From contig NZ_JACHWR010000003.1 in assembly GCF_014191495.1 (NCBI RefSeq), positions 186,501-250,500 of the forward strand: a stretch of 64,000 nt of DNA. Reading direction: 5' to 3'. Below are positions 1 to 64,000 of this stretch, in pieces. The stretch is from Nocardioides soli (GTDB taxonomy: Bacteria; Actinomycetota; Actinomycetes; Propionibacteriales; Nocardioidaceae). The translations under genes and the position numbers were made by a program. How positions within the stretch are numbered: the stretch's first letter is position 1; the number at the start of each line of letters is the position of its first letter. The notes beneath the pieces are model-generated. The model did no database searches and was not told the origin of the DNA. It saw nothing but the letters and a program-made list of their open reading frames with translations.

Positions 1-1171
1 GCTCCGCCCGCGCGGCGTCGGCGCGGAGCTTGTCCACGGTGGCCACGAGCAGGTCCACGGACTGCTGATCGTCGGCGTGGGTGAGCCGGGCGTTGACGCG
101 GAACGTGTCGGCAGCGCCGAGGTCGACGTGGTGATGGGCGCGCGCCAGCTCGCTGGCCTGGAAGCCGGTGATCCCGAGCTCGCGGACGTCGACCGAGAGC
201 ACGAGCGGGTCGATCTCGTGGGCGAGGCCCTCCTCGACCACCTCCGCGCCCATGACGCTCACGCCGTCGAGCCCGCCGATGCGCTCGCGAGCCTCGCGGG
301 CGAGTTCCAGGATCCGGCCCAGCAGCTCGGTGCCGCTCTCCGCCATCTGCCGGCGCCAGCCGTCCAGCGACCCGTAGACCAGGCTCGAGGCGCTGGTGGT
401 GCCCAGCAGGTCCTCGCGCTGCTTCAGCACCGTCGGGTCGATCCGGTCGCCCTGCAGGTGGAAGACCGAGCTCTGCTCGATCGCACCACCCATCTTGTGC
501 ACGCTCGTCACCACGAGGTCGGCGCCGGCGTGCATCCCCCAGGCGGGCAGATCGTCGTGGAAGGGCAGGTGCGCACCCCACGCCTCGTCGACGATGAGCG
601 GTACGTCGAACTCGTGGCACACCTCGGCCACGCCCCGGATATCGGCACAGCTGCCCCAGTCGGTGGGCGTGATCAGCAGCATGCCCTTCGCGTCGGGGTG
701 CCGCTCGAGCGCCCGACGTACGTCGTCGGGCTCGGGTGGGTGCGCGAGATGGCGTCCTGCGTCGAACTTGGGGTGCACCCAGATCGGGACCGTCCCGTTG
801 ACGATCACCCCCGAGATCACCGACTTGTGGGCGTTGCGCGAGATCAGCAGCTTCTCGCCCGGCCCCGCGACCGCCAGCATCGCGGTCTTGACCGACAGCG
901 AGCTGCCGCAGGTGGAGAAGAAGGCCTGCTCGGCGCCGACCGCGTCGGCCATCAGCTCCTGGGCGGCCTCGAGAACGCCGCCGGACAGCCGACGGTCGTC
1001 GAGGCCGTTCATCATGAGCACGTCGGAGGCGAAGAGTCCCTCGCCCAGCACGTTGAGCACGCGCTGGTCGACCCCACGGCCCTGCCGGTGACCCGGTGGG
1101 CCGAAGACGACGTCGCCCCGGTTGCGGAAGTCGGCGAGGGCGTCGAGGACGGGCGTTCGAGAGTGGTCCAT
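1..1171 (-). CDS. Orn/Lys/Arg decarboxylase family PLP enzyme (3' part outside window)
   Basis: The minus strand is open from an ATG at 1169-1171 to the window edge, so the C-terminal part is missing. The protein reads like a short Orn/Lys/Arg decarboxylase: it begins MDHSRTPVLDALADF, has the substrate-side stretch FFSTCGSSLSVKTAMLAV near residue 75, and the PLP-lysine motif VTSVHKMGGAIEQSS near residue 210. The family decarboxylates basic amino acids in the cytosol; the exact substrate (arginine, lysine or ornithine) cannot be told from this part. The plus-strand reading frames over this stretch are rich in Arg/Ala/Pro and are shadows. It is divergent from the hydrolase gene at 1326. Confidence 0.85.
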   Translation of the reverse strand, partial: MDHSRTPVLDALADFRNRGDVVFGPPGHRQGRGVDQRVLNVLGEGLFASDVLMMNGLDDRRLSGGVLEAAQELMADAVGAEQAFFSTCGSSLSVKTAMLAVAGPGEKLLISRNAHKSVISGVIVNGTVPIWVHPKFDAGRHLAHPPEPDDVRRALERHPDAKGMLLITPTDWGSCADIRGVAEVCHEFDVPLIVDEAWGAHLPFHDDLPAWGMHAGADLVVTSVHKMGGAIEQSSVFHLQGDRIDPTVLKQREDLLGTTSASSLVYGSLDGWRRQMAESGTELLGRILELAREARERIGGLDGVSVMGAEVVEEGLAHEIDPLVLSVDVRELGITGFQASELARAHHHVDLGAADTFRVNARLTHADDQQSVDLLVATVDKLRADAARAE

Positions 1172-1325
1172 GCCCACTCGGTTCCCGGGCGTCAGTGCCG
1201 GAAACGGGCGGGTCGGGCAGGTAGGTTGCCTGGGTGCTCGCGATCGTCGCTCCCAGCCCGGAGGCTCTCCCTGCCCGCGGACGGCTCACGATCGACCCCG
1301 CCCGGTCGATCTGAGCGCGGTGAGC

Positions 1326-2447
1326 ATGCGCAAGCTCCTCCTGGGCCCGATCGTCCTCGCGGTCCTGCTCGCCCTCGTGCCGGTCTACGGGCCTGCCCAG
1401 GCCGCGCGCGAACGCGCCCCGAAGCCCGTGGTCTTCCCGCGTGCCTACACGAAGGCACACCCGATGCGGGTGATGTTCGTGGGCGACTCGATGACCCACG
1501 GGCACCCGGGCTCGGCGACCTACCGCTACTGGATGTGGCGTGAGTTCCAGGCGCAGCGGGTGCCGGCCCGCTTCGTCGGGCCGCGCACCGACCTGCGCTC
1601 GACGTACCCGAGGAAGGACCTCGCCCCGGGGGAGTACAACTACGAGCACACCGACCACGGGTTCGGCCGCCAGCTGGCGCATGCGGCGCAGGGTGGGTCG
1701 CGGTTCGCCTACCACCTGCCGCGGATCGCCGGCGAGGTCCGCACCTACCGACCCGACGTGGTCGTGCTCGAGCTCGGCTTCAACGACGCCACCACGCGCT
1801 CGGCGTGGAGCATCGCCCGCGACACCGCGACCCTGCTGCGGCGGATCTGGTCCGTGGAGCCGCAGACCCGGGTCGTGGTCGGCGAGATCCCCAGCTCCGG
1901 TCGGGAGGAGGGGGTCAACATCAAGGCGAGCCGGAAGAACTCGCGCACTGCGTACGCCAACGAGCTGATCGCCCGCAGGATCGGCTCGGACCCGCGGGTC
2001 GCGATCGCCCACCTCCGCACCAATCCGGCACATCCGTGGGATCCCCGGCTCTACACCTTCGACAACGTGCACCCGAACCCGACGGGGGAGACGCTCTTCG
2101 CCGAGAACTTCTCGCTGGCGTTCGCCGAGCTCGGGGTGTTCCGCCGACCCGTGCGCGTCTTCCACCAGGAGGACTGGACGCCGCGGATCACGCTGCCCGT
2201 GTCCGGGGGCACCGGACTCGCGGTCGCCAACCTGCTCACCGTGCGCCAGATGACCTACGCCACGCGGGCGCGGATCCGGGTCTGGACCGCGCCGAAGGGC
2301 GGCACGCTGGTGGTCGAGAGCAAGTGGAGCAAGGACGACTACGCCGCGGTCCGCCTGGACCCCGGCGCGTACTGGGTCGAGCCGATCGCCGCTCGTCGCG
2401 AGCTGGTCAGCGCTCCCGGGGCCCGGGTTCCGGTCACCGTCTCCTGA
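1326..2447 (+). CDS. Secreted SGNH/GDSL-type esterase
   Basis: A 373-residue protein starting MRKLLLGPIVLAVLLALVP, a clear signal peptide probably cleaved after AQA, so it acts outside the membrane. SGNH-hydrolase blocks are visible: block I VMFVGDSMTHG (nucleophile Ser), the Asn block VVLELGFNDATT, and the catalytic pair FDNVHPNPTG (Asp and His) near residue 245. About 100 further C-terminal residues probably form a beta-rich domain. SGNH enzymes are esterases or lipases; the substrate is unknown. ATG 1326 is chosen because it opens the signal peptide; GTG 1320 is an in-frame alternative and the ribosome site is weak for both. Confidence 0.85.
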   Translation: MRKLLLGPIVLAVLLALVPVYGPAQAARERAPKPVVFPRAYTKAHPMRVMFVGDSMTHGHPGSATYRYWMWREFQAQRVPARFVGPRTDLRSTYPRKDLAPGEYNYEHTDHGFGRQLAHAAQGGSRFAYHLPRIAGEVRTYRPDVVVLELGFNDATTRSAWSIARDTATLLRRIWSVEPQTRVVVGEIPSSGREEGVNIKASRKNSRTAYANELIARRIGSDPRVAIAHLRTNPAHPWDPRLYTFDNVHPNPTGETLFAENFSLAFAELGVFRRPVRVFHQEDWTPRITLPVSGGTGLAVANLLTVRQMTYATRARIRVWTAPKGGTLVVESKWSKDDYAAVRLDPGAYWVEPIAARRELVSAPGARVPVTVS

Positions 2448-2543
2448 CCATCGGTCCCGGCCTCGTCCGGGCGCCCAGCCGGTGCGGATACCGCCGGCGG
2501 CCGTCGCGCGCCGAGAGCGCCTGCCGGCATCGAGAGCCGACCC

Positions 2544-2572
2544 TTGACAGGCATTAGCCATCCGGCTAATTT
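2544..2572 (+). promoter_or_regulatory. Sigma-70-type promoter of the P450 operon, probably leaderless
   Basis: A perfect -35 hexamer TTGACA (2544-2549) is followed after 17 bp by TAATTT (2567-2572) as -10. Transcription would start about 7 bp further, at or very near the A of the ATG at 2579. There is no Shine-Dalgarno sequence, so the mRNA is probably leaderless. The hexamers and spacing are seen; the start site is inferred. Confidence 0.75.
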
Positions 2573-2586
2573 AGCCACATGGCTAA
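2553..2586. promoter_or_regulatory. Two tandem operator palindromes over the -10 and start codon
   Basis: The first palindrome is ATTAGCC-ATCC-GGCTAAT (2553-2570), between -35 and -10 and covering half of the -10. The second is TTAGCC-ACAT-GGCTAA (2571-2586), covering the start codon. The arms are identical and the centres lie 17 bp apart. This is the size and layout of a TetR-family operator; the TetR gene in the same operon (7801) is the obvious candidate ligand, by inference. Confidence 0.75.
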
Positions 2587-3973
2587 CGGTGATGCGCACC
2601 ACATCGAGGTGCTGAACCCGGCGACCCTGAGCGTCGTCGAGCAGGTCCCGACGCAGTCGGCGGCGGATCTCGACGCCGCCCTCCGCACGGCGTCGACGGC
2701 GCGCGAGGAGTGGCTGCGGGTTCCGCAGCGCAGCGTCTACCTGGAGGCGGTGAGCGAGCTCATCGCCGCCGAGACCGAGTCGATCGCTCAGGTGCTCACC
2801 GCCGAGCAGGGCAAGCCATTGACGCAGGCACGCCTCGAGGTGGGCGTCGCCGCCCGGGCGTTCGCCTACTACGCCGGCCAGCGGCTCGCGCCGGAGGTGC
2901 TGCACGACGACGAGCGGCGTCGGGTGGAGCGGCACTTCCACCCGCTCGGGGTGGCGGGCCTGATCACCGCCTGGAACTTCCCGGTCGCGCTGCTGGCCTG
3001 GAAAGCGGCCCCCGCCCTGCTCGCCGGCAACGCCGTGATCATCAAGCCGGCGCCGACGACGCCGCTGTCGGCGCTACGGCTGCAGGGGCTGCTCGACAAG
3101 GTCTTCCCCCAGGGCCTCGTGCAGACCCTGGTCGGGGGCAACGACCTGGGGGAGGCCATCGTCACCCACCCGGGGATCGGCAAGATCTCCTTCACCGGAT
3201 CGACCCAGACCGGCCGCGCGATCATGGCCGGCTCGGCGCCGTACCTGAAGCGACTCACCCTCGAGCTCGGCGGCAACGACCCGGCCGTGCTGCTGCCCGA
3301 CGCCGACCTCGCCGCGGCGGTGTCCGGGATCGCCGCGGTCGCCTTCCGCAACGCGGGCCAGGTGTGCATCGCCCCCAAGCGGGTCTACGTGCCGCGCGAC
3401 CTCCACGACGAGGTCGTCGACCGGTTCGTCGATCACCTCCGTGGCCAGCGGGTCGGCGACGGCGCCGACGAGCAGACCACGATCGGGCCGGTGCAGAACG
3501 CCGCACAGGCCACCCGCCTGACCCGGCTCCGCGAGTCCGTCGCGGCCGACGGAGGCCTCCTCCACGCCGGCGCCTCCGGGCCGGGCGACCTGCCCGGGTA
3601 CTTCGTGCAGCCCGCCGTCGTGACCGGCCTCGACGAGAGCGCCGAGCTGGTCCGCGAGGAGCAGTTCGGGCCGCTGCTCCCCGTGCTGGCGTACGACGAC
3701 GTCGACGCCGTCGTCCGGTCGGCGAACCGGACCGAGTTCGGCCTGGGCGCCTCGGTGTGGTCGCGCGACCTCGATGCCGCCGTCGCGGTCGCCGACCGGC
3801 TCGACGCCGGCACCCGCTGGGTCAACCAGCACGGCCCCGCCGAGCTCGACATCCCGTTCGGCGGCGTGAAGCAGAGCGGGCTCGGGTCCGAGCTCGGGCG
3901 CGAGGGCCTGCTCGCCTTCACCGAGTCCCGCATCACCAACATCAAGAAGCAGTCAGACAGGACGACACCATGA
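2579..3973 (+). CDS. NAD(P)-dependent aldehyde dehydrogenase
   Basis: A 464-residue aldehyde dehydrogenase of normal length. Visible motifs are the coenzyme-binding ITAWNFPVALLAWKAAPAL, the FTGSTQTG loop, the catalytic Glu in LTLELGGNDP and the nucleophile Cys in NAGQVCIAPKR. It oxidises an aldehyde to a carboxylate in the cytosol, presumably the aldehyde formed from the product of the P450 encoded next. The ATG at 2579 sits inside the second operator palindrome and the P450 start overlaps its stop (ATGA at 3970). The specificity is unknown; the class resembles succinate-semialdehyde and related dehydrogenases. Confidence 0.88.
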   Translation: MANGDAHHIEVLNPATLSVVEQVPTQSAADLDAALRTASTAREEWLRVPQRSVYLEAVSELIAAETESIAQVLTAEQGKPLTQARLEVGVAARAFAYYAGQRLAPEVLHDDERRRVERHFHPLGVAGLITAWNFPVALLAWKAAPALLAGNAVIIKPAPTTPLSALRLQGLLDKVFPQGLVQTLVGGNDLGEAIVTHPGIGKISFTGSTQTGRAIMAGSAPYLKRLTLELGGNDPAVLLPDADLAAAVSGIAAVAFRNAGQVCIAPKRVYVPRDLHDEVVDRFVDHLRGQRVGDGADEQTTIGPVQNAAQATRLTRLRESVAADGGLLHAGASGPGDLPGYFVQPAVVTGLDESAELVREEQFGPLLPVLAYDDVDAVVRSANRTEFGLGASVWSRDLDAAVAVADRLDAGTRWVNQHGPAELDIPFGGVKQSGLGSELGREGLLAFTESRITNIKKQSDRTTP

Positions 3974-5217
3974 CCATCCTCGAGGACCAGCCGATCAACC
4001 CGCCCACCACGCTCGATCTCGACGAGATCAACCTCGCCGATCCGGACTTCTGGCTGCGGCCGGACTACCACGACGCCCTGGCCAAGCTGCGGGCCGCGCG
4101 ACCCGTCAGCTGGCACGAGCACCACGACAGCGGCAAGGGCTTCTGGGCCTTCCTCGACTACGAGGACATCATCGCGGTGACCCGGGACTGGGAGGCCTTC
4201 AGCAGCAAGCACGGCATCCGCGTGCACCACGACGCCGGCACCGGACAGGTGCGCCCCGGCACCAACATCATGATCGAGATGGACCCGCCCGAGCAGACGG
4301 CGAACCGCAAGCACGTCAGCACCGGCTTCACTCCGCGCCAGGTCCGGAAGATGGAGACCTACGTCCGCGAGCAGGCGATCCGGATCGTCTCCGAGTTCGA
4401 GCGCGGCGACGAGATCGAGTTCGTCGGCGACATCGCGGCACGACTGCCGATGGAGATCATCTGCGACATCATGGGCGTCGACCCGGCCGACCGTCCGCAC
4501 CTGCTCGACCTCTCCAACCGGACCCTGGGCGACCAGGACCCCGACTACGGCGTCGACCCGCTCGAGGGCACCAAGGCCACGCTGGAGCTGCGCGAGTACG
4601 GCGTCCAGCTCGCGGCCGAGCGGCTGGAGAACCCGGGCGACGACCTCTTCTCCGAGATCGCGCGGATCGAGGTCGACGGCAAGCCGCTGCCGAAGGAGCA
4701 GCTGGGCGGCTACTTCGCGCTGCTGATCGCGGCCGGCAACGAGACCACCCGCACCGCGATCACCCACGGCATGATCGCCTTCTCCCGGTTCCCCGACCAG
4801 AAGGCGCTCTTCCAGTCCGACCCCGTCGGGCTCGAGCAGTCCGCCGCCGAGGAGATCATCCGGTGGGCCAGCCCGCTGCGGCACATGGGCAGGGTGCTCA
4901 CGCACGACATCGAGTACCGCGGCGTCCGGATGCGCACCGGCGAGAAGGCGGCCGTGTGGTACTCCGCGTCCAACCGCGACCCCGCGGTGTTCGACGACCC
5001 GTTCCGGTTCGACATCACCCGCGACCCGAACCTGCACCAGAGCTTCGGCGGCGGCGGCCCGCACTTCTGCCTGGGCGCGAACCTCGCCCGTCGTGAGGTG
5101 TGGGTGCTCTTCCAGGAGCTCTTCGCCCGGTTCCCCGACGCCGTGGCGGTCGCCGATCCGGTGCCGCTGCGCTCGGTGCAGGTCAACGGGGTCAAGTCGC
5201 TGAAGGTGAGGCTCTGA
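3970..5217 (+). CDS. Cytochrome P450 (bacterial class I)
   Basis: A soluble 415-residue P450. Seen motifs are the I-helix oxygen-activation segment LIAAGNETTRTAI, the K-helix ExxR in EEIIRWASP, and the haem-ligand loop FGGGGPHFCLGANLARRE with the proximal Cys. The loop resembles P450s of the CYP124/125/142 neighbourhood that hydroxylate terpenoid, steroid or branched lipid side chains; that likeness is from memory and only suggestive. Two ferredoxins and a reductase follow directly, so the electron chain is encoded in the same operon. Start and stop overlap the neighbouring genes by a few bases, indicating tight co-translation. Confidence 0.92.
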   Translation: MTILEDQPINPPTTLDLDEINLADPDFWLRPDYHDALAKLRAARPVSWHEHHDSGKGFWAFLDYEDIIAVTRDWEAFSSKHGIRVHHDAGTGQVRPGTNIMIEMDPPEQTANRKHVSTGFTPRQVRKMETYVREQAIRIVSEFERGDEIEFVGDIAARLPMEIICDIMGVDPADRPHLLDLSNRTLGDQDPDYGVDPLEGTKATLELREYGVQLAAERLENPGDDLFSEIARIEVDGKPLPKEQLGGYFALLIAAGNETTRTAITHGMIAFSRFPDQKALFQSDPVGLEQSAAEEIIRWASPLRHMGRVLTHDIEYRGVRMRTGEKAAVWYSASNRDPAVFDDPFRFDITRDPNLHQSFGGGGPHFCLGANLARREVWVLFQELFARFPDAVAVADPVPLRSVQVNGVKSLKVRL

Positions 5218-5429
5218 TGACGCAGCAGGACACCGTACGCCGCGAGGTCAGCGTCGACCTCGACGTCTGCGAGGCGTCGGGCGTGTGCGCCCGCATGGTC
5301 CGCGAGGTCTTCCGGCTCGACGACGACGACGTCCTCACGATCGCGCACCAGCCCGACACCGACGAGCTCGACCGGCGGGTCGCCGTGGCGGTCCGCCGCT
5401 GCCCGAAGCAGGCGCTGAGCCTGCACTGA
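5217..5429 (+). CDS. [3Fe-4S] ferredoxin, P450 partner
   Basis: A 70-residue ferredoxin starting MTQQDTVRREVSVDLDVCE. It has Cys-x5-Cys (VCEASGVCARM) and a distant Cys-Pro (RRCPKQAL), the three-cysteine pattern of the [3Fe-4S] ferredoxins that serve actinobacterial P450s. Its ATG overlaps the P450 stop (5215-5219). It should carry electrons to the P450. A second ferredoxin of another type follows, so which one is the physiological donor is open. Confidence 0.88.
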   Translation: MTQQDTVRREVSVDLDVCEASGVCARMVREVFRLDDDDVLTIAHQPDTDELDRRVAVAVRRCPKQALSLH

Positions 5430-5478
5430 CCGGCAGCTCGCGCCGCCACCACCGCCACCACCCAGGAGGGAGGCCGTC

Positions 5479-5802
5479 ATGGCCACTGTCAGCTATGTCA
5501 GTCACGCCGGCGAGGAGACCACGGTCGAGGTCGCGCCCGGCACCAGCATCATGCGCGGGGCGCTCAACAACAGCGTCTCCGGCATCTACGCCGAATGCGG
5601 CGGCGAGACCATGTGCGCCACCTGCCACGTCTACGTCGACCCGGCCTCGGCCGACGCCTTCCCGCCGGTCGGCGAGGACGAGGACGAGATGCTCGAGGCC
5701 ACCGCCTGCGACCGCGAGTCCACCAGTCGGCTGTCCTGCGGGCTGGTGATCACCGAGGCGCACGACCGGATCGTGGTGCGGATGCCGGAGTGCCAGCGAT
5801 GA
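5479..5802 (+). CDS. [2Fe-2S] ferredoxin (adrenodoxin/putidaredoxin type)
   Basis: A 107-residue protein with the Cys pattern of vertebrate-type ferredoxins: ECGGETMCATCHVYV gives C-x5-C-x2-C, and the fourth Cys is in RLSCGLVI. This family carries single electrons from an FAD reductase to class I P450s. A good ribosome site (AGGAGGG) precedes ATG 5479. The stop overlaps the reductase start (ATGA at 5799). Having this together with the [3Fe-4S] protein in one operon is uncommon. Confidence 0.92.
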   Translation: MATVSYVSHAGEETTVEVAPGTSIMRGALNNSVSGIYAECGGETMCATCHVYVDPASADAFPPVGEDEDEMLEATACDRESTSRLSCGLVITEAHDRIVVRMPECQR

Positions 5803-7040
5803 GCGAGACCGCCGAGCACGTGGTCGTCGTCGGCGGCGGCCACGCCGGCGTCCAGACCGCGCTCAGCCTGCGCGAGCGCGGGTGGGCCGGCCGGGTCACC
5901 GTCCTGAGCGCCGACCACGAGCCGCCCTACGAGCGCCCACCGCTCTCCAAGGGCTGGCTGAAGGGTGCCGTCGAGGACGACGGGCTGGCCTTCCGGCCGG
6001 CCGCGACGTACGCCGAGCAGGGCATCGAGGTGCGCACCGGGGTCCGGGTCGAGCGGATCGAACGCACGGCCCGGGAGGTCCGGTGGGCCGCCGGCTCGCT
6101 GCGCTACGACCACCTCGTCCTCGCCCTGGGTGCTCGTCCCCGCCGACTCCCGGTCACCGGAGCCGACCTCATCGGCGTGCATGCCCTGCACACCCACTCC
6201 GACGCCCTCGCCTTGCGGGCGGCGCTCGACCGGGCCCGGTCCGTCGTCGTCATCGGCGCGGGCTTCATCGGGCTCGAGGTCGCGGCGGAGGCCCGGCGCC
6301 GGGGATGCGACGTCGTCGTGGTGGAGGCGGGGGAGCGCGTGATGCAGCGTGCGCTGACGCCGCTGATGTCCTCCTTCTTCGCCGACCGGCACCGAGCCGC
6401 GGGCGCGGACCTCGCCCACGGCGTCGTCGCCGCCGAGCTGCTGGGCCGCGACGGGCGGGTCACCGGCGTCCGCCTGTCCGACGGCCGTCGGGTGCCGGCC
6501 GACCTGGTGGTGACCGGGATCGGCGTCGAACCGAACTGCGACCTCGCCCGGGAGGCCGGCCTGCACTGCGACGACGGCGTGGTCGTCGACGAGCATCTCC
6601 GCACCGGTGACCCGCGGATCTCCGCGATCGGCGACTGTGCGTCGTTCCCGGTCGACCAGCGGAGGATCCGGCTGGAGTCGGTGCAGAACGCCGTCGACCA
6701 GGCGCGACTGGTCGCCGCTCGCCTCACCGGCGAGCCGCGTGCCTATCGCGAGGTGCCCTGGTTCTGGACCGACCAGCACGGCGGCAAGCTGCAGATGGCC
6801 GGGCTGACGGCCGACAGCGACACCCACGTGGTGGTCGGCAGCGTCGACGACGCCCGCTTCACCGTGCTCTGCTGGCGCGCCGGCGTCTTCGTGGGCGGCG
6901 AGTCGGTGAACCGGCCCGGCGACCACATCACGGTCCGGCGGCTGCTCGCGGACGGCGTCCCGCTTGACCCGGCCGCCGCGGCGGCACCGGGCTTCGAGCT
7001 GAAGACCCACCTGAGACACGCGCTCGGCGCGGCGGCCTAG
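5799..7040 (+). CDS. FAD-dependent ferredoxin reductase
   Basis: A 413-residue flavoprotein of the putidaredoxin-reductase type. The N-terminal FAD fold is shown by VVVVGGGHAGVQTA, the second dinucleotide fold by VVVIGAGFIGLEVAAEARRR near residue 150, and the FAD-closing motif by ISAIGDCASFP. It transfers electrons from NAD(P)H to the [2Fe-2S] ferredoxin and so to the P450. The ATG overlaps the stop of the ferredoxin gene. The fold and context agree well. Confidence 0.92.
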   Translation: MSETAEHVVVVGGGHAGVQTALSLRERGWAGRVTVLSADHEPPYERPPLSKGWLKGAVEDDGLAFRPAATYAEQGIEVRTGVRVERIERTAREVRWAAGSLRYDHLVLALGARPRRLPVTGADLIGVHALHTHSDALALRAALDRARSVVVIGAGFIGLEVAAEARRRGCDVVVVEAGERVMQRALTPLMSSFFADRHRAAGADLAHGVVAAELLGRDGRVTGVRLSDGRRVPADLVVTGIGVEPNCDLAREAGLHCDDGVVVDEHLRTGDPRISAIGDCASFPVDQRRIRLESVQNAVDQARLVAARLTGEPRAYREVPWFWTDQHGGKLQMAGLTADSDTHVVVGSVDDARFTVLCWRAGVFVGGESVNRPGDHITVRRLLADGVPLDPAAAAAPGFELKTHLRHALGAAA

Positions 7041-7049
7041 GAGCCGCTT

Positions 7050-7784
7050 GTGCCCCTCACCATGCTCACCGCCGTCCTGGTCGTGACCACGGTCGCCGCG
7101 GTCGTCCAGGGCAGCCTGGGGTTGGGGCTTGCCCTGGTCGCGAGCCCGGGGCTGTCGATGGTCGACCCGGCCTTCGTCCCGCTCCCCATCCTGGTGGCGG
7201 CACTCGTCGCGAGCCTCTGGACAATGGTCCGCGACCAGCGGCACGGACTGGCGCCGTCGTTCGGGTGGACGCTGATCGGGATCCCGCTCGGGATCCCGGT
7301 CGGGATCCTGCTGCTGCAGTCGCTCTCCTCGACGTCGCTGATGCTGATGCTCGGCCTCTCGGTGCTGGCGCTCGCGCCGCTGGCCGCGATGCGGCTTCCG
7401 GCGCTGCGCGTGGGCCCGGCCTCGCTCGGCGTCGGCGGCTTCCTCTCGGCCCTGGCCGGAACCACGGTCGGCCTGACCGGCCCGACCGTGGCCGTGGTCT
7501 ACCACGAGCTCGAGCCGGCCGTGCTGCGGTTCACGATGGCCGTCTACCTGACGATCGTGCAGACGATCGCGATCGCCGCCCTGCTCGTCTCCGGCATGGT
7601 CACCGCCACGGACCTGCGGCTGGTCGCGCTGGCCATTCCCGGGACCGCCCTCGGCCTGGTGCTGTCGGGACGGGTCGCGGCGCGGCTGAAGCCCGCCGTG
7701 GCACGCCGAGCGGTCATCGTCGTCTGCGCCGTCGCCGGACTGAGCGTTACAGTCCGCGCCTTGATCGATCTCTTCCACGACTGA
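7050..7784 (+). CDS. TauE/SafE-family membrane protein (first of three)
   Basis: A 244-residue hydrophobic protein with about seven to eight membrane segments, starting VPLTMLTAVLVVTTVAAVVQGSLGLG. The two internally related halves and the G-rich entry of the first helix (QGSLGLGLALVASPGL) are typical of TauE/SafE proteins, which move anions such as sulfite, sulfoacetate or other organic acids. GTG 7050 is supported by AGGAG seven bases upstream. It lies between the P450 reductase and a TetR gene, so it probably exports or imports a pathway-linked anion. Confidence 0.82.
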   Translation: MPLTMLTAVLVVTTVAAVVQGSLGLGLALVASPGLSMVDPAFVPLPILVAALVASLWTMVRDQRHGLAPSFGWTLIGIPLGIPVGILLLQSLSSTSLMLMLGLSVLALAPLAAMRLPALRVGPASLGVGGFLSALAGTTVGLTGPTVAVVYHELEPAVLRFTMAVYLTIVQTIAIAALLVSGMVTATDLRLVALAIPGTALGLVLSGRVAARLKPAVARRAVIVVCAVAGLSVTVRALIDLFHD

Positions 7785-7800
7785 CCCGAGGACTGCACCC

Positions 7801-8394
7801 ATGCCACCGTCACCATCCGACCAGTCGAAGGGCCCGACCCGGCTCACGCCCAGCGGCGCGGCCAAGCCGACGGCCCGAGAGCGCATCCTCGATGCCGCTG
7901 CGGAGCTGATGAAGCACAAGGCGCCCAGCCAGATCACCGGACGCGAGCTGGCCTCCACGGCCGGCGTCAACTACGGCCTGGTGCACCACTACTTCGGCGG
8001 CAAGAACGGCGCCTGCCAGGAGGCCTTCACCGCACTCGCCCAGCGCTACGTCGACTCGGCGCAGGAGAGCCACGCCCAGGACTGGATCCTCTCGATGGGC
8101 GACCTGCCGGAGTACGCCGACCTCTGGCGGATCCTCGCCCACGCCGCGATGGACGGCGAGTCGCTGGAGATGCTCGGGTGGGACTACCCGTTGCTCCGGG
8201 CCCGCCTGGCCGCACGTACGTCCGAGCGTGGCGCCGACGCCGGGGAGACCAGCGAGGCGATCGCGACCGCCTTCTCGCTCGCGCTCGGCTGGATCGTCTT
8301 CCAGCCGTTCATCAAGGAGGCGCTCGGGCTCGGTGATCAGCAGGCCACCGCCGTGGGGGAGTCGATCGTGCGCCGGATCGACGAGCTGTGGTGA
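7801..8394 (+). CDS. TetR-family regulator
   Basis: A 197-residue protein. Residues about 20-65 form the TetR helix-turn-helix: ARERILDAAAELM, then ITGRELASTAGVNYGLVHHYFGGKNG. The C-terminal ligand domain is variable, as expected. A ribosome site (GAGGA) lies just upstream of ATG 7801. Placed in the middle of the P450 operon, it is the likeliest ligand of the tandem palindromes at 2553-2586, which would make the operon self-regulated; that pairing is inference. Confidence 0.88.
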   Translation: MPPSPSDQSKGPTRLTPSGAAKPTARERILDAAAELMKHKAPSQITGRELASTAGVNYGLVHHYFGGKNGACQEAFTALAQRYVDSAQESHAQDWILSMGDLPEYADLWRILAHAAMDGESLEMLGWDYPLLRARLAARTSERGADAGETSEAIATAFSLALGWIVFQPFIKEALGLGDQQATAVGESIVRRIDELW

Positions 8395-9545
8395 CCGGCG
8401 ACGTGGACTTCCCCGAGCTCCGCGAGGCGGTCCGGAGACTGACCGACGACGTACTGATCCCGGCCGAGCAGCAGATGGTGGCCGACGGCCAGGTGTCCGA
8501 GCAGTCGCTGGCCGCGCTGCGCGACCTCGGGCTGTTCGGGATGACCCTGCCCCACGAGCACGGTGGCCTCGGGCTGGGCATGGAGGAGCAGGTCCGGCTC
8601 ACCTTCGAGTTCACCCGGGCGTCGGCGGTCTACCGCTCTCATCTCTCCACCACGTTCGGTCTGGTCTCGCGGGTGCTGGTCGACTTCGGCACGCCGGAGC
8701 AGCAGCAGACCTGGCTGCCCCGGTTCGCCACCGGTGAGGCGACGGCGGCGTTCGCGCTGACCGAGGAGGCGGCGGGCAGTGACGCGACCGCGCTGACGAC
8801 CGTCGCTCGGCGGACCGCGGACGGCTACCGGATCTCGGGCAGCAAGCGCTACATCACCAACGGCCACACGGCGAGCGTGCTGATGGTGTTCGCGGTGGTC
8901 CCCGAGCACGGCATCACGGCGTTCCTCGTGCCCCGGCCCGCCGCGGGCCTGTCGGCCCGGCTGCCGAGCCGGATGAACGGGCACGCCGAGAACCCGGTCG
9001 CCTACGTCGAGCTCGACGACGTGTGGGCGCCCGACGCGGCGGTCGTGGGCGGGCCCGGAGAGGGCATGCGGCTGGCGCTCACGGGGATCAACCACGCCCG
9101 CACCCACGTCGCCGCGACCGCCGTCGGCCAGGGCACCCGGCTGCTGCAGGAGGCGACCCGGCACGCTGCGACCCGCGAGCAGTTCGGGGCGCCCCTGGCC
9201 GAGCTGGGCACCGTGCAGGCGACGCTCGGCCGCAGTCTCGCCGAGCTCGCCGCGGCCCGGGAGCTCACGCTCGCCTGCGCCCGCGCGTGGGACCGCGGTG
9301 CGCCGGACCGGCACCAGATCTCCGCCGCGAAGCTCTACGCCACCGAGATGGTGGGGCAGCTGGCGGACCGCGCCGTCCAGGTGCTCGGCGGCGCCGGGAT
9401 CGTCGGCGACAGCCCGGTCCCGCGGATGTGGCGCGACGTGCGCGCGCTGCGCATCTACGAGGGTGCGTCGGAGATCCACGAGCGCAACCTCGCTCGTCAC
9501 CTGGTGGCGCTGGACCGACACGGCCTCCCGCTGTGGACGGGCTGA
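8391..9545 (+). CDS. Acyl-CoA dehydrogenase
   Basis: A flavoprotein of about 384 residues. FAD/substrate motifs are seen at AFALTEEAAGSDATAL, and the C-terminal catalytic region reads ALRIYEGASEIHERNLARHL with the conserved Glu of the family. It should introduce an alpha,beta double bond in an acyl-CoA. GTG 8391 overlaps the TetR stop; GTG 8388 is equally possible. With the CoA-transferase at 11006 it suggests that the acid from the P450/ALDH steps is activated to a CoA thioester and then dehydrogenated. Confidence 0.9.
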   Translation: MTGDVDFPELREAVRRLTDDVLIPAEQQMVADGQVSEQSLAALRDLGLFGMTLPHEHGGLGLGMEEQVRLTFEFTRASAVYRSHLSTTFGLVSRVLVDFGTPEQQQTWLPRFATGEATAAFALTEEAAGSDATALTTVARRTADGYRISGSKRYITNGHTASVLMVFAVVPEHGITAFLVPRPAAGLSARLPSRMNGHAENPVAYVELDDVWAPDAAVVGGPGEGMRLALTGINHARTHVAATAVGQGTRLLQEATRHAATREQFGAPLAELGTVQATLGRSLAELAAARELTLACARAWDRGAPDRHQISAAKLYATEMVGQLADRAVQVLGGAGIVGDSPVPRMWRDVRALRIYEGASEIHERNLARHLVALDRHGLPLWTG

Positions 9546-10285
9546 CGTCGACACCGGCGATCGTCCTGGTCCTCGGAGGGCTGTGCGTCGCCGCCGGAGC
9601 GCTCCTGGGCGGGCTCTCCGGCTTCGGCTACGGCCTGGTGGCGACGCCCCTGCTCCTGGTGCTCGGCCTGCCGCTGCCGCTGGTGGTCGCGACCAACATG
9701 CTGCTCGGCGGCAGCACTCGAGCGATGGCCGCGTGGACCTTCCGGGGCTTCGTCGCTCCGCGCCGCGTGGCCGCGTTGATCGTCGGCACCCTGCCCGGGG
9801 TGCTCGTGGGCCTGCTGGTGCTGGAGGCCGTGGACCGCGACCGGCTCCGCCAGGCGGTGGGCGCCGTGGTGATCGCGGGTGCCGTCGCGATGATGGCCGC
9901 GCGCGGCCGCGCCACGAGCGCGGAATGGGGGAGAGGGCCGGCGGGCTTCGTGGGGTTCCTGGGCGGGGGACTGGGAGTGACCACCTCGCTCAACGGCGTG
10001 CCTCCGGTCCTGATGTACACCTGGGAGGGTGCGTCGCCGCGGCGGATGGTCGCCGACCTCTCCGTCTTCTTCGTCGCCTCCAACGCGATCGTGGCGCTGC
10101 TCCTGCTGGGCACCAGGTCGGCGCCCGCGGGTCCGGTCCTCGGGCTCTTCCTGCTCTGGCTGCCCGGAGTGCTGCTGGCGACCTACCTCAGCAACCGACT
10201 CGTGGACCGGATCCCGGAGGCGCAGTTCCGGCGACTGGTGCTGGGCATCGTGCTGCTCGGCGGCCTGACCGCGTTGCTCAGCTGA
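9533..10285 (+). CDS. TauE/SafE-family membrane protein (second)
   Basis: A 250-residue protein with about eight hydrophobic segments beginning STPAIVLVLGGLCVAAGALL. The motif GGLSGFGYGLVATPLLL is typical of TauE/SafE proteins. GTG 9533 is the most upstream start that keeps the first helix intact and it overlaps the acyl-CoA dehydrogenase by 13 bases. It is only distantly similar to the copy at 7050, so the two are not a recent duplication. It meets the TetR gene at 10278 tail to tail with an 8-base overlap. Confidence 0.82.
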   Translation: MDGLTSTPAIVLVLGGLCVAAGALLGGLSGFGYGLVATPLLLVLGLPLPLVVATNMLLGGSTRAMAAWTFRGFVAPRRVAALIVGTLPGVLVGLLVLEAVDRDRLRQAVGAVVIAGAVAMMAARGRATSAEWGRGPAGFVGFLGGGLGVTTSLNGVPPVLMYTWEGASPRRMVADLSVFFVASNAIVALLLLGTRSAPAGPVLGLFLLWLPGVLLATYLSNRLVDRIPEAQFRRLVLGIVLLGGLTALLS

Positions 10286-10880
10286 TCTCCTCCGCGGGTT
10301 CGGCCTGGACCAGACGCTTCAGCACGTCGCCGAAGGTGTCGAGGATGCGCTCGTCGAGCGCCTCGGGTGTGAGTCCGGTGTCGCGGGCGTACGCCTCCCG
10401 GAAGATGCAGTAGCCCATGTACGTCGCTGCCGTGAGCACGTGCAGCATCAGGGCGTCCGCGTCGTGCGGGATCGCCCCCTCGCGCCGGTCCCGCTCGAGG
10501 GTCTCCTGGGCCTCGGCGAGCCACGGGAAGACGGTAAACTCGGCGTCGCCGTCCTGGGCGAGCAGCGCCTCGAGCCGGACGACGTCGGGGTTCTGGAGGA
10601 ACTGCTCGAAGATCTTCCGCCGGCGCTGCGGGAACGGCAGCTCCTGGTGGGCGTCGCGCTCCTCGCGGGTCCGGGTGAGGATGTCGAGGATCGCCGCCCG
10701 GAGCAGCGCCTGCTTGGTCCCGAAGTTCTGGTAGATCTGCACGCGGTTGACGCCGGCCTCGTCGGCGACCGTCTGCAGCGTGAAGCCGGCCAGCACGCCG
10801 TCGCGCACCAGGATCCGGCGTACCGCCTCGAAGACCAGGGGGTCCGTCTCCGAGCGGTCCCGGCGTCGGCGCTTCTCCAT
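10278..10880 (-). CDS. TetR-family regulator, divergent to CoA-transferase unit
   Basis: A 200-residue protein. Its helix-turn-helix is FTLQTVADEAGVNRVQIYQNFGTKQALLRAAI (residues about 34-65), followed by an all-helical ligand domain. The N-terminus is very basic (MEKRRRRDRSE). It is transcribed away from the CoA-transferase/ABC transporter unit, and the 125-bp spacer holds a 22-bp palindrome, so it most likely represses that unit and itself. Confidence 0.9.
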   Translation of the reverse strand: MEKRRRRDRSETDPLVFEAVRRILVRDGVLAGFTLQTVADEAGVNRVQIYQNFGTKQALLRAAILDILTRTREERDAHQELPFPQRRRKIFEQFLQNPDVVRLEALLAQDGDAEFTVFPWLAEAQETLERDRREGAIPHDADALMLHVLTAATYMGYCIFREAYARDTGLTPEALDERILDTFGDVLKRLVQAEPAEEIS

Positions 10881-10961
10881 CGGGGGTCACCCTTCGGTCG
10901 CAGTGGCGGCGATCACAAATTGTTCGCCGAGGCCCTTGTCAGGGCCGCGGGCAGCATACTA

Positions 10962-10983
10962 ACATATTGTAACTACAAAATGT
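10962..10983. promoter_or_regulatory. 22-bp operator-like palindrome between divergent genes
   Basis: ACATATTGTA-AC-TACAAAATGT: 18 of 22 positions pair in a two-fold symmetric way. The site lies 23 bp upstream of the CoA-transferase start in an AT-rich stretch that stands out in this GC-rich DNA. A TetR-family dimer encoded by the divergent gene is the natural candidate. The sequence differs from the TTAGCC-type sites at 2553. Confidence 0.75.
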
Positions 10984-11005
10984 AAGTAACGACCGAGAGG
11001 CCTAG

Positions 11006-12208
11006 ATGTCCGCCCCGAACCTCCCGCTTGCCGGGATCCGTGTCCTGGACCTGTCGACCGTCCTCGCCGCACCGGTGAGCACCACCCTGCTCGGCGACTT
11101 CGGAGCCGACGTGGTCAAGATCGAGGAGCCGGGTCGCGGTGACTTCACCCGCGGGCGCGCCGGCCAGACCGGCGGCCGGTCGCCGCAGTGGCTGCAGGAG
11201 GGCCGCAACAAGCGCTCGGTGACGATCAACCTCCGCGAGCCCGAGGGGCAGGCGATCCTGCGGGACCTGATCCCGCGCTTCGACATCATCGTCACCAACT
11301 ACCGGCCGCCGACCCTCGAGCGGTGGGGCCTGGGGCCCGACCGGCTTCGCGAGATCCACCCCGAGGGGATCTTCCTGATCATCACCGGCTTCGGGCTGAC
11401 CGGCCCGTACCGGAGCCGGGGCTCCTTCGACCGGATCGCGAGCGCGTTCGCCGGGCTGACCTACGTGAGCGGCGACCCCGACATCGACCCGGTGCGCAGC
11501 GGCTTCTCGGTCATCGACTTCATGGCGGCCTACCTCGGTGCGTTCTCCGCGATGATGGCGCTCTACCACCGCGACCACCACGGCGGCACCGGACAGGTGA
11601 TCGACCTGGCCCTGTACGAGGCCGGCTTCCGCGCCGCCGAGGACGCGCTCATCGACCACTCCGTGACCGGCGCCGTCCGGGAGCGGATGGGCAACAAGAA
11701 CCCCTACATCGTCCCGGCCTCGGACTTCACGACGGCCGACCGGCGCCGGGTGTCGCTGCACGCCGGCACCGACGCCCTCTTCGCCCGGCTCGCGTCGGTC
11801 ATGGGCACACCGGAGCTGGCCGCGGACTCGCGCTATGCCAGCCGCGCGACGCGCGAGGAGCACCAGGACGACCTCTACGGGCTGATCGAGGAGTGGATGG
11901 CCCGGCAGACCGCCGAGTCGGTGGTCGACGAGCTCAACGACGCCGGGGTGCCGGCCTCGCTGGTGATGACGATCGCCGACATCAGCAAGGACCAGCACTA
12001 CCGCGATCGCGGCACGATCGTCGATCTCGACGACCCGGAGTTCGGCACGGTCACGACGGTCGCGCCACTGCCGTTCCTCTCCGAGACGCCGGGCCGGATC
12101 CGGGCCCTCGGCCCCGAGCTCGGCGAGCACACCGACGAGGTCCTCGGCGACGAGATCGGCCTGACCGCCCACCAGCTCGACGACCTGCGGTCCCGGGGCG
12201 TTGTCTAG
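11006..12208 (+). CDS. Class III (CaiB/BaiF) CoA-transferase
   Basis: A 400-residue protein of the usual length. It starts with the family signature AGIRVLDLSTVLAAPVSTTLLGDFGADVVKIE, and contains the stretch GTGQVIDLALYEAGF that normally carries the acid residue forming the aspartyl-CoA intermediate. Such enzymes move CoA between carboxylates. It heads a unit with an ABC importer and a dehydrogenase, and is probably controlled by the divergent TetR. It would supply the CoA ester used by the acyl-CoA dehydrogenase at 8391; that link is inferred. Confidence 0.88.
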   Translation: MSAPNLPLAGIRVLDLSTVLAAPVSTTLLGDFGADVVKIEEPGRGDFTRGRAGQTGGRSPQWLQEGRNKRSVTINLREPEGQAILRDLIPRFDIIVTNYRPPTLERWGLGPDRLREIHPEGIFLIITGFGLTGPYRSRGSFDRIASAFAGLTYVSGDPDIDPVRSGFSVIDFMAAYLGAFSAMMALYHRDHHGGTGQVIDLALYEAGFRAAEDALIDHSVTGAVRERMGNKNPYIVPASDFTTADRRRVSLHAGTDALFARLASVMGTPELAADSRYASRATREEHQDDLYGLIEEWMARQTAESVVDELNDAGVPASLVMTIADISKDQHYRDRGTIVDLDDPEFGTVTTVAPLPFLSETPGRIRALGPELGEHTDEVLGDEIGLTAHQLDDLRSRGVV

Positions 12209-12260
12209 TGCCGTGCGACGTCCCCTGGCCCGACGACCCCAGCACAGCAAGGAGCGCACA

Positions 12261-13145
12261 ATGACCGAAACCGTCCTGACGGCCTCGGAGACCGAGAGGC
12301 CGACGACCGCGACCGAGGAGGCCATGTCGACGTCCCGCCGCAAGGGCAGGGCGCAGCGCGGCTCGACCCGACGAGCGGCACTGCGCGGCTGGCGCCTGGC
12401 CCTGGCCCAGCTCGGCGTCCTCGTCGCCTGGCTGGCGGTGTGGCAGCTCGTGGTCTCCCGGGGATGGACCCCGTCCGTGCTTGCGGTCTACCCCTCCGAG
12501 GTCTTCTCGTTCCTGAAGACCTCCTACCAGTCGGGTGAGCTCGTGGAGGCCACGGTCGCCACCATGTACGCCACGCTGATCGCGTTCGTGCTGGCCTCGT
12601 TCGTCGGCGTCGTCGTCGGCATCTCGCTGGGCCTGATGCCGCGTACCGAGCGCGTACTCCAGCCCTACCTCGACGCACTCAACTCGATGCCGCGGATCGC
12701 CCTCGCGCCGGTCTTCATCATCGCGTTCGGCATCACCACCACCGCGAAGGTCGCGCTCGCGTTCACGATCGTGGTGTTCATCCTGATGTCCAACGCCCGG
12801 GCCGGCATCCGCAGCGCCGACCCCGACGTGATGCGGCTGTCGACGGTGCTGGGGGCGAGCAAGCTCCAGCTGTTCTTCAAGGTGATGCTTCCGGTAGCGG
12901 TGCCCTCGATCTTCGCGGGCCTGCGGATCGGGCTCATCTACTCGCTGCTGGGCGTCGTGACCGCGGAGATCATCGCCTCCAAGATCGGCCTCGGCCAGCT
13001 GATCATGAAGTACTCGGGCCTCTACCAGCTCGAGGGCGTGTTCGGGATCCTCCTCGTGCTGGCCGTGATCGGCGCCCTGCTCAACATGCTGATGTCGGCG
13101 CTCGAGCGCTGGATCCTCCGCTACCAGCCGCCCGCCGACCACTGA
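12261..13145 (+). CDS. ABC transporter permease (SsuC/TauC type)
   Basis: A 294-residue permease with about six membrane helices and a basic, unstructured N-terminus. The cytoplasmic EAA-type loop lies around residues 195-215 (STVLGASKLQLFFKVMLPVAVP). This family serves nitrate, taurine, alkanesulfonate or thiamine-precursor importers. ATG 12261 has AAGGAG 11-12 bases upstream, better than the in-frame ATG at 12201, which would lie inside the previous gene. The ATPase and binding protein follow. Confidence 0.88.
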   Translation: MTETVLTASETERPTTATEEAMSTSRRKGRAQRGSTRRAALRGWRLALAQLGVLVAWLAVWQLVVSRGWTPSVLAVYPSEVFSFLKTSYQSGELVEATVATMYATLIAFVLASFVGVVVGISLGLMPRTERVLQPYLDALNSMPRIALAPVFIIAFGITTTAKVALAFTIVVFILMSNARAGIRSADPDVMRLSTVLGASKLQLFFKVMLPVAVPSIFAGLRIGLIYSLLGVVTAEIIASKIGLGQLIMKYSGLYQLEGVFGILLVLAVIGALLNMLMSALERWILRYQPPADH

Positions 13146-13173
13146 TCGCTCGCACGGACCACCAGGGAGAGTC

Positions 13174-13953
13174 ATGTCCACCTACGCTTCGACCCCGACG
13201 CTGGCGGGTGCCCAGATCCGAGACCTCACCGTCGAGTTCCCCGACCCCACGACGGGCGGCAGCAACGTCGTCCTGCGCGGCATCGACCTCGACGTCGCCG
13301 CCGGCGAGTTCGTCGCGCTGATCGGGAGGAGCGGCTGCGGCAAGACGACGCTGCTCAACGTGCTCGCGGGCCTGGTCCGCCCGACCTCCGGGGAGGTGAC
13401 CGTCGCCGGTCTCGCCCCGGCGCAGGCCCGCTCCGAGATCGGCTACATGTTCGCCCGGGACGCGCTGCTGCCGTGGCGCACCGCGCTCGGCAATGTGGAG
13501 TACGGCATGGAGCTGCACCGGAAGGTGCCCCGCTCCGAACGGCGCACCCGGGCGACCCGCTACCTCGAGCGCGTGCACATGGGACATGCCGCCAAGCAGT
13601 GGCCCTGGCAGCTCTCACAGGGCATGCGGCAGCGGGTGGCCCTGGCGCGCACCTGGGCGCTGGAGCCACAGGTGCTGCTGATGGACGAGCCGTTCGCCGC
13701 CCTCGACGCGCAGACGCGGATGTCGGTGCACGCCGAGTTCCTCGACGTCTGGGAGTCCAGCAAGAAGTCGGTCGTCTTCGTCACGCACGACCTGACCGAG
13801 GCACTCCAACTCGCCGACCGCGTCGTACTCCTCAGCGACGGCCGGATCGCCGAGGACATCACGGTGCCCTTCGCCCGGCCCCGGACGGCCGAGCTCAGCA
13901 CCACCCCGGAGTTCCAGGAGCTCCGCCGACACCTGATCGAGCAGATCTTCTGA
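13174..13953 (+). CDS. ABC transporter ATPase (SsuB/TauB type) with altered Q-loop
   Basis: A 259-residue ATPase. Walker A is GRSGCGKTT, the signature is LSQGMRQRVALART (S-Q-G rather than S-G-G), Walker B is VLLMDEPFAALD and the switch His is in VFVTHDLTEAL. Where relatives have VFQ in the Q-loop this protein has YMFARDALLPWR, so the usual Gln is Ala. It should energise the permease at 12261. RBS GGGAGAG precedes ATG 13174. Confidence 0.9.
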   Translation: MSTYASTPTLAGAQIRDLTVEFPDPTTGGSNVVLRGIDLDVAAGEFVALIGRSGCGKTTLLNVLAGLVRPTSGEVTVAGLAPAQARSEIGYMFARDALLPWRTALGNVEYGMELHRKVPRSERRTRATRYLERVHMGHAAKQWPWQLSQGMRQRVALARTWALEPQVLLMDEPFAALDAQTRMSVHAEFLDVWESSKKSVVFVTHDLTEALQLADRVVLLSDGRIAEDITVPFARPRTAELSTTPEFQELRRHLIEQIF

Positions 13954-14024
13954 CCTTCTCGGGCATGCCCACCCATCCCATCCACCACGCCACACCCACC
14001 ACGCCACCATCCGAAGGAACCGTC

Positions 14025-15038
14025 GTGCTCTCACTCCAACGCCGCGTCATCTCCGCCGCCCTGCTGGTGCCCGCCCTCGTCCTGCCGCTCGCCGCCTGTG
14101 GAGGTGGCAGTGCCGACGCCGACGCGACGCCGGTGGTCAACCAGGGCGTCTACACCTCGAAGCTCCCGCTGGACCTCCCGGTCATCGTCGCCCAGGACCG
14201 CGGCTACTTCGACGACGAGGGCATCACGGTCGAGACGACCGACATCCAGACCGGGACCGACATGGTGACCGCGATCATCAGCGGCAGCATCGACGTCGGC
14301 AACCCGGCGACGCCCCCGGCCATCACCGTCCTCACCCAGCAGGGCGCCGACGTCGGCGCGCTCGCCGGCGGCCCCGCGCTCGACTTCCGGGTCCTGGTGC
14401 CCGCCGACGCCGACGTGCCGTCGGGGTCGATGGCCGACCGGCTGAGCGTGCTGAAGGGCACGACCGTCAGCGTCATCGGCAGTGGCACCCTGACCGACTG
14501 GTGGTTCCGGGACGCGCTCGGGCAGGCGGGCCTGTCGGACAAGGACGTGCAGATCGTGGCGGCGAACAACGTGCCCAGCCAGATCGCCGCCTTCCAGGAG
14601 GGCAAGGTCGACGCGATGGTCGCCTTCGGCACCGTGCCCGGCCTCCTCGGCACGGAGGGCACCGACTACCAGGTCCTGCTCGGCATTCCCGAGGGCGACA
14701 CCGGCGACACCTACGACGGCTACCTGCAGACCTTCACCGCGGCCTCGCACAAGTGGCAGGACGACCACGAGGACGCCGTCGGCAAGTACTGCGCGGCCGT
14801 GGCCAAGGCGGTGGACTGGCTCGAGGACGACGCGAACCACGACGAGGCGGTGCAGGCGATGGCCGACTGGACCCAGCTCGACGAGGCCAAGGCGGAGGCG
14901 CTGCTCGAGTCGACGGACTACGAGATGAAGCTGACCCCGAAGTCGTGGGCGGCGCAGGGCGACACCGTCGGAGAGGCCTCCAGCCTGGACTTCGACAAGG
15001 ACGTCAACGGCACCTGCAACGACCAGTTCTCGGAGTGA
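14025..15038 (+). CDS. NMT1/SsuA-like substrate-binding lipoprotein
   Basis: A 337-residue lipoprotein. The signal peptide VLSLQRRVISAALLVPALVL ends in the lipobox LAAC, so the mature protein is tethered outside the membrane. The opening KLPLDLPVIVAQDRGYFDDEGI is typical of NMT1/SsuA/TauA-type binding proteins. GTG 14025 is chosen because GAAGGA stands directly upstream and it gives the signal peptide at the N-terminus; a longer in-frame reading exists but overlaps the ATPase gene. The ligand is unknown. Confidence 0.88.
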   Translation: MLSLQRRVISAALLVPALVLPLAACGGGSADADATPVVNQGVYTSKLPLDLPVIVAQDRGYFDDEGITVETTDIQTGTDMVTAIISGSIDVGNPATPPAITVLTQQGADVGALAGGPALDFRVLVPADADVPSGSMADRLSVLKGTTVSVIGSGTLTDWWFRDALGQAGLSDKDVQIVAANNVPSQIAAFQEGKVDAMVAFGTVPGLLGTEGTDYQVLLGIPEGDTGDTYDGYLQTFTAASHKWQDDHEDAVGKYCAAVAKAVDWLEDDANHDEAVQAMADWTQLDEAKAEALLESTDYEMKLTPKSWAAQGDTVGEASSLDFDKDVNGTCNDQFSE

Positions 15039-15042
15039 CCCG

Positions 15043-16086
15043 ATGACCATCGCCTCGCGGATCGTCGCCCAGGAGCAGCAGCACGGGCCGCTCACGATCA
15101 TGGACGTCGTCGTCCCGGACCCGAGCGACCATCAGGTCGTCGTCGCGCTGGAGTCGACCGGAGTGTGCCAGAGCCAGGTGTTCTGGACCCGCCAGCCCCG
15201 TTCGGCGCCGGTGCTCTTCGGACACGAGGGCTACGGACGTGTGCAGGCCGTGGGCAGGCTCGTGTCGGGCCTGTCCGAGGGCGACCACGTGCTGGTCACC
15301 TGGCTCCCGCGCGCGGCCGCCGACGGTCGGGCGCCGGAGGTGGCGACCGCGGACCTCGGCGGCGTGGTCGGCCGGTCGCCCAACGTGTACACCTGGGCCG
15401 AGCACGTGGTCGCCGACGAGCTCTACGTGCACCGGCTCTCGGGGCCGGTCGACCCGGAGGCTGCGGTCGCGGCCTGCGCGGTCATCACCGGGTCCGGGTC
15501 GGTGCTCAACGCGCCGGTGGAGGTCGCCGGCCGATCGGTCGTCGTCATCGGTGCCGGCGGCGTGGGCCTGTGTGCGGTGGCCGCGGCCCGGATCCGCGGT
15601 GCGGCATCGATCACGGTCCTCGACCTCGTCGACGACAAGCTCGCCCTGGCCGACAAGTTCGGGGCCACCCGGACCTTCAACGCCCGCGAGCAGACCCCCG
15701 AGGAGATCCTGGCCGCGATGGGTGCCGGCGCCGATCTGGTGGTCGACTGCGTCGCCAACCGGTCCAGCGTGAGCTCGGGGACCACGCTGCTGCGGCCCGG
15801 CGGCCTGAACTCCGGGCCGGGCGGCACCCTGGTGCTGGTCGGGCTGCCCGAGGGCGGCTTCGAGGTGGACCTGGGCCCGGTCGTCTTCGGGCAGCGGTCG
15901 ATCGTCGGCCTGCTCGCCGGCGGCTGCGTCCAGGACGATCTGGACACCTTCCTCGACTGGCACCGCCGTGGCGAGCTCGACCTGCGGGAGCTGGTCACCC
16001 ACCGCTACCCGTTCGACGCCGTCGGTGAGGCCGTCGACGACCTGGTGGCCGGCCGGGTGACCGGCCGAGCGATCCTGACCGTCTAG
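15043..16086 (+). CDS. Zinc-type medium-chain dehydrogenase without structural-zinc cysteines
   Basis: A 347-residue MDR-superfamily dehydrogenase. Catalytic zinc ligands are seen in [11 protein letters not shown] and LFGHEGYG, and the cofactor fold in [21 protein letters not shown]. The four-Cys structural-zinc lobe is absent: that segment reads [18 protein letters not shown]. It probably oxidises an alcohol or reduces a carbonyl with NAD(P). It is the last gene of the transporter unit, four bases after the binding-protein stop. Confidence 0.85.
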
Positions 16087-16490
16087 TGTCCGGTACCGAC
16101 CTCGAGGGCGACGCCCCGGTGCCCGGACGCCGGTTCCCCCGGCACGTGTACACCGTCGGGTCGGAGCCCGACCCACGCTTCACCCTGGCCAACGAGCGCA
16201 CCTTCCTGGCCTGGATCCGCACCGCGCTGGCGCTGCTGGCCGTCGCGGGAGCGCTTCTGGCCCTGGACCTGCCGGTCCGGACCGGTTGGCAGTGGTGCGG
16301 GGCGATGCTCTTCGCCCTGGCGTCGGTCGGCGCCGCCGCGTGGGCCTGGTGGGCCTGGGCCGGCACCGAGCGGGCGCTCCGGCTGCGTCGCCCGCTCCCG
16401 GGGCTCGGCCCGGGAGCGGGGCTGGTCGTGCTGGTCGCACTGGGCCTGCTGGTGCTCGTCGTGGGCCTGGTCCTCGACGAGGTCGGATGA
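16086..16490 (+). CDS. DUF202 membrane protein (first of a pair)
   Basis: A 134-residue protein with three predicted membrane helices. The motif [29 protein letters not shown] near residue 25 is diagnostic of DUF202 (YidH-like). The function of the family is not established. GTG 16086 overlaps the stop of the dehydrogenase, and the next DUF202 gene overlaps its own stop, so the three may be co-transcribed although no functional link is evident. Confidence 0.85.
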
Positions 16491-16825
16491 CCGGACGCCC
16501 GCACGCCCTCGCGCGCGACCCGGGGGTCCAGCTCGAGCGGACCGCTCTCGCCTGGCGCCGGACCAGCCTCTCCATCGCGGTGGGGGCGGCCTTCCTCGCC
16601 CGGATGGCGGTCGAGGCGGTCGGGGTCGCGGGGCTGGCCGCCGCCCTGCTCTGCGCCGGGCTCGCCGTGGCGACGGCGGTCACCGGGGCGCGTAGGTACG
16701 GCGGCGCGGTTCGACGTACTCCCGACGCAGGACGGGCGGCCGCACTGGCCGCGGCCGGCGTCTGCTCACTGGGGCTGGTCCTGGTGCTGATCTCGTGCGC
16801 CCACCTCGCGCGGACCGTGCTGTGA
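16487..16825 (+). CDS. DUF202 membrane protein (second of a pair)
   Basis: A 112-residue protein with three membrane helices and a shortened DUF202 motif, [23 protein letters not shown], near residue 12. ATG 16487 overlaps the stop of the first DUF202 gene (ATGA). Tandem DUF202 pairs are a recurrent arrangement in actinobacteria and may form a hetero-oligomer; this is inference. Confidence 0.83.
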
Positions 16826-16843
16826 CCGCGGCCCGCGCCCGGA

Positions 16844-17464
16844 TCAGCGCGCCGCCGCGGGTCGCCTGACGGCGTACCGCACGTGGGTGGCGTACGGCGA
16901 GCTCCAGGTGCCGAGCACCTCGAGGTCGAGGTCCTGCTCGAAGCCCTCGAACAGCCGCTTGCCGCCGCCGAGGACCACCGGCGCGATGGAGAGCGCGAGC
17001 TCGTCGACCACCCCGGCTGCCAGGCCCTGGCGGATCAGGTCGGCGCCGCCGCCGAGGGACACGTCGTCGTCCCCGGCGAGGTCCCGCGCCTGGGCCAGAG
17101 CCGCGTCGAAGCCGTCGACGAACAGGAAGCCGGCGCTCGGGTCCGGCTGGTCGCCGGTCCGGTGGGTGAGCACGATCAGCGTGCCGGGGAACGGGTTGGT
17201 GCCGCCCCAGGCGCCCGCCGCGTCGTACATGTTGCGACCGACGATGCCGCAGCCCAGACTCGCGGTGAGCGCCTCGTAGTACTCCCGGTCCGGCCCGTGC
17301 ATGCCGTCGGTGTCGCGCCCGTCGTCGGCGTAGGACCAGGGCCCGCCCATCACCCAGTAGTGAAGCCGCTCACCGCCGATGCCGAGGCCGTACTGCGGGC
17401 CGTCCTCCGGGCCCACGACGTAGCCGTCCACCGAGGTGCTGATGGCTGCGATGACCTTGCTCAT
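16844..17464 (-). CDS. Dihydrofolate-reductase/RibD-C-fold protein
   Basis: A 206-residue protein of the DHFR-like fold found in RibD C-termini: MSKVIAAISTSVDGYVVGPEDGP at the start, GRNMYDAAGAWGG near residue 75 and VSLGGGADLIRQGLAAGVVDELALSIAPVVLGGGKRLFE at 140-180. Such stand-alone proteins are presumed NADPH-dependent reductases of unknown substrate. ATG 17464 is preferred because GAGGGAGG lies upstream; a longer reading to 17548 has no such site. Confidence 0.87.
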   Translation of the reverse strand: MSKVIAAISTSVDGYVVGPEDGPQYGLGIGGERLHYWVMGGPWSYADDGRDTDGMHGPDREYYEALTASLGCGIVGRNMYDAAGAWGGTNPFPGTLIVLTHRTGDQPDPSAGFLFVDGFDAALAQARDLAGDDDVSLGGGADLIRQGLAAGVVDELALSIAPVVLGGGKRLFEGFEQDLDLEVLGTWSSPYATHVRYAVRRPAAAR

Positions 17465-17581
17465 GATGCCTCCCTCGTCGCGTCGATCATGCAGACCGGG
17501 TGCCCTCGCCGAACTCATCGGCTCGGTACGCCGCCAGGCCGTGCTCACCCCGGCGGGCTCGTCGACGCCCGCGTCGTGGAG

Positions 17582-19735
17582 TCAGAGGTGCGTCGGCCGG
17601 CTCGGCCAGAGGGCGTTGCGTCCGAGCAGCCGGATGCAGGCCGGCACCAGCAGCGGCCGGATGACGAAGGTGTCGAGCAGGATGCCGATCGCCATGGCCA
17701 GGCCGAACTGGTACAGCTCGCGAATGGGCTGGGTCATCAGCACGGCGAAGGTGCCCGCCAGGATGACACCGGCGGAGGAGATGACGCCGCCGGTCCGGAC
17801 GATCGCGGTGCGCAGCGCGGCGGCTGGGTCCTGGGTGGCCAGCTCCTGGCGATACCTGGTCATCATGAAGATCGTGTAGTCCACGCCGAGGGCGACGAGG
17901 AAGACCAGCACGTACACCGCGACCCGGTTCCCGATGCCGAGGTCGCCCCCGACCGTGATGGTGATGAAGGCGGTCAGGCCCATCGTCGCGGCGTACGACG
18001 CGAGGAGCGTCGCGGTCAGGTAGACCGGCGCCAGCACCGAGCGCAGCACGATGCCGAGGATGACCGCGACGGCCAGGAGCATGACGGCGCCCACGACGAG
18101 GAGGTCGCGGTCGAGTGCCTCTCGTGTGTCGGCCGCGACGGCGGTCTCGCCGCCGATCAGGACCTCGACGTCGTGGACTCCGGCCTGGTCGGCGGCCTCG
18201 TCGACGCTCGCGCGGAGCTGAGGGACGCGGTCCATCGCCTCGGCGCCGTACGGGTTCGCGTCGAGGGTGACGTCGATGCCGACCGAGCGGTCGTCGGGTG
18301 ACGTCGTGGTGGCGCCGAGACCGGCCACCCCGGGAGCGGTGGTGAGAGCCGTCCGGATGGTCTCGACCTGTCGCTCGTCGATCGGGGCTTCCGAGCGGAC
18401 GATGACCCGGCTGGGGGCGATGGCACCGGGTCCGAACGCGTCGCCGAGCAACTCGCTGCCGGCGGCCGACTCGGTCTCGATGCGGAAGCCGCTGACGAGG
18501 TCGAAGGTCTGGTGCACGCCGATCAGCCCGGTCGACAGCAGTGCCAGGGCGGCAAGGCCGCCGGCCAGGACGCGCCGCGGTGCGCCGATGGCGAGGTCGG
18601 CGACTCGGCTCCAGGTCCGTGGGTCGCGGAGGGGCTGCCCGAGGACCGGAGCTCGGCGCGGCCAGAAGGCGAAGCGGCCGGTGAGCACGAGCAGCGCCGG
18701 GGTCAGCGTGAACGCGACCGCCGCCATCGAGACGACGCCGATGGCCAGGTAGGGGCCGAAGGCATGGAGCGTCGGCGTCACCGCTGTCAGAAGGGCGAGC
18801 ACCGCGGCGACGATCGTCGACATGCTCGCGAGCAGGGCGGCGGACACGGACCGGGTCGCGGCGGCGACGGCGACGCTCGGATCGTCGGTGGTCGACAGTG
18901 CCTCGCGGAAGCGCGAGAAGATGATCAGCGCGTAGTCCGTGCCCACGCCGAACAGCAGCACCGTCATGATCGATGCGGTCTGGCCACTGATCTGGATGAG
19001 CCCCGCTTCGGCGAGCAGCGCACCGAGGCCCTCGGCGAGCCGCATGGCGAACCCGACCCCCACCAGCGACACGACCACGAGGACCGGCGAGCGGTAGATC
19101 GCGAACAGCAGCACGATCACGAGCGCCACGGTGCCGAGCAGCAGCACCTTGTTGCTGCCGCCGAAGACCTTGACCGCGTCGACGACGATGGCCGCCGGGC
19201 CGGTCACGGCCACGTCGACGTCCGCCGGTGCGTGCGCCGAGGCGATCTCGCGCAGCTCGACGACCGCATCGCGGAACTGATCGTCGGCGGGGTCACCGGT
19301 GAGCGCCACGACGACCGCCTCGGCGGTCCCGTCCGCGGTCGCCAGGCCGGCGCCGGCGGGTCCGGAGCGGGAGTCGAGGATGCCCGCGACCGGGTCGAGG
19401 TCCGCAGACTCGATCGCGGCGGTGATCGCGCCCGCGGCGTCGCGGGTCGAGTCGGGTGAGTCGGAGCGGATCACCACGATGGCGGGCGGCGTCGAGTCGA
19501 CGCCGAGCTCGGTCCGGGCGAGGGCCGCGGCCCTCATGGACATGGAGTCGGCCGGGGGATTGTCGTCGTCGTTGCTCTCGACCGAGTCCAGCGACGGGGC
19601 GAGCGCGGCGAGGGCGCCGACCAGGATCACCCACCCGAGCACCACGAGCCAGGCAGCGCGTCGGGAGAAGCGTGACCGAGGAGATCCGAATGAGCTCACG
19701 GTGCCGAGTGAAGCGGGCTTCTCGCCCCGCCACAT
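17582..19735 (-). CDS. MMPL-family (RND-type) exporter
   Basis: A 717-residue integral membrane protein with two repeats of one helix, one extracytoplasmic domain and a block of helices, as in MMPL transporters. The motif GVGTDYALIIFSRFREAL in the first block and its partner GVDYTIFMMTRYRQELA in the second carry the conserved Asp-Tyr pair of proton-driven transport. It probably exports a lipid or a drug. It follows the response regulator gene by 53 bases and is likely its target. GTG at about 19702 is an alternative, shorter start. Confidence 0.87.
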   Translation of the reverse strand: MWRGEKPASLGTVSSFGSPRSRFSRRAAWLVVLGWVILVGALAALAPSLDSVESNDDDNPPADSMSMRAAALARTELGVDSTPPAIVVIRSDSPDSTRDAAGAITAAIESADLDPVAGILDSRSGPAGAGLATADGTAEAVVVALTGDPADDQFRDAVVELREIASAHAPADVDVAVTGPAAIVVDAVKVFGGSNKVLLLGTVALVIVLLFAIYRSPVLVVVSLVGVGFAMRLAEGLGALLAEAGLIQISGQTASIMTVLLFGVGTDYALIIFSRFREALSTTDDPSVAVAAATRSVSAALLASMSTIVAAVLALLTAVTPTLHAFGPYLAIGVVSMAAVAFTLTPALLVLTGRFAFWPRRAPVLGQPLRDPRTWSRVADLAIGAPRRVLAGGLAALALLSTGLIGVHQTFDLVSGFRIETESAAGSELLGDAFGPGAIAPSRVIVRSEAPIDERQVETIRTALTTAPGVAGLGATTTSPDDRSVGIDVTLDANPYGAEAMDRVPQLRASVDEAADQAGVHDVEVLIGGETAVAADTREALDRDLLVVGAVMLLAVAVILGIVLRSVLAPVYLTATLLASYAATMGLTAFITITVGGDLGIGNRVAVYVLVFLVALGVDYTIFMMTRYRQELATQDPAAALRTAIVRTGGVISSAGVILAGTFAVLMTQPIRELYQFGLAMAIGILLDTFVIRPLLVPACIRLLGRNALWPSRPTHL

Positions 19736-19788
19736 CCGGCGTTGGTCCGGACCTGCCTCTAACTTTCGATGGGGGCGCGGCTCGGTGG

Positions 19789-20424
19789 TCAGGATTCGAG
19801 CGGAACCAGGCCGAGTTGACGAGCGCGGGCGACGGCCGCGGTGCGGGACCTGACGTCGAGCTTGGCGAAGACCTGCACCAGGTGGGACTTCACGGTGCCC
19901 TCGCTCAGGAAGAGCGCCCGTGCGACGTCGCGGTTGGACTTGCCGGTCGCCACCGATCTCAGGACCTCGAGCTCGCGGGGCGTCAGTCGTGCGGTCGGCG
20001 CGCGCAGGGTGTCGAGGATCCGCGCTGCGATGGCGGGGGGAAGCGTGGAGCCGCCCGCGGCCGCGGTCCGCACGGCCGCCCAGAGCTCAGCGGGCGGTGC
20101 GTCCTTCAGCAGGTAGCCGTTCGCACCCGCCTCCAGGGCCCGCAGGATCTCGTGGTCGGTGTCGTAGTTCGTCACCACCAGCACCTGGGGTGGCTGGGGG
20201 AGTGCGCGGATGCGGCGAGTGGCGTCCACGCCAGTCTCGGCCTCCCCGCTGAATCGCAGGTCCATGAGCACCACGTCGGGTTGAACCTCCACCGTCAGCC
20301 GTACGGCGTCCGCGACCGTGGCCGCCTCACCGACGATCTCGACCTCGGCGGAGTGCCGGTCGAGCAGGGCGCGCAGGCCGGCGCGCACGATGGCGTGGTC
20401 GTCGGCGATCAGGATGCGGATCAT
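19789..20424 (-). CDS. NarL/LuxR-family response regulator
   Basis: A 211-residue regulator. The receiver domain has the acidic pocket ILIADDH, the phospho-acceptor Asp in VVLMDLRFSG and the Lys in YLLKDAPP. The C-terminal LuxR helix-turn-helix is LTPRELEVLRSVATGKSNRDVARALFLSEGTVKSHL. It overlaps the kinase gene by four bases (ATGA at 20421-20424), so kinase and regulator are co-translated. The likely target is the MMPL exporter gene downstream. Confidence 0.92.
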   Translation of the reverse strand: MIRILIADDHAIVRAGLRALLDRHSAEVEIVGEAATVADAVRLTVEVQPDVVLMDLRFSGEAETGVDATRRIRALPQPPQVLVVTNYDTDHEILRALEAGANGYLLKDAPPAELWAAVRTAAAGGSTLPPAIAARILDTLRAPTARLTPRELEVLRSVATGKSNRDVARALFLSEGTVKSHLVQVFAKLDVRSRTAAVARARQLGLVPLES

Positions 20425-21590
20425 GCCGGCACCCCCGCCGGTGCGCTCATCGCGGGGATGGGGAAGGTGGCCGAGAGGGCGGTGTGGCCGGCCTCGGACT
20501 CCACCGAGAACTCGCCGCCCAGGTCGCGGACGCGGGCGCGCATCGTCGTCAGGCCGAAGGCGCGGTTGCGCCCCGCGGTCAGCGTCGTCGGATCGAAGCC
20601 GACTCCGTCGTCGACGACATCGAGCCGGACCGCGTCGACACCCCAGCTCAGGCTGACGACGGCTCGAGCCTGAGATCCCGCATGTCGGTCGACGTTGCCC
20701 ACGGCGCCCTGCGCGATGCGGACCAGTGCCGCCTCCACCGACGGGGCCAGCGCGACGGGCGCACCGTCCACGTCGAGCCTGACCGGGGCGATGGCTCGCG
20801 AGCAGACCTGCGCCAGGGCCGAGGCCAGCGTCGAGTCGACGAGATCGGCGGGTCCGAGCTCGTCCATGATGTGCCGGGTCTCCGAGAGCGCGGCGGCGGC
20901 CGTCTCCCGTGCCATGGAGATCCGCTCCCTGGACCGAGGGGGGACGTCGCTCCCGTCGGCGGCGTGGAGCAGCATCTGGATGCTGCTCAGGCTCTGGGCG
21001 ACCGCGTCGTGTATCTCCCGGGCCAGGCGCTGGCGCTCGGCCGCCTGCCCGGCGGTGCGCTCGGACCGGGCCAGCTCGGAGCGGGTGAGATGGAGCTCGT
21101 CGATGAGGTCCTGCTGCCTGCTGAGCATGTCGAACAGCAGGCGATACCCCAGGCCCAGCAGCACCGAGATGACGGCCCCGAGCACGGGCGCCGCCAGCAG
21201 CGCGACCGGGTCTCCGTGGGCGGCGGACACGACGACGTCGAAGACCGTCATGGCGAGGACGCAGGCGAGCGCCTGAGTGACCCTCAGGTCGATCAGGAAG
21301 ACCAGGAACAGCCCGACCGAGATGTACGCGGCGTCGGCCCCCAGCACGGTCAGGGACGCCCAGATCGTGACCATCGCCGCGAGCAGGACGCCACGGGTCC
21401 GCGGCGAGGCGACCTGCTCGCGAACGACGTACGCGAGGGCGAAGGCCGTCACGAGGACCGCGATCGGCCCGGTGCGCGGCTGGGAGAGGAGGGCGGCACG
21501 GAGCAGCACGACCGACGCGAGGGTGAGGACGAGCGTGTGCAGTCCCCAACGCAGCCGGCCGGAGCTCGGCCGCGGGGAGTGATCGGGCAC
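20421..21590 (-). CDS. Sensor histidine kinase (HisKA_3 type)
   Basis: A 389-residue kinase. About five N-terminal membrane helices (residues 15-150) form the sensor. The dimerisation/phospho-acceptor helix is RQRLAREIHDAVAQSLSSIQML (His of EIHD), and the ATPase part ends with the G-box region DDGVGFDPTTL and RAFGLTTMRARV. It should phosphorylate the partner regulator. The start is GTG 21590; the frame stays open far upstream but only as a shadow of other genes. Confidence 0.9.
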   Translation of the reverse strand: MPDHSPRPSSGRLRWGLHTLVLTLASVVLLRAALLSQPRTGPIAVLVTAFALAYVVREQVASPRTRGVLLAAMVTIWASLTVLGADAAYISVGLFLVFLIDLRVTQALACVLAMTVFDVVVSAAHGDPVALLAAPVLGAVISVLLGLGYRLLFDMLSRQQDLIDELHLTRSELARSERTAGQAAERQRLAREIHDAVAQSLSSIQMLLHAADGSDVPPRSRERISMARETAAAALSETRHIMDELGPADLVDSTLASALAQVCSRAIAPVRLDVDGAPVALAPSVEAALVRIAQGAVGNVDRHAGSQARAVVSLSWGVDAVRLDVVDDGVGFDPTTLTAGRNRAFGLTTMRARVRDLGGEFSVESEAGHTALSATFPIPAMSAPAGVPA

Positions 21591-21640
21591 GCATCGAGTG
21601 TACGAACGGGGAACGATCGGCCGGTCGCCGCCCGGCGGCG

Positions 21641-22537
21641 TCAGCCGTCGAACTCGACGATGCCGGCCGTGAGGGTGCGCACCCGGTCGCGATCGCGGAT
21701 GCCGTCGATCTCCACGATCCGGTCGCCCACGACGGTGAAGGCCAGGAGGGAGACGGGGCGGCCGTGCCGAGCGGTGACCACGCCGGGGAGGCCGTTGACG
21801 ATCACCGGGTACAGGTCGGCGCCCCGGCCGGCGCGGGACTGCCGGGCGATGGTGTCGACGCCGCGGTACACGGCGGGCGCGCGTCCCGGGCCGTAGTCGG
21901 CGCGGAGGACGACGTCCGGGTCGAGGATCCGGGCCAGCGAGGCGAAGTCTCCGGCGTTCACCGCTGCGAAGAACGCGTCGACGACCCGGCGCTGCCGACC
22001 GGACCGGTCCGGACCCGGCGCCGGAGGGTCGGCACCCCGTACCCGGCGCCGGGCGCGGCTGGCGTGCTGTCGGGCGGCCGCGGGGCTGCAGCTCATCAGC
22101 GAGGCGATCTCGTCGAAGGCGAAGCCGAACATGTCGTGGAAGACGAAGGCCAACCGCTCGGCGGGGCTCAGCGAGTCCAGCACCACCAGCAGGGCGAGGC
22201 TGACCGAGTCGGCGAGCAACGCCTCCTGCTCCGGGTCGGCCGGCTCCTCGGCCGCGGACACGACCGGGTCGGGCAGCGGGCGCGCCACCGGGTCGACGAG
22301 CCGTTCGGGTCGTCGTCGTCGCGAGCGCAGCACGTGGAGGCACTCGCGACCGACGACGGTGGTCAGCCACCCGCCGAGGTTCTCGATGGCGTCGGGGTCG
22401 GCCCGGTGGAGCCGCAGCCACGCGTTCTGGACGGCGTCCTCCGCATCGGGCAGCGACCCCAGCATCCGGTAGGCGACCGCACGCAGCCGAGGTCGGTTCG
22501 CCTCGAACTGCCGCGAGAGCCACTCCTCGTCGTCCAT
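21641..22537 (-). CDS. ECF sigma factor with SnoaL-like C-terminal domain (SigJ/ECF41-like)
   Basis: A 298-residue protein. Region 2 is seen at LRAVAYRMLGSLPDAEDAVQNAWLRLHR and region 4 at FAFDEIASLMSCSPAAARQHASRARRRV. The last 120 residues, FFAAVNAGDFASLARILDPDVVLRADYG onward, form a SnoaL-like domain as in SigJ and ECF41 sigma factors, where that tail controls activity without a separate anti-sigma factor. The gene is divergent from a DHA2 exporter, a common target arrangement. A ribosome site (GAGAGGAGG) lies upstream of ATG 22537. Confidence 0.9.
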   Translation of the reverse strand: MDDEEWLSRQFEANRPRLRAVAYRMLGSLPDAEDAVQNAWLRLHRADPDAIENLGGWLTTVVGRECLHVLRSRRRRPERLVDPVARPLPDPVVSAAEEPADPEQEALLADSVSLALLVVLDSLSPAERLAFVFHDMFGFAFDEIASLMSCSPAAARQHASRARRRVRGADPPAPGPDRSGRQRRVVDAFFAAVNAGDFASLARILDPDVVLRADYGPGRAPAVYRGVDTIARQSRAGRGADLYPVIVNGLPGVVTARHGRPVSLLAFTVVGDRIVEIDGIRDRDRVRTLTAGIVEFDG

Positions 22538-22622
22538 CCGTCACATCCTCCTCTCCGCCGGGCTCATCCCCATGAGCCCGCACGCGGGCCTGATGTGACC
22601 GACGAGCAGAGGGAGGCTCCCC

Positions 22623-23999
22623 GTGGCCGTGCAGCAGGAGCAGTCGAGACCGGCAACGCGCCAGCGGAACCAGTGGTCGCTGGTGGTGGTCGCCGCCCTC
22701 GCGGTGTTCATGGCGTCGGTGGACATGAGCATCGTCAACGTGGCGCTGCCGGCGATCGAGTCCGACCTGGAGATCCCCACCAGCATGACCGAGTGGGTGG
22801 CGCTGGCCTACCTGCTGCCGCTCGCCGGTCTCGCACTGCCCAGCGCCCGCTGGCTCGACACCGTGGGTCGTCGTCCCGCTCTGGCGTTCTCGCTCGGTGG
22901 CTTCGCCCTCGCGAGCCTCGCCGCCGGCCTCGCTCCCGACCTCGGCTGGCTCCTCGGGGCGCGCGTCGTCCAGGGGTCGTTCGGTGCGGTGCTCTTCGCG
23001 CTCGTGCCGGCGCTGGCGACCGCGGCCGTGCAACCGCGGGCCCGCGGGCGCGCGATGGGGCTGATCACCACGCTGGGACCGCTCGGCCTGATCAGCGGGC
23101 CGGTGCTCGGCGGCGTGCTCGTCGATCGCCTGGACTGGTCGTGGATCTTCTTCGTCAACGTGCCGGTCAGCCTCGTCGTCCTGGTCGTGGGCATGAGGCG
23201 GCTGCCGACGACGACGCCGCTCCGAGCGCCGACCCGGGCGTGGTACGCCGAGGCACTGCTGCTCAGCTGCGCGGTGGCGGCACTCCTGCTCTCGCTGACC
23301 CTGACGGCCGACGCGGGGGCGCCCTGGCTCCTGCTGGCCGTCGTCGCCGTTCCGCTGCTCGCCACCTGGCTGCACCGGCCGGACAGCGCGCCCGTGCGGC
23401 GGCTGCTGCGCGCACCGGCAGAGGCGGGGCCGCATCTGGCCCTCGCGCTGACCGCCACGGCCATCGGCGTGATCTTCTTCATCACGCCGTTCTTCCTGCA
23501 ACGCTCGCTCGGCCAGTCCGCGTCGGCGACCGGCGTGATCATGCTGGCGTTCCCGGCCGGGATGGCGTTGGCCGGGCCTGTCGGCGGCTTCGCGGGGGAC
23601 CGGTGGGGCTGGCGTCGTACGGCGTTGCTCGGCGTCACCTGGTTCAGCGTCGGCCTCGCCTGCCTGGTGCCGATGAGCGCCGCCTGGAGCCCCGGAGACG
23701 TGGCGTGGCGGCTGTTCCTGGCCGGCTGCGGGAGCGGGCTCTTCAACGCACCGAACATGGCCATCGCGATGTCGAGTGCTCCCGCGGCGTTGCTGGCGAC
23801 CACCGGCGCCACCACCAGCCTCGCCCGACAGGCGGGGTTCGCCGTCGGGCCGGCGGCGGCCACCGTCGCCTGGTCGCTGTCGGGCTACCACGTGGCGGGG
23901 ATGACCACCGCGATTCTTCTGGGCGCCCTGCTCGGCGCGGCGGCGCTCGTCGTCCTGGCGTGCCTCCGTGGCGCCGACAGTGGCGGAACTCTGGCGTAA
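22623..23999 (+). CDS. MFS drug exporter, DHA2 type
   Basis: A 458-residue transporter with about 14 helices. The DHA2 signature FMASVDMSIVNVALPAIESDL in helix 1 and the antiporter motif C-like GPLGLISGPVLGGVLVDRLDW in helix 5 are visible. It probably exports hydrophobic or cationic compounds in exchange for protons. GTG 22623 is preceded by GGGAGG. It is divergent from the ECF sigma gene, which may control it. Confidence 0.9.
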   Translation: MAVQQEQSRPATRQRNQWSLVVVAALAVFMASVDMSIVNVALPAIESDLEIPTSMTEWVALAYLLPLAGLALPSARWLDTVGRRPALAFSLGGFALASLAAGLAPDLGWLLGARVVQGSFGAVLFALVPALATAAVQPRARGRAMGLITTLGPLGLISGPVLGGVLVDRLDWSWIFFVNVPVSLVVLVVGMRRLPTTTPLRAPTRAWYAEALLLSCAVAALLLSLTLTADAGAPWLLLAVVAVPLLATWLHRPDSAPVRRLLRAPAEAGPHLALALTATAIGVIFFITPFFLQRSLGQSASATGVIMLAFPAGMALAGPVGGFAGDRWGWRRTALLGVTWFSVGLACLVPMSAAWSPGDVAWRLFLAGCGSGLFNAPNMAIAMSSAPAALLATTGATTSLARQAGFAVGPAAATVAWSLSGYHVAGMTTAILLGALLGAAALVVLACLRGADSGGTLA

Positions 24000-24015
24000 C
24001 TCCTAGGGTGGGGTC

Positions 24016-24798
24016 GTGGACAGGCGCACGACTCCCCGCACGATCCCGCCGGGCTGGACCTCGGCCCATCCGCGACAGGTCCGAGCCCGGGAGGTCGCGG
24101 AGCGCCTGCGCGAGCTTATCCTCGGCGGCGAGTTCGGAGCCGGTGACCGGCTCGACGAGGCCGCGCTGTCGGCGCGGTTCACGGCGTCGCGCAACAGCGT
24201 CCGCGAGGCGTTGGACCTGCTGCGGCGGGAGGGGCTGATCGAGCGGAGGCGGGGAGCCGGGACCACCGTGACGGCCCCGAAGTACGGCCACGGCCTGGAC
24301 CGGCTGGAGGGTCTCGCGGAGTCGCTGGCGGGCCACGGAACGGTGCGCAACCGGGTCCTCGGGGCGGAGCGGCTCGTCGAGCTGCCGGCCGATGTCGCCG
24401 CCCGACTCGAGATCGATCCTGCCGAGGGTGGCATCCGGCTGGAGCGGCTGCGGTTCGTCGACGACGAGCCGCTGTCGCTGGACGTCAGCTACCTGCCGGT
24501 CGGCATCGGTGAGCCGCTGCTCTCGGCGGACCTGGCGGGCACCGACGTGTTCGCGCTGATCGAGGAGGCCAGCGGCGTCGCGCTGGGGCGCGCCGAGATC
24601 GTCGTCCATGCCGCGACGGCCGGCCCGGATGTCGCCGGCCTGCTCGGGCTCGACGTCGGGGACGCGATCTTCGCCATCGACCGGCTGACCCGGGGGGCGG
24701 ACGGGCGCCCGGTCGATGCCGAGGTCCTGCGGATCCGTGCCGATCGGTTCGCGCTCCGGGCGGTGGTCCATCGCGACCGCCGCCTGGGGAGCGAGTGA
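24016..24798 (+). CDS. GntR-family regulator with UTRA effector domain
   Basis: A 260-residue regulator. The winged helix is VRAREVAERLRELILGGEFGAGDRLDEAALSARF, with RNSVREALDLLRREGLIERR. The C-terminal half (IRLERLRFVDDEPLSLDVSYLP) is a UTRA ligand domain as in HutC/FarR proteins. Its stop overlaps the start of the TauE/SafE gene, so it very probably controls that transporter. The effector is unknown. Confidence 0.9.
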   Translation: MDRRTTPRTIPPGWTSAHPRQVRAREVAERLRELILGGEFGAGDRLDEAALSARFTASRNSVREALDLLRREGLIERRRGAGTTVTAPKYGHGLDRLEGLAESLAGHGTVRNRVLGAERLVELPADVAARLEIDPAEGGIRLERLRFVDDEPLSLDVSYLPVGIGEPLLSADLAGTDVFALIEEASGVALGRAEIVVHAATAGPDVAGLLGLDVGDAIFAIDRLTRGADGRPVDAEVLRIRADRFALRAVVHRDRRLGSE

Positions 24799-25562
24799 TG
24801 CACGACCTGTCGCCGCTGATCGTGGTCGCGCTCGCCCTGGTCGGATTCGCGGGCGGCGTCGGGATCACCGCGATCGGTCCGGGAGGGATCCTGCCGACCA
24901 TCGGGCTGGTGACGCTGACCGGGCTGGCGCCGGCGGAGGTCGCCGGCACCGCGATCGCGACGCACGTGGCGACCGGCGCCCTGGGGACGGCGACCTGCGC
25001 GCGATCCGGGCACCTCCGGGCTCCGGGCACCGCTCGGGTGGCGTGGACCGTGGGCGGCGTGGCCCTGATCGGTACGCCGCTGGGGATCGCGCTCAACTCG
25101 TTGCTGTCGCCGCGTTGGTTCGGTCTGGTGCTCGGGGCCCTGCTCGCCGTGGTGGCGCTGTTGGTGCTGCCGCGTGCGCGCCGGACCGACCCGCCGGCGA
25201 CCCGCCGTCCGGGACTCCCGCTGCTGGTCGGCATCGGCCTGTTCGTGTCGGTGGTCGCCGGGATCGTGGGCATCGGCGGGCCGATGCTGACGGTGCCGCT
25301 GCTGGTCGCCGTCGGGTTCGAGATGCTGGGCTCGCTGGCGGCCGCGCAGGCCCAGTCGGTGGTCATCGCCGGTGTCGGCACCATCGGCTACCTGCTCCAG
25401 GGGTCCATCGACTGGCCGCTGGCGGTGCTGGTCGGCGTTCCCGAGCTGGCCGGCGTGCTGCTGGGTTGGCGCATCGCCAGGGCCGTGCCGACCAGGACCC
25501 TGCAGCTGGCCCTGGTCACGGCGCTGCTCGCGATGGCGCCGTACCTGGTGTGGCACGGATGA
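24798..25562 (+). CDS. TauE/SafE-family membrane protein (third)
   Basis: A 254-residue protein with about eight membrane helices in two related halves. The first half contains GFAGGVGITAIGPGGILPTIGL and the second GIVGIGGPMLTVPLLVAVG, the repeat motif of TauE/SafE. ATG 24798 (or GTG 24795) overlaps the GntR stop and GGGGAG lies upstream. The GntR pairing suggests a transporter for a small organic acid or sulfur anion. Confidence 0.84.
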   Translation: MHDLSPLIVVALALVGFAGGVGITAIGPGGILPTIGLVTLTGLAPAEVAGTAIATHVATGALGTATCARSGHLRAPGTARVAWTVGGVALIGTPLGIALNSLLSPRWFGLVLGALLAVVALLVLPRARRTDPPATRRPGLPLLVGIGLFVSVVAGIVGIGGPMLTVPLLVAVGFEMLGSLAAAQAQSVVIAGVGTIGYLLQGSIDWPLAVLVGVPELAGVLLGWRIARAVPTRTLQLALVTALLAMAPYLVWHG

Positions 25563-25646
25563 ACCCCTCTCGATGACCGGAATGCCCGCGCGCCGGTGGC
25601 GTTGAACCAGCACGGGACGGGACCGTCTCGGGAACAGGAGAGTGCG

Positions 25647-26348
25647 ATGGCTGGGACCCCCGACATCGAGGTCGTCGTGTTCGACGTGCTCGGCACCATG
25701 GTCGACGAGCCGGGCGGGCTCCGAGCGGCCATTCGCGGCGCCGTGCCGGCGGCCGACGACGCCGCGGTCGACCGGCTGCTCGGCGTCTGGCAGGAGCACG
25801 TCGAGCACGAGCAGCGTCGCATCGCCGACGGCGACCGGCCGTTCGCCACGACCGAGGTCATCGACCGCGAAGCGGCCGGACGCGTGGCCGACGACGCCGG
25901 GGGACTGGACCCGGCCGCCGGCGTGCGACTCGCGACCGCGGGACAGCGCCTGGAGCCCTGGGCGGACTCCGTCGAGGGTCTCGCCCGGATCGCGGCTCGG
26001 TTCCCCGTCCTCGGGCTCTCGAACGCCAGCCGCGCGGCGCTGCTCCGGCTCAACGCGCACGCCGGCCTGCGCTGGCACCAGGCCCTGTCGGCGGAGGACG
26101 CCGCGGCGTACAAGCCCGCACCGGAGGTCTACCGGCTCGCGATCGACGCCGCGGGATGTGCACCGGGTCGGATCCTGATGGTCGCCGCCCACGCCTGGGA
26201 CCTGCGCGGAGCCCAGGCGGTCGGCATGCGCACGGCGTACGTCGAGCGGCCGGTCGGCGACCCGCCGACCGATGGTGACACCTTCGACTGGCGCGTCACG
26301 AGTCTCGATGCGCTGGCCGCCGCGCTGAGCTCGCCCGACGCCGGGTAG
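25647..26348 (+). CDS. HAD-superfamily hydrolase, 2-haloacid dehalogenase type
   Basis: A 233-residue enzyme. The nucleophile Asp is in VVVFDVLGTMVDE, motif II is VLGLSNASRAAL, the motif III Lys is in AAAYKPAPEVYR and the last acidic region is MVAAHAWDLRGAQAVG. FDVLGT and SNAS are the pattern of L-2-haloacid dehalogenases rather than phosphatases. ATG 25647 has AGGAG upstream. It stands alone, 84 bases after the transporter gene, and could detoxify a halogenated acid or hydrolyse a phosphate ester. Confidence 0.87.
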   Translation: MAGTPDIEVVVFDVLGTMVDEPGGLRAAIRGAVPAADDAAVDRLLGVWQEHVEHEQRRIADGDRPFATTEVIDREAAGRVADDAGGLDPAAGVRLATAGQRLEPWADSVEGLARIAARFPVLGLSNASRAALLRLNAHAGLRWHQALSAEDAAAYKPAPEVYRLAIDAAGCAPGRILMVAAHAWDLRGAQAVGMRTAYVERPVGDPPTDGDTFDWRVTSLDALAAALSSPDAG

Positions 26349-26400
26349 CCGGTGACGACCACAGGACGTCGGGCGGCGCCGCGGCCGGAGCCCGAGGGGC

Positions 26401-26793
26401 TCAGGCGCCGTCCTCCCGGACGCAGGCCATCAGGTCGATCTCGACCAGCATGCCGGCCGGGAGGACGGCACCCACGGTGGTCCGTGCGGGGGGCTCCGCG
26501 GCCCAGAACTCCGTGTACGCCGCGTTCATGGCGGCTCGGTCGGCGAGGTCGCTGAGGAAGACCTGGGCGCGGACGACGTCGTCGAGGGTCGCCCCGCAGG
26601 CTTCCAGCGCGGCCCGGCAGTTGACCAGCGACTGACGGGTCTGGGCCGCCACGTCGTCCGACACGAGCTGCCGGGTCACGGGATCGAACCCACCCTGTCC
26701 CGCCGTCCAGACGACGGGTCCGATCCGAACGGCCTGCGAGTAGTGGCCGGACGGCTTGGGCGCCTGGTCGGTCGCGCTCACTCTGCGGATCAT
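26401..26793 (-). CDS. RidA/YjgF-family protein
   Basis: A 130-residue protein of the Rid family. Typical elements are APKPSGHYSQAVRIGPVVWTAGQGG at the start, the central VNCRAALEACGATLDDVVRAQVFL and the C-terminal Arg in PPARTTVGAVLPAGMLVEIDLMA. RidA deaminates reactive enamine/imine intermediates. It is divergent from the RraA-type gene at 27034 and shares its regulatory spacer, which suggests that an amine or imine arises in the pathway. ATG 26793 follows GAGGAG. Confidence 0.9.
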   Translation of the reverse strand: MIRRVSATDQAPKPSGHYSQAVRIGPVVWTAGQGGFDPVTRQLVSDDVAAQTRQSLVNCRAALEACGATLDDVVRAQVFLSDLADRAAMNAAYTEFWAAEPPARTTVGAVLPAGMLVEIDLMACVREDGA

Positions 26794-26818
26794 CGGTCTG
26801 CTCCTCGGGAGGGTTCGT

Positions 26819-26841
26819 AGTGATGCGTTGAACGCATTACT
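26819..26841. promoter_or_regulatory. Operator-like palindrome A (ATGCGTT/AACGCAT)
   Basis: The 23-bp palindrome AGT-G-ATGCGTT-G-AACGCAT-T-ACT has one mismatched pair. It lies 26 bp upstream of ridA. Its core TGCGTTGAACGCA differs at two positions from TGCGCTTAACGCA at 33060 in the other divergent spacer of this cluster. The likely ligand is the IclR regulator encoded at 31375 (inferred). Confidence 0.7.
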
Positions 26842-26966
26842 GTTGCGCTCAGACCATACGACAGCGCGCGCTCGGCGCGCCAGATGCGCCTGGCGGGCGA
26901 GGAGGCATCGCCAACCCGGCGCCGGTCGTGCTTCCCAGTGAGGCGAAACGCCGCTAGGTTGATCGC

Positions 26967-26988
26967 ATGCAGCGCATTGGCGTTGCAT
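26967..26988. promoter_or_regulatory. Operator-like palindrome B
   Basis: ATGCA-G-CGC-ATTG-GCG-T-TGCAT: a 22-bp palindrome with eight pairs per arm and one mismatched pair, ending 45 bp before the RraA-type gene. It shares the ATGC/GCG elements of palindrome A but not the same spacing, so it may bind the same or another factor. Confidence 0.55.
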
Positions 26989-27033
26989 TCACAGCATCGC
27001 TCACCAGCCGGTGACCACTGAGAAGGAGGCCCC

Positions 27034-27738
27034 GTGGGTCCCGAGACCTTCGAGCGCCTGGGCGCGGCCAGCACGGCGACACTGCAGAACCAGCTCTTCA
27101 TCCGCGGGCTCCGCCGGACCGTGATCCAGGGGGTGCTGCCCCTCGGTCACGGTCGCCGGAACTTCGTGGCTGAGGCATTCACGCTGCGGTACATACCGGC
27201 GCGGGAGGACCTCGACACGGTCGAGTCCTTCCGGGACCCGGAGCACGCGCAGCGTGCGGCGATCGACACGATCCCCGCCGGCCAGGCGCTGGTCGTCGAT
27301 AGCCGCGGCGACGGCGCCGCCGCCTCGGCCGGCGAGATCCTGATGACCCGGCTGGCGGTGCGTGGCTGTGCCGCGTTCGTGACGGACGGCTCGGTGCGCG
27401 ACTCCCACCACATCAGCGAGATGGACATGCCCGTCTTCGTCGGGTCGGTGACCCCTACCACCAACCTGGTCCTTCACCACGCCGTGGACTTCCAGGTGCC
27501 GATCGCCTGCGGCGGGGTCGCGGTGTTCCCCGGCGACGTGCTGGTCGGCGATCCGGAGGGCGTCGTGGTGATCCCTCGTCACCTCGCCGAGGAGGTCTCA
27601 CGGGACGCCGTCGAGCAGGAGGGCCTCGAGGAGTTCCTCCTGGAGAGGGTCCGTGGCGGGGCGCCGGTCCGCGGGACCTATCCGCCCACCGCCGAGCTGC
27701 GGGCGGAGTACGACGCGCAGCGCGGAGCCCGGGGATGA
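27034..27738 (+). CDS. RraA-family protein (aldolase/decarboxylase type)
   Basis: A 234-residue protein. The RraA/HMG-aldolase core is visible: TATLQNQLFIRG at the start, SAGEILMTRLAVRGCAAFVTDGSVRD with the Arg-Asp pair near residue 120, and GDVLVGDPEGVVVIPRHLAEEV. Relatives are metal-dependent aldolases or oxaloacetate decarboxylases acting on 4-hydroxy-2-oxo acids. The start is GTG 27034 with AAGGAGG upstream. It opens a unit that runs without gaps to the dehydrogenase at 31293. Confidence 0.85.
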   Translation: MGPETFERLGAASTATLQNQLFIRGLRRTVIQGVLPLGHGRRNFVAEAFTLRYIPAREDLDTVESFRDPEHAQRAAIDTIPAGQALVVDSRGDGAAASAGEILMTRLAVRGCAAFVTDGSVRDSHHISEMDMPVFVGSVTPTTNLVLHHAVDFQVPIACGGVAVFPGDVLVGDPEGVVVIPRHLAEEVSRDAVEQEGLEEFLLERVRGGAPVRGTYPPTAELRAEYDAQRGARG

Positions 27739-28763
27739 GCCCGAACGCGCCGTTCGAGCCCTTGCGGTGCGCCGTCGTGGGCCTGGGCAGCATCGGTCGC
27801 GACCACGCCGCGATCCTCGACGCGCTGCCGGAGACCGAGCTCGTCGTCGGCTGCGACCTCGACCCGACCCGCCGGGCGGTCCTGCCCGCCGAGGTGCCGT
27901 TCGTGACCGAGGCCGACGCCGTACTCGATCGCGACGACGTGGACGCGGTCTGGGTCTGCACCCCGCAGCACCTCCACCGCGATCTGACCGTGGCCGCCCT
28001 CGAGCGCGGCCTCCATGTGTTCTCGGAGAAGCCGATCGCCCACTCGCTGGCGGATGCGGACGCGATGATCCGCGCCGCGGAGCGCTGCTCGGAGGCCGTG
28101 CTCGTGGTCGGGCACACCCTGCGCTTCCATCCCGACTTCGTGGTGGCGATGGAGGCGGTCGCCGCCGGGCAGGTCGGCGTTCCGATCCAGCTGTCCGCGC
28201 GCTGGAACACCGGTGACCACGAGGGCACGGTGATCTCCGGCCGCACGACGGTCCCTCTCGAGATGGCCATCCACGACGTGGACATCCTCCGGCAGATCGC
28301 GGGCGAGGTGCGGTCCGTCTTCGCGGTGGCATCGACGATCAGCCCCTGCGGCCCCGGCCCGGACGCCGTGGCGGGCACGCTCGAGTTCGAGTCCGGCGCG
28401 GTCGCGTCGCTGGACCACAGCTGGATCATGCCCTCGACCACCGGCATGTTCAGCGACCACCGGTTGGCGGTGTTCGGCGATCGCGGCACCGTGTACGTCG
28501 AGACGCGGCCGACGCCCGCGCAGATCTTCGGCCCGGACGGGCCGGCCTTCCCCAACACGGCCTATCGGCAGGCGAACCCGCTCATTCCCGGCGGTGCCCT
28601 GGCGACCGCGGACCGGCACTTCGTGCGCACGGTGAAGCACGGGGCCCCGTGGCCGCTGACGCTCGCCGACGCGCGTGCCGCACTGGCCATCGCGCTCGCC
28701 ATGGATCGCTCGATCGTGGAGCGTCGGCCGGTCGAGATGCGCGAGATCGAAGGAGAACGATGA
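27735..28763 (+). CDS. Gfo/Idh/MocA-family oxidoreductase
   Basis: A 342-residue NAD(P)-dependent enzyme. The nucleotide fold is CAVVGLGSIGRDHAAIL and the family catalytic motif is VFSEKPIAHSLADA (EKP with Lys). The C-terminal domain has AIHDVDILRQIAGEV with the usual His-Asp. Family members oxidise sugars, inositols or related polyols. ATG 27735 overlaps the RraA stop. The substrate is not identifiable, but the context points to a polyol- or sugar-like compound. Confidence 0.9.
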   Translation: MSPNAPFEPLRCAVVGLGSIGRDHAAILDALPETELVVGCDLDPTRRAVLPAEVPFVTEADAVLDRDDVDAVWVCTPQHLHRDLTVAALERGLHVFSEKPIAHSLADADAMIRAAERCSEAVLVVGHTLRFHPDFVVAMEAVAAGQVGVPIQLSARWNTGDHEGTVISGRTTVPLEMAIHDVDILRQIAGEVRSVFAVASTISPCGPGPDAVAGTLEFESGAVASLDHSWIMPSTTGMFSDHRLAVFGDRGTVYVETRPTPAQIFGPDGPAFPNTAYRQANPLIPGGALATADRHFVRTVKHGAPWPLTLADARAALAIALAMDRSIVERRPVEMREIEGER

Positions 28764-29881
28764 GGATCGTCGCTGTTCGCACCATTCCGGTGCACGTCCC
28801 GGTGTCGCCTCCGCGGGTCTCCGCCCTCGGGACCTTCACCGGCTATGACTACGCGATCGTGCTCGTGGAGACCGATACCGGCGTGCAGGGCATCGGGGAG
28901 ATCTCGACGCTCTGGGACGGAGCCTCCGCCGTGCAGTGCGCGATGGTCGAGAGGGTCTTCGCGCCGGCGCTGATCGGGCTGGACCCCCGGCAGGTCACCG
29001 AGGCACGTCGGCGGATGACGATGCTGAAGGAGAGCGGTCTCCCCGCCCGGGCGGGGATCGAGATGGCCCTGTTCGACCTGGTGGGCAAGGACCTCGGGGC
29101 GCCGGTCCACGACCTGCTCGGCGGTCGGACGCGCGACCGGATCACCCTGTCGAGGTCGATCCACATGTCGTCCCCGGAGGAACTGGGCGATCGGGCGCGG
29201 CAGTACGTCGCCGACGGCTTCGGGTGCGTGAAGGTCAAGGTCGGTCGTGGCATCGACGACGACGTGGCCGCGGTCCGTGCCGTCAGGGAGGCGGCGGGTC
29301 CGGGCACGCTCATCCGGGTGGACGCCAACATGGCCTGGCGGTCGGCGAAGGAGGCGACCCGCAACATCGACCTGCTGAGCGAGTTCGACCTGCACTCGGT
29401 GGAGCAGCCCCTCCCGCCGGGCAACATCGACGAGATGCGCCTGCTGAGGACGCTGTCCCGCGTACCGATCATGGCCGACGAGTCGGTGTGGGGTCCGGAG
29501 GAGGCGTGGAGCCTGCTGCGGCACGGCGCCGTCGACCTCCTGAACGTCTACGTCGCCGAGTCCGGCGGCCTGGCGGCGTCGGCGCTGATCTTCCAGATGG
29601 CTGCCTTGGCCGACGTGCGCTGCGTCATCGGAGCGATGCCCGAGCTCGGGATCGGCACGGCCGCCGCGGTCCATCTCGGCGTGTCCGTCGCCGAGCTCAC
29701 CGATCCGTGCGACGCCTCCGGTGCGATGTATCAGCAGCACGATGTCGTCCATGAGCGCTTCGACATCGCCGACGGCACGATCGCTCCGCCGCCCGGACCG
29801 GGCCTCGGCGTCACCCTTGACCTGGAGCAGGTCGAGCGCTTCGCCGTGGATCCCCTGCGGATGAACGGCGCGCTGGCGTGA
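28760..29881 (+). CDS. Enolase-superfamily (muconate-lactonising-like) enzyme with Tyr at the second-lysine position
   Basis: A 373-residue enolase-superfamily protein. The KxK motif is in CVKVKVGRG, and the metal ligands are Asp in IRVDANMAW, Glu in HSVEQPLPP and Asp/Glu in IMADESVW. At the place where most MLE-type members carry a second catalytic Lys, the sequence is DLLNVYVAESGG, that is Tyr. The enzyme should abstract an alpha-proton from a carboxylate (dehydration, epimerisation or lactonisation). RBS AAGGAG precedes ATG 28760, which overlaps the Gfo/Idh stop. Confidence 0.88.
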   Translation: MRIVAVRTIPVHVPVSPPRVSALGTFTGYDYAIVLVETDTGVQGIGEISTLWDGASAVQCAMVERVFAPALIGLDPRQVTEARRRMTMLKESGLPARAGIEMALFDLVGKDLGAPVHDLLGGRTRDRITLSRSIHMSSPEELGDRARQYVADGFGCVKVKVGRGIDDDVAAVRAVREAAGPGTLIRVDANMAWRSAKEATRNIDLLSEFDLHSVEQPLPPGNIDEMRLLRTLSRVPIMADESVWGPEEAWSLLRHGAVDLLNVYVAESGGLAASALIFQMAALADVRCVIGAMPELGIGTAAAVHLGVSVAELTDPCDASGAMYQQHDVVHERFDIADGTIAPPPGPGLGVTLDLEQVERFAVDPLRMNGALA

Positions 29882-31293
29882 CCGGCGACGACGACGTGGC
29901 AGCGGTGCTCGACGCGGCGACCGCTGCGGCTCCTTTCCTGGCGGCGCTCCCTCCGGACCGGCGTGGTCGCGGCCTCCTGGAGCTCGCGTCGGCGCTGGAG
30001 GACGCCGCCGGCGAGCTCACGGAGGCCGCGGTCGCCGACACGGGGCTGGACGCCGAGCGGCTCCGCGGGGAGATCACCCGTACCTGCACGCAGTTGCACC
30101 TGTTCGCCGACGTGCTCGCCGGAGACGACTGGCTCGGCCTCCGGGTTGACGAGGCGCAGCCGGGGCCGCCGCGGCTGCCGTCGACCGTGCGCTTCCGGAT
30201 GCCGATGGGTCCGGCTCTGGTGTACGAGGCCAGCAACTTCCCGTTCGCGTTCGGTGTGCTGGGGACCGACACGGCGGCTGCGCTGGCGGCGGGCTGTCCG
30301 GTGGTGGTGAAGACCCATCCGGGTCACCTGGCGACGTCGGCCAGGACGCTGGAGATCGCTTCGGAGATCCTCGGCCGGCTGGAGTGGCCCGACGGCGCCC
30401 TCGGGGCGCTGCACACCGAGGACGGAGCGGTCGCGGCGATGGCCGACACCCGGGTCCGCGTGGCGACCTTCACGGGGTCACTGGCAGCGGGGCGGGCGCT
30501 GTTCGACATCGCGGCCCTGCGGGCCGACCCGCTGCCGTTCTACGCCGAGATGGGCAGCGTGAATCCGGTCTTCGTCCTCCCGGAAGCGGCGCGGACCCGG
30601 GGCCGGGAGATCGCCGAGGGACTGGCGGGCTCGTTCGGGCCGAGCGGGGGCCAGCTCTGCACCAAGCCCGGGTTGGTGTTCGTGCCCCGCGACAGTGCCC
30701 TGGAGGCCGCCATCGCCGACGCCGTCCGCGACGTGCCTGCGGCCCGGCTCCTGACCGAGCGCATCAGCACGATGTACCGCGCCACCAGGACGGCACTGAT
30801 CTCCCTCGACTCGACCGAGGTGCTCGCGACCGGTCGGCGCGGCGGTGCGGGGGAGGTGGAGGCGACCGCCCTCGCCGTCGACCTGCACGCCCTCGACGCA
30901 CCGGGGTCTCCCTATCTCGAGGAGTGCTTCGGCCCCCTTGTCGTCGTGGTGCGGTACGACGACGTGGCAGAGCTATCCGCGGCGGCCGCCCGGATCCCGG
31001 GCTCCCTCACGGCGTCCGTCCACGCGGCCGACGGCGAGGAGTCCGGCGGCGACCTCGTGCGGCTGCTGGCCGACCGGGTCGGCCGACTGGTGTGGAACGG
31101 CTGGCCGACCGGGCTGCGGGTCGGCCAGGCGACCCACCACGGCGGTCCCTACCCGGCGACGTCCTCCGCACAGTTCACCTCGGTCGGAGCTCCGGCCATC
31201 GACCGGTTCCTCCGGCCGGTCGCCTATCAGGGCGTCCCGGACGAGGCCCTGCCCGGCCACGTGCGAGCCGCCCTCGTGCGCCTGCGGGGATAG
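29878..31293 (+). CDS. Aldehyde dehydrogenase, 2-ketoglutarate-semialdehyde type
   Basis: A 471-residue aldehyde dehydrogenase. The nucleophile Cys is in SGGQLCTKPGLVFVPR and the base Glu in FYAEMGSVNPVFVL; both motifs are those of 2-ketoglutarate-semialdehyde (2,5-dioxovalerate) dehydrogenases from sugar-acid and hydroxyproline pathways. If that holds, the cluster would feed 2-oxoglutarate into the TCA cycle. GTG 29878 overlaps the enolase-type gene. The family likeness is recognised by motif only; the substrate is inferred. Confidence 0.87.
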   Translation: MTGDDDVAAVLDAATAAAPFLAALPPDRRGRGLLELASALEDAAGELTEAAVADTGLDAERLRGEITRTCTQLHLFADVLAGDDWLGLRVDEAQPGPPRLPSTVRFRMPMGPALVYEASNFPFAFGVLGTDTAAALAAGCPVVVKTHPGHLATSARTLEIASEILGRLEWPDGALGALHTEDGAVAAMADTRVRVATFTGSLAAGRALFDIAALRADPLPFYAEMGSVNPVFVLPEAARTRGREIAEGLAGSFGPSGGQLCTKPGLVFVPRDSALEAAIADAVRDVPAARLLTERISTMYRATRTALISLDSTEVLATGRRGGAGEVEATALAVDLHALDAPGSPYLEECFGPLVVVVRYDDVAELSAAAARIPGSLTASVHAADGEESGGDLVRLLADRVGRLVWNGWPTGLRVGQATHHGGPYPATSSAQFTSVGAPAIDRFLRPVAYQGVPDEALPGHVRAALVRLRG

Positions 31294-31374
31294 CGATTCC
31301 TGCCCGGACGACGGTCCGAACCCATCCCTTACAATCGCCGCGGCACCCATTGCTGCGCTCAGATCGGAGAATCC

Positions 31375-32145
31375 ATGACCGCGAGCTCCGGCATGCAGAA
31401 TGCGACGCGGGTCGTCCAGACGATCGAGTACCTGGCGGAGCACGGGAGCGGACGGATCGAGGACATCGCCGACCTGCTCGGGGTCCACAAGTCGAGCGCG
31501 TCACGGCTGCTGGCGACGCTGCGGACCTGTGGCTGGGTGGTCTCGAACCCGAGCCGCACGCGTTTCACCCTCGGGCCGCGGCTCGTCCGGATCGGTCAGG
31601 CGGCGTTGCCCGAGGTGCAGATCGAGCGGGCGATCCAGCTGGCCACGGACCTGCGTGAGCTGACCGACGAGACGGTGCACGTCTCCGTCCCCGATCCGAG
31701 CAGTCATCAGATGGTCGTCGTCGCCCGGGTGGACAGCAAGGACCCGTTGCGGGTGACCCAGCCCGTGGGCTCCTTCGACCCGTTGCACTCCACGGCGGTC
31801 GGCAAGGTCTACCTGGCCTCGCTCACCCCCGAGGAGCTCGAGCGGGAGTTCGAGGAGATGGGGACCCTGGACAGGTACGCGTCGCAGACGATCACCAGCA
31901 AGAAGCGCCTGCTCCGCGACCTCGAGCTGGTGCGCACTCGGGGCTACGCGCTCAACCTGGGGGAGTCCCGGCTCGGCATCGCCGCCGCGGCGGTCCTGCT
32001 CCGCTTCTCCGAGTACGGCTCGGTCGTGGCGTTGTCGATCACCGGTCCGGCCAGCCGGTGGACCGCCGAGGCGATCGAGTCCGCGATGCCCAGCGTCCTC
32101 AAGTACGTCGACCAGTACCGGGTCCGGTTCGACTCCGACTCCTGA
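31375..32145 (+). CDS. IclR-family regulator
   Basis: A 256-residue regulator. The winged helix is GRIEDIADLLGVHKSSASRLLATLRTCGWV (residues about 22-52), followed by the IclR effector domain with VTQPVGSFDPLHSTAVGKVYLASL and GYALNLGESRLGIAAAAVLL. It lies in the centre of the catabolic cluster, between the dehydrogenase and the divergent hydrolase genes, and is the best candidate for the ligand of the TGCG..AACGCA sites. The upstream region shares the 10-mer TGCGCTCAGA with the ridA promoter region. Confidence 0.92.
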   Translation: MTASSGMQNATRVVQTIEYLAEHGSGRIEDIADLLGVHKSSASRLLATLRTCGWVVSNPSRTRFTLGPRLVRIGQAALPEVQIERAIQLATDLRELTDETVHVSVPDPSSHQMVVVARVDSKDPLRVTQPVGSFDPLHSTAVGKVYLASLTPEELEREFEEMGTLDRYASQTITSKKRLLRDLELVRTRGYALNLGESRLGIAAAAVLLRFSEYGSVVALSITGPASRWTAEAIESAMPSVLKYVDQYRVRFDSDS

Positions 32146-32158
32146 GCCCGGCGGCCCG

Positions 32159-32956
32159 TCAGCCGATCCGGCCGCCGGGGTAGCGGTCGAACACCCGCGG
32201 TTCGTGGATCGGGACGATGTGCTGCGCCGAGCGCAGGGTGCGCGCGTAGGCGGTCAGGCCTTCGTCGATGCTCTCGTTGAGCCCGAGCATCCGGCCGTCC
32301 TCGACGTTCGCGTAGTAGAAGAAGGCGTCCGAGACCGCCACGGTGCCGTCCGGGGTGTCGATCTCGACGACGACCGACTCGCGGTGATGGGTGCCGGCCC
32401 ACCATGTCCGGAGCCCATCCGCCACCTCGTGCTCGTCGTCGAGCAGCCGGACGCGGTCCCACGAGTCCGTGACGAGGTCGACCAGGGTGGACTGCGGGAA
32501 CTTGCGCCAGCGCTTGTCGTGCGGGTGGTCGTGGACCGTGTGGAGGTGCACCCAGCCGGTCCGGGACAGGTAGATCTCCGCCTTCTGGAACAGGTGGAGC
32601 GTGCCCGTCGTGTAGAGCTCGAAGGGCGTCAGGATGACGGTGTCCACGTCGTCGGGCTCCAGGCCGTGAGCGGCCAGTGCCGCGACCATGTGGTGACGCG
32701 GCTCGCGATCGAGGTCGCCGGCCGGCGCGTCGTGCAGGTACCGCATCCGCGGGAAGAGCCGCTCGACCACCTCGGTCGTCTCCGGCGGTGAGGTGTTGAT
32801 CAGCACGGTGCGGGCCGCGCTCCGGGCCAGCACGGCGTTGAACGCCAGCGGGACCATCTCGTCCCATGCGTCGTTCCAGAAGGCCTGGGGTCCCCGGATC
32901 AGGGACTGACCGAGATCGAGGACCTGGACGGACCAGGCCGGGGTGGTCGCGCTCAT
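32159..32956 (-). CDS. Metallo-beta-lactamase-fold protein lacking the HxHxDH motif
   Basis: A 265-residue protein whose layout matches metallo-beta-lactamase-fold hydrolases: ARTVLINTSPPE, then DVDTVILTPFELYTTGTLHLFQKAEIYLSR, WWAGTHHRESVVVEID, VAVSDAFFYYANVE and IVPIHEP. The position of the metal-binding LTHxHxDHxG is occupied by LTPFELYTTG, so the main ligands His, His, Asp, His are gone while the later His and Asp remain. It may be inactive, bind another metal, or serve as a binding protein. ATG 32956 follows CAGGAG; GTG 32962 is an alternative. It is divergent from the creatininase-family gene. Confidence 0.8.
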   Translation of the reverse strand: MSATTPAWSVQVLDLGQSLIRGPQAFWNDAWDEMVPLAFNAVLARSAARTVLINTSPPETTEVVERLFPRMRYLHDAPAGDLDREPRHHMVAALAAHGLEPDDVDTVILTPFELYTTGTLHLFQKAEIYLSRTGWVHLHTVHDHPHDKRWRKFPQSTLVDLVTDSWDRVRLLDDEHEVADGLRTWWAGTHHRESVVVEIDTPDGTVAVSDAFFYYANVEDGRMLGLNESIDEGLTAYARTLRSAQHIVPIHEPRVFDRYPGGRIG

Positions 32957-33004
32957 CTGCACTCCTGACGTCGATGCGTTCAGAACATCGGCATTGCGAA
33001 TCCC

Positions 33005-33032
33005 TTGACACCGGGCATTACACCAGTATTGA
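33005..33032 (+). promoter_or_regulatory. Promoter of the creatininase-family/ABC transporter operon
   Basis: TTGACA (33005-33010) and TATTGA (33027-33032) with a 16-bp spacer. The predicted start would be near 33039, placing the TGCG..AACGCA palindrome at 33058-33074 in the early transcribed region, a repressing position. The hexamers are seen; usage is inferred. Confidence 0.6.
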
Positions 33033-33057
33033 CTGCTGTCGCGCTAGCCACATCGGC

Positions 33058-33074
33058 GATGCGCTTAACGCAAC
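33058..33074. promoter_or_regulatory. Operator-like palindrome C (TGCG/AACGCA)
   Basis: GATGCGCTTAACGCAAC, 20 bp before the creatininase-family start. The core TGCGCTTAACGCA matches palindrome A at 11 of 13 positions. A further half-like copy GATGCGTT stands at 32973 just before the divergent hydrolase gene. Confidence 0.65.
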
Positions 33075-33093
33075 GAAGAGGCGGTGGTGGGCG

Positions 33094-33903
33094 ATGACAT
33101 CCACGACTGGCCCGAGGGGGTGGGCGCTGGCCGAGCATCGCCGCGAGACGCTCGTGGAGCGGGCGGCCGCCGGTGCCGTCCTGGTGCTCCCGGTCGGCGC
33201 CATCGAGCAGCACGGCCCGCACCTCCCGGTGTGGACCGACGCGCTGATCGCCACGCACGTGGCGGAGCGGGCGGCGGCGGCGCTCGACGGCACCCCCGAC
33301 GTCCTGGTCGCGCCGACCTTCAGCTTCGGCTCCTCCGACCACCACCTGCCCTTCGGCGGCACCCTGTCGATGCGCACCCGCACCCTGATGGACGCGCTCA
33401 CCGACCTGGGTCGGTCCGCGGTGGACTCCGGGTTCCGGCGTCTGTACCTCCTCAACGGCCACGGGGGCAACGACGAGATCGTGCAGCTGGTCGCCCGGGA
33501 CCTGGCCTTGCAGCTGCCCGTGCACGCCGGCTGCAGCTCGTGGTGGAAGCTCGTCGAGAAGCAGGTGCGCGGCTCCGGGCTGGCGGCGGCCGCGAGCCGG
33601 ATCCCCGGGCATGCCGGCGCCTTCGAGTCCGCGGTGATGCAGACGCTCCGGCCCGACCTCGTGGGCGACTTCCCGGCCGAGCAGCCGGAGCCCGAGAGCA
33701 AGAGGCAGCTCAGCCGCCTCGAGATGCACCAGGCCTGGATCCGAGCCGACGGCTACACGGACTCCCCAGGCTCCCTTTCCGCTGCCGACGGTGCCGCGAT
33801 CCTGCGCATCGCCGTCGACGCCGTGGCCACGGAGATCCGGCGCTTCTGCGCCCTGGCTGACCAGAATTCGCTTCCGACCGAGGAGACCCGTACCCGTGAC
33901 TGA
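33094..33903 (+). CDS. Creatininase-family amidohydrolase
   Basis: A 269-residue enzyme. Metal ligands are in VLPVGAIEQHGPHLPVWTDALIA (Glu, His, Asp), the NGHGGN motif is present, and a last Glu is in GHAGAFESAVM. The family opens cyclic amides or lactams and also acts on formamides; members occur in creatinine, inositol and pterin/flavin pathways. It starts the second operon of the cluster and overlaps the M20 gene by eight bases. ATG 33094 is the best start but has only a weak ribosome site. Confidence 0.88.
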   Translation: MTSTTGPRGWALAEHRRETLVERAAAGAVLVLPVGAIEQHGPHLPVWTDALIATHVAERAAAALDGTPDVLVAPTFSFGSSDHHLPFGGTLSMRTRTLMDALTDLGRSAVDSGFRRLYLLNGHGGNDEIVQLVARDLALQLPVHAGCSSWWKLVEKQVRGSGLAAAASRIPGHAGAFESAVMQTLRPDLVGDFPAEQPEPESKRQLSRLEMHQAWIRADGYTDSPGSLSAADGAAILRIAVDAVATEIRRFCALADQNSLPTEETRTRD

Positions 33904-35044
33904 ACTCGTGCTGCCCAAGATCGACGCCGACCAGGTGGTCGCCCTCGCGTCCGAGCTGACCGCCATCCCGTCGCAGGCGTCCAACGAGCTGGCCGTCGCC
34001 GAGGTCGTCTACCGCGAGCTGAACCATCCGCGGGTCGAGCTGCACATCGAGGAGGTCGTCAAGGGACGGGCGAACGTCGTGGCCCGCGTGCGCGGCGGCG
34101 GCGAGCGGCCGCCTCTGGTGCTCAGTGGTCACCTGGACGCCTCGGTCTCCGAGCGGTGGAGCAGGGACCCGTACCAGCCCTGGGTCCAGGACGGTCGGCT
34201 CTACGGCGCCGGCGTCGACGACATGAAGGCCGGCGTGGCTGCGATGGTCTTGGCGGTCCGCGCGGCGGCGGACCACCGGGTCCCGATGCGGGGCGATCTC
34301 ATCCTCCACGCCGTCATGCACCACGACACCATCGGGCTGGGGGAGAAGTACGTCCTCGCCAGCGAAGGCCCTCACGAGGGCTACGCCATCTGCGGCGAGC
34401 CGAGCTCGCTGGACATCAACACCGCGAACGGCGGCGCGCTCAAGTTCTCGGTGCTCTTCCGGGGGGAGACCGCGCACGTGTCCCGTCTCGAGGGTGCCCG
34501 CGACGCGCTCGGCGCCGCCGTATCCGCGTACGGCGCCGTGCAGCAGATGGAGCTGCCGTTCGAGCCGTGTGATCGGCTCCCGCACCTGCCGCGCAAGGTC
34601 ATCGGACGGCTCTCGGGCGGCTTCGACCCCGGCAAGGTGGCCGAGGTGGCAGAGTTCCACGGAGACATCCGCACGGTCCCCGGCATGCGGCGCGAGGACA
34701 TCAAGCGGGCCATCCAGGAGGTCGTGCACGATGCCTGCCCCGCCGATGTCGACATCGACGTGCGCATCACGGCGGTGCAGCGGCCGTTCCTCGGGCCGGA
34801 GAGCGGACACCTGATCGACACGATCCGACGTGCGCACACCGATGTCCGCGGCGTCGAGCCGCGGGTCACGAGCCGACTGCCGATCCAGGCGTTCGTCACG
34901 GACGCCGCGGACCTGGCCCACCAGGGCCTGGAGACGGTCGTGTACGGCCCGGGCGACTGGCACTTCGGACCCGACCAGTCGATCGACATCGCCGAGCTCG
35001 TCGACTCCTCACGCATCTATCTCGCAGTAGCGGCGGCCCTGTGA
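33896..35044 (+). CDS. M20-family peptidase-like protein with altered catalytic Glu pair
   Basis: A 382-residue protein of the ArgE/DapE/M20 type. Metal ligands His and Asp are in LVLSGHLDAS and YGAGVDDMKAG, a later acidic ligand in GYAICGEPSS and the last His in GDWHFGPDQS. Where relatives have the DEE-x-G-GLG segment with the catalytic base and a bridging Glu, this protein reads AVMHHDTIGLG, so both Glu are replaced (His and Asp). It may still hydrolyse an amide with different chemistry. GTG 33896 has GAGGAG upstream. Confidence 0.82.
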   Translation: MTELVLPKIDADQVVALASELTAIPSQASNELAVAEVVYRELNHPRVELHIEEVVKGRANVVARVRGGGERPPLVLSGHLDASVSERWSRDPYQPWVQDGRLYGAGVDDMKAGVAAMVLAVRAAADHRVPMRGDLILHAVMHHDTIGLGEKYVLASEGPHEGYAICGEPSSLDINTANGGALKFSVLFRGETAHVSRLEGARDALGAAVSAYGAVQQMELPFEPCDRLPHLPRKVIGRLSGGFDPGKVAEVAEFHGDIRTVPGMRREDIKRAIQEVVHDACPADVDIDVRITAVQRPFLGPESGHLIDTIRRAHTDVRGVEPRVTSRLPIQAFVTDAADLAHQGLETVVYGPGDWHFGPDQSIDIAELVDSSRIYLAVAAAL

Positions 35045-35079
35045 CCACCGCCGGCCTCCGACTCGGGCGGCCAACCCGG

Positions 35080-35101
35080 TCCTGCAGACCCCTCTGCAGG
35101 A
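35080..35101. repeat. Perfect inverted repeat before the binding-protein gene
   Basis: TCCTGCAGA-CCCC-TCTGCAGGA: nine-base-pair arms and a four-base loop, 25 bp upstream of ATG 35126. It could be a hairpin that protects or limits the mRNA so that the binding protein is made in excess, or a DNA operator. There is no T-run, so it is not a classical terminator. Confidence 0.7.
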
Positions 35102-35125
35102 TTCCCTTGATGAGAGGTTGAACCC

Positions 35126-36244
35126 ATGAAGAAACGATGGCTCCTCGCAGCAGCCGTTTCATCAGCGTTGCTGGTCCTCACCGCGTGTGGCTCCAGCGAC
35201 GATACGTCCGAGTCGCAAGGCCCGGTCAAGGAGAACGCGTGCGAGAACGCGACCATCAACTTCATCGGTCTCGAGGGCGAAGAGGGCAAGGTCGAGCTCG
35301 AGGACTGGCGCGAGGAGCGAGGCACCAAGCTGGTCAGTTCGTGGCCCGGTGACTGGGCCCAGCTGATCGCGGCGATCAAGGTCGGCCAGCCGTTCGAGCT
35401 CTCCACCATCCCCTATCACTGGGCCCAGCGGATGATCGCGGCCGAGGTGGTCCAGCCGATCGACACGAGCCGGCTGACCAACTGGGACAAGGTCGCCTCG
35501 GGCCTGGCCGAGAGCCCGTCCCTGCGCGGCGAGGACGGAGAGATCTACGGCGTCCCCATCGCGTGGGGCGACGCTCCGTACATCTACGCCCCGGACCGGG
35601 TGAGCAACCCACCGAAGTCGATCACCGACCTGCTCGACCCGAGCTGGAAGGGCCGGTTCGTGCTGTTCGACGCACCGGACTCGCCGTTCTACCTGTTGGC
35701 CAAGGCACACGGCTTCGACGAGTCGCCGCTCCTCACCCAGGAGCAGCTGGACGTGGTGGTGGCCGATGCGGCGAAGCTGGTGGACAACGCTGCGGCGTTC
35801 CAGAGCAACTATCAGGACGCCAACGACCGGCTGATCAACAAGGACGTCGACTTGGCCGTCGGTGGCTGGGAGGCGCAGGTCGCGTGGGCCGAGGAGAAGG
35901 GCGTGACCCTCGACTTCGGGTTCTTCGACGAGGGTCGCCACGGCTGGTGGGACGGGCTGGCGATTCCCAGCACGTCGGAGAACGTCGACTGCGCCTACGA
36001 GTACATCGACCAGATGATCTCGACCGAGGTGCAGGCGGAGCTGGCGACGAACCTCGTCTCCGGAGCGGTGAACACCGACGCGTTCGACCTGGTCGAGGGG
36101 GACGCCCAGTCCTACGACTACTCCGTCGTGACCGGCGGAGCGAACTCCGACGACTTCGCCTCCAGCACTCCGCCCGAGGAGGTGGCGGACGGCTACATGA
36201 ACTACCAGGACTGGCTCGACGCCTGGCAGAAGATCAAGTCGTAG
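35126..36244 (+). CDS. PotD-like substrate-binding lipoprotein
   Basis: A 372-residue lipoprotein. The signal MKKRWLLAAAVSSALLVLTAC ends with the lipobox LTAC. The body resembles spermidine/putrescine-type binding proteins (AIKVGQPFELSTIPYHWAQRMIA, VPIAWGDAPYIYAPDRV, DLLDPSWKGRFVLFDAP). It should capture the substrate of the cluster for the permeases that follow. Polyamine-type importers also carry other organic cations, amino-acid derivatives and phosphonates, so the ligand is open. Confidence 0.88.
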   Translation: MKKRWLLAAAVSSALLVLTACGSSDDTSESQGPVKENACENATINFIGLEGEEGKVELEDWREERGTKLVSSWPGDWAQLIAAIKVGQPFELSTIPYHWAQRMIAAEVVQPIDTSRLTNWDKVASGLAESPSLRGEDGEIYGVPIAWGDAPYIYAPDRVSNPPKSITDLLDPSWKGRFVLFDAPDSPFYLLAKAHGFDESPLLTQEQLDVVVADAAKLVDNAAAFQSNYQDANDRLINKDVDLAVGGWEAQVAWAEEKGVTLDFGFFDEGRHGWWDGLAIPSTSENVDCAYEYIDQMISTEVQAELATNLVSGAVNTDAFDLVEGDAQSYDYSVVTGGANSDDFASSTPPEEVADGYMNYQDWLDAWQKIKS

Positions 36245-36298
36245 CCGGCTGTACCTCGCCGGATCCGCCGACGATCGAGACATGGGAGGGAGTAGGCC

Positions 36299-37138
36299 GT
36301 GAGGCCCAGTGTGCGCACGCTGCAGATGGCGCCGGCGACGCTGTACTACGTCGCGCTGTTCCTGATTCCGTTGCTGATGCTCGCGGTCTACTCCTTTTAC
36401 TCGGTGGAGTCGTTCGAGCCGGTGCCGAAGCTGACCCTGGACAACTACGTCGAGGCGGCGACGAGCGACGTCTTCCGCGGGTTCTACCTGCGCACGCTGC
36501 GGGTCGCGCTGACCGTCGCGCTCATCGTCACCCTGATCAGCTTCCCCTTCGCGTTCGTGCTGAACTACGTGCTGCCGGCACGCAAGCACGTCGTCTACTT
36601 CATGGTGCTGGTGTCGCTGTTCGGCGGCTACATCGTTCGGGTGTACGCGTGGCGGAACATCATGGGCCGCGAAGGCGTCGTCAACCAGACGCTCCTCGGC
36701 CTCGGCGTCGTGGACCGTCCGGTCACGCTGTTCCTGAACAGCGAGCTGGCGGTCATCGTCGCCCTGGTGAACTACCTCATCCCGTTCGGGATCCTCCCGA
36801 TCTACGCGGCGATGCAGAACGTTCCGGTGGGGCAGGTCGAAGCCGCCCAGGACCTGGGCGGCTCGCGCTGGCTCGCCGCCCGCCGGGTGGTCCTGCCGCT
36901 CACGTCGCAAGGGTGCGTGGCGGCGTTCGCGATCAGCTTCATCGCGACGTCGGCCGAGTGGGTGACGCCGCAGCTGTTGGGTGGCACCGGTGACCAGCTC
37001 ATCGGCAACCAGATCCAGCACCAGTTCGGCGGCGGTCTCAACTGGCCGCTCGGAGCCGCCCTCGCACTGACCATGGTCGTGTTGGTGGTGGCACTCCTCG
37101 GCCTCGCCTACGCGGTGATCAGGAGGTGGCTGCGATGA
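36299..37138 (+). CDS. PotB-like ABC permease
   Basis: A 279-residue permease with six helices. The cytoplasmic loop is VEAAQDLGGSRWLAARRVVLPLTSQG, the EAA motif of the Pot class. GTG 36299 follows GGGAGGGAG. It is the first of two permeases of a Pot-type importer and overlaps the second one (ATGA at 37135). Confidence 0.9.
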   Translation: MRPSVRTLQMAPATLYYVALFLIPLLMLAVYSFYSVESFEPVPKLTLDNYVEAATSDVFRGFYLRTLRVALTVALIVTLISFPFAFVLNYVLPARKHVVYFMVLVSLFGGYIVRVYAWRNIMGREGVVNQTLLGLGVVDRPVTLFLNSELAVIVALVNYLIPFGILPIYAAMQNVPVGQVEAAQDLGGSRWLAARRVVLPLTSQGCVAAFAISFIATSAEWVTPQLLGGTGDQLIGNQIQHQFGGGLNWPLGAALALTMVVLVVALLGLAYAVIRRWLR

Positions 37139-37926
37139 GGAACCCGATGGCGACGCGAAGCACCCGGGCGCTCGCCAGGGCGTACCTGATCGCGGTGCTC
37201 GCCTTCCTGTTCGCGCCCCTGGTCGTCGTGGTGCTGTTCTCGTTCCACTCCGTGCCGCGGATGAGCCTGCCCTTCGAGGGGTTCTCGCTGCGGTGGTACG
37301 ACGAGGTCCTGCACGATCCGGTCGTGATCGACGCGATGATGCGGTCGGCGACCGCGGCGGTGCTCACCGGTCTGCTCAGCGGAATCCTCGGACTGAGCAT
37401 CGCCCTGGCGTTGGTCGGGGCGCGCCAGCGTGTCCGTGCCGCGACGATGGTGGCGGCGCTGATCCCGCTCACCTTCCCCAGCCTGCTCTACGCGATCGGT
37501 CTGGCGATCTGCTACCACTACTTCGACGTGGGCTACTCGCTGAAGGCGACGATCGGTGGTCACGTGATCATCGCCCTGCCGTTCGTCTTCATCGTGCTGA
37601 GCGCCAGCCTGGACCGGTTCCGGTTCTCGCTGCTCGAGGCCGCGTTCGACCTCGGGGCGAGCCCGTGGCTGGCGTTTCGCAAGATCACCCTGCCACTGAT
37701 CCTCCCCGCGGTGATCGGCGCGACCGTGCTGGCCATGGCGCTGTCCACCGACGAGTTCGTGGTCGCGTTCTTCACCGCCGGGCAGGAGAAGACCCTGCCC
37801 CTGTTGCTCTACGCCCGTATCAACCAAGGGTTGGATCCCAGCCTGAACGCGATCGGCACCATCCTGCTCGTGGCAACGACGGGGTTGGCGTGGCTGAGCG
37901 CCGTCCGAACCGCCAAGGAGAGCTGA
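37135..37926 (+). CDS. PotC-like ABC permease
   Basis: A 263-residue permease with six helices; the EAA loop is LLEAAFDLGASPWLAFRKITLPLILP. AGGAGG lies nine bases upstream of ATG 37135, supporting this start over the in-frame ATG at 37126. The last base of its stop is the first base of the ATPase start (37926), so the importer genes are tightly coupled. Confidence 0.9.
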   Translation: MRNPMATRSTRALARAYLIAVLAFLFAPLVVVVLFSFHSVPRMSLPFEGFSLRWYDEVLHDPVVIDAMMRSATAAVLTGLLSGILGLSIALALVGARQRVRAATMVAALIPLTFPSLLYAIGLAICYHYFDVGYSLKATIGGHVIIALPFVFIVLSASLDRFRFSLLEAAFDLGASPWLAFRKITLPLILPAVIGATVLAMALSTDEFVVAFFTAGQEKTLPLLLYARINQGLDPSLNAIGTILLVATTGLAWLSAVRTAKES

Positions 37927-39032
37927 TGACCGAGTCTCAGGCCGATGCCGCCGCGATCGAGCTGGTCGGGATCCACAAGAGCTTCGGTACCGCGGAGGCG
38001 GTCCGTGGCATCGATCTGGCCGTCCGGCAGGGGGAGTTCTTCTCCCTGCTCGGGCCCTCCGGATGCGGCAAGACGACCACGCTGCGGATGATGGCGGGGT
38101 TCGAGCAGCCGACGTCCGGGTCGATCCGCATGCACGGGCGCGACGTGACGGCGCTCGGTGCCAGTGCTCGTCCGACCAATCTCGTGTTCCAGAAGTACGA
38201 GCTCTTTCCCCACATGACCGTCTTCGACAACGTGGCGTTCGGGCTGCGCGTGAAGAAGGTGCCCAAGCACGAGACCGCGACCCGGGTCGCCGAGATGCTC
38301 GACGTCACCGGGGTCGGAGACCTGGCCGAACGACGTGCCGAGCAGCTGTCCGGTGGTCAGCAACAGCGGGTCGCGCTCGCCCGGGCCCTGGTCAACAAGC
38401 CCCAGGTGCTCCTCCTCGACGAGCCCCTGAGCGCCCTGGACGCGAAGCTCCGCCACCGCATGCAGGTCGAGCTGAAGGACATCCAGGCACGGTTGGGCAC
38501 CACCTTCCTGTACGTGACCCACGACCAGGAGGAGGCCTTGATGATGTCGGACCGCATCGGGATCATGAACGCGGGCCGACTCGAGCAGGTCGGCACGCCG
38601 GACGAGGTCTACGAACGCCCGGCCACGCCCTTCGTCGCCGACTTCGTCGGGGCCACCAACACGTTCAGCCTGGTCGGCTCTGCGACCCAGGGAGGCGCCG
38701 TCGTGTACCAGAGTGCCGGCGCCCGGATCGTGCTGCCCCCGGGCACACCGGCCGGGGAGCCGGTGCAGACGATCCTGCGCCCCGAACGTGCCCGCATCGC
38801 CGCGGTGGGCGAGCAATGCCTGGAGTCGTCCGTGCGCGGGACCTTGACCCGCGTGATCTACGCCGGCGCGTCGTCCCGCCTGGTGGTCGAGACCGAGCTC
38901 GGTCCGGTGATCGTCTCCGAGGCAGGTGTCGACAGGTCCGGCCTGCCGGCCGAGGGCAGCGCCGTCGAGGTGGGCTGGCGGGCCGACGCGCTGCGCGTGG
39001 TCGACCGCATCGGGCCGGGAGTCGGAGCATGA
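37926..39032 (+). CDS. PotA-like ABC ATPase with TOBE domain
   Basis: A 368-residue ATPase. Walker A is GPSGCGKTT, Q-loop NLVFQKYELFPHM, signature LSGGQQQRVALARAL, Walker B VLLLDEPLSALD and switch His YVTHDQEEAL. Residues from about 270 form the regulatory TOBE region typical of MalK/PotA. All motifs are canonical, unlike the ATPase at 13174. The phosphotriesterase-type gene overlaps its stop. Confidence 0.93.
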   Translation: MTESQADAAAIELVGIHKSFGTAEAVRGIDLAVRQGEFFSLLGPSGCGKTTTLRMMAGFEQPTSGSIRMHGRDVTALGASARPTNLVFQKYELFPHMTVFDNVAFGLRVKKVPKHETATRVAEMLDVTGVGDLAERRAEQLSGGQQQRVALARALVNKPQVLLLDEPLSALDAKLRHRMQVELKDIQARLGTTFLYVTHDQEEALMMSDRIGIMNAGRLEQVGTPDEVYERPATPFVADFVGATNTFSLVGSATQGGAVVYQSAGARIVLPPGTPAGEPVQTILRPERARIAAVGEQCLESSVRGTLTRVIYAGASSRLVVETELGPVIVSEAGVDRSGLPAEGSAVEVGWRADALRVVDRIGPGVGA

Positions 39033-40075
39033 GCGTGATGACGGTCCTCGGGCCGATCGATCCGGACGCCCTCGGCCCCACGATGATGCACGAGCACGTG
39101 TTCCTCGACGTCCGCGATCGGTGGAGTGCGCAGGACTCCCCCCTGGCGGATGCGGGCGTGCGCCGGTTCGACGCCTCGCTGAACGCCCGGGCCCGCTGGT
39201 CGAGCCACGTCGTACGGGACAACCTCGCGCTCGATCCGGTCGCCGACTACGACGTGCTCCGCCAGGAGGTCGCGACCTTCGTCGCGGCGGGCGGACCGGG
39301 TGCCTGCCTCGTGGACCTCACCTCCGGCGGCATCGGGACCGATGTGACCCGTCTGCGGGAGCTTGCGGCAGAGGTCGGCGTCACGATCGTCACGGGGGCG
39401 GGGTTCTACGTCTGCTCCACCCACCCGGCATGGGTCGAGACGGCCACGGTCGACGAGCTCGCCGACCACATCCTCGGTGAGGTGGAGCACGGCCGCGACG
39501 GCACCGACGTCCGTGCGGGGATCATCGGAGAGATCGGCACCTCCGAGGCGCTGCAGGACTGCGAGGAGCGCGTCCTCCGGGCAGCGGCCCAGGTGAGCCG
39601 GGCGACCGGGGTGGCCATCAACGTGCACTGCCACCCGAGCGGCCCGGAGGTCACCCACCGGATCATCGACGTGCTCGAGTCCGGTGGCGCCGACCTGACG
39701 CGCTGCTACCTCTCCCACCTCGACGAGATCGGCGACGTGGACTACCTGCGCTCGGTCCTCGACCGCGGCTGCGTGATCGGCTTCGACAGCTTCGGGCAGG
39801 AGGGGTACTTCGCCCCGGACTGGCCGGCCCGGACCGACGGGGCGAAGGCGCTCATGCTCAGCGGCCTCGCGGAGGGCTACCGGGACCAGCTGGTGGTCGC
39901 CCAGGACGTCTGCAAGAAGCAGCACCTGAGTGCGTTCGGGGGGCTCGGCTACGACCACGTCCTCGTCCGGGTCCTTCCCCGGATGCGGCAGCTGGGTCTG
40001 CTCGACGACGACCTGGAGGACCGGCTGCTCCGCGGCACGCCGCGTCGGCTGCTCACCCGGGTGCCGGGCGAGTGA
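39029..40075 (+). CDS. Phosphotriesterase-family metal hydrolase
   Basis: A 348-residue amidohydrolase of the PTE branch. Metal ligands are His-x-His in MMHEHVFLD, a bridging Glu in GIIGEIGTSEAL (Glu instead of the carboxylated Lys, as in several PTE-like lactonases), His in INVHCHPSG, His in YLSHLDEIGD and Asp in VVAQDVCKKQHL. It probably opens a lactone or hydrolyses an ester or amide rather than a phosphotriester. ATG 39029 overlaps the ATPase stop. Confidence 0.88.
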   Translation: MSVMTVLGPIDPDALGPTMMHEHVFLDVRDRWSAQDSPLADAGVRRFDASLNARARWSSHVVRDNLALDPVADYDVLRQEVATFVAAGGPGACLVDLTSGGIGTDVTRLRELAAEVGVTIVTGAGFYVCSTHPAWVETATVDELADHILGEVEHGRDGTDVRAGIIGEIGTSEALQDCEERVLRAAAQVSRATGVAINVHCHPSGPEVTHRIIDVLESGGADLTRCYLSHLDEIGDVDYLRSVLDRGCVIGFDSFGQEGYFAPDWPARTDGAKALMLSGLAEGYRDQLVVAQDVCKKQHLSAFGGLGYDHVLVRVLPRMRQLGLLDDDLEDRLLRGTPRRLLTRVPGE

Positions 40076-41061
40076 GCTCCAGCCGGACGGGCTCCGCCGT
40101 CGACCCGGTGGCGGTCCTGTGCGACGGTGAGCCCGGGGGATCCCTCGATGGCCTGCGGGAGCGTGCTCCCGTGCTGGTCTCGTCGCTTCGTGAGCCGCCG
40201 CCGCCGGGGTGGAACCCGGAGATCGTCTACCTGACCGAGTGGCCGACCACGCCCTGGGAGCAGGCGCTGGCCGAGGCGCCTCGACTTCGCTGGGTGCACT
40301 GGGCCGGCGTCGGCGTGGACCGGCTCCGGGGTCCGCTGTCATCACGCCCGGAGGTCCTGGTGAGCACCTCGCGCGGGGTGTTCGACCAGGCGATGGCCGA
40401 GTACGCCGTCATGCTGGGTCTCGCCGCGCTGCGTGACCTGTGGCCGACGTGGGAGTACCAGCGCCTGCGCCGGTGGGCCCCCCGGCCGACCCGCCGGCTG
40501 GCCGATGCCCAGGTGGTCGTGGTCGGGGCCGGCTCGATCGGCCACGCGGTCGGCCGGGCGTTCTCGGGACTGGGGGCCGAGGTGAGGCTGGTCGGCCGCG
40601 CCGGGCGCACCGATCCGGAGCTCGGCACCGTGGTGGCCGTCGGCGAGCTCGGGGAGGTCGTGCCGGAGGCGGACCTTCTCGTCCTCGCCGTCCCGCTCAC
40701 CAAGGACACCCGCGGCATGATCGACCGTGCGGTGTTCGACCGCCTGAAGCCCGGCGCCCACCTCATCAACCTCGCGCGCGGACCCGTTGTCGTGGAGGCC
40801 GACCTGGTCGCGGCGCTCGCCTCCGGCCGGCTCGCCGGCGCCGCCCTCGACGTGTTCGACACCGAGCCGTTGCCCGCAGACCACCCCCTGTGGACGCTCC
40901 CCGGCGTCGTCGTCTCGCCGCACATGTCGGCATCGGCGCACGGCGACTGGGACCGACTGCTCACCCACTTCCTGTTCAACCTCGACCGCTACCTGGCGGG
41001 GGAGCGGCCGCTGGACCTGGTCGACCTCGAGCAGGGCTTCGTCTCCAGCGAAAGGGACTGA
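40072..41061 (+). CDS. D-2-hydroxyacid dehydrogenase
   Basis: A 329-residue NAD-dependent enzyme. The nucleotide fold is VVVVGAGSIGHAVGRAFSGLG and the catalytic Arg, Glu and His are in LINLARGPV, DVFDTEPLP and VVSPHMSAS. It reduces a 2-oxo acid to a D-2-hydroxy acid, or the reverse. GTG 40072 overlaps the hydrolase stop. In this cluster it could act on the keto acid used or made by the ThDP enzyme that follows. Confidence 0.9.
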   Translation: MSSSRTGSAVDPVAVLCDGEPGGSLDGLRERAPVLVSSLREPPPPGWNPEIVYLTEWPTTPWEQALAEAPRLRWVHWAGVGVDRLRGPLSSRPEVLVSTSRGVFDQAMAEYAVMLGLAALRDLWPTWEYQRLRRWAPRPTRRLADAQVVVVGAGSIGHAVGRAFSGLGAEVRLVGRAGRTDPELGTVVAVGELGEVVPEADLLVLAVPLTKDTRGMIDRAVFDRLKPGAHLINLARGPVVVEADLVAALASGRLAGAALDVFDTEPLPADHPLWTLPGVVVSPHMSASAHGDWDRLLTHFLFNLDRYLAGERPLDLVDLEQGFVSSERD

Positions 41062-41065
41062 TGTC

Positions 41066-42736
41066 GTGACAGCGCATCCTCCGGCGGCCGGCACCGAAGG
41101 GACGGTGGCCGCCGACCTCGCCGATCTCCTCGTGACCGAGGGGATCGACCGGGTGTTCACGGTCCCGGGTGAGAGCTTCCTGCCGCTGCTCGACGCCCTG
41201 CACGAACGGGGAGTCCAGGTCGTCACCTGCCGGCACGAGAACGGTGCTGCGTTCATGGCCCAGGCCGCCGGTCGGCTGACCGGACGTCCCGGTGTCTGCC
41301 TGGTCTCCCGGGCGCCCGGCGCGACCAACGCCGCGATCGGCGTTCATGAGGCGGAGCAGGCCGGCACGCCGATGCTGATGATCGTTGGCCAGGCGAGCAC
41401 TGGGCTGCTGGGACGCCACGCCTTCCAGGAGGTCGACCTGGTGCGCGTGTTCGCCCCGATGGCGAAGGCTGCGTACCAGCCCGTGGCGGCGGGAGAGGTG
41501 GCCGGTGCCGCGCGGGATGCGTGGCGCGCCGCCGTCTCCGGTCGCCCGGGCCCGGCGGTGCTCGCCGTACCCACCGACCTGCTGCGCGCCTCCACCGGCG
41601 TCCGGACCGCCACGGTCGCGTCCGGCGATTCACCACGTGCCGGCCGGGCCGAGGCCGTGGCCGAGCTGGTGGCGGGTGCGCATCGTCCGATGGTGATCGT
41701 CGGAGGTGGGCGATGGTCGGCCGAGGCCGCGGCCGATCTCCGCCGCTGGGCCGAGGCCTGGAGCCTCCCGATCGCGGTGGAGTTCCGCTGCCAGGACTAC
41801 CTCGACAACCGCTCGACGTCGTACGTCGGCGATCTCGGCCTGGCGCCGAGCCCGGCGCTCGCCAGACGGATCGCCGATGCCGACGTCTGCGTCGTGATCG
41901 GCGGCGAGCTCGGCGACATCGCGACCCAGGGCTTCTCCCTGTTCGCCCGCCGGCAGCCGGAGAGCTTGCTCCAGGTCGTCGACGACCCGAGCCGGGTGCG
42001 CGGTCGCCACCCGGGACGGGTGCGCGAGGGCGGCGGCCCCGAGACGGTCCGCGCGCTGGCGCAGCTGCCGGCCCCGCCCGGAGCGTCGGCCTGGCAGGGC
42101 CGGACCGGCACGGCGCGCGAGGAGTGGGTGGAATGGACCTCCGCGCACGAGAGCGGAGACGAGCTCGCGGTGGCCGTGCGTGGCATGTCGGAGCTGGCGA
42201 GCGAGCACACGGTGGTGAGCGTCGGCGCGGGCAACTACACGGGATGGGTGCAGCGGCACTGGACGTTCCGCCAGTACGGCACCCAGCTCGCGCCACGCAG
42301 TGGCTCGATGGGATACGGCCTGCCATCGGCCGTCGCCGCCGCTCTGGGTGGCGCCCAGGGGCCGGTCGTGTCCTTCGGCGGGGATGGCTGCTTCCTGATG
42401 ACGGCCCAGGAGCTGGCCACCGCAGCGCGTTACGGCGCCGGCGTGGTGGCCGTCGTCGTCAACAACGGCATGTACGGCACGATCCGCATGCACCAGGAGG
42501 CCGCCTACCCCGGTCGCGTGGCGGGCACGATGCTGACCAATCCCGACTTCATGGAGCTGGGGCGGGCCTACGACTGCTGGACACATCGTGCGCACCGAGC
42601 GGAGGAGGTGCTGGAGGCCTTCGCCGACTGCATGGCCCACCCGGAGCGGCGCTCGCTCATCGAGATCGTGACGGCACCGGATCGCATCACTCCTACGCGG
42701 TCCCTGCTGCGGGGTGGTGGCCTGAGCCCGGCGTGA
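41066..42736 (+). CDS. Thiamine-diphosphate enzyme of the acetolactate-synthase group
   Basis: A 556-residue ThDP enzyme. The catalytic Glu is in CRHENGAAFMAQAAGRLTG and the ThDP-binding motif is SFGGDGCFLMTAQELATAARYGAGVVAVVVNNGMYG. The central domain (VIVGGGRWSAEAAADLRRWAEAW) has the FAD/nucleotide-like fold of the group. It could be a 2-oxo-acid decarboxylase, a carboligase or a C-C hydrolase of the IolD kind; the sequence alone does not decide. GTG 41066 has AAGGGA upstream. It is the last gene of the operon, and its end borders a truncated repair gene. Confidence 0.88.
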   Translation: MTAHPPAAGTEGTVAADLADLLVTEGIDRVFTVPGESFLPLLDALHERGVQVVTCRHENGAAFMAQAAGRLTGRPGVCLVSRAPGATNAAIGVHEAEQAGTPMLMIVGQASTGLLGRHAFQEVDLVRVFAPMAKAAYQPVAAGEVAGAARDAWRAAVSGRPGPAVLAVPTDLLRASTGVRTATVASGDSPRAGRAEAVAELVAGAHRPMVIVGGGRWSAEAAADLRRWAEAWSLPIAVEFRCQDYLDNRSTSYVGDLGLAPSPALARRIADADVCVVIGGELGDIATQGFSLFARRQPESLLQVVDDPSRVRGRHPGRVREGGGPETVRALAQLPAPPGASAWQGRTGTAREEWVEWTSAHESGDELAVAVRGMSELASEHTVVSVGAGNYTGWVQRHWTFRQYGTQLAPRSGSMGYGLPSAVAAALGGAQGPVVSFGGDGCFLMTAQELATAARYGAGVVAVVVNNGMYGTIRMHQEAAYPGRVAGTMLTNPDFMELGRAYDCWTHRAHRAEEVLEAFADCMAHPERRSLIEIVTAPDRITPTRSLLRGGGLSPA

Positions 42737-42739
42737 CCG

Positions 42740-42832
42740 GCCAGGTGCGTCCTTGCCGCCCCAGGTTCCTGGCTTGGGGGAGTCGTAGGGCAGCCGATCG
42801 GCTCCGAGCAGGGTGAAGCGCTTCTCGGGCAT
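42740..42832 (-). pseudogene. 5' remnant of a small Ada-type metal-binding protein gene
   Basis: From ATG 42832, preceded by AGGAG, the minus strand reads MPEKRFTLLGADRLPYDSPK and then PGTWGGK. This is the conserved N-terminus of the small actinobacterial proteins that carry the Ada zinc-binding domain and sit beside ogt-type genes. After about 27 codons the similarity stops and the four-Cys part is missing, at the 3' end of the oppositely directed ThDP gene. The rest of the frame is a shadow of that gene. It is therefore a truncated remnant, left where the catabolic cluster joins the older locus. Confidence 0.65.
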
Positions 42833-42870
42833 GGTGGTTCTCCTGGTGCGGCCGTGAGGCGGAGCCTGAA

Positions 42871-43590
42871 TCAGGCGGCGTCGTGGAAGACGAGGGCGAG
42901 CGTGTGCCGCTCGCCGCTGCGGATCGCCGACACGCCGTGACGCACCGGAGCCGCGGACCAGCCGCGTGCCGACGGGACCGGACGGTCGCGGGTGGTGAAC
43001 ACGTAGCCGTGCCCCTGGGGGAGGAGCGTCGAGGTGCCGCGGGACTGGGCACGGGGCCGTTGCTCGACGAGCAGGAACTCGCCGCCGGTGTGGTCGACGC
43101 CTGGCTCGTTGAGGTTGATGACGACCTGGAGCGGGAAGACGAGGTCGCCATAGAGGTCGCGGTGCAGGGCGTTCCAGTCGCCTTCGCGGTAGCGCAGCAG
43201 GATCGAGGTCGACTTGGTCTGCCCGACCGCGTGGCACCGGTCGAGCCACTCGTCGAGGCTGTCCGGCCAGGGCGCCTGCCGACCCAGGCGGGTCCACCAG
43301 TCGCGGGCGACGGGCAGCAGGCGCGGGTAGAGGGCCTGCTTGAGCCGCTCGATCGGCTCCGGGTACGGCGCGCGGAAGTACTTGTACTCCCCGGAGCCGA
43401 AGCGGTGCCGAGCCATGTCGATCCGGCTGCGGAAGAGCTTGTCGCGCTGGTACAGGTCGCGGATCTCCGCCGTCTCGTCGACACTGAGGAGCTGGGGCAG
43501 CAGCGCGCCGCCGTACTGGTCGAGGTCGCTGGTGACCTGGGCCCAGTCGGCTCCGGCGACGCGCTGCTCCCACGATGCGATCGTGCTCAT
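42871..43590 (-). CDS. 2OG-Fe(II) oxygenase of a DNA-alkylation-repair locus
   Basis: A 239-residue protein starting MSTIASWEQRVAGADWAQV. The iron ligands are His-x-Asp in WNALHRDLYGDLVFP and a C-terminal His in APVRHGVSAI, followed by RSGERHTLALVFHD with the 2-oxoglutarate-binding Arg. It belongs to a prolyl-hydroxylase-like group commonly found with ogt and Ada-type genes rather than to AlkB proper; a role in alkylation repair is inferred from that context. Its start overlaps the stop of the broken ogt gene (ATGA). Confidence 0.85.
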   Translation of the reverse strand: MSTIASWEQRVAGADWAQVTSDLDQYGGALLPQLLSVDETAEIRDLYQRDKLFRSRIDMARHRFGSGEYKYFRAPYPEPIERLKQALYPRLLPVARDWWTRLGRQAPWPDSLDEWLDRCHAVGQTKSTSILLRYREGDWNALHRDLYGDLVFPLQVVINLNEPGVDHTGGEFLLVEQRPRAQSRGTSTLLPQGHGYVFTTRDRPVPSARGWSAAPVRHGVSAIRSGERHTLALVFHDAA

Positions 43591-44192
43591 GCGGCCTCCA
43601 GGTGCAGGAGGGTGGACTTGGCCTCGGCGCCGCCGATGTAGCCGCCGAGGCTGCCGTCGGCGCGCAGGACCCGGTGGCAGGGGACCACGACCGGGAGGGG
43701 GTTGGTGGCGCATGCCGTACCGACGGCGCGGACGGCCTTGGGGTTGCCGACGAGCATCGCGACCTCGCCGTAGCTGCGGGTCTGTCCATAGCCGATCGCG
43801 GGGAGATGCCGCTGGACCAGCTGCCGGAAGCCGTGGGACAGCGACAGGTCGAGGTCGAAGGTCGAAGGTGCGACGGTCGCCGGCGAAGTACTCCGCGAGC
43901 TCCCGCGCCACGCGATCGAGCCGGGCCGGTGCCCGCAGGATGCGGGCGGACAGCTTGCGGCCGAGCTCCTCGAGGACCAGATCGTGGTCCTCGCGGGCGA
44001 AGGCCACGCGGACCAGGCCCTTGTCGGTGGCGGCGAGCAGCAGCGGCCCGACGGGACTGTCGACGACGGTGTAGGCGACGTCGAGGATGCCCTCGGCGGC
44101 GGCCTGCGTGACCAATCGGTCGTGGAGGCGGGCCAGGGTCGTGGGCGAGATGAGGGCGGTCAGGCCGCCAACGGCTCTGGCGGCGGTCGTGA
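43587..44192 (-). pseudogene. ogt: Methylated-DNA-protein cysteine methyltransferase gene, frameshifted
   Basis: Two minus-strand frames together give a complete O6-alkylguanine-DNA methyltransferase. The N-terminal part LDVAYTVVDSPVGPLLLAAT to EYFAGDRRTFDL is in one frame; the C-terminal part, from FDLDLSLSHGFRQL through SYGEVAMLVGNPKAVRAVG to the active-site PCHRV and GGYIGG, is in another. They meet at 43853-43866, where GGTCGAA is present twice in tandem; removing one copy restores a single frame. The 5' end is unclear: the only in-frame start near the conserved region is TTG at about 44192, with no ribosome site. The repair protein is probably not made. Confidence 0.82.
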
Positions 44193-44385
44193 CCTGCAAA
44201 CGGGGGTGGGCCCGGTCGTGATCGGGCCCCGGTCGAAGGTGTCGAGAGGTGGTGCGGCCAGTGGGAGGGCGGCGGGAGCCACCCGGGGATGAGGGCGAAA
44301 CGAGATCTGAGCCATTCGCCCGCGGATGCCGTGCGACGGAAACTAGTGTGCGTGCCCAGCGGTCATACGACTCTTGGGGGAGAAG

Positions 44386-45111
44386 ATGCTGCGCAAGCTC
44401 ACCGCTTCCAGCGTGTGCATGGCGGTCGCCGCATTCGCAGGTCTGAGCATGCCCGCGTTGAGCCCCGCCTCTGGGATCGCGCCCGACGGAAGGATTCACG
44501 TCGACCGGCGCGGCGTTCTCTACGAGGGCTGCAACGACGTCGACTACTCCTGGAGCATCAACCTGCCCTATGGCGCCGCGTCCTGGTCGATGACCGTGAC
44601 CCTCGAAGGCCCGGACGGCACAGAGGTCGACTCGGACTACGAGTATGACAACCACGGCGGCTACGGAAGCGGCTCGTTTCAGATCTGCGACTGGGAGGAG
44701 CCCGGCCGCTACTACATCGACGTGGACGCCTCGTATCTCGATGAAGACTACGACGAGCGCTTTCTGTGGGTAGACGCACCGAGCTTCTCCATGAAGCGGC
44801 CCAAGAGCCGAACCCAGATCTCAGTCCACCCGACTCGCAATCTGCACCGCGGACAACTCGTCACCATGAAGGTCACCAGTCGGGGTCAAAAGCCCTACGG
44901 CTACTTCCGACTGCCCTACGTCAACGTCGTCATTCAGGTCCGGCACGGCAGCGGAGCGTGGCGCAACATCAGGTGGACGAAGAGCATCACCGGTCGCAAC
45001 GGCACCGCGACCATACGCGGCAAGTACACCGGTCGCGTCGCCGTTCGAGCGCGCACGGTCGGCGGGGGCGCGTACAAGTCGTCGAACTCCCGCGTGATTC
45101 ACCTGCGCTGA
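44386..45111 (+). CDS. Secreted protein of unknown function
   Basis: A 241-residue protein with a signal peptide (MLRKLTASSVCMAVAAFAGL) probably cleaved near PAS. The mature part has two apparent beta-sandwich segments: a first one rich in Tyr/Asp (residues 35-125, with a Cys pair near 50 and 95) and a basic second one (TQISVHPTRNLHRGQLVTMK onward) resembling Ig-like domains of secreted actinobacterial proteins. GGGGGAG lies directly before ATG 44386. No enzyme motif is seen. Confidence 0.75.
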   Translation: MLRKLTASSVCMAVAAFAGLSMPALSPASGIAPDGRIHVDRRGVLYEGCNDVDYSWSINLPYGAASWSMTVTLEGPDGTEVDSDYEYDNHGGYGSGSFQICDWEEPGRYYIDVDASYLDEDYDERFLWVDAPSFSMKRPKSRTQISVHPTRNLHRGQLVTMKVTSRGQKPYGYFRLPYVNVVIQVRHGSGAWRNIRWTKSITGRNGTATIRGKYTGRVAVRARTVGGGAYKSSNSRVIHLR

Positions 45112-45202
45112 CTCCGAACCATGACCGCGGCCAGTGGCGGGCGCTGTGCCACTCATCGCATGGAGAGGGTCGGTGTCGCGTTCCGTGTGTGCACGTGAGA
45201 AC

Positions 45203-46114
45203 TCAAGGACACAGGCGCGCTGTCGCCCAGGGGGAGTCGGGATCGGCGCGCAACGCCTCCTCGTCGAACCCCAGATCGCTGATCGCACGGAGGCTCGGTG
45301 CGGAGCGGACCAGGTGCGCCAGGTGCACCACCCGCATGTCGCGCGTCTCGTGGTCGACCGCGCCGCAGTGGATGGTCCAGTCCTCGCCGCGCTCCTCGTC
45401 CGACTGACGCGCTGCCCACAGGACGGCCTCGCCGTCGTCGACGACGTGGCTGCAGGAGAACGCCCGGTGGTCCGGCGGCACGGGGAAGGTCCACTCCGGG
45501 TCCGGCGCGAGTCCGCCGGTGTGGTCGATGGGGACCCGCCACTCGCGAGGCTGCAGTTCGTCGAGCATCTCGTCCGCCCCCGGCTGCCACGCGAACACGC
45601 CGCTGTGGTCCGGCCACACGATCGCCAGGGCGTCCTGCGGGCGGCGATGGAACCACGCCGACCAGGTGACCGTCTCCTCGAGCGCGTCGTCATCGACCTG
45701 CTCGATCGCGACCGGCACGCCGGCCAGCACGTCCTCGAGAGCGTCGCCGGGGGCGAGGCGGCGGCCGTCGATGACCCGTTGGGCCACGTCGTTGAGGGCG
45801 CTGTGCAGCACGCGGTGGTCGAGTCCGGACATCAGCAGCTCCGGGTGACCGCAGCGATGCCCCAGGCCGACCGTGTACGCGAACGCAGGTCCTGGTTCGT
45901 CGTGGTCGTCGAACCAGGGGTCGTCGTGATCGGGGTGGCTGCAGTCAGCCTCCCCGCCGACCAGGATCACCTGCCATCCGTGCTCGAGGACCGTGTCGAT
46001 CGTGTGACGGTCCAGCTCGTCGTAGGCGTCGTCCGGCCGACAGATGTGGCAGTCGCACCCGCGCGCCGCGGGAAGCGGGCCCATCCACGGCGTGTCGTTC
46101 CCGGCTCGTGACAT
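45203..46114 (-). CDS. DUF4262-domain protein
   Basis: A 303-residue cytosolic protein. It starts with a Cys-rich segment, RGCDCHICRPDD, followed by IDTVLEHGWQVILVGG and the DUF4262 core AFAYTVGLGHRCGHPELLMSGL; the C-terminal third is a separate acidic domain. Its function is unknown. ATG 46114 has GAGGAGG upstream. The next gene (46231) is divergent. Confidence 0.8.
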   Translation of the reverse strand: MSRAGNDTPWMGPLPAARGCDCHICRPDDAYDELDRHTIDTVLEHGWQVILVGGEADCSHPDHDDPWFDDHDEPGPAFAYTVGLGHRCGHPELLMSGLDHRVLHSALNDVAQRVIDGRRLAPGDALEDVLAGVPVAIEQVDDDALEETVTWSAWFHRRPQDALAIVWPDHSGVFAWQPGADEMLDELQPREWRVPIDHTGGLAPDPEWTFPVPPDHRAFSCSHVVDDGEAVLWAARQSDEERGEDWTIHCGAVDHETRDMRVVHLAHLVRSAPSLRAISDLGFDEEALRADPDSPWATARLCP

Positions 46115-46230
46115 CGCACCTCCTCGTGTCGGAGTCGGTTGTACCGCGCCCGGAGGTGGTGGCGCTCGGCTATCCACAGGCCGCCTCCTGCGCATTGCGC
46201 AGCAGAGCGGCTGATCGCAGCCTTGTCGTC

Positions 46231-46764
46231 ATGGGCTACCAGACCGACTTCATCGGCTATCTGCAGATCGAGCCACCCCTCGGGCCGCGCGAGATCTCCT
46301 TCATCAACCGCATCTCCGGATCGCTGTTCCTCCACGAGTCCGAAGGCGGACTGCGGGTGGCCGACGAGGACGACGAGGTGCTCCGCGATCTCACCAAGCA
46401 TGCCCCGCGCGGGTGGTCCAACTGGGCCGTGTGTCCCCAAGGCTGCTGTCTCAGCTACGACGGCGGTGACAAGGCGAACCACATGGTGCCGTGGCTCACG
46501 TTCCTGATGGACACCTTCCTGGTGCCGGGCGCCGCAGCCGAGGGCATCGAGGGGATGACCTGTGACCACATCCTGACCGGCATGGTTGTCGGCTCTCGTC
46601 GCGACACCCGAGAGCTCTACTCGATCACCGCCCGAGACAACGACGTCGAGGTCGAGCTCATGTGGCCAGGCAATCCGCAGTGGAGCGACTACCCGCGGCT
46701 GGCGTATCAGACCAGGATCGATCGCTTCCGAGACTGGGTGGCCGACCGGAAGGCGCGCGGATAG
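46231..46764 (+). CDS. Hypothetical cytosolic protein
   Basis: A 177-residue protein, MGYQTDFIGYLQIEPPLGPRE at the start. The composition is balanced (Trp, Tyr, Phe and acidic residues spread evenly) and codon use is normal, so it looks genuine. Short motifs such as VCPQGCCLSYDGGDKANHM and DWVADRK are reminiscent of small conserved proteins of actinobacteria and phages, but no function can be assigned. A longer frame begins at 46108 and overlaps the divergent gene. Confidence 0.65.
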   Translation: MGYQTDFIGYLQIEPPLGPREISFINRISGSLFLHESEGGLRVADEDDEVLRDLTKHAPRGWSNWAVCPQGCCLSYDGGDKANHMVPWLTFLMDTFLVPGAAAEGIEGMTCDHILTGMVVGSRRDTRELYSITARDNDVEVELMWPGNPQWSDYPRLAYQTRIDRFRDWVADRKARG

Positions 46765-47370
46765 GGAGAGCGCCGCAGGGTTTGGGACCCTCGGCCCTCG
46801 TCGCGACGATCGAGCCCGGTTCCGACCACCCGTCAGCTCGCCCGGCCTACCAACGGCTCGGCCTTCGCGAGCGTGATGAGCGTCGTGCCGCGTCGTGCCG
46901 GGCGCAAGCGACCGGTGCCCAAGGACAGCTCAGCCATGTCACCGCCGCCGTTGTGTCGCATGCACGAGGCCCGCGGACTCCTAGCGAAACCGAGGCGATC
47001 CTCGGGGGCTCTCCCAACTCGGCCCGTCTTCCGCGTGCTAGTGGTCGTCGCTGGAAGTTCCTCGGGGGTGGCCCGTGCTCGGGGTGCGTGCATCGCAAGG
47101 CGCCGGAGCGCGGCTCTACTTGCTCGTCCAGCAAGCGACGGCAACGCCGCGAGGTGCGTGCCCGGGGTGCGGGCCAACCGAAGAACTTCCGGTGATGACC
47201 ACTAGTCGTTTGAAGGGCTACGGCCCTCCGCCGATCAAGAACGGGAAGCACTGCGGTGGATCCCTGCGTCAGTCATCACCTGGGTCAAGCAGCACGAGCG
47301 CGCGGCCGGCTGAGGAGTGCGGCTAGGCTCCGACGCGGGCGAGTACGGCCCGCTCGAGGCGACGAGCGTC
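46765..47370. other. 606-bp stretch without a recognisable gene
   Basis: Several overlapping frames are open on both strands, but all are Arg/Ser/Pro-rich and none has a good ribosome site or known motif. A plus-strand frame at 47075-47326 contains a single CPGC pair. The stretch may be decayed coding DNA at the left side of the accessory region; nothing firmer can be said. Confidence 0.5.
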
Positions 47371-47784
47371 TCAGGCGAGAAGGACTCGCGCCTTCACGAT
47401 CAGCGAAGCGCTGGCTCGCTCGGCCTTCTTCCGCGCATCGGCGTTGATCAAGGCCGTTGAGTAGTGGGCCGTGTCCTTCAGATCGAGGAGGGTGGTGAGG
47501 TGCTTGCTCGGCTTGTCGTCCGGGATCGCGCTGCGGAGGAAGCCGATGGCTCCCGCGTGGTCCTCGCCGCGCCATCGCTCGCCGACGGCGCCGGCCCCGA
47601 TCGCATCGGCGGCTGAGATCCCCGCGAGGACATAGAGCGAGACGGCGACCTTGGCGGCGTAGGTGTCATCGACGTCGGAGCCGACCAGTTCGCCGGCCTC
47701 ATGGCATTTGCGCGCGTAGTCGAGTCGCTGCCTGCCCTGTGCGCGATTGAACGCCTCGGTCCTGCCTCGGCTCGAGCGGCTCAT
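47371..47784 (-). CDS. HEPN-domain protein (SAV_6107-like)
   Basis: A 137-residue all-helical protein. The C-terminal part HLTTLLDLKDTAHYSTALI matches HEPN proteins of the SAV_6107 type that pair with nucleotidyltransferases. The strict R-x4-6-H RNase motif is not present (K-D-T-A-H instead). It overlaps the nucleotidyltransferase gene by four bases (ATGA at 47781-47784), so the two form one unit, most likely a toxin-antitoxin pair or a substrate-binding partner. Confidence 0.75.
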   Translation of the reverse strand: MSRSSRGRTEAFNRAQGRQRLDYARKCHEAGELVGSDVDDTYAAKVAVSLYVLAGISAADAIGAGAVGERWRGEDHAGAIGFLRSAIPDDKPSKHLTTLLDLKDTAHYSTALINADARKKAERASASLIVKARVLLA

Positions 47785-48377
47785 CCGACGCGCTCCGTTT
47801 TGTTCATGAGGTCGAGTCCGTCGCGGCGGATGCTGTCAACCAGCGGGTCGCCATCCTTGGTCATCCTTGTCCACGCCGACTCGCTGACGACGACGAGCTG
47901 CGCGTGGTTGCCGGTCCACCGGGCCACGGAAGACCGGAGCGCCTCGATGTCTGGGTCCGTTGGCGCGGAGTCATCTCGGTGGACGATCAGGATGTCGATG
48001 TCGGACGCGGCGTCGCCGTCGCCTCGGGCTGCGGAACCGAAGAGCGTGGTCTGCTTCGGCGGCTGCTCCCAGGTGCCCAGGAGGTCGCCGAGGCGCTGGA
48101 GCAGGGAGCTGCGGATGCCGACGAGGACCTCGACGGCCGGCCAAGCGAGGTGCTCGCGATTGGCCTCGTAGAGGATCGACGAGCCGGCGCGCTCAGCCGT
48201 GATGATGCCGGTCTCGGTGAGTCGATCGAGCACCGTCGCGACGCCGGGGATGCTGCCTCGGCGCGCAAGGCGCTGCACCTGTCGGCCGGTGATCGGCTTG
48301 CCGGCTCGGGCCAGGACCTCAAGCACAGCGCCGTCAAGCGACGGCACGACAGTCTCGTAGGGAGCGGACACATCCAC
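47781..48377 (-). CDS. Winged-helix/minimal nucleotidyltransferase fusion protein
   Basis: A 198-residue protein. Residues 1-75 form a winged helix (AVLEVLARAGKPITGRQVQRLA, VLDRLTETGIITAERAG). The second half is a minimal nucleotidyltransferase with FGSAARGDGDAASDIDILIV, the complete GS-x10-DxD motif. In MNT/HEPN systems the nucleotidyltransferase AMPylates and silences the HEPN toxin; the winged helix would allow the same protein to regulate its own promoter. The promoter region upstream is unusually AT-rich (TAAAAATAACAGACATGTG). Confidence 0.85.
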   Translation of the reverse strand: MDVSAPYETVVPSLDGAVLEVLARAGKPITGRQVQRLARRGSIPGVATVLDRLTETGIITAERAGSSILYEANREHLAWPAVEVLVGIRSSLLQRLGDLLGTWEQPPKQTTLFGSAARGDGDAASDIDILIVHRDDSAPTDPDIEALRSSVARWTGNHAQLVVVSESAWTRMTKDGDPLVDSIRRDGLDLMNKTERVG

Positions 48378-48441
48378 GTGCTAAAAATAACAGACATGTG
48401 TCTGAAATAGTTGTCGGCCAATCTGGCGTGCGCGTATCGAG

Positions 48442-48858
48442 ATGGGTTCGCTCACAGCGAGCACTCCCGTGGTGGTCCTCGGACAGGCGAAGTGCATTCT
48501 GCCGAGTTCGTCGGTATCACCGGAGCAAGTCGCGCGCGTGGTCGCGCGGCTGCGCCGGGACTGGCTCGGCGTCTATGTCACCACAGGATCCTTCTCGCGG
48601 CAGGCCCAGGTCGAGATCATCGACGACCAGTACCCGGTCGTCTTGATCTCCGGCGGCACGCTGGCAGCTGCGGTGCGGCAGATGGCGCAGGCCAACGACG
48701 GCGGCGATCTGGAAGCCCTCCTGGAGTCCACGATCGACGGACACGGCACGGTGGCCACGCATCGTCGACCCGAGGAAGTCCTCTCGATGCAGGTGTGTCG
48801 GGCACACCTCGCGCGTGGGCTGCACTGGGTACGCACAACAACGAAGAACGGCGCCTGA
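48442..48858 (+). pseudogene. C-terminal fragment of a restriction-endonuclease-like protein
   Basis: A 138-codon frame. TPVVVLGQAKC contains the Q-x-K half of a PD-(D/E)xK nuclease site, and RLRRDWLGVYVTTGSFSRQAQVEIIDDQYPVVLISGG resembles the end of Mrr-type restriction nucleases. The N-terminal specificity part and the first half of the catalytic domain are missing, and no methylase is nearby. It is most likely a remnant; translation from ATG 48442 cannot be excluded. Confidence 0.6.
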
Positions 48859-49256
48859 CGCTGGAAGACGTCGAAAGACGTTTTCGCAGGACAGGCGCCG
48901 TTTCAGGCACCCAGCCGCAGGTCAGCGAGACCCGGAATCAGATGTCGTAGTTCTGACCGCACCTGTACCCTGACCTGCGCAAACGTCGAATAGGCAGATA
49001 GGCAGGGGGTCGGGCCGCGATGGGGCCGCACGCGGCCAGTCGCCGCGCGCGGACGCCACTGGCCGTGTCGGCGGCCATGAAATTCTGCCCGGAGACGGCC
49101 ACGAAACTGCCCGCTGGCGGACATGAAACCTGCCCGGTGGCGGTCATGGGATCTGCCCGACACGACGTCGTCTGCCTCACCGGCTCCGACGGTTGAGGCC
49201 CCTCCTCAGGTGCGATCGGCGGTGCTGAAGCGCCCGTCGCCCTGAGGAGGGACAAC

Positions 49257-50801
49257 TTGAAGTCTGCCGAGGAGATCATGGAAATCCTGGATGCCTACGA
49301 CCTGACAGGGTCGTTGCGTGATGCCGGCGAGCTGGCCGGATGCTCGCACCACACGGTCAAGCACTACGTGGACCGCCGTGCTGCCGGGGGTGAGCTGGAC
49401 AAGGCCGTGACTCGGCCGCAGTTGATCGATGAGTACCTGCCCAAGGTCGAGGAGTGGGTCGAGCGGTCCAAGGGCAAGGTCCGTGCCGACAGAGCGCACG
49501 AGAAGCTGCTCGCGATGGGCTACAAGGGTTCGGAGCGCACCACCCGTCGTGCGGTCGCATCGGTGAAGAAGTCATACCGGTCAGGACATGTGCGGGTCCA
49601 CCGGCCCTGGGTCACCGAGCCGGGGATGTGGCTGCAGTACGACTACGGCGACGGACCTGTCGTCGACGGCGTCAAGACGGTTCTGTTCGTGGCGTGGCTG
49701 GCGTGGTCGCGGTTCCGGGTCGTGATCGCGCTGCGCGATAAGACCATGCCGTCCGTGTTCGCCGCGCTGGACCAGACCTTCCGCCGGTTGGGTGGGGTGC
49801 CGACCTACGTGCTGACCGACAACGAGAAGACCGTCACGACCGAGCACATCGCCGGGATCCCGGTCCGCAACGGACAGCTCGTCACCTTCGCCGAGCACTA
49901 CTCGGTCGTGGTCCACACCTGTGTGCCGGCGGATCCGGCGTCCAAGGGCGGCACCGAGTCGTCGGTGAAGATCAGCAAGGCCGACCTGGTGCCCAAGGAC
50001 ACCAACCTGCGTGAGGAGTACGCGTCGTTTAGCGAGCTCGAGGAGGCGTGTGAGGCGTTCTGTCAGAAGGTCAACACCCGGGCTCACCGGACCACGAAGC
50101 GGCCACCGGTCGAGATGTTGGCCGAAGAGCGGACACGGCTACACCCGGTCCCGACACAGCCGCACACAGTCGCGTTCGGCACCACCCGGGTAGTGCCGGG
50201 CAACACGCCGATGGTGATGTTCGAGTCCGGCCAGTACTCGGTGCCACACACCCTGCTCGGCGCCACGGTGTGGGTTCGTGCCCAAGGACTCGGCGACGGC
50301 GAGGAGGTCGTCATCGTTCACGTCGGCGAGGACGGACCCGCCGAGGTCGCCCGCCACGCGCGCGCGACGCCGGGCACGCCGAGGATCAACGACGAGCACT
50401 TCCCACCGCAGCCGGAAGGTCCGTTGAACCGGCAGCCGCGAGCGAAGAACCCAGCGGAAGCCGAGTTCCTCGACCTGGGCGAGGGCGCCCGCCTGTGGCT
50501 GGTCGAGGCCGCTGCGGCGGGCACGCCGCGGATGAGGGTCAAGATGGCCGAAGCCCTCAGCCTGGCCAAGCTGTTCGACCCCGTCGAGGTCGACTGGGCA
50601 CTCGGCCACGCCGCCGTCCACGGCCGGTTCGCCGAGGCCGATCTGTCCTCGATCCTCGACCACCACGCCCGGCAACCCGCTGTTGGCGAGCACCGTGCCG
50701 GCGAAGAACGGTCGCTGACCCAGGGCACCGCCGGATGGGCACGTCTCGGCCAGCACGACAGCCAGCACGACAGCCGCGAGGGGAACGAGGTGACCCGATG
50801 A
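49257..50801 (+). CDS. istA: IS21-family transposase IstA
   Basis: A 514-residue transposase. An N-terminal helix-turn-helix (GSLRDAGELAGCSHHTVKHYV) precedes the DDE core: Asp in LQYDYGDGPVV, Asp in YVLTDNEKTV and Glu in KGGTESSVK. The start is TTG 49257 with GAGGAGGG seven bases upstream. Its stop overlaps the istB start (ATGA at 50798). Confidence 0.95.
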   Translation: MKSAEEIMEILDAYDLTGSLRDAGELAGCSHHTVKHYVDRRAAGGELDKAVTRPQLIDEYLPKVEEWVERSKGKVRADRAHEKLLAMGYKGSERTTRRAVASVKKSYRSGHVRVHRPWVTEPGMWLQYDYGDGPVVDGVKTVLFVAWLAWSRFRVVIALRDKTMPSVFAALDQTFRRLGGVPTYVLTDNEKTVTTEHIAGIPVRNGQLVTFAEHYSVVVHTCVPADPASKGGTESSVKISKADLVPKDTNLREEYASFSELEEACEAFCQKVNTRAHRTTKRPPVEMLAEERTRLHPVPTQPHTVAFGTTRVVPGNTPMVMFESGQYSVPHTLLGATVWVRAQGLGDGEEVVIVHVGEDGPAEVARHARATPGTPRINDEHFPPQPEGPLNRQPRAKNPAEAEFLDLGEGARLWLVEAAAAGTPRMRVKMAEALSLAKLFDPVEVDWALGHAAVHGRFAEADLSSILDHHARQPAVGEHRAGEERSLTQGTAGWARLGQHDSQHDSREGNEVTR

Positions 50802-51592
50802 CGACCAAGACCACCACACCATCGATGGCGTCCGCGCCGCCGTTGCCGGCCGAGTTGGAGGACCTCTTGCGGCGGCTTCGGCTGCCCCACATCCGTCGCC
50901 ACGCACCGGAGGTCGTCGCGACCGCGAAGGCCCAACGCTGGGAGCCCGCCGAGGTGCTCAAGGCTCTGTTCGCCGAGGAGGTCGCCGGAAGGGAACGCTC
51001 CGCACTGGCCACCCGCAGGGCGGCTGCGGGGTTCCCGACCGGGAAGACGTTCGATGCGTGGCAGCCCGAGGCATCCTCGATCCCGGCACCGACCCAGCAG
51101 GCACTCCGCACCCTGGAATGGGTCCACCGTCGGGAAAACCTCGTCGTGTGCGGGCCGTCGGGGACCGGGAAGACGTTCCTACTGGAGGCACTCGGTCACC
51201 AAGCCGTCGAGGCCGGGTTGAAGGTCGCCTGGTTCACCCTGGAAGACCTCGGGGTCCTGCTGCGCCGCCATCGTGCCGACGACACGGTGTCCAAGGCCAT
51301 CGCCCGTGTGCTGCGCGCCGATCTCGTTGTCGTCGACGACATCGGCCTGTTGCCGGTCGCCCAGGATGCCGCCGAGGGGCTCTACCGGCTCGTCGACGCC
51401 GCCTACGAGAAGCGGTCGGTCGCGATCAGCTCGAACCTGCACCCGTCCGGGTTCGACGAGCTGATGCCCAAGACGCTGGCGACCGCCACCGTCGACCGGC
51501 TACTGCACCACGCCCACGTGTGCCAGACCAGCGGAGACTCCGTGCGACTTACCCAGGCACTCGCCGGCCGAGGGGTGAGTCCCTTGAGCTGA
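50798..51592 (+). CDS. istB: IS21-family AAA+ helper ATPase IstB
   Basis: A 264-residue DnaC-like ATPase. Walker A is VVCGPSGTGKTFLLEAL, Walker B is DLVVVDDIGLLPV and the sensor region is VAISSNLHPSGFDELM. IstB assembles IstA at the target and sets its site choice. ATG 50798 is translationally coupled to istA. Confidence 0.95.
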   Translation: MTTKTTTPSMASAPPLPAELEDLLRRLRLPHIRRHAPEVVATAKAQRWEPAEVLKALFAEEVAGRERSALATRRAAAGFPTGKTFDAWQPEASSIPAPTQQALRTLEWVHRRENLVVCGPSGTGKTFLLEALGHQAVEAGLKVAWFTLEDLGVLLRRHRADDTVSKAIARVLRADLVVVDDIGLLPVAQDAAEGLYRLVDAAYEKRSVAISSNLHPSGFDELMPKTLATATVDRLLHHAHVCQTSGDSVRLTQALAGRGVSPLS

Positions 51593-51724
51593 GTGCTCTG
51601 GTCGGTGGTGGCCGCAAGCCCACTGGGCAGATCCCATGGCCACCACCGGGCAGTTCTCGTGACCGTCAGCGGGCAGGTCTCACGACCGCCCCTGGGCAGT
51701 TCCTACTGTCCCTTGACATGGCCG

Positions 51725-52088
51725 ACCTCGGTGGACCCGGAATGAGGCATCGCACTGATCGCGGTGAGGCTCGGGTGCTCTATCGGGCGGTGCGCAGCGT
51801 GGACCAAGTCAACGATCGGGTCTGCTGCACGATCGGGTGACAGGTCAAGGTGTCACCCATCCGTGCAGCAAACCCTCAGGCAAGAGTGGAGGCGGCGGTG
51901 GCCCGCGAGCTGGCACGCCGGTATGGCGTGTGACCTCCGCCCGGCGTCGGTGTACGCGTGTTTGAACGCCATGGGATGGTGCGCCGACTGGACTGATCGC
52001 CGAGGTTGGTGCCGGGCGTAGGGTTGAGGTGAGTGACCGGCGATAAGGCCTCCGCCCGGAGGTCGGTGTCGGTCGAGAGGCGGACGTC
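51725..52088. other. 364-bp non-coding stretch with a large inverted repeat
   Basis: No convincing gene. It contains two 20-bp arms, 51823-51842 and 51851-51870, that pair at 17 of 20 positions around an 8-base loop, starting TGCTGCACG and ending CGTGCAGCA. The left arm recurs as a direct repeat at 60899-60918. Confidence 0.6.
51823..51870. repeat. Inverted repeat; left arm repeated at 60899
   Basis: The left arm contains GCTGCACGATCGGGTGACAG (51824-51843). The right arm is its imperfect inverse. The same 20-mer with one change (C for G at position 12) occurs in the same direction at 60899-60918, right behind the last accessory gene. The repeat may be a recombination or element-end sequence. 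Confidence 0.7.
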
Positions 52089-52631
52089 ATGACGACGTCG
52101 AAGGGGCTCATGCATCCCTCCGAAATCGCCCCCGTGGGTCGCGGCCCGCTGCGGCTCAACATGGCCGAGCATCCCGGCAAGAATCGTCTCGATGGCGCGT
52201 GGTGGCCCCAGAGCCGCGACTTGGCGGTGGAGCTGGCCGACCTGGTCGACCACATCCCCCCGCGGTTCGGCCGGGTCGCGCGCGTGCTGTTCTCCCCGCC
52301 CGACTGGGATCCCGGGCCGCGCCGTGTTCCGGTCGCCGGCGGCTACGTGAAGGTCGGCTCGTTTCCTCGCGACGACAGCCACCTGATCGACCTCACGATG
52401 TCGGACCGGACCGTGCTCCACGTCCTGGTCGTGCCAACCGGCTTCACCGCGGGCCAGGGCGAGGAGGCACTGTTGGCTGCTGCGACCTCCGGAAACGCGC
52501 ACTCGGCAAACGACCTCCTCGCAGAGGTCGTGGACTCGCCTGATGTCGACCCCACGGGTCACTGGACCGACGACGGTGGGTCCTGGTGGAGACGGAGCCC
52601 GATGCCACCGTCGTTCCGGACAGGCAGCTGA
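52089..52631 (+). CDS. DUF5994-family protein (copy 1)
   Basis: A 180-residue protein. DUF5994 signatures are RLDGAWWPQSRDLAVELADLVDHIP, VLFSPPDWDPGPRRV and GYVKVGSFPRDDSHLIDLTM. The function is unknown. A second member lies at 54230 on the opposite strand. The 21 bases around both starts (52079-52099 here) are identical and include the palindrome CGTCATGACG over the ATG, so the two genes may share control. Confidence 0.85.
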   Translation: MTTSKGLMHPSEIAPVGRGPLRLNMAEHPGKNRLDGAWWPQSRDLAVELADLVDHIPPRFGRVARVLFSPPDWDPGPRRVPVAGGYVKVGSFPRDDSHLIDLTMSDRTVLHVLVVPTGFTAGQGEEALLAAATSGNAHSANDLLAEVVDSPDVDPTGHWTDDGGSWWRRSPMPPSFRTGS

Positions 52632-52633
52632 CA

Positions 52634-52882
52634 GTGGCGTACTTGATGCTCTACGGCAACGGGTGGACGCAGCGCTGGGGGATCGTTCCGGGTATGGAGG
52701 AGCAGGTCCGTTCCCAGATCGTCCAAGTCGGAACGGACGCCACGGGGGAGCTCACCGTGGTCGATCCTGGGTCCGAGGCCGAAGCCACCCTTGTGGTCGC
52801 GTGGGCACTTGTGGCGGCCGCCGTGGTGCTCGACGGCTCCGGCCGGGCCGCAGCCGGCGACTCCACGGGGCAGTACGCCTGA
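52634..52882 (+). CDS. Small hypothetical protein
   Basis: About 82 residues from GTG 52634 (MAYLMLYGNGWTQRWGIVPG), or 98 from GTG 52586, which would overlap DUF5994 copy 1. The C-terminal part is hydrophobic (TLVVAWALVAAAVVLDG). No ribosome site is obvious and no family is recognised. It is kept because its composition differs from the shadow frames around it. Confidence 0.45.
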   Translation: MAYLMLYGNGWTQRWGIVPGMEEQVRSQIVQVGTDATGELTVVDPGSEAEATLVVAWALVAAAVVLDGSGRAAAGDSTGQYA

Positions 52883-52920
52883 CACCGACTCCGATCGAGG
52901 CGAACAAGGAGGCACCGACG

Positions 52921-53241
52921 ATGAAGTTCGTCATCGAGGCGAATCTGGCGAGCAAGCCAGCATGGTGGCTGCTCGATGACGACGATCGAGTCGTCGCCTG
53001 GGCTGGGCGGACCTTCGTCAGCCTCGCCCACGCCGACCAGGCAGCCCATGACTTCCGAGTGAATGCCGATGATCCCGACTACCGGATCCACACCAAGTCC
53101 GGTGGCAGTTGGCGGTGGACTGCCTGGCGGTCGGAGGGCGTCCGGGTGGCTGTCTCTGGTGACTGGTTCCCCGACAAGGCCGCCGCTCGCGACGCGGCCC
53201 GGCGAGTTCAGCAGCAAGCGTGCACCGCTATCGGGCCGTGA
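52921..53241 (+). CDS. YegP-like (DUF1508) protein
   Basis: A 106-residue protein: MKFVIEANLASKPAWWLLDD, then VVAWAGRTFVSLAHADQAAHDF and YRIHTKSGGSWRWTAWRSEG. The alternation of a short beta hairpin and a helix with W-rich turns matches the YegP/DUF1508 fold. The function is unknown. AAGGAGG stands nine bases before ATG 52921. The next small gene overlaps its end. Confidence 0.78.
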   Translation: MKFVIEANLASKPAWWLLDDDDRVVAWAGRTFVSLAHADQAAHDFRVNADDPDYRIHTKSGGSWRWTAWRSEGVRVAVSGDWFPDKAAARDAARRVQQQACTAIGP

Positions 53242-53468
53242 CCGTGTCGGGCCTGGTGCTTCGCGTCCGGCTGGTCAGCGGTGACAGTACCGACGTCACC
53301 TACGAAGACCCCGACGCGGGAAGCGACGCCGAGTTGATCGACCACGTCGTAGCCAGGCTCTCGAACGACTCCGGCGTACTGCGCTGCAGACACGGCGACC
53401 GGCTCGTGGTGTTGTATGCCAGGGGCGTCGCAGCTGTGGAAGTCGCACCTCGGGGCGCTGTCCTCTGA
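53220..53468 (+). CDS. Small hypothetical protein overlapping the YegP-like gene
   Basis: An 82-residue protein from GTG 53220, MHRYRAVTVSGLVLRVRLVS. It is probably beta-rich (TVSGLVLRVRLVSGDSTDVTYED, LVVLYARGVAAVEVAP). The 22-base overlap with the previous gene suggests translational coupling. No family is recognised. Confidence 0.5.
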   Translation: MHRYRAVTVSGLVLRVRLVSGDSTDVTYEDPDAGSDAELIDHVVARLSNDSGVLRCRHGDRLVVLYARGVAAVEVAPRGAVL

Positions 53469-53537
53469 CGGATGGAGCCGTGGTCGGCACTTCGAGGTCA
53501 CATCTGATGAGCCTGGCTCATCTCGTGGGCCCGGATT

Positions 53538-53794
53538 CTAGGTCAGCGGAGTCCCCGAGACGGTCGCCACCAGGTTTGCGATGATCTGCTCGCCGGCTTG
53601 CGGGTCGCGAACGAGCGGCCGCTGGATGGCGGCGCGAATCTGGGTGGTCTCCAGGATGAGAGCACGACCCTCGGGCATCGACTCGAAGAGACCGCCTCCG
53701 AGAGCCGGGCGAGCCTGGGATCGTTCGTCGTCATGGCGCCCGCGATCTGCGCGGCGTCGAGGAGCGCCACGCCAGCACTGGCACTGAGGGACAT
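53538..53794 (-). pseudogene. Small gene split by a frameshift
   Basis: From ATG 53794, preceded by GGAGGA, the frame reads MSLSASAGVALLDAAQIAGA to ARLSEAVS. Near 53685-53692 the protein-like sequence continues in another frame as FESMPEGRALILETTQIRAA and ends at 53538 after VATVSGTPLT. Joined, the two give a plausible protein of about 85 residues. The first frame downstream of the switch is W/R/P-rich noise. A one-base change is the simplest cause. No family is recognised. Confidence 0.5.
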
Positions 53795-53865
53795 GTTGTT
53801 CCTCCGCTCATCGTTGGCATCTCGTGCTGAACATCGCGCGACACGGCGCCGGCCGAGTCAGTGCC

Positions 53866-54123
53866 TCAGGGCGCGCCCCTCAGCCGGCGGTAGACCACGA
53901 TCTCGGTTCTGATCCGACGAGGTATGGGCGCGCCCAGGTCAGTGATGGCGGAGGCGTACTGCTCCAACGCGTCGAGCAGGTCTTCACGTGCGGCCGCCTT
54001 GTCGATCTCTCGTGCCGCTCCTCGTCGACCGCGTAGTCTCGCTCGCGCGACCCCGACCGTTTGAAGGCATGTCACAAGCCGGTCGTGCTCCAGCGGCCCG
54101 GGGCGACGCCTCGGTAGGGGCAT
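53866..54123 (-). CDS. Small helical hypothetical protein
   Basis: An 85-residue protein, MPLPRRRPGPLEHDRLVTCL, basic and largely helical (REIDKAAAREDLLDALEQYASAITDLG). AGGAG lies upstream of ATG 54123, which is preferred over the longer reading to 54324. The function is unknown. Confidence 0.6.
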   Translation of the reverse strand: MPLPRRRPGPLEHDRLVTCLQTVGVARARLRGRRGAAREIDKAAAREDLLDALEQYASAITDLGAPIPRRIRTEIVVYRRLRGAP

Positions 54124-54229
54124 CTGGGACTCCTGACGTTGACCGCAGTCGAAGCCTGACCGTATGAGCGCCGGGGCTCCGACGCCCGGGCCGGCGGCCT
54201 CCGGCGTGCGGCGGCGGCCGAACGAGAGG

Positions 54230-54697
54230 CTAGTGACCCGGACTCTCATGATGCGCGCGCGCCCAGTCAGGGTCCGTACCGCCATGGGCGCTGTGCGTCG
54301 CGACGGCGCGCATTCGTCGCTCACCCTCGGCCTGATCGGTGTCGCTAGGCACCACCACGAGGCGAAGGCGGCGACCGTTCGCCATGGACAGAACCATCAG
54401 ATGCGTGTCGTCCCTGGGGAACGAGCCCACCTTCACTGGCCCCCGACCTGCCTGAATTCGACGAAGTCCCTGACCGTTCGTGGCCCCGTCGTCCCAGTCG
54501 GGGCGGGAGAAGAGCAGTCGGTTGATCCGACCGACCGAGGCCGGGAACTGGTCGACCAGCTGAGCGGCTTCGGTCGCCAGGACGCGGGACCGTGGCCACC
54601 ATGCGCCGTCGAGATGGTCTGGGGTCTCCTGGAGCGCCAGACGCAGCGGCGCTGCTGCCAGGGGGGATTCGCCAGGTGTGTTCGGAGACGTCGTCAT
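54230..54697 (-). CDS. DUF5994-family protein (copy 2)
   Basis: A 155-residue protein with the same signatures as copy 1: HLDGAWWPRSRVLATEAAQLV, LLFSRPDWDDG and GPVKVGSFPRDDTHLMVLSM. It is about 25 residues shorter at the C-terminus. The start region (54687-54707) is identical over 21 bases to that of copy 1 although the coding parts have diverged, which points to retained regulation. Confidence 0.83.
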   Translation of the reverse strand: MTTSPNTPGESPLAAAPLRLALQETPDHLDGAWWPRSRVLATEAAQLVDQFPASVGRINRLLFSRPDWDDGATNGQGLRRIQAGRGPVKVGSFPRDDTHLMVLSMANGRRLRLVVVPSDTDQAEGERRMRAVATHSAHGGTDPDWARAHHESPGH

Positions 54698-54816
54698 GAC
54701 GTCCGCCCTTCAGTCCTGCCCCGCAGTTCGACGAACTGGCTCGACAGGTCGGTTGCTCTCGACACTACTCGGACGTGCCAACTCGCACCTCGCGATATCC
54801 GCCGTGACCGGCCGGG

Positions 54817-55309
54817 GTGTACCGGTCCTTGTCGCGCGTCGGTCAACGCGTCGTCGCGGTCATCGATGTCGACACCGCGTACCGTCGCGGCGAGGCGTGG
54901 TCTTGGCCTGTGCAGTTGCAGTCGCGTGCAAGGCGGCATCGCTACAAGAGTTCCTCGCGGTCGTCCGCAAGACGATGCACGGCCTACCGTCGGTTGACCG
55001 GGCCGAACGGCTCAAACTGGTCGGTTTGTACCGTCGAGGACATGGTGACCGCGCTGCGGTCAGCGCCCGACTTGCGAGCCTGAGTCGGCAGGAACGGGCC
55101 GTCCTGGGCCACCTCATGGCTGGGCACGTGGTCAGCGAGATCGCCGTCTTGCGCGTCGTCTCCGAACTGACGGTTCGTACCCAGGTCAAGGCGGTGCTGT
55201 ACAAGCTGGATGTCGCGAGCCAGATCAAGGCGTCGCCCTTGCCTGGGACAACAACGTCGCGCCGAGCGCAGAGACTCCCTATCGCCAGGCTGTGCCTCGT
55301 TCCGAGTAA
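54817..55309 (+). pseudogene. LuxR-type regulator remnant with two frameshifts
   Basis: Three frames together look like one regulator. The start RVVAVIDVDTAYRRGEAWS resembles a receiver-like N-terminus; after a shift near 54900 the frame CKAASLQEFLAVVRKTMHGL leads into a LuxR helix-turn-helix (ASLSRQERAVLGHLMAGHVV, SELTVRTQVKAVLYKLDVAS). At 55231 a one-base loss moves the natural ending QIKA-VALAWDNNVAPS to another frame that stops at 55309. Such a protein normally has a longer N-terminal domain. It is very probably inactive. Confidence 0.65.
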
Positions 55310-55517
55310 ACCGCTTTGCCTTCAACGGGACCGGGCACTCCGGATCTCTCCGAAGTGCCCGTCAACCCGTCGTAGCGACGAGACGCACGAAGCGTGGCGT
55401 ACACGAATCGCGATCCGGCCTACGGGCCGAGGCGATGAAACGACCCTTCCCCCGTATCGGGCAATGCCACCACGTGTACGGAACTGTCCTCCGGATAGCG
55501 CTCCACGTCAATAGGCG
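55310..55517. other. Non-coding stretch between two decayed genes
   Basis: No gene seen; the stretch separates the LuxR remnant from the possible shifted tail of the sigma-like gene on the other strand. The base composition is slightly less GC-rich than the backbone. Confidence 0.4.
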
Positions 55518-55623
55518 TCAACCGACGTCCGAGTCTGGCCCGCGCACGGCCCTCGCCTGGTTGCCATGTTCCGGTTCTGGGCGGTCACGCCGCAGCCAAG
55601 CGTTCGCAGCAGAGTCCTCAGGG

Positions 55624-56214
55624 TCAAGCCCAAAGTACGTCGCCGACGCGGTGATCGGCGCTCTCGCCAAGCACGCGCAATCCAGTTTGAGCTGTACTAC
55701 CCCCGTTGCCCCACCAATGTCTGTAGATGTTGGCGAACCGGATGATGCACTGGCCAACGAAGTAGGTACGGAGTGTTGCCCCGCGGGTGCTGTCCCACTT
55801 GCGCTTCAAGAGCACGTCGCGCCGAAAGTGGTACAACGCCTTTGCCACCGTCTCGCTCGTCAGTTCCGTGATCTCATCCGGTTCAAACGGACGCCCGAGT
55901 TCAGGCAGGCCGAAGCCCTTGGCACGACACTTGTGGTGGATGAGGCCCTTATGCATCCACCCGCCGATCACAGCCATGCCGTACTTAGCCAGTTCGGTCG
56001 CGAAGACATCCCAGCGGTCGCCCTCGTAGTTGCTGAGTGCCAGAAGCATGACGACCTCGACGTCGCCGGCCAGGCGGTCGACCTTGTCCGCAAGCCCAGC
56101 GTGCTCAGGCTCGCTGAGCCAGTCCTCCGGGATCGCCGCTTCACCCGGCTGCAGTTGTACGGGCTCGCCTGAGGCGCCGGGGCCACCCGGCGGTCGCTTC
56201 GGCTCGAAGGCCAT
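55624..56214 (-). CDS. Sigma-region-2-like conserved protein, tail possibly frameshifted
   Basis: A 196-residue protein. The centre TSETVAKALYHFRRDVLLKRKWDSTRGATLRTYFVGQCIIRF resembles the sigma-70 region 2 fold of a widespread actinobacterial group that is found as accessory regulators. GAGGAGA precedes ATG 56214. The frame ends early (RVGDVLWA), whereas another frame continues with FGLDPEDSAANAWLRRDRPE down to 55518, so a frameshift near 55640 is likely and the C-terminal region-4-like part may be lost. Confidence 0.6.
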   Translation of the reverse strand: MAFEPKRPPGGPGASGEPVQLQPGEAAIPEDWLSEPEHAGLADKVDRLAGDVEVVMLLALSNYEGDRWDVFATELAKYGMAVIGGWMHKGLIHHKCRAKGFGLPELGRPFEPDEITELTSETVAKALYHFRRDVLLKRKWDSTRGATLRTYFVGQCIIRFANIYRHWWGNGGSTAQTGLRVLGESADHRVGDVLWA

Positions 56215-56584
56215 AGCGTCTCCTCAGTTCGGCGACGTCGGCGAGCAAGCTCGTCGATGTCCCCTCATAAGTGCCGCCCAGCGTGCCACCCCCCAACCTT
56301 CCGGAATCTTTTTCTGGGAAGCAGCCGACAGCCGAATCAGTGTCGCAACAACCACCGACATAGCGAGGCGTCGCGCCTCCGAAATCCGCTGGATTGGCAG
56401 CCGCAACTCAGGGACGGCCAGCCCGCGGTCCTCGGGGATCTCCACAGGTCAGGTCCGCGCCGGCAACGCGGTCCAGCCCTCGACCGCCGGTGCCGCGAGG
56501 TGTTCTGCGGGGATGTCTGCGGCATGCCCCCACAGCGACAGGCCGGGCCTGCCGTGTTTGACGGACAACTTCGCCTAAGCGAAT
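56215..56584. other. 370-bp intergenic stretch
   Basis: No firm gene. A minus-strand frame at 56224-56445 (GTG start, 73 residues, RLPIQRISEARRLAMSVVVA) has a reasonable composition but no ribosome site and no known motif. The right end, just before the gene at 56585, is AT-rich (GCGAATATGTATGTC) and probably holds its promoter. Confidence 0.4.
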
Positions 56585-57256
56585 ATGTATGTCATGTCGT
56601 TGCTCGCCGTTTCTGATGCCGCTGAGCGGCTCGGTGTCTCGACGCGGCAGGTGCAGCACCTGGTCGCGCGGGGTGAGCTGCGGTCGCTGGCGAGGGGAGT
56701 GGTCGACGAGACCTCGGTTGAACGCCTGCTGGCCGTTCGCCGTGGTTCGCACACCAGGGCGTGGGCCGAGTCAACGGCATGGGCGGCCGTGGCTTTGCTC
56801 TCCGGACGTGAGGCGGGGTGGCTGGGGGAGAGCCAGCGGTCCCGCCTCAGAGGACGACTCCGTGGGCTCGGAGCAGAAGAACTTGTCGAGCGCGCCCGCG
56901 GGCGGGCCAGCGTGAGCCGGTACGTCGCACACCGCAGCGCAGGGGGGCGGCTGCGTTCGGAGTTGGTCGACACATCATCGGCGGCCGCACGACTGGGATT
57001 GGCGACGACGAACGCGATCGACGGCTACCTGGCCACGACCGCCTTGAAAGCGGTCGCGGCTCGACACGGCCTGATTCGCGATGACACCGGGAGCGTGACC
57101 CTCCGCGCGACCTCCATGGACCTCGTTGTGGTCCGCGACCTGATCGACGCCAGCGATGTCCTCGCCGCACTCGACTTGGCCGAGTCCCTCGATGTCCGCG
57201 AACGCCGAGCCGGAATCGGTGTGCTCGAGCGCGCGCTGGGAGAGTTCCGTGGCTGA
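56585..57256 (+). CDS. Excisionase-like helix-turn-helix protein, partner of nucleotidyltransferase
   Basis: A 223-residue protein. Residues 4-50 form a MerR/excisionase-like helix-turn-helix (LLAVSDAAERLGVSTRQVQHLVARGELRS). The rest is helical with VRDLIDASDVLAALDLAESLD near the end. It overlaps the nucleotidyltransferase gene by eight bases. The arrangement resembles an antitoxin/regulator followed by an AbiEii-like nucleotidyltransferase toxin. ATG 56594 is an alternative start. Confidence 0.75.
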   Translation: MYVMSLLAVSDAAERLGVSTRQVQHLVARGELRSLARGVVDETSVERLLAVRRGSHTRAWAESTAWAAVALLSGREAGWLGESQRSRLRGRLRGLGAEELVERARGRASVSRYVAHRSAGGRLRSELVDTSSAAARLGLATTNAIDGYLATTALKAVAARHGLIRDDTGSVTLRATSMDLVVVRDLIDASDVLAALDLAESLDVRERRAGIGVLERALGEFRG

Positions 57257-57784
57257 CCGGCCGACCATCGACGTCGCCACGCCCGCCGGCGGTTGGGGTG
57301 CGCCATGGCCGAACGTCGCCGAGATCGAGGCAGTGCTGCCCCACGACAAGTGGACGCTCGTCGGCGGACTGATGGCTCAACTGCACGGCATCCACGCAGG
57401 CATCGCCACAGTACGCCCCACCAATGACGTCGACATCGTCCTGCACGTCGAGACCACCCGCGGCATCGCGTCTGAGACCGCGAGGGCCCTCGAATCACTC
57501 GGATACGAGCTGGCGCCGTCGATCGACGAACGCAACAACACCGCCCACCGGTTCAGGCGAGGGGACTCGACCGTCGACGTCGTCACCGACGGTCCCGACG
57601 TGGTTGACGTTCTCGTCGCCGACCACGCCTCACCGCGAGTGGTCGAGAAGCTCCGTGGTCGCACGATGGTCGCCATCGAGGGCGGCACCCAGGCCCTACG
57701 TCGAACGATCAACGCACGGATCCAGATCACGGCTGGGCGCACCACAACGGTGAGTGTGCCGTCCCCGTTCGGCGCCGTCATCCT

Positions 57785-58762
57785 CTAGGGCATGTCTGCT
57801 AATTCGGGGCGGTTGGGTGGGTGATTGTTGACCCATGTCGCGTGTCGAGGTGTTGAGCGATGCTCAGTGGTCCCGTATCGAGCCGATGATGCCCTCATCC
57901 GAGGGTCGTCGTGGTCGACCGTGGCGCGATCACCGGCAGGTGGTCGAAGGGATCATCTACCGCTACCGGACCGGGGTCGCGTGGCGTGACTTGCCGGGCT
58001 CGTTCGGGCCGTGGCAGACGGTGTGGGAGCGGCATCAGGCGTTCTCCCGGGACGGCACCTGGGACCGGATCCATGCCCAGCTGATCGCCGAGGCGGACGC
58101 GGCGGGCGAGGTCGACTGGACCGTGTCGGTGGACGCCACGATCAACCGGGCCCACCAGCACGCCACCACGTTGTCGCGCCAGGAGCGGCCTGCCGGCCTC
58201 ACAGGGGGCTGAGTCGAACTACAAGAACTCCGCCGCGGACCCGGCTCACGAGCCTCCCGATCATGCGATCGGCCGTTCCCGGGGCGGGTTGTCGACCAAG
58301 GTCCACCAGCTCGTCGACGGCCGCAAGCGACCGCTGGTGATCGGTCTGACCGCGGGCCAGGCCGGCGATGCCCCGATGCTCAAGTTCTTGCTGGCCGACC
58401 TCGCGGTCAAACGAATCGGACCCGGCCGGCCGCGCACCCGACCCGACCGTCTGCTCGGGGACAAGGCCTACTCCTCGCGCGCCAACCGCGCCCTGCTGCG
58501 CAGCAAGCGGGTCCGAACAGTCATCCCGCAGCGAGACGACGAGATCGGCAACCGCATCCGTCGTGGCTCAGCAGGAGGACGACCACCCTCGTTCGACCCC
58601 GTCATCTACAAACGGCGCAACGTGGTCGAGCGGTCCTTCAACGACCACAAGCAATGGCGCGGGATCGCGACCCGCTACGACAAGCACGCCACGACCTACC
58701 GCGGCGGCGTCGTCCTCAGCGCCATCCTCATCTGGCTTCGCGAATAACCAGACACTCCCTAG
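57785..58762 (+). mobile_element. IS5-family (IS427-group-like) insertion sequence
   Basis: The element spans 57789-58758 (970 bp). Its ends are imperfect 18-bp inverted repeats: GGCATGTCTGCTAATTCG on the left and, inverted, GGAGTGTCTGGTTATTCG on the right (14 of 18 match). CTAG flanks it on both sides (57785-57788 and 58759-58762). It carries one transposase in two frames and splits the nucleotidyltransferase gene. Confidence 0.9.
57835..58747 (+). CDS. IS5-family transposase in two frames (orfA 57835-58212, then +1)
   Basis: orfA reads MSRVEVLSDAQWSRIEPMMP, GIIYRYRTGVAWRDLPGSFG and WTVSVDATINRAHQHATTLS (first catalytic Asp) and stops at 58210. The rest lies in the +1 frame: AESNYKNSAADPAHEPPDHA, GRSRGGLSTKVHQLVDG, LLGDKAYSSRANR (second Asp) and YKRRNVVERSFNDHKQWRG (Glu). 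The switch falls at ACAGGGGGCTGA (58201-58212). Programmed shifting is known in this group but is usually -1, so a one-base indel in the G-run that inactivates the element is equally possible. Confidence 0.8.
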
Positions 58763-59145
58763 GCCGCTGCGTATCAGACCGACTCCCGCGACCGGGAACG
58801 TCACCTCCAGGATGCTGCGCTCCTACTTGCGGTCATCGACGATCCCTACGCCGAGCGGGAGCAGTTCGCTGGGTCGGATCGCTCCCGACTCCAGATGTTG
58901 GCGCGCGCCCTTCCGGACTCTCCCGCTCAATGGCGGTCGCTGCCGGCCGGCGCCCGCGCCAACGGACAGACTGCGATTCGAATCCTGAACGCCTGAGGAG
59001 TGACGGCGCGTCGTTCGCTGCGGAGTGTCGCACCTCGGCTCGAGCTGATTGCCGCAGACGAGGACACGGGACGCGAACGCCTGACTCCGCGCTAGACCTC
59101 AGCGACTGCTGCGCATGAACAAACAACTGCGGGAGCGTACGTTGA

Positions 59146-60040
59146 TCAGAGGGGTGGCGGCAGGTAGGCAATGGAGGTCGGGTCCAGCACGAGGCGTGTC
59201 TTATCCCCCTCGTGGCCGCCGTCGGCTACCTCTTCGGGCGGGATGAACAGCACACATGAGGTCACGGACGGGTCCTTCGAGGAGCGCCAAAGCACACCGT
59301 CTGCAGAGAGGTCGTACCTCATGGTCTCGGCCATCACCTGCGTGGGGATGTAGTCGAGATTCTGGAAGTCGCCCGGGTCAGCAACCTCCCGCACGTCTCG
59401 CACGAAGCCGTGGAGGAACTCGATGTAGGGACGCAGGTGCCGAAGGGCAGGATCGAAGAGCGAGGGCACGGTCGGCACATCTCTCAGGTCGACAACTGTG
59501 AGTGGTACTGCGGTGGTGAAGCGACCGATGCTGGCTGCGTGAGCAGGGTCGGCATAGCCGGCGACCTCGTCACGTGCCCCCTTCTCTGTAGATGCTCCGT
59601 AGAAGGCACCGATGCCCTTCGGGGTCATGCGGTTATCTCGGGCCGCTTTGTCAGGAGGTGTCCCAATCTCGGCGGCAATCGAGTAGCTCTCTGTGGCGGG
59701 GTGAGGACGCAGCCGCCACCACTCGCTGCCCTTTGGAAGCGTCACGACGAGGCCTCCAGCGTGAACCGAATCGGAGACGGCGTTGGGCATCGCGTGGAGT
59801 GGAATCTCCCCGGCTCCCTCAGCCGTGCTGTGGTCCTCAACCAGGAAGGTGTACCGGCGCTTGTGCTTTACGTGCATCCGGAAGGCCTCCCACCCCCACC
59901 GGAGTGCGTCGGCTGGCTTCGCCGCGTAGGGGTCCTTCTGGCACCAAACGTCCTGCTCAATGGCATACGTGAGCGCGCGGACTACGTCGGTGCTTTCCGT
60001 GGCGCCCAGATCGAGGATCAGGTCCCACGTGTCGTGGGAC
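59146..60040 (-). pseudogene. RES-domain protein with HEPN/RES N-terminal domain, 5' end deleted
   Basis: The RES core is at NRMTPKGIGAFYGASTEKGA and the C-terminal half IPTQVMAETMRYDL. Upstream of the first ATG (59877) the frame continues with protein-like sequence, HDTWDLILDLGATESTDVVR and DVWCQKDPYAAKPADALRWG, matching the N-terminal domain of HEPN/RES proteins. It then runs into TGA at 60058-60060 without a start codon. The gene has therefore lost its 5' end. RES domains are NAD-consuming toxins. A short product from ATG 59877 is possible but would lack the N-terminal domain. Confidence 0.7.
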
Positions 60041-60041
60041 T

Positions 60042-60446
60042 TTCCGCGAGTGGGAGATCACCGCGGAGCTGCTCATGCCGGCCGCCGACTTCAAGCACGC
60101 CGACCTGAGCACGCTCGATGCCGTGCGCGATACCTCGGACGTGTTCAAGGTGACCCCGAGCGCCGTGGTCACTCGAGCGCGCCGCCTCAACATTCTTGGC
60201 AAGCAGGAGGCAGACCGATACCTCGAGGAGCTCCGCATCGCGTACGAAAGGGGAGGCAACCCGCCTCGCCGCGCGGCAAAGGGACTTAAGGCTCTGCGGA
60301 AGTACAACGGCGTGGAGTGCTCGCGTCGAATGCTCGCCCTCTACGACGCTCAGGGCGTCTCACGTGGCGACTTCTGCCGAGTGATGTTTTCCAACAAGTT
60401 CCGTGGAGCGCAGTCCATCAACGACTACAGGGCGTTGGTGGCATGA
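60042..60446 (+). pseudogene. ImmA/IrrE-like protein, 5' end deleted
   Basis: The frame begins in the middle of a protein, FREWEITAELLMPAADFKHA, a typical stretch after the HExxH helix of ImmA/IrrE metallopeptidases. It continues with FKVTPSAVVTRARRLNIL and RRMLALYDAQGVSRGDFCRV. The HExxH zinc site and the N-terminal part are absent. Translation from ATG 60075 could give a 123-residue product without catalytic activity. Its stop overlaps the PIN-like gene start (ATGA at 60443). Confidence 0.65.
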
Positions 60447-60892
60447 CCGAGACCAAGTACCTCGTTGATAACAACGCGCTCATCTTCCTGGGAACCAAGC
60501 GCAATGCATCCCACTTCTTCAGGGAGTACTGCCGTGTGCCCGAGGAGGTCGCACACGAGGCGGGCACACGGCGAGCCGAACTCTTGACACCGCTGACCGT
60601 GCCAATGAGCGTTCGGATACTCAATGAGCTCAGCGCCGTGATGAAGACGGTGCCGGTCGGAGACAAGGGACTTCTCGACCTCTACGGCAACAGGGGCGCC
60701 GCTGACCCCGTCCTCGTTGCAACGGCCGTTGTGCTGAACAAGCCGGAGAAGCCCACGCTCTTCGAAGAGGAGTGGGTCATCGTCACCAACGACAGAGCCG
60801 TGCGTGACAAGGCCAAGGAGTTCGACGTCAAGACCGCCACGCCTGAGGCGTTGGCGGCACTCATCGACGCTGCGGGATCACCCGCAGACTGA
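60443..60892 (+). CDS. PIN-domain-like protein linked to the ImmA/IrrE gene
   Basis: A 149-residue protein starting MTETKYLVDNNALIFLGTKR; the early Asp-Asn and the later acidic stretch ADPVLVATAVVLNKP, then WVIVTNDRAVRDKAKEF, fit the PIN/DUF4411 fold, which pairs with ImmA/IrrE-type genes in COG2856-type modules. PIN proteins are RNases and often toxins. The gene itself looks intact, but its partner is truncated. Confidence 0.72.
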   Translation: MTETKYLVDNNALIFLGTKRNASHFFREYCRVPEEVAHEAGTRRAELLTPLTVPMSVRILNELSAVMKTVPVGDKGLLDLYGNRGAADPVLVATAVVLNKPEKPTLFEEEWVIVTNDRAVRDKAKEFDVKTATPEALAALIDAAGSPAD

Positions 60893-60898
60893 GGATTC

Positions 60899-60918
60899 GC
60901 TGCACGATCCGGTGACAG
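60899..60918. repeat. Direct repeat of the 51824 sequence
   Basis: GCTGCACGATCCGGTGACAG, 19 of 20 identical to 51824-51843 in the same direction. It begins seven bases after the stop of the PIN-like gene and marks the right side of the accessory region. Confidence 0.7.
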
Positions 60919-61103
60919 AAGACGCGTGAGGGGCAACCACGACGATGAGCTGCGGACCTGGGCGGGAGCGGTGATCGTGCAGATCAGCTGCTGCCTTGCG
61001 GGTCTTGACCGCGGTTAGGCCCGCAAAACCCTGCCGCGGCGTGTTCCATTGGATGCGTGGCATGGGGGCGGGAATCGGTAGCGATCCCGCAATCGAAATG
61101 ATT

Positions 61104-61131
61104 GGTGGCCCCGGGGAGACCCGGGGCCACC
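61104..61131 (-). terminator. Hairpin terminator of glnA
   Basis: GGTGGCCCCGGG-GAGA-CCCGGGGCCACC: a perfect 12-bp GC-rich stem with a GNRA-type loop, 37 bp beyond the glnA stop. On the minus strand it is followed by AATCATTTCG, a weak T-rich tail. A second, AT-rich stem (61134-61142 with 61150-61158) lies between it and glnA. Confidence 0.85.
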
Positions 61132-61167
61132 GTTGATCGAATACGAGTAATTCGATCAGTTTACGAC

Positions 61168-62586
61168 CTAAATGTCGTAGTAGAGCTCGAACTCGTGCGG
61201 GTGCGGGCGCAGCTGGACCGGGGCGATCTCGTGGGTGCGCTTGTAGTCGATCCAGGTCTCGATCAGGTCGGGGGTGAAGACGTTGCCGACGGTGAGGAAG
61301 TCGTGGTCGGCCTCGAGGGCGTCGAGGACGGCGTCGAGCGAGGTCGGGACCTGGTTGATCTCGGCCATCTCGTCCGGCGGGAGCTCGTAGATGTCCTTGT
61401 CGATCGGGGCGGGCGGCTCGATCTTGTTCTTTATGCCGTCGACGCCGGCGAGCATCAGGGCGGAGAACGCCAGGTACGGGTTGGCCGACGGGTCGGGGAA
61501 GCGGGCCTCGACGCGCTTGGCCTTCGGGTTCGCACCGGTGATCGGGATCCGGATCGAGGCGGAGCGGTTGCGCGAGGAGTACACCAGCGAGATCGGGGCC
61601 TCGTAGCCCGGCACCAGGCGGTGGTAGGAGTTCACGGTCGGGTTGGTGAACGCGAGCAGCGCCGCGGCGTGCTCGAGGATGCCGCCGATGTACCAGCGGG
61701 CCAGGTCGGAGAGGCCGCCGTACCCGGTCTCGTCGTAGAACAGCGGCTCGCCGTCCTTCCACAGCGACTGGTGCACGTGCATGCCCGAGCCGTTGTCGCC
61801 GAAGATCGGCTTCGGCATGAAGGTGACCGACTTGCCGGCCTCCCAGGCGGTGTTCTTGATGAGGTACTTGAACTTCATCACGTCGTCGGCGGAGCGCAGC
61901 AGCGTGTCGAAGCGGTAGTTGATCTCCGCCTGCCCCGCGGTGCCGACCTCGTGGTGGGCGCGCTCGACGAGGAGGCCGCAGGCCTCGAGGTTCTTCACCA
62001 TGTCGTCGCGCAGGTCGCCGTAGTGGTCGTACGGCGCGACCGGGAAGTAGCCGCCCTTGAAGCGGGTCTTGTAGCCGCGGTTGTCGCCCTCCTTGCCGGA
62101 GTTCCACCAGCCCTCGACGGAGTCGATGTGGTAGTAGCCCTCGTTGGCGGTGGTGGAGTAGCGGACGTTGTCGAAGATGTAGAACTCCGCCTCGGGGGCG
62201 AAGAACGCGGTGTCCGCGATGCCCGTGGTCGACAGGTAGGCCAGCGCCTTGCGCGCGATGTTGCGCGGGTCGCGCGAGTAGGCCTCGCCCGTGATCGGGT
62301 CGTGGATGAAGAAGCTCAGGTTGAGCGTCTTGGCCGCGCGGAAGGGGTCGACGTAAGCCGTGGACGGGTCCGGGAACAGCGCCATGTCCGACTCGTTGAT
62401 CGCCTGGAAGCCCCGGATCGACGAGCCGTCGAAGGCCAGGCCGCTCTCGAAGACGGACTCGTCGAACGACGACACCGGGACGGTGAAGTGCTGCTCGATA
62501 CCGGGCAGGTCGACGAAGCGCACGTCGACCATCTCGACGCCGTCGTCCTTGATGAACTTGAGCAGCTCGTCGCTGTTCTGGAACAT
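61168..62586 (-). CDS. glnA: Glutamine synthetase type I
   Basis: A 472-residue GSI-beta enzyme that makes glutamine from glutamate, ammonia and ATP in the cytosol. Seen motifs: [20 protein letters not shown] at the start, the beta-grasp [17 protein letters not shown], metal-binding AEAEF-type [26 protein letters not shown], the ATP loop [10 protein letters not shown] and the adenylylation-site Tyr in [15 protein letters not shown] 62586 follows AAGGAGG. It is divergent from the RDD-protein gene. This is a housekeeping gene and marks the return to backbone DNA. Confidence 0.97.
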
Positions 62587-62776
62587 TCGTCCTCCTTGGC
62601 TGCGCGCGGGTCGGCAGCCGGCAAGTGTGCGAGCAAGACCTCCGCAGCGTCGCTGCCACGGGCGGAATGTCCGCAACGTATGCACACGCAGTTTCTCGAC
62701 CGTATCTGGTTTGTTTCCGGCGTGTAACAGATGCCCGGTGGGCGGTCACGGAGCCGGGCCGCCTACGCTGGCGCCC

Positions 62777-63187
62777 GTGTCCGCCCCGGTCGTGCTGCCC
62801 TACGAGACCGCCTCCTGGGGACGCCGCGCCCTCGCCCTGCTGGTCGACTGGTTCGCCTGCATGGCGGTCGTCAGCCTGTTCTCGCCGGTCCTCGGTACGC
62901 CGGGCGGGCCGGGCGGCTTCTACACGCTGCTGCTCTTCGTGGTGGAGTCGGCGGTGCTCACCTGCACCGTCGGCGGGTCCTTCGGCAAGCTGCTCACCCG
63001 GCTGCGGACGGTCCGCGTCGACGGCGGCGGGCACCTCGACCCGCTGCGCTCCCTGGCCAGGGCGATCCTGGTGGCGCTGGTGATCCCGCCGCTGGTCTTC
63101 CGGCCCGACCGCCGCGGTCTGCACGACCTCGCGGCCGGCACGGCGACCGTCACCCTGCAGGTCGCGCTCAGCCGCCGGGGGCAATAG
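62777..63187 (+). CDS. RDD-family membrane protein
   Basis: A 136-residue protein with three membrane helices. The RDD pattern is seen in ETASWGRRALALLVDWFACM (Arg and Asp of helix 1) and PDRRGLHDLAAGT near the end (D-x-x-x-x-x-H-D). The function is unsettled. The start is GTG 62777, 190 bp from the divergent glnA. RDD genes next to glnA are usual in actinobacteria. Confidence 0.88.
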   Translation: MSAPVVLPYETASWGRRALALLVDWFACMAVVSLFSPVLGTPGGPGGFYTLLLFVVESAVLTCTVGGSFGKLLTRLRTVRVDGGGHLDPLRSLARAILVALVIPPLVFRPDRRGLHDLAAGTATVTLQVALSRRGQ

Positions 63188-63261
63188 TCCGGGTGGAGGT
63201 TTCGGCGCTTGGTGCCGGGAGGGATGCTGGACGCATCCATCACCTGTCGGAAAGGCCCGTT

Positions 63262-64000
63262 GTGACCGTCTCGATCACTGCCCGTCGTACTCTCGCCGCC
63301 GCCGCACTGACGCCGCTGCTGCTCACCGGCTTCGCCGCGTGCGGCGACGACTCAGGCGACTCCGGTGGCTCCGGCTCCAGCTCCGCCGCCGGCGCGCCCG
63401 CGGCCGGGTCGGCCGTCCTCGCGGGCCTGCAGAAGGGCGAGGAGGTCTCGCCCGAGGAGTTCGTGGACACGGTCTCCGACGGGCTCGAGGACTCCACGAC
63501 CGCGCACATGGAGATGAAGATGTCCATGGGCGACCAGGTGTCCACCACCGCTGAGGGGGACCTCGACTACACGACCAAGCCGCCGTCGCTGTCGATGTCG
63601 ATGGAGGTGCCGCAGGCCGGCGACATGGAGATGGTGCTGGTCGACAACGTCATGTACCTCAAGGCCGGTGCGATGAGCGGCGACAAGTTCTGGAAGCTCG
63701 ACCTGGCCGACCCCGACAGCCCGTTCGGGGAGATGGGGCTGGACAAGATGCTCGAGCAGTCCGACCCGATCGGAGCGCTCGAGTCCATGAAGGACGGCAT
63801 CGACACGGTCACCTTCGAGGGCACCGAGGACGTCGACGGCCGCGAGCTCGACCACTACGTGCTCACCATCGACATGTTGAGCGTCATGGACTCCTACGGC
63901 GCCGACCTGCCGAGCGACGCGGCGGACGGCATGCCCGAGTCGATCACCTACGACCTGTGGCTCGACGACCAGGACCGGTTCGCCCAGATGCAGATGGAGG
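63262..64000 (+). CDS. LppX/LprG-like lipoprotein (3' end outside window)
   Basis: The frame starts at GTG 63262 (VTVSITARRTLAAAALTPLL) with lipobox FAAC near residue 31, followed by a Gly/Ser linker (GDSGGSGSSSAAGAPAAG). The folded part has EEFVDTVSDGLEDSTTAHME and LDYTTKPPSLSMSMEVPQ, the beta-sheet pattern of LppX/LprAFG lipid-carrier lipoproteins. The family binds acylated lipids at the cell surface. The frame is still open at the window end. AAAGG lies 6-10 bases upstream. Confidence 0.82.
   Translation, partial: MTVSITARRTLAAAALTPLLLTGFAACGDDSGDSGGSGSSSAAGAPAAGSAVLAGLQKGEEVSPEEFVDTVSDGLEDSTTAHMEMKMSMGDQVSTTAEGDLDYTTKPPSLSMSMEVPQAGDMEMVLVDNVMYLKAGAMSGDKFWKLDLADPDSPFGEMGLDKMLEQSDPIGALESMKDGIDTVTFEGTEDVDGRELDHYVLTIDMLSVMDSYGADLPSDAADGMPESITYDLWLDDQDRFAQMQME

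Follow-up and report, generated by a model that had tools for sequence, protein, structure and literature searches.

The window, that is, the whole stretch of 64,000 nucleotides analysed here (contig C3:186501-250500 of a 5.8 Mb genome in 22 contigs), contains a place where a catabolic operon abuts a block of alkylation-repair genes (Table 1). The operon closes with a gene for a ThDP-dependent enzyme. Convergent with it, on the minus strand, runs the repair block, consisting of ogt, a 2OG-Fe(II) oxygenase gene, whose stop codon TGA lies at 42873-42871, and the beginning of a small gene of the Ada metal-binding type, here called ada'. The latter starts with an ATG (42832-42830, minus strand) behind an intact ribosome site and encodes MPEKRFTLLGADRLPYDSPKPGTWGG (42832-42755), after which the residues are unrelated. 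Homology to ada ends at 42755, and 18 bases lead from there to the stop codon of the ThDP gene (42734-42736).

Table 1. Features of the window on both sides of the joint.
Feature	Position	Strand	Remarks
Accessory catabolic/transport region	22623-42736		MFS, GntR, TauE, HAD, RraA, GFO/IDH, MR/MLE, ALDH, IclR, creatininase-like, M20, ABC transporter, PTE, 2-hydroxyacid dehydrogenase, ThDP
ThDP-dependent enzyme	41066-42736	+	TPP_enzyme N/M/C; NF006052 thiamine pyrophosphate protein; closes the operon; GTG taken as start
Joint, 18 bases	42737-42754		No alignment to ada by eye; outside the ThDP coding sequence
ada'	42755-42832	-	Opening 26 codons of a gene for a small Ada metal-binding-domain protein; break precedes the Zn-binding domain
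Oxygenase stop to ada' ATG, 38 bases	42870-42833	-	AGGAG ribosome-binding-like site upstream of the ATG
Oxygenase-NA 2OG-Fe(II) oxygenase	42871-43590	-	PF09859, intact; E 9e-79, 263 bits, cut-off 26
ogt (O6-methylguanine-DNA methyltransferase)	43587-44136	-	Two frames (tblastn); directly upstream of the oxygenase, its stop overlapping the oxygenase start
Far edge of repair block	44137-44373		Sigma-factor gene missing where homologous cassettes have one
Second accessory region	44374-61167		IS21-type element, transposase piece, RES and DUF genes
Nucleotidyltransferase-domain protein	47781-48377	-	PADLOC candidate matches PDC-M05A, PDC-S09
IS21-type element, 2.66 kb	49063-51718		rve + Mu-transpos_C_2; 100% second copy at C1:1759348-1762003; 82-85% copies in several congeners
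DDE transposase piece	58289-58747	+	Within the second accessory region
RES-domain protein	59146-59877	-	

The assignment of ada' relies on an HMM built from 15 full small-Ada proteins encoded directly downstream of an oxygenase, which were first located by pattern. The fragment scores 23.6 bits over positions 4-30 of the 96 in the model, with an E-value of 7e-9 in a search of three frames and of 9.5e-4 when every ORF of the window and of the compared loci is searched, while in a codon-shuffled control 19 of 3,000 copies gave any match, with a maximum of 6.4 bits. These scores bear out the preliminary description, which had recognized, close to the ThDP stop, a truncated small Ada gene with intact ribosome site and start and a missing domain; the short N-terminal piece, put there at about 27 codons, measures 26. 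Searched by itself, the 26-residue fragment has no match to a family in Pfam (up to E 10) or in NCBIfam (up to E 0.01). The full homologue from Amycolatopsis jejuensis matches Ada_Zn_binding (PF02805) from residue 22 onward, with all its cysteines beyond that point, so that the zinc-binding cysteines belong to the part beyond the break. Except for the 26 pre-domain codons, a small Ada zinc-binding protein (PF02805) is thus absent downstream of the window oxygenase.

The reading frame of ada' remains open for 400 codons in all, running antisense to the ThDP gene until a stop at about 41632. With its intact ribosome site and ATG, such a frame could be taken for a functional new gene, expressed either as a short peptide or by read-through. 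This is highly improbable, because beyond codon 26 the frame is the antisense of the conserved ThDP gene, and long antisense frames are common in GC-rich DNA. Congeners would not be expected to conserve the joint, since their ThDP matches at E<=1e-100 reach at most 42% identity; the search for the joint DNA was confined to the genome's own sequence.

The oxygenase shows dN/dS values of 0.21-0.29 between the window and the four congeners that carry it, compared with 0.07-0.24 among the four. The gene is therefore under constraint, perhaps a little less so than the congeners' copies, and may still be working. The ogt gene is interrupted by a frameshift, one extra base near 43858-43862 (minus strand) rather than a 7-base duplication. 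Between the window and the four congeners, the dN/dS of ogt is 0.07-0.11 for the 3' part and 0.29-0.51 for the 5' part; for the 5' part the values among the four congeners and A. jejuensis are 0.20-0.43. It follows that ogt was constrained until recently or that the frameshift is an error of the sequence; the gene is either a pseudogene or carries a sequence error at 43858-43862. Most likely, ogt and ada' are non-functional.

The repair block is incomplete also at its far end. The alignment of ogt starts at 44136, corresponding to residue 19 of the Pimelobacter simplex protein, and this 5' edge aligns weakly. The nearest in-frame TTG is at 44199 and the nearest GTG at 44499; a TTG start is possible, and the position of the 5' breakpoint is uncertain. 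No match to an ECF-like sigma gene was obtained upstream of ogt, the sole match in the window (E 6e-6) being to a different sigma gene, at 22.0-22.5 kb.

On the operon side the C-terminus of the ThDP protein has a natural length, with 13 residues past (D/E)RI(S/T)P against 12 in a 44% identical homologue, which indicates that this side of the joint is undamaged. Matches to the ThDP protein were found in three of 215 genomes of the genus at E<=1e-100, including its own, the others being 41-42% identical; at the level of the order (391 genomes, E<=1e-115) only the own genome was retrieved, and at the level of the phylum (396 genomes, E<=1e-120) the own genome and one other, 44% identical. Three to six candidates were scored per genome in these searches. 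Plasmids yielded 198 records at E<=1e-80, all less than 60% identical.

The DNA of the catabolic cluster (22.6-42.5 kb) is matched in 162 of the 215 genus genomes at E<=1e-60, with at most two candidates scored per genome. The matches listed are paralogues of the ABC ATPase (70-74%) and five short pieces located elsewhere, the longest of 1.5 kb at 72%; none of the matches listed for the 215 genomes represents an orthologous block of the cluster. ARAGORN reports a tRNA-Ser(CGA) inside an ABC permease gene (37601-37676, plus strand), perhaps a false positive.

The oxygenase is present in five of the 215 genus genomes (E<=1e-20), one of them its own. The other four fall into two pairs with two different neighbourhoods (pieces >300 bits), and all that they have in common with the window is the DNA from 42871 to 44103-44137, at about 82% identity (blastn pieces >150 bits, 80 kb each). 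Within the 80 kb around the oxygenase no ada was found in these congeners at E<=0.01. Downstream of the oxygenase they have, one each, a gene that we take to be tag, an apparent remnant that is presumably also of tag, a tRNA-Ser gene, and something else. In the oxygenase tree the window sequence groups as sister to the four congeners' sequences (94/60), and A. jejuensis, which has the full cassette, comes next (98/89). The first of these supports is not strong. Given this grouping, the cassette may have been inherited within the genus.

The P. simplex locus, with its sigma, ogt and oxygenase genes, has 12 matches in the genome under study, of which nine are collinear on contig C2, two are on C8 and one is the window cassette. 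The interval between the neighbouring DNA and tRNA-Ser(GCT) measures 2.63 kb in P. simplex, where it holds the cassette, and 0.55 kb on C2, where it does not. The site used in P. simplex is therefore empty on C2, and the window copy does not occupy the P. simplex place.

Beyond the repair block, the second accessory region contains among others the RES-domain protein, a family that we assume to be one of toxins. In a search of the genus with 44.1-64 kb, with one or two candidates scored per genome, some match occurs in 212 of 215 genomes; for 44.1-61.1 kb the matches listed comprise copies of one IS only. Genus-conserved DNA resumes from about 61.1 kb, with the glutamine synthetase gene (61168-62685) and beyond. 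In the best-matching genome (G203) the DNA left of glutamine synthetase is collinear neither with the window nor with the 20 kb to the left of it, and consequently the region of 22.6-61.2 kb as a whole has no empty site to compare with.

The preliminary description regarded the joint as the result of recombination. That part holds: the joint exists and an Ada-type gene is truncated there. It further suggested that the catabolic cluster had come into an alkylation-repair locus; on this reading the repair locus was there first and the incoming cluster truncated ada. Relevant to it is a sample of named loci (the best 80 of 236 relatives), in which ada was sought by the HMM up to 700 bases downstream of the oxygenase; in 31 of these 80, among which are all 15 seeds of the HMM, the oxygenase is directly followed by a full small-Ada gene. 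As the preliminary description had proposed, the cluster is absent beside these genes: 14 validly framed cluster proteins, a query set without PTE and the ABC ATPase, gave no match at E<=1e-20 in the flanks of the 31 loci (up to 10 kb per side), nor within the 80 kb that surround the oxygenase in the four congeners. The genomes of the 31 loci contain four matches to the ThDP protein at E<=1e-60, 35-45% identical. This absence, together with the lack of an orthologous block among the genus matches described above, is what insertion would predict, and the ada fragment is still so well preserved that the cut may be recent. Absence of the cluster beside the repair genes gives, however, no direction, because the repair block is no less accessory than the cluster. 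Moreover, the block has lost its far end too and does not lie at the tRNA-Ser site of P. simplex.

Simple insertion would also leave the remainder of ada beyond the cluster, and it was found neither in the window nor in the genome. In the window the N-terminal fragment alone matches the HMM at E<=0.01. In the whole genome the next matches have E-values of 0.06, 0.48 and 1.35. The first of these, C1:398234-398368 (locus L113, 1504-1635, in genome G000), covers the zinc-binding part and was rejected as the lost half, as it lies within a 503-codon open frame that reads as an Ada-type protein of its own, whose regulator and glycosylase-like parts were named by eye. Insertion of the cluster into a resident repair locus is thus not supported and is considered unlikely.

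An artificial origin of the joint, as an assembly chimera at 42.75 kb, would agree with the frameshift in ogt, which could likewise be a sequence error. It is nevertheless very unlikely, considering that the contig is 874 kb long and belongs to a 22-contig assembly that is 99% complete, that third-position GC is similar on both sides (0.88 in the ThDP gene and 0.94 in the oxygenase gene), and that the missing far end of the repair block would require a second chimera.

Within 42500-43000 there is no direct repeat at the joint, and within 124 kb no repeat match to it exceeds 13 bases. No recombinase gene was found at the joint among the subset of ORFs scanned, in which the nearest transposase is about 6.5 kb away. 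Three imperfect inverted repeats are located near the joint, one arm of which (42756-42771) is right beside the break; in DNA of 73% GC they may well be due to chance. Joining without homology, such as end joining (Ku/LigD), would be the simplest reading. NHEJ in actinobacteria is the subject of PMC3102665 and PMC5124664.

The joint is probably a recombination scar between two accessory segments, namely the end of the catabolic operon and ogt'-2OG-ada', the 1.4 kb that is left of a roaming sigma-ogt-2OG-ada cassette. On one side would stand the 3' end of the operon, closing with the intact ThDP gene, and on the other the cassette remnant, with one break close to the ogt start and the other within ada. 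The two would have been joined without homology, for example by Ku/LigD, and the rest of ada would have gone in one event, when the DNA between two acquired segments was deleted or when a fragment of the cassette was captured. Directly observed are the truncated ada, the missing cassette ends on both sides, the patchy occurrence of the cassette, the cassette-free site elsewhere in the genome and the canonical order of the four genes. No intermediate state turned up in any genome, and either segment may have arrived first. The direction of the original argument is thereby corrected: with accessory DNA on either side of the joint, the truncated gene is not the mark of a host locus that the operon had invaded. 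A single scar of this kind is an ordinary outcome of gene shuffling in a bacterium; the unit worth study is the four-gene alkylation-repair cassette.

The canonical order of this cassette is seen best where ada is complete. In the 31 loci with a full ada, both sigma and ogt precede the oxygenase in 26, ogt only in one and neither in four. The remaining 49 loci (one, L038, with an internally deleted ada, and 48 without ada downstream, of which L066 has a full ada upstream) have sigma and ogt in 11 cases, ogt only in six and neither in 32. At the A. jejuensis locus (L016, about 9789-10001) the ogt 3' part and the oxygenase start are duplicated in tandem, the copies having diverged. The complete sigma-ogt-2OG-Ada order, as annotated, is present on a plasmid of Rhodococcus antarcticus, and a Streptomyces plasmid carries the oxygenase together with an Ada gene; the cassette can therefore travel. 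The oxygenase is matched on plasmids in 88 records at 1e-30, six of which are 60-80% identical; a pattern search of viral contigs gave no match.

In the portion of the literature seen under the family and domain names, alkylation in P. simplex and most alkylation and sigma topics, apparently no paper is about the sigma-ogt-2OG-ada cassette. It is conceivable, though on present data rather doubtful, that it constitutes a little-described travelling alkylation-repair operon of actinomycetes. Such an operon would be borne by plasmids and left behind at various places on chromosomes, in one case next to a tRNA gene; its last gene would turn over (ada, tag or nothing), and remnants would mark its passage, with the oxygenase alone kept in the window.

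Among the described relatives, the sigma-ogt-2OG locus of P. simplex ATCC 6946 (NZ_FOUK01000001.1) is about 82% identical to the window in the DNA of ogt and the oxygenase. Unlike the window locus, it lies beside a tRNA-Ser gene, retains the sigma gene and has no ada match downstream. A broken small Ada gene directly after the oxygenase, as in the window, occurs in Planotetraspora thailandica NBRC 104271 (L038). There, however, the lesion (about 10714-10845) is an internal deletion and both ends of the gene are kept, unlike in ada'. The cassettes of the R. antarcticus plasmid (NZ_CP110616.1) and of A. jejuensis (NZ_JNYZ01000051.1) share with the window the same-strand order of ogt and oxygenase and the start of ada directly after the oxygenase; compared with them, the window lacks the sigma gene, has a frameshifted ogt and retains only 26 codons of ada.
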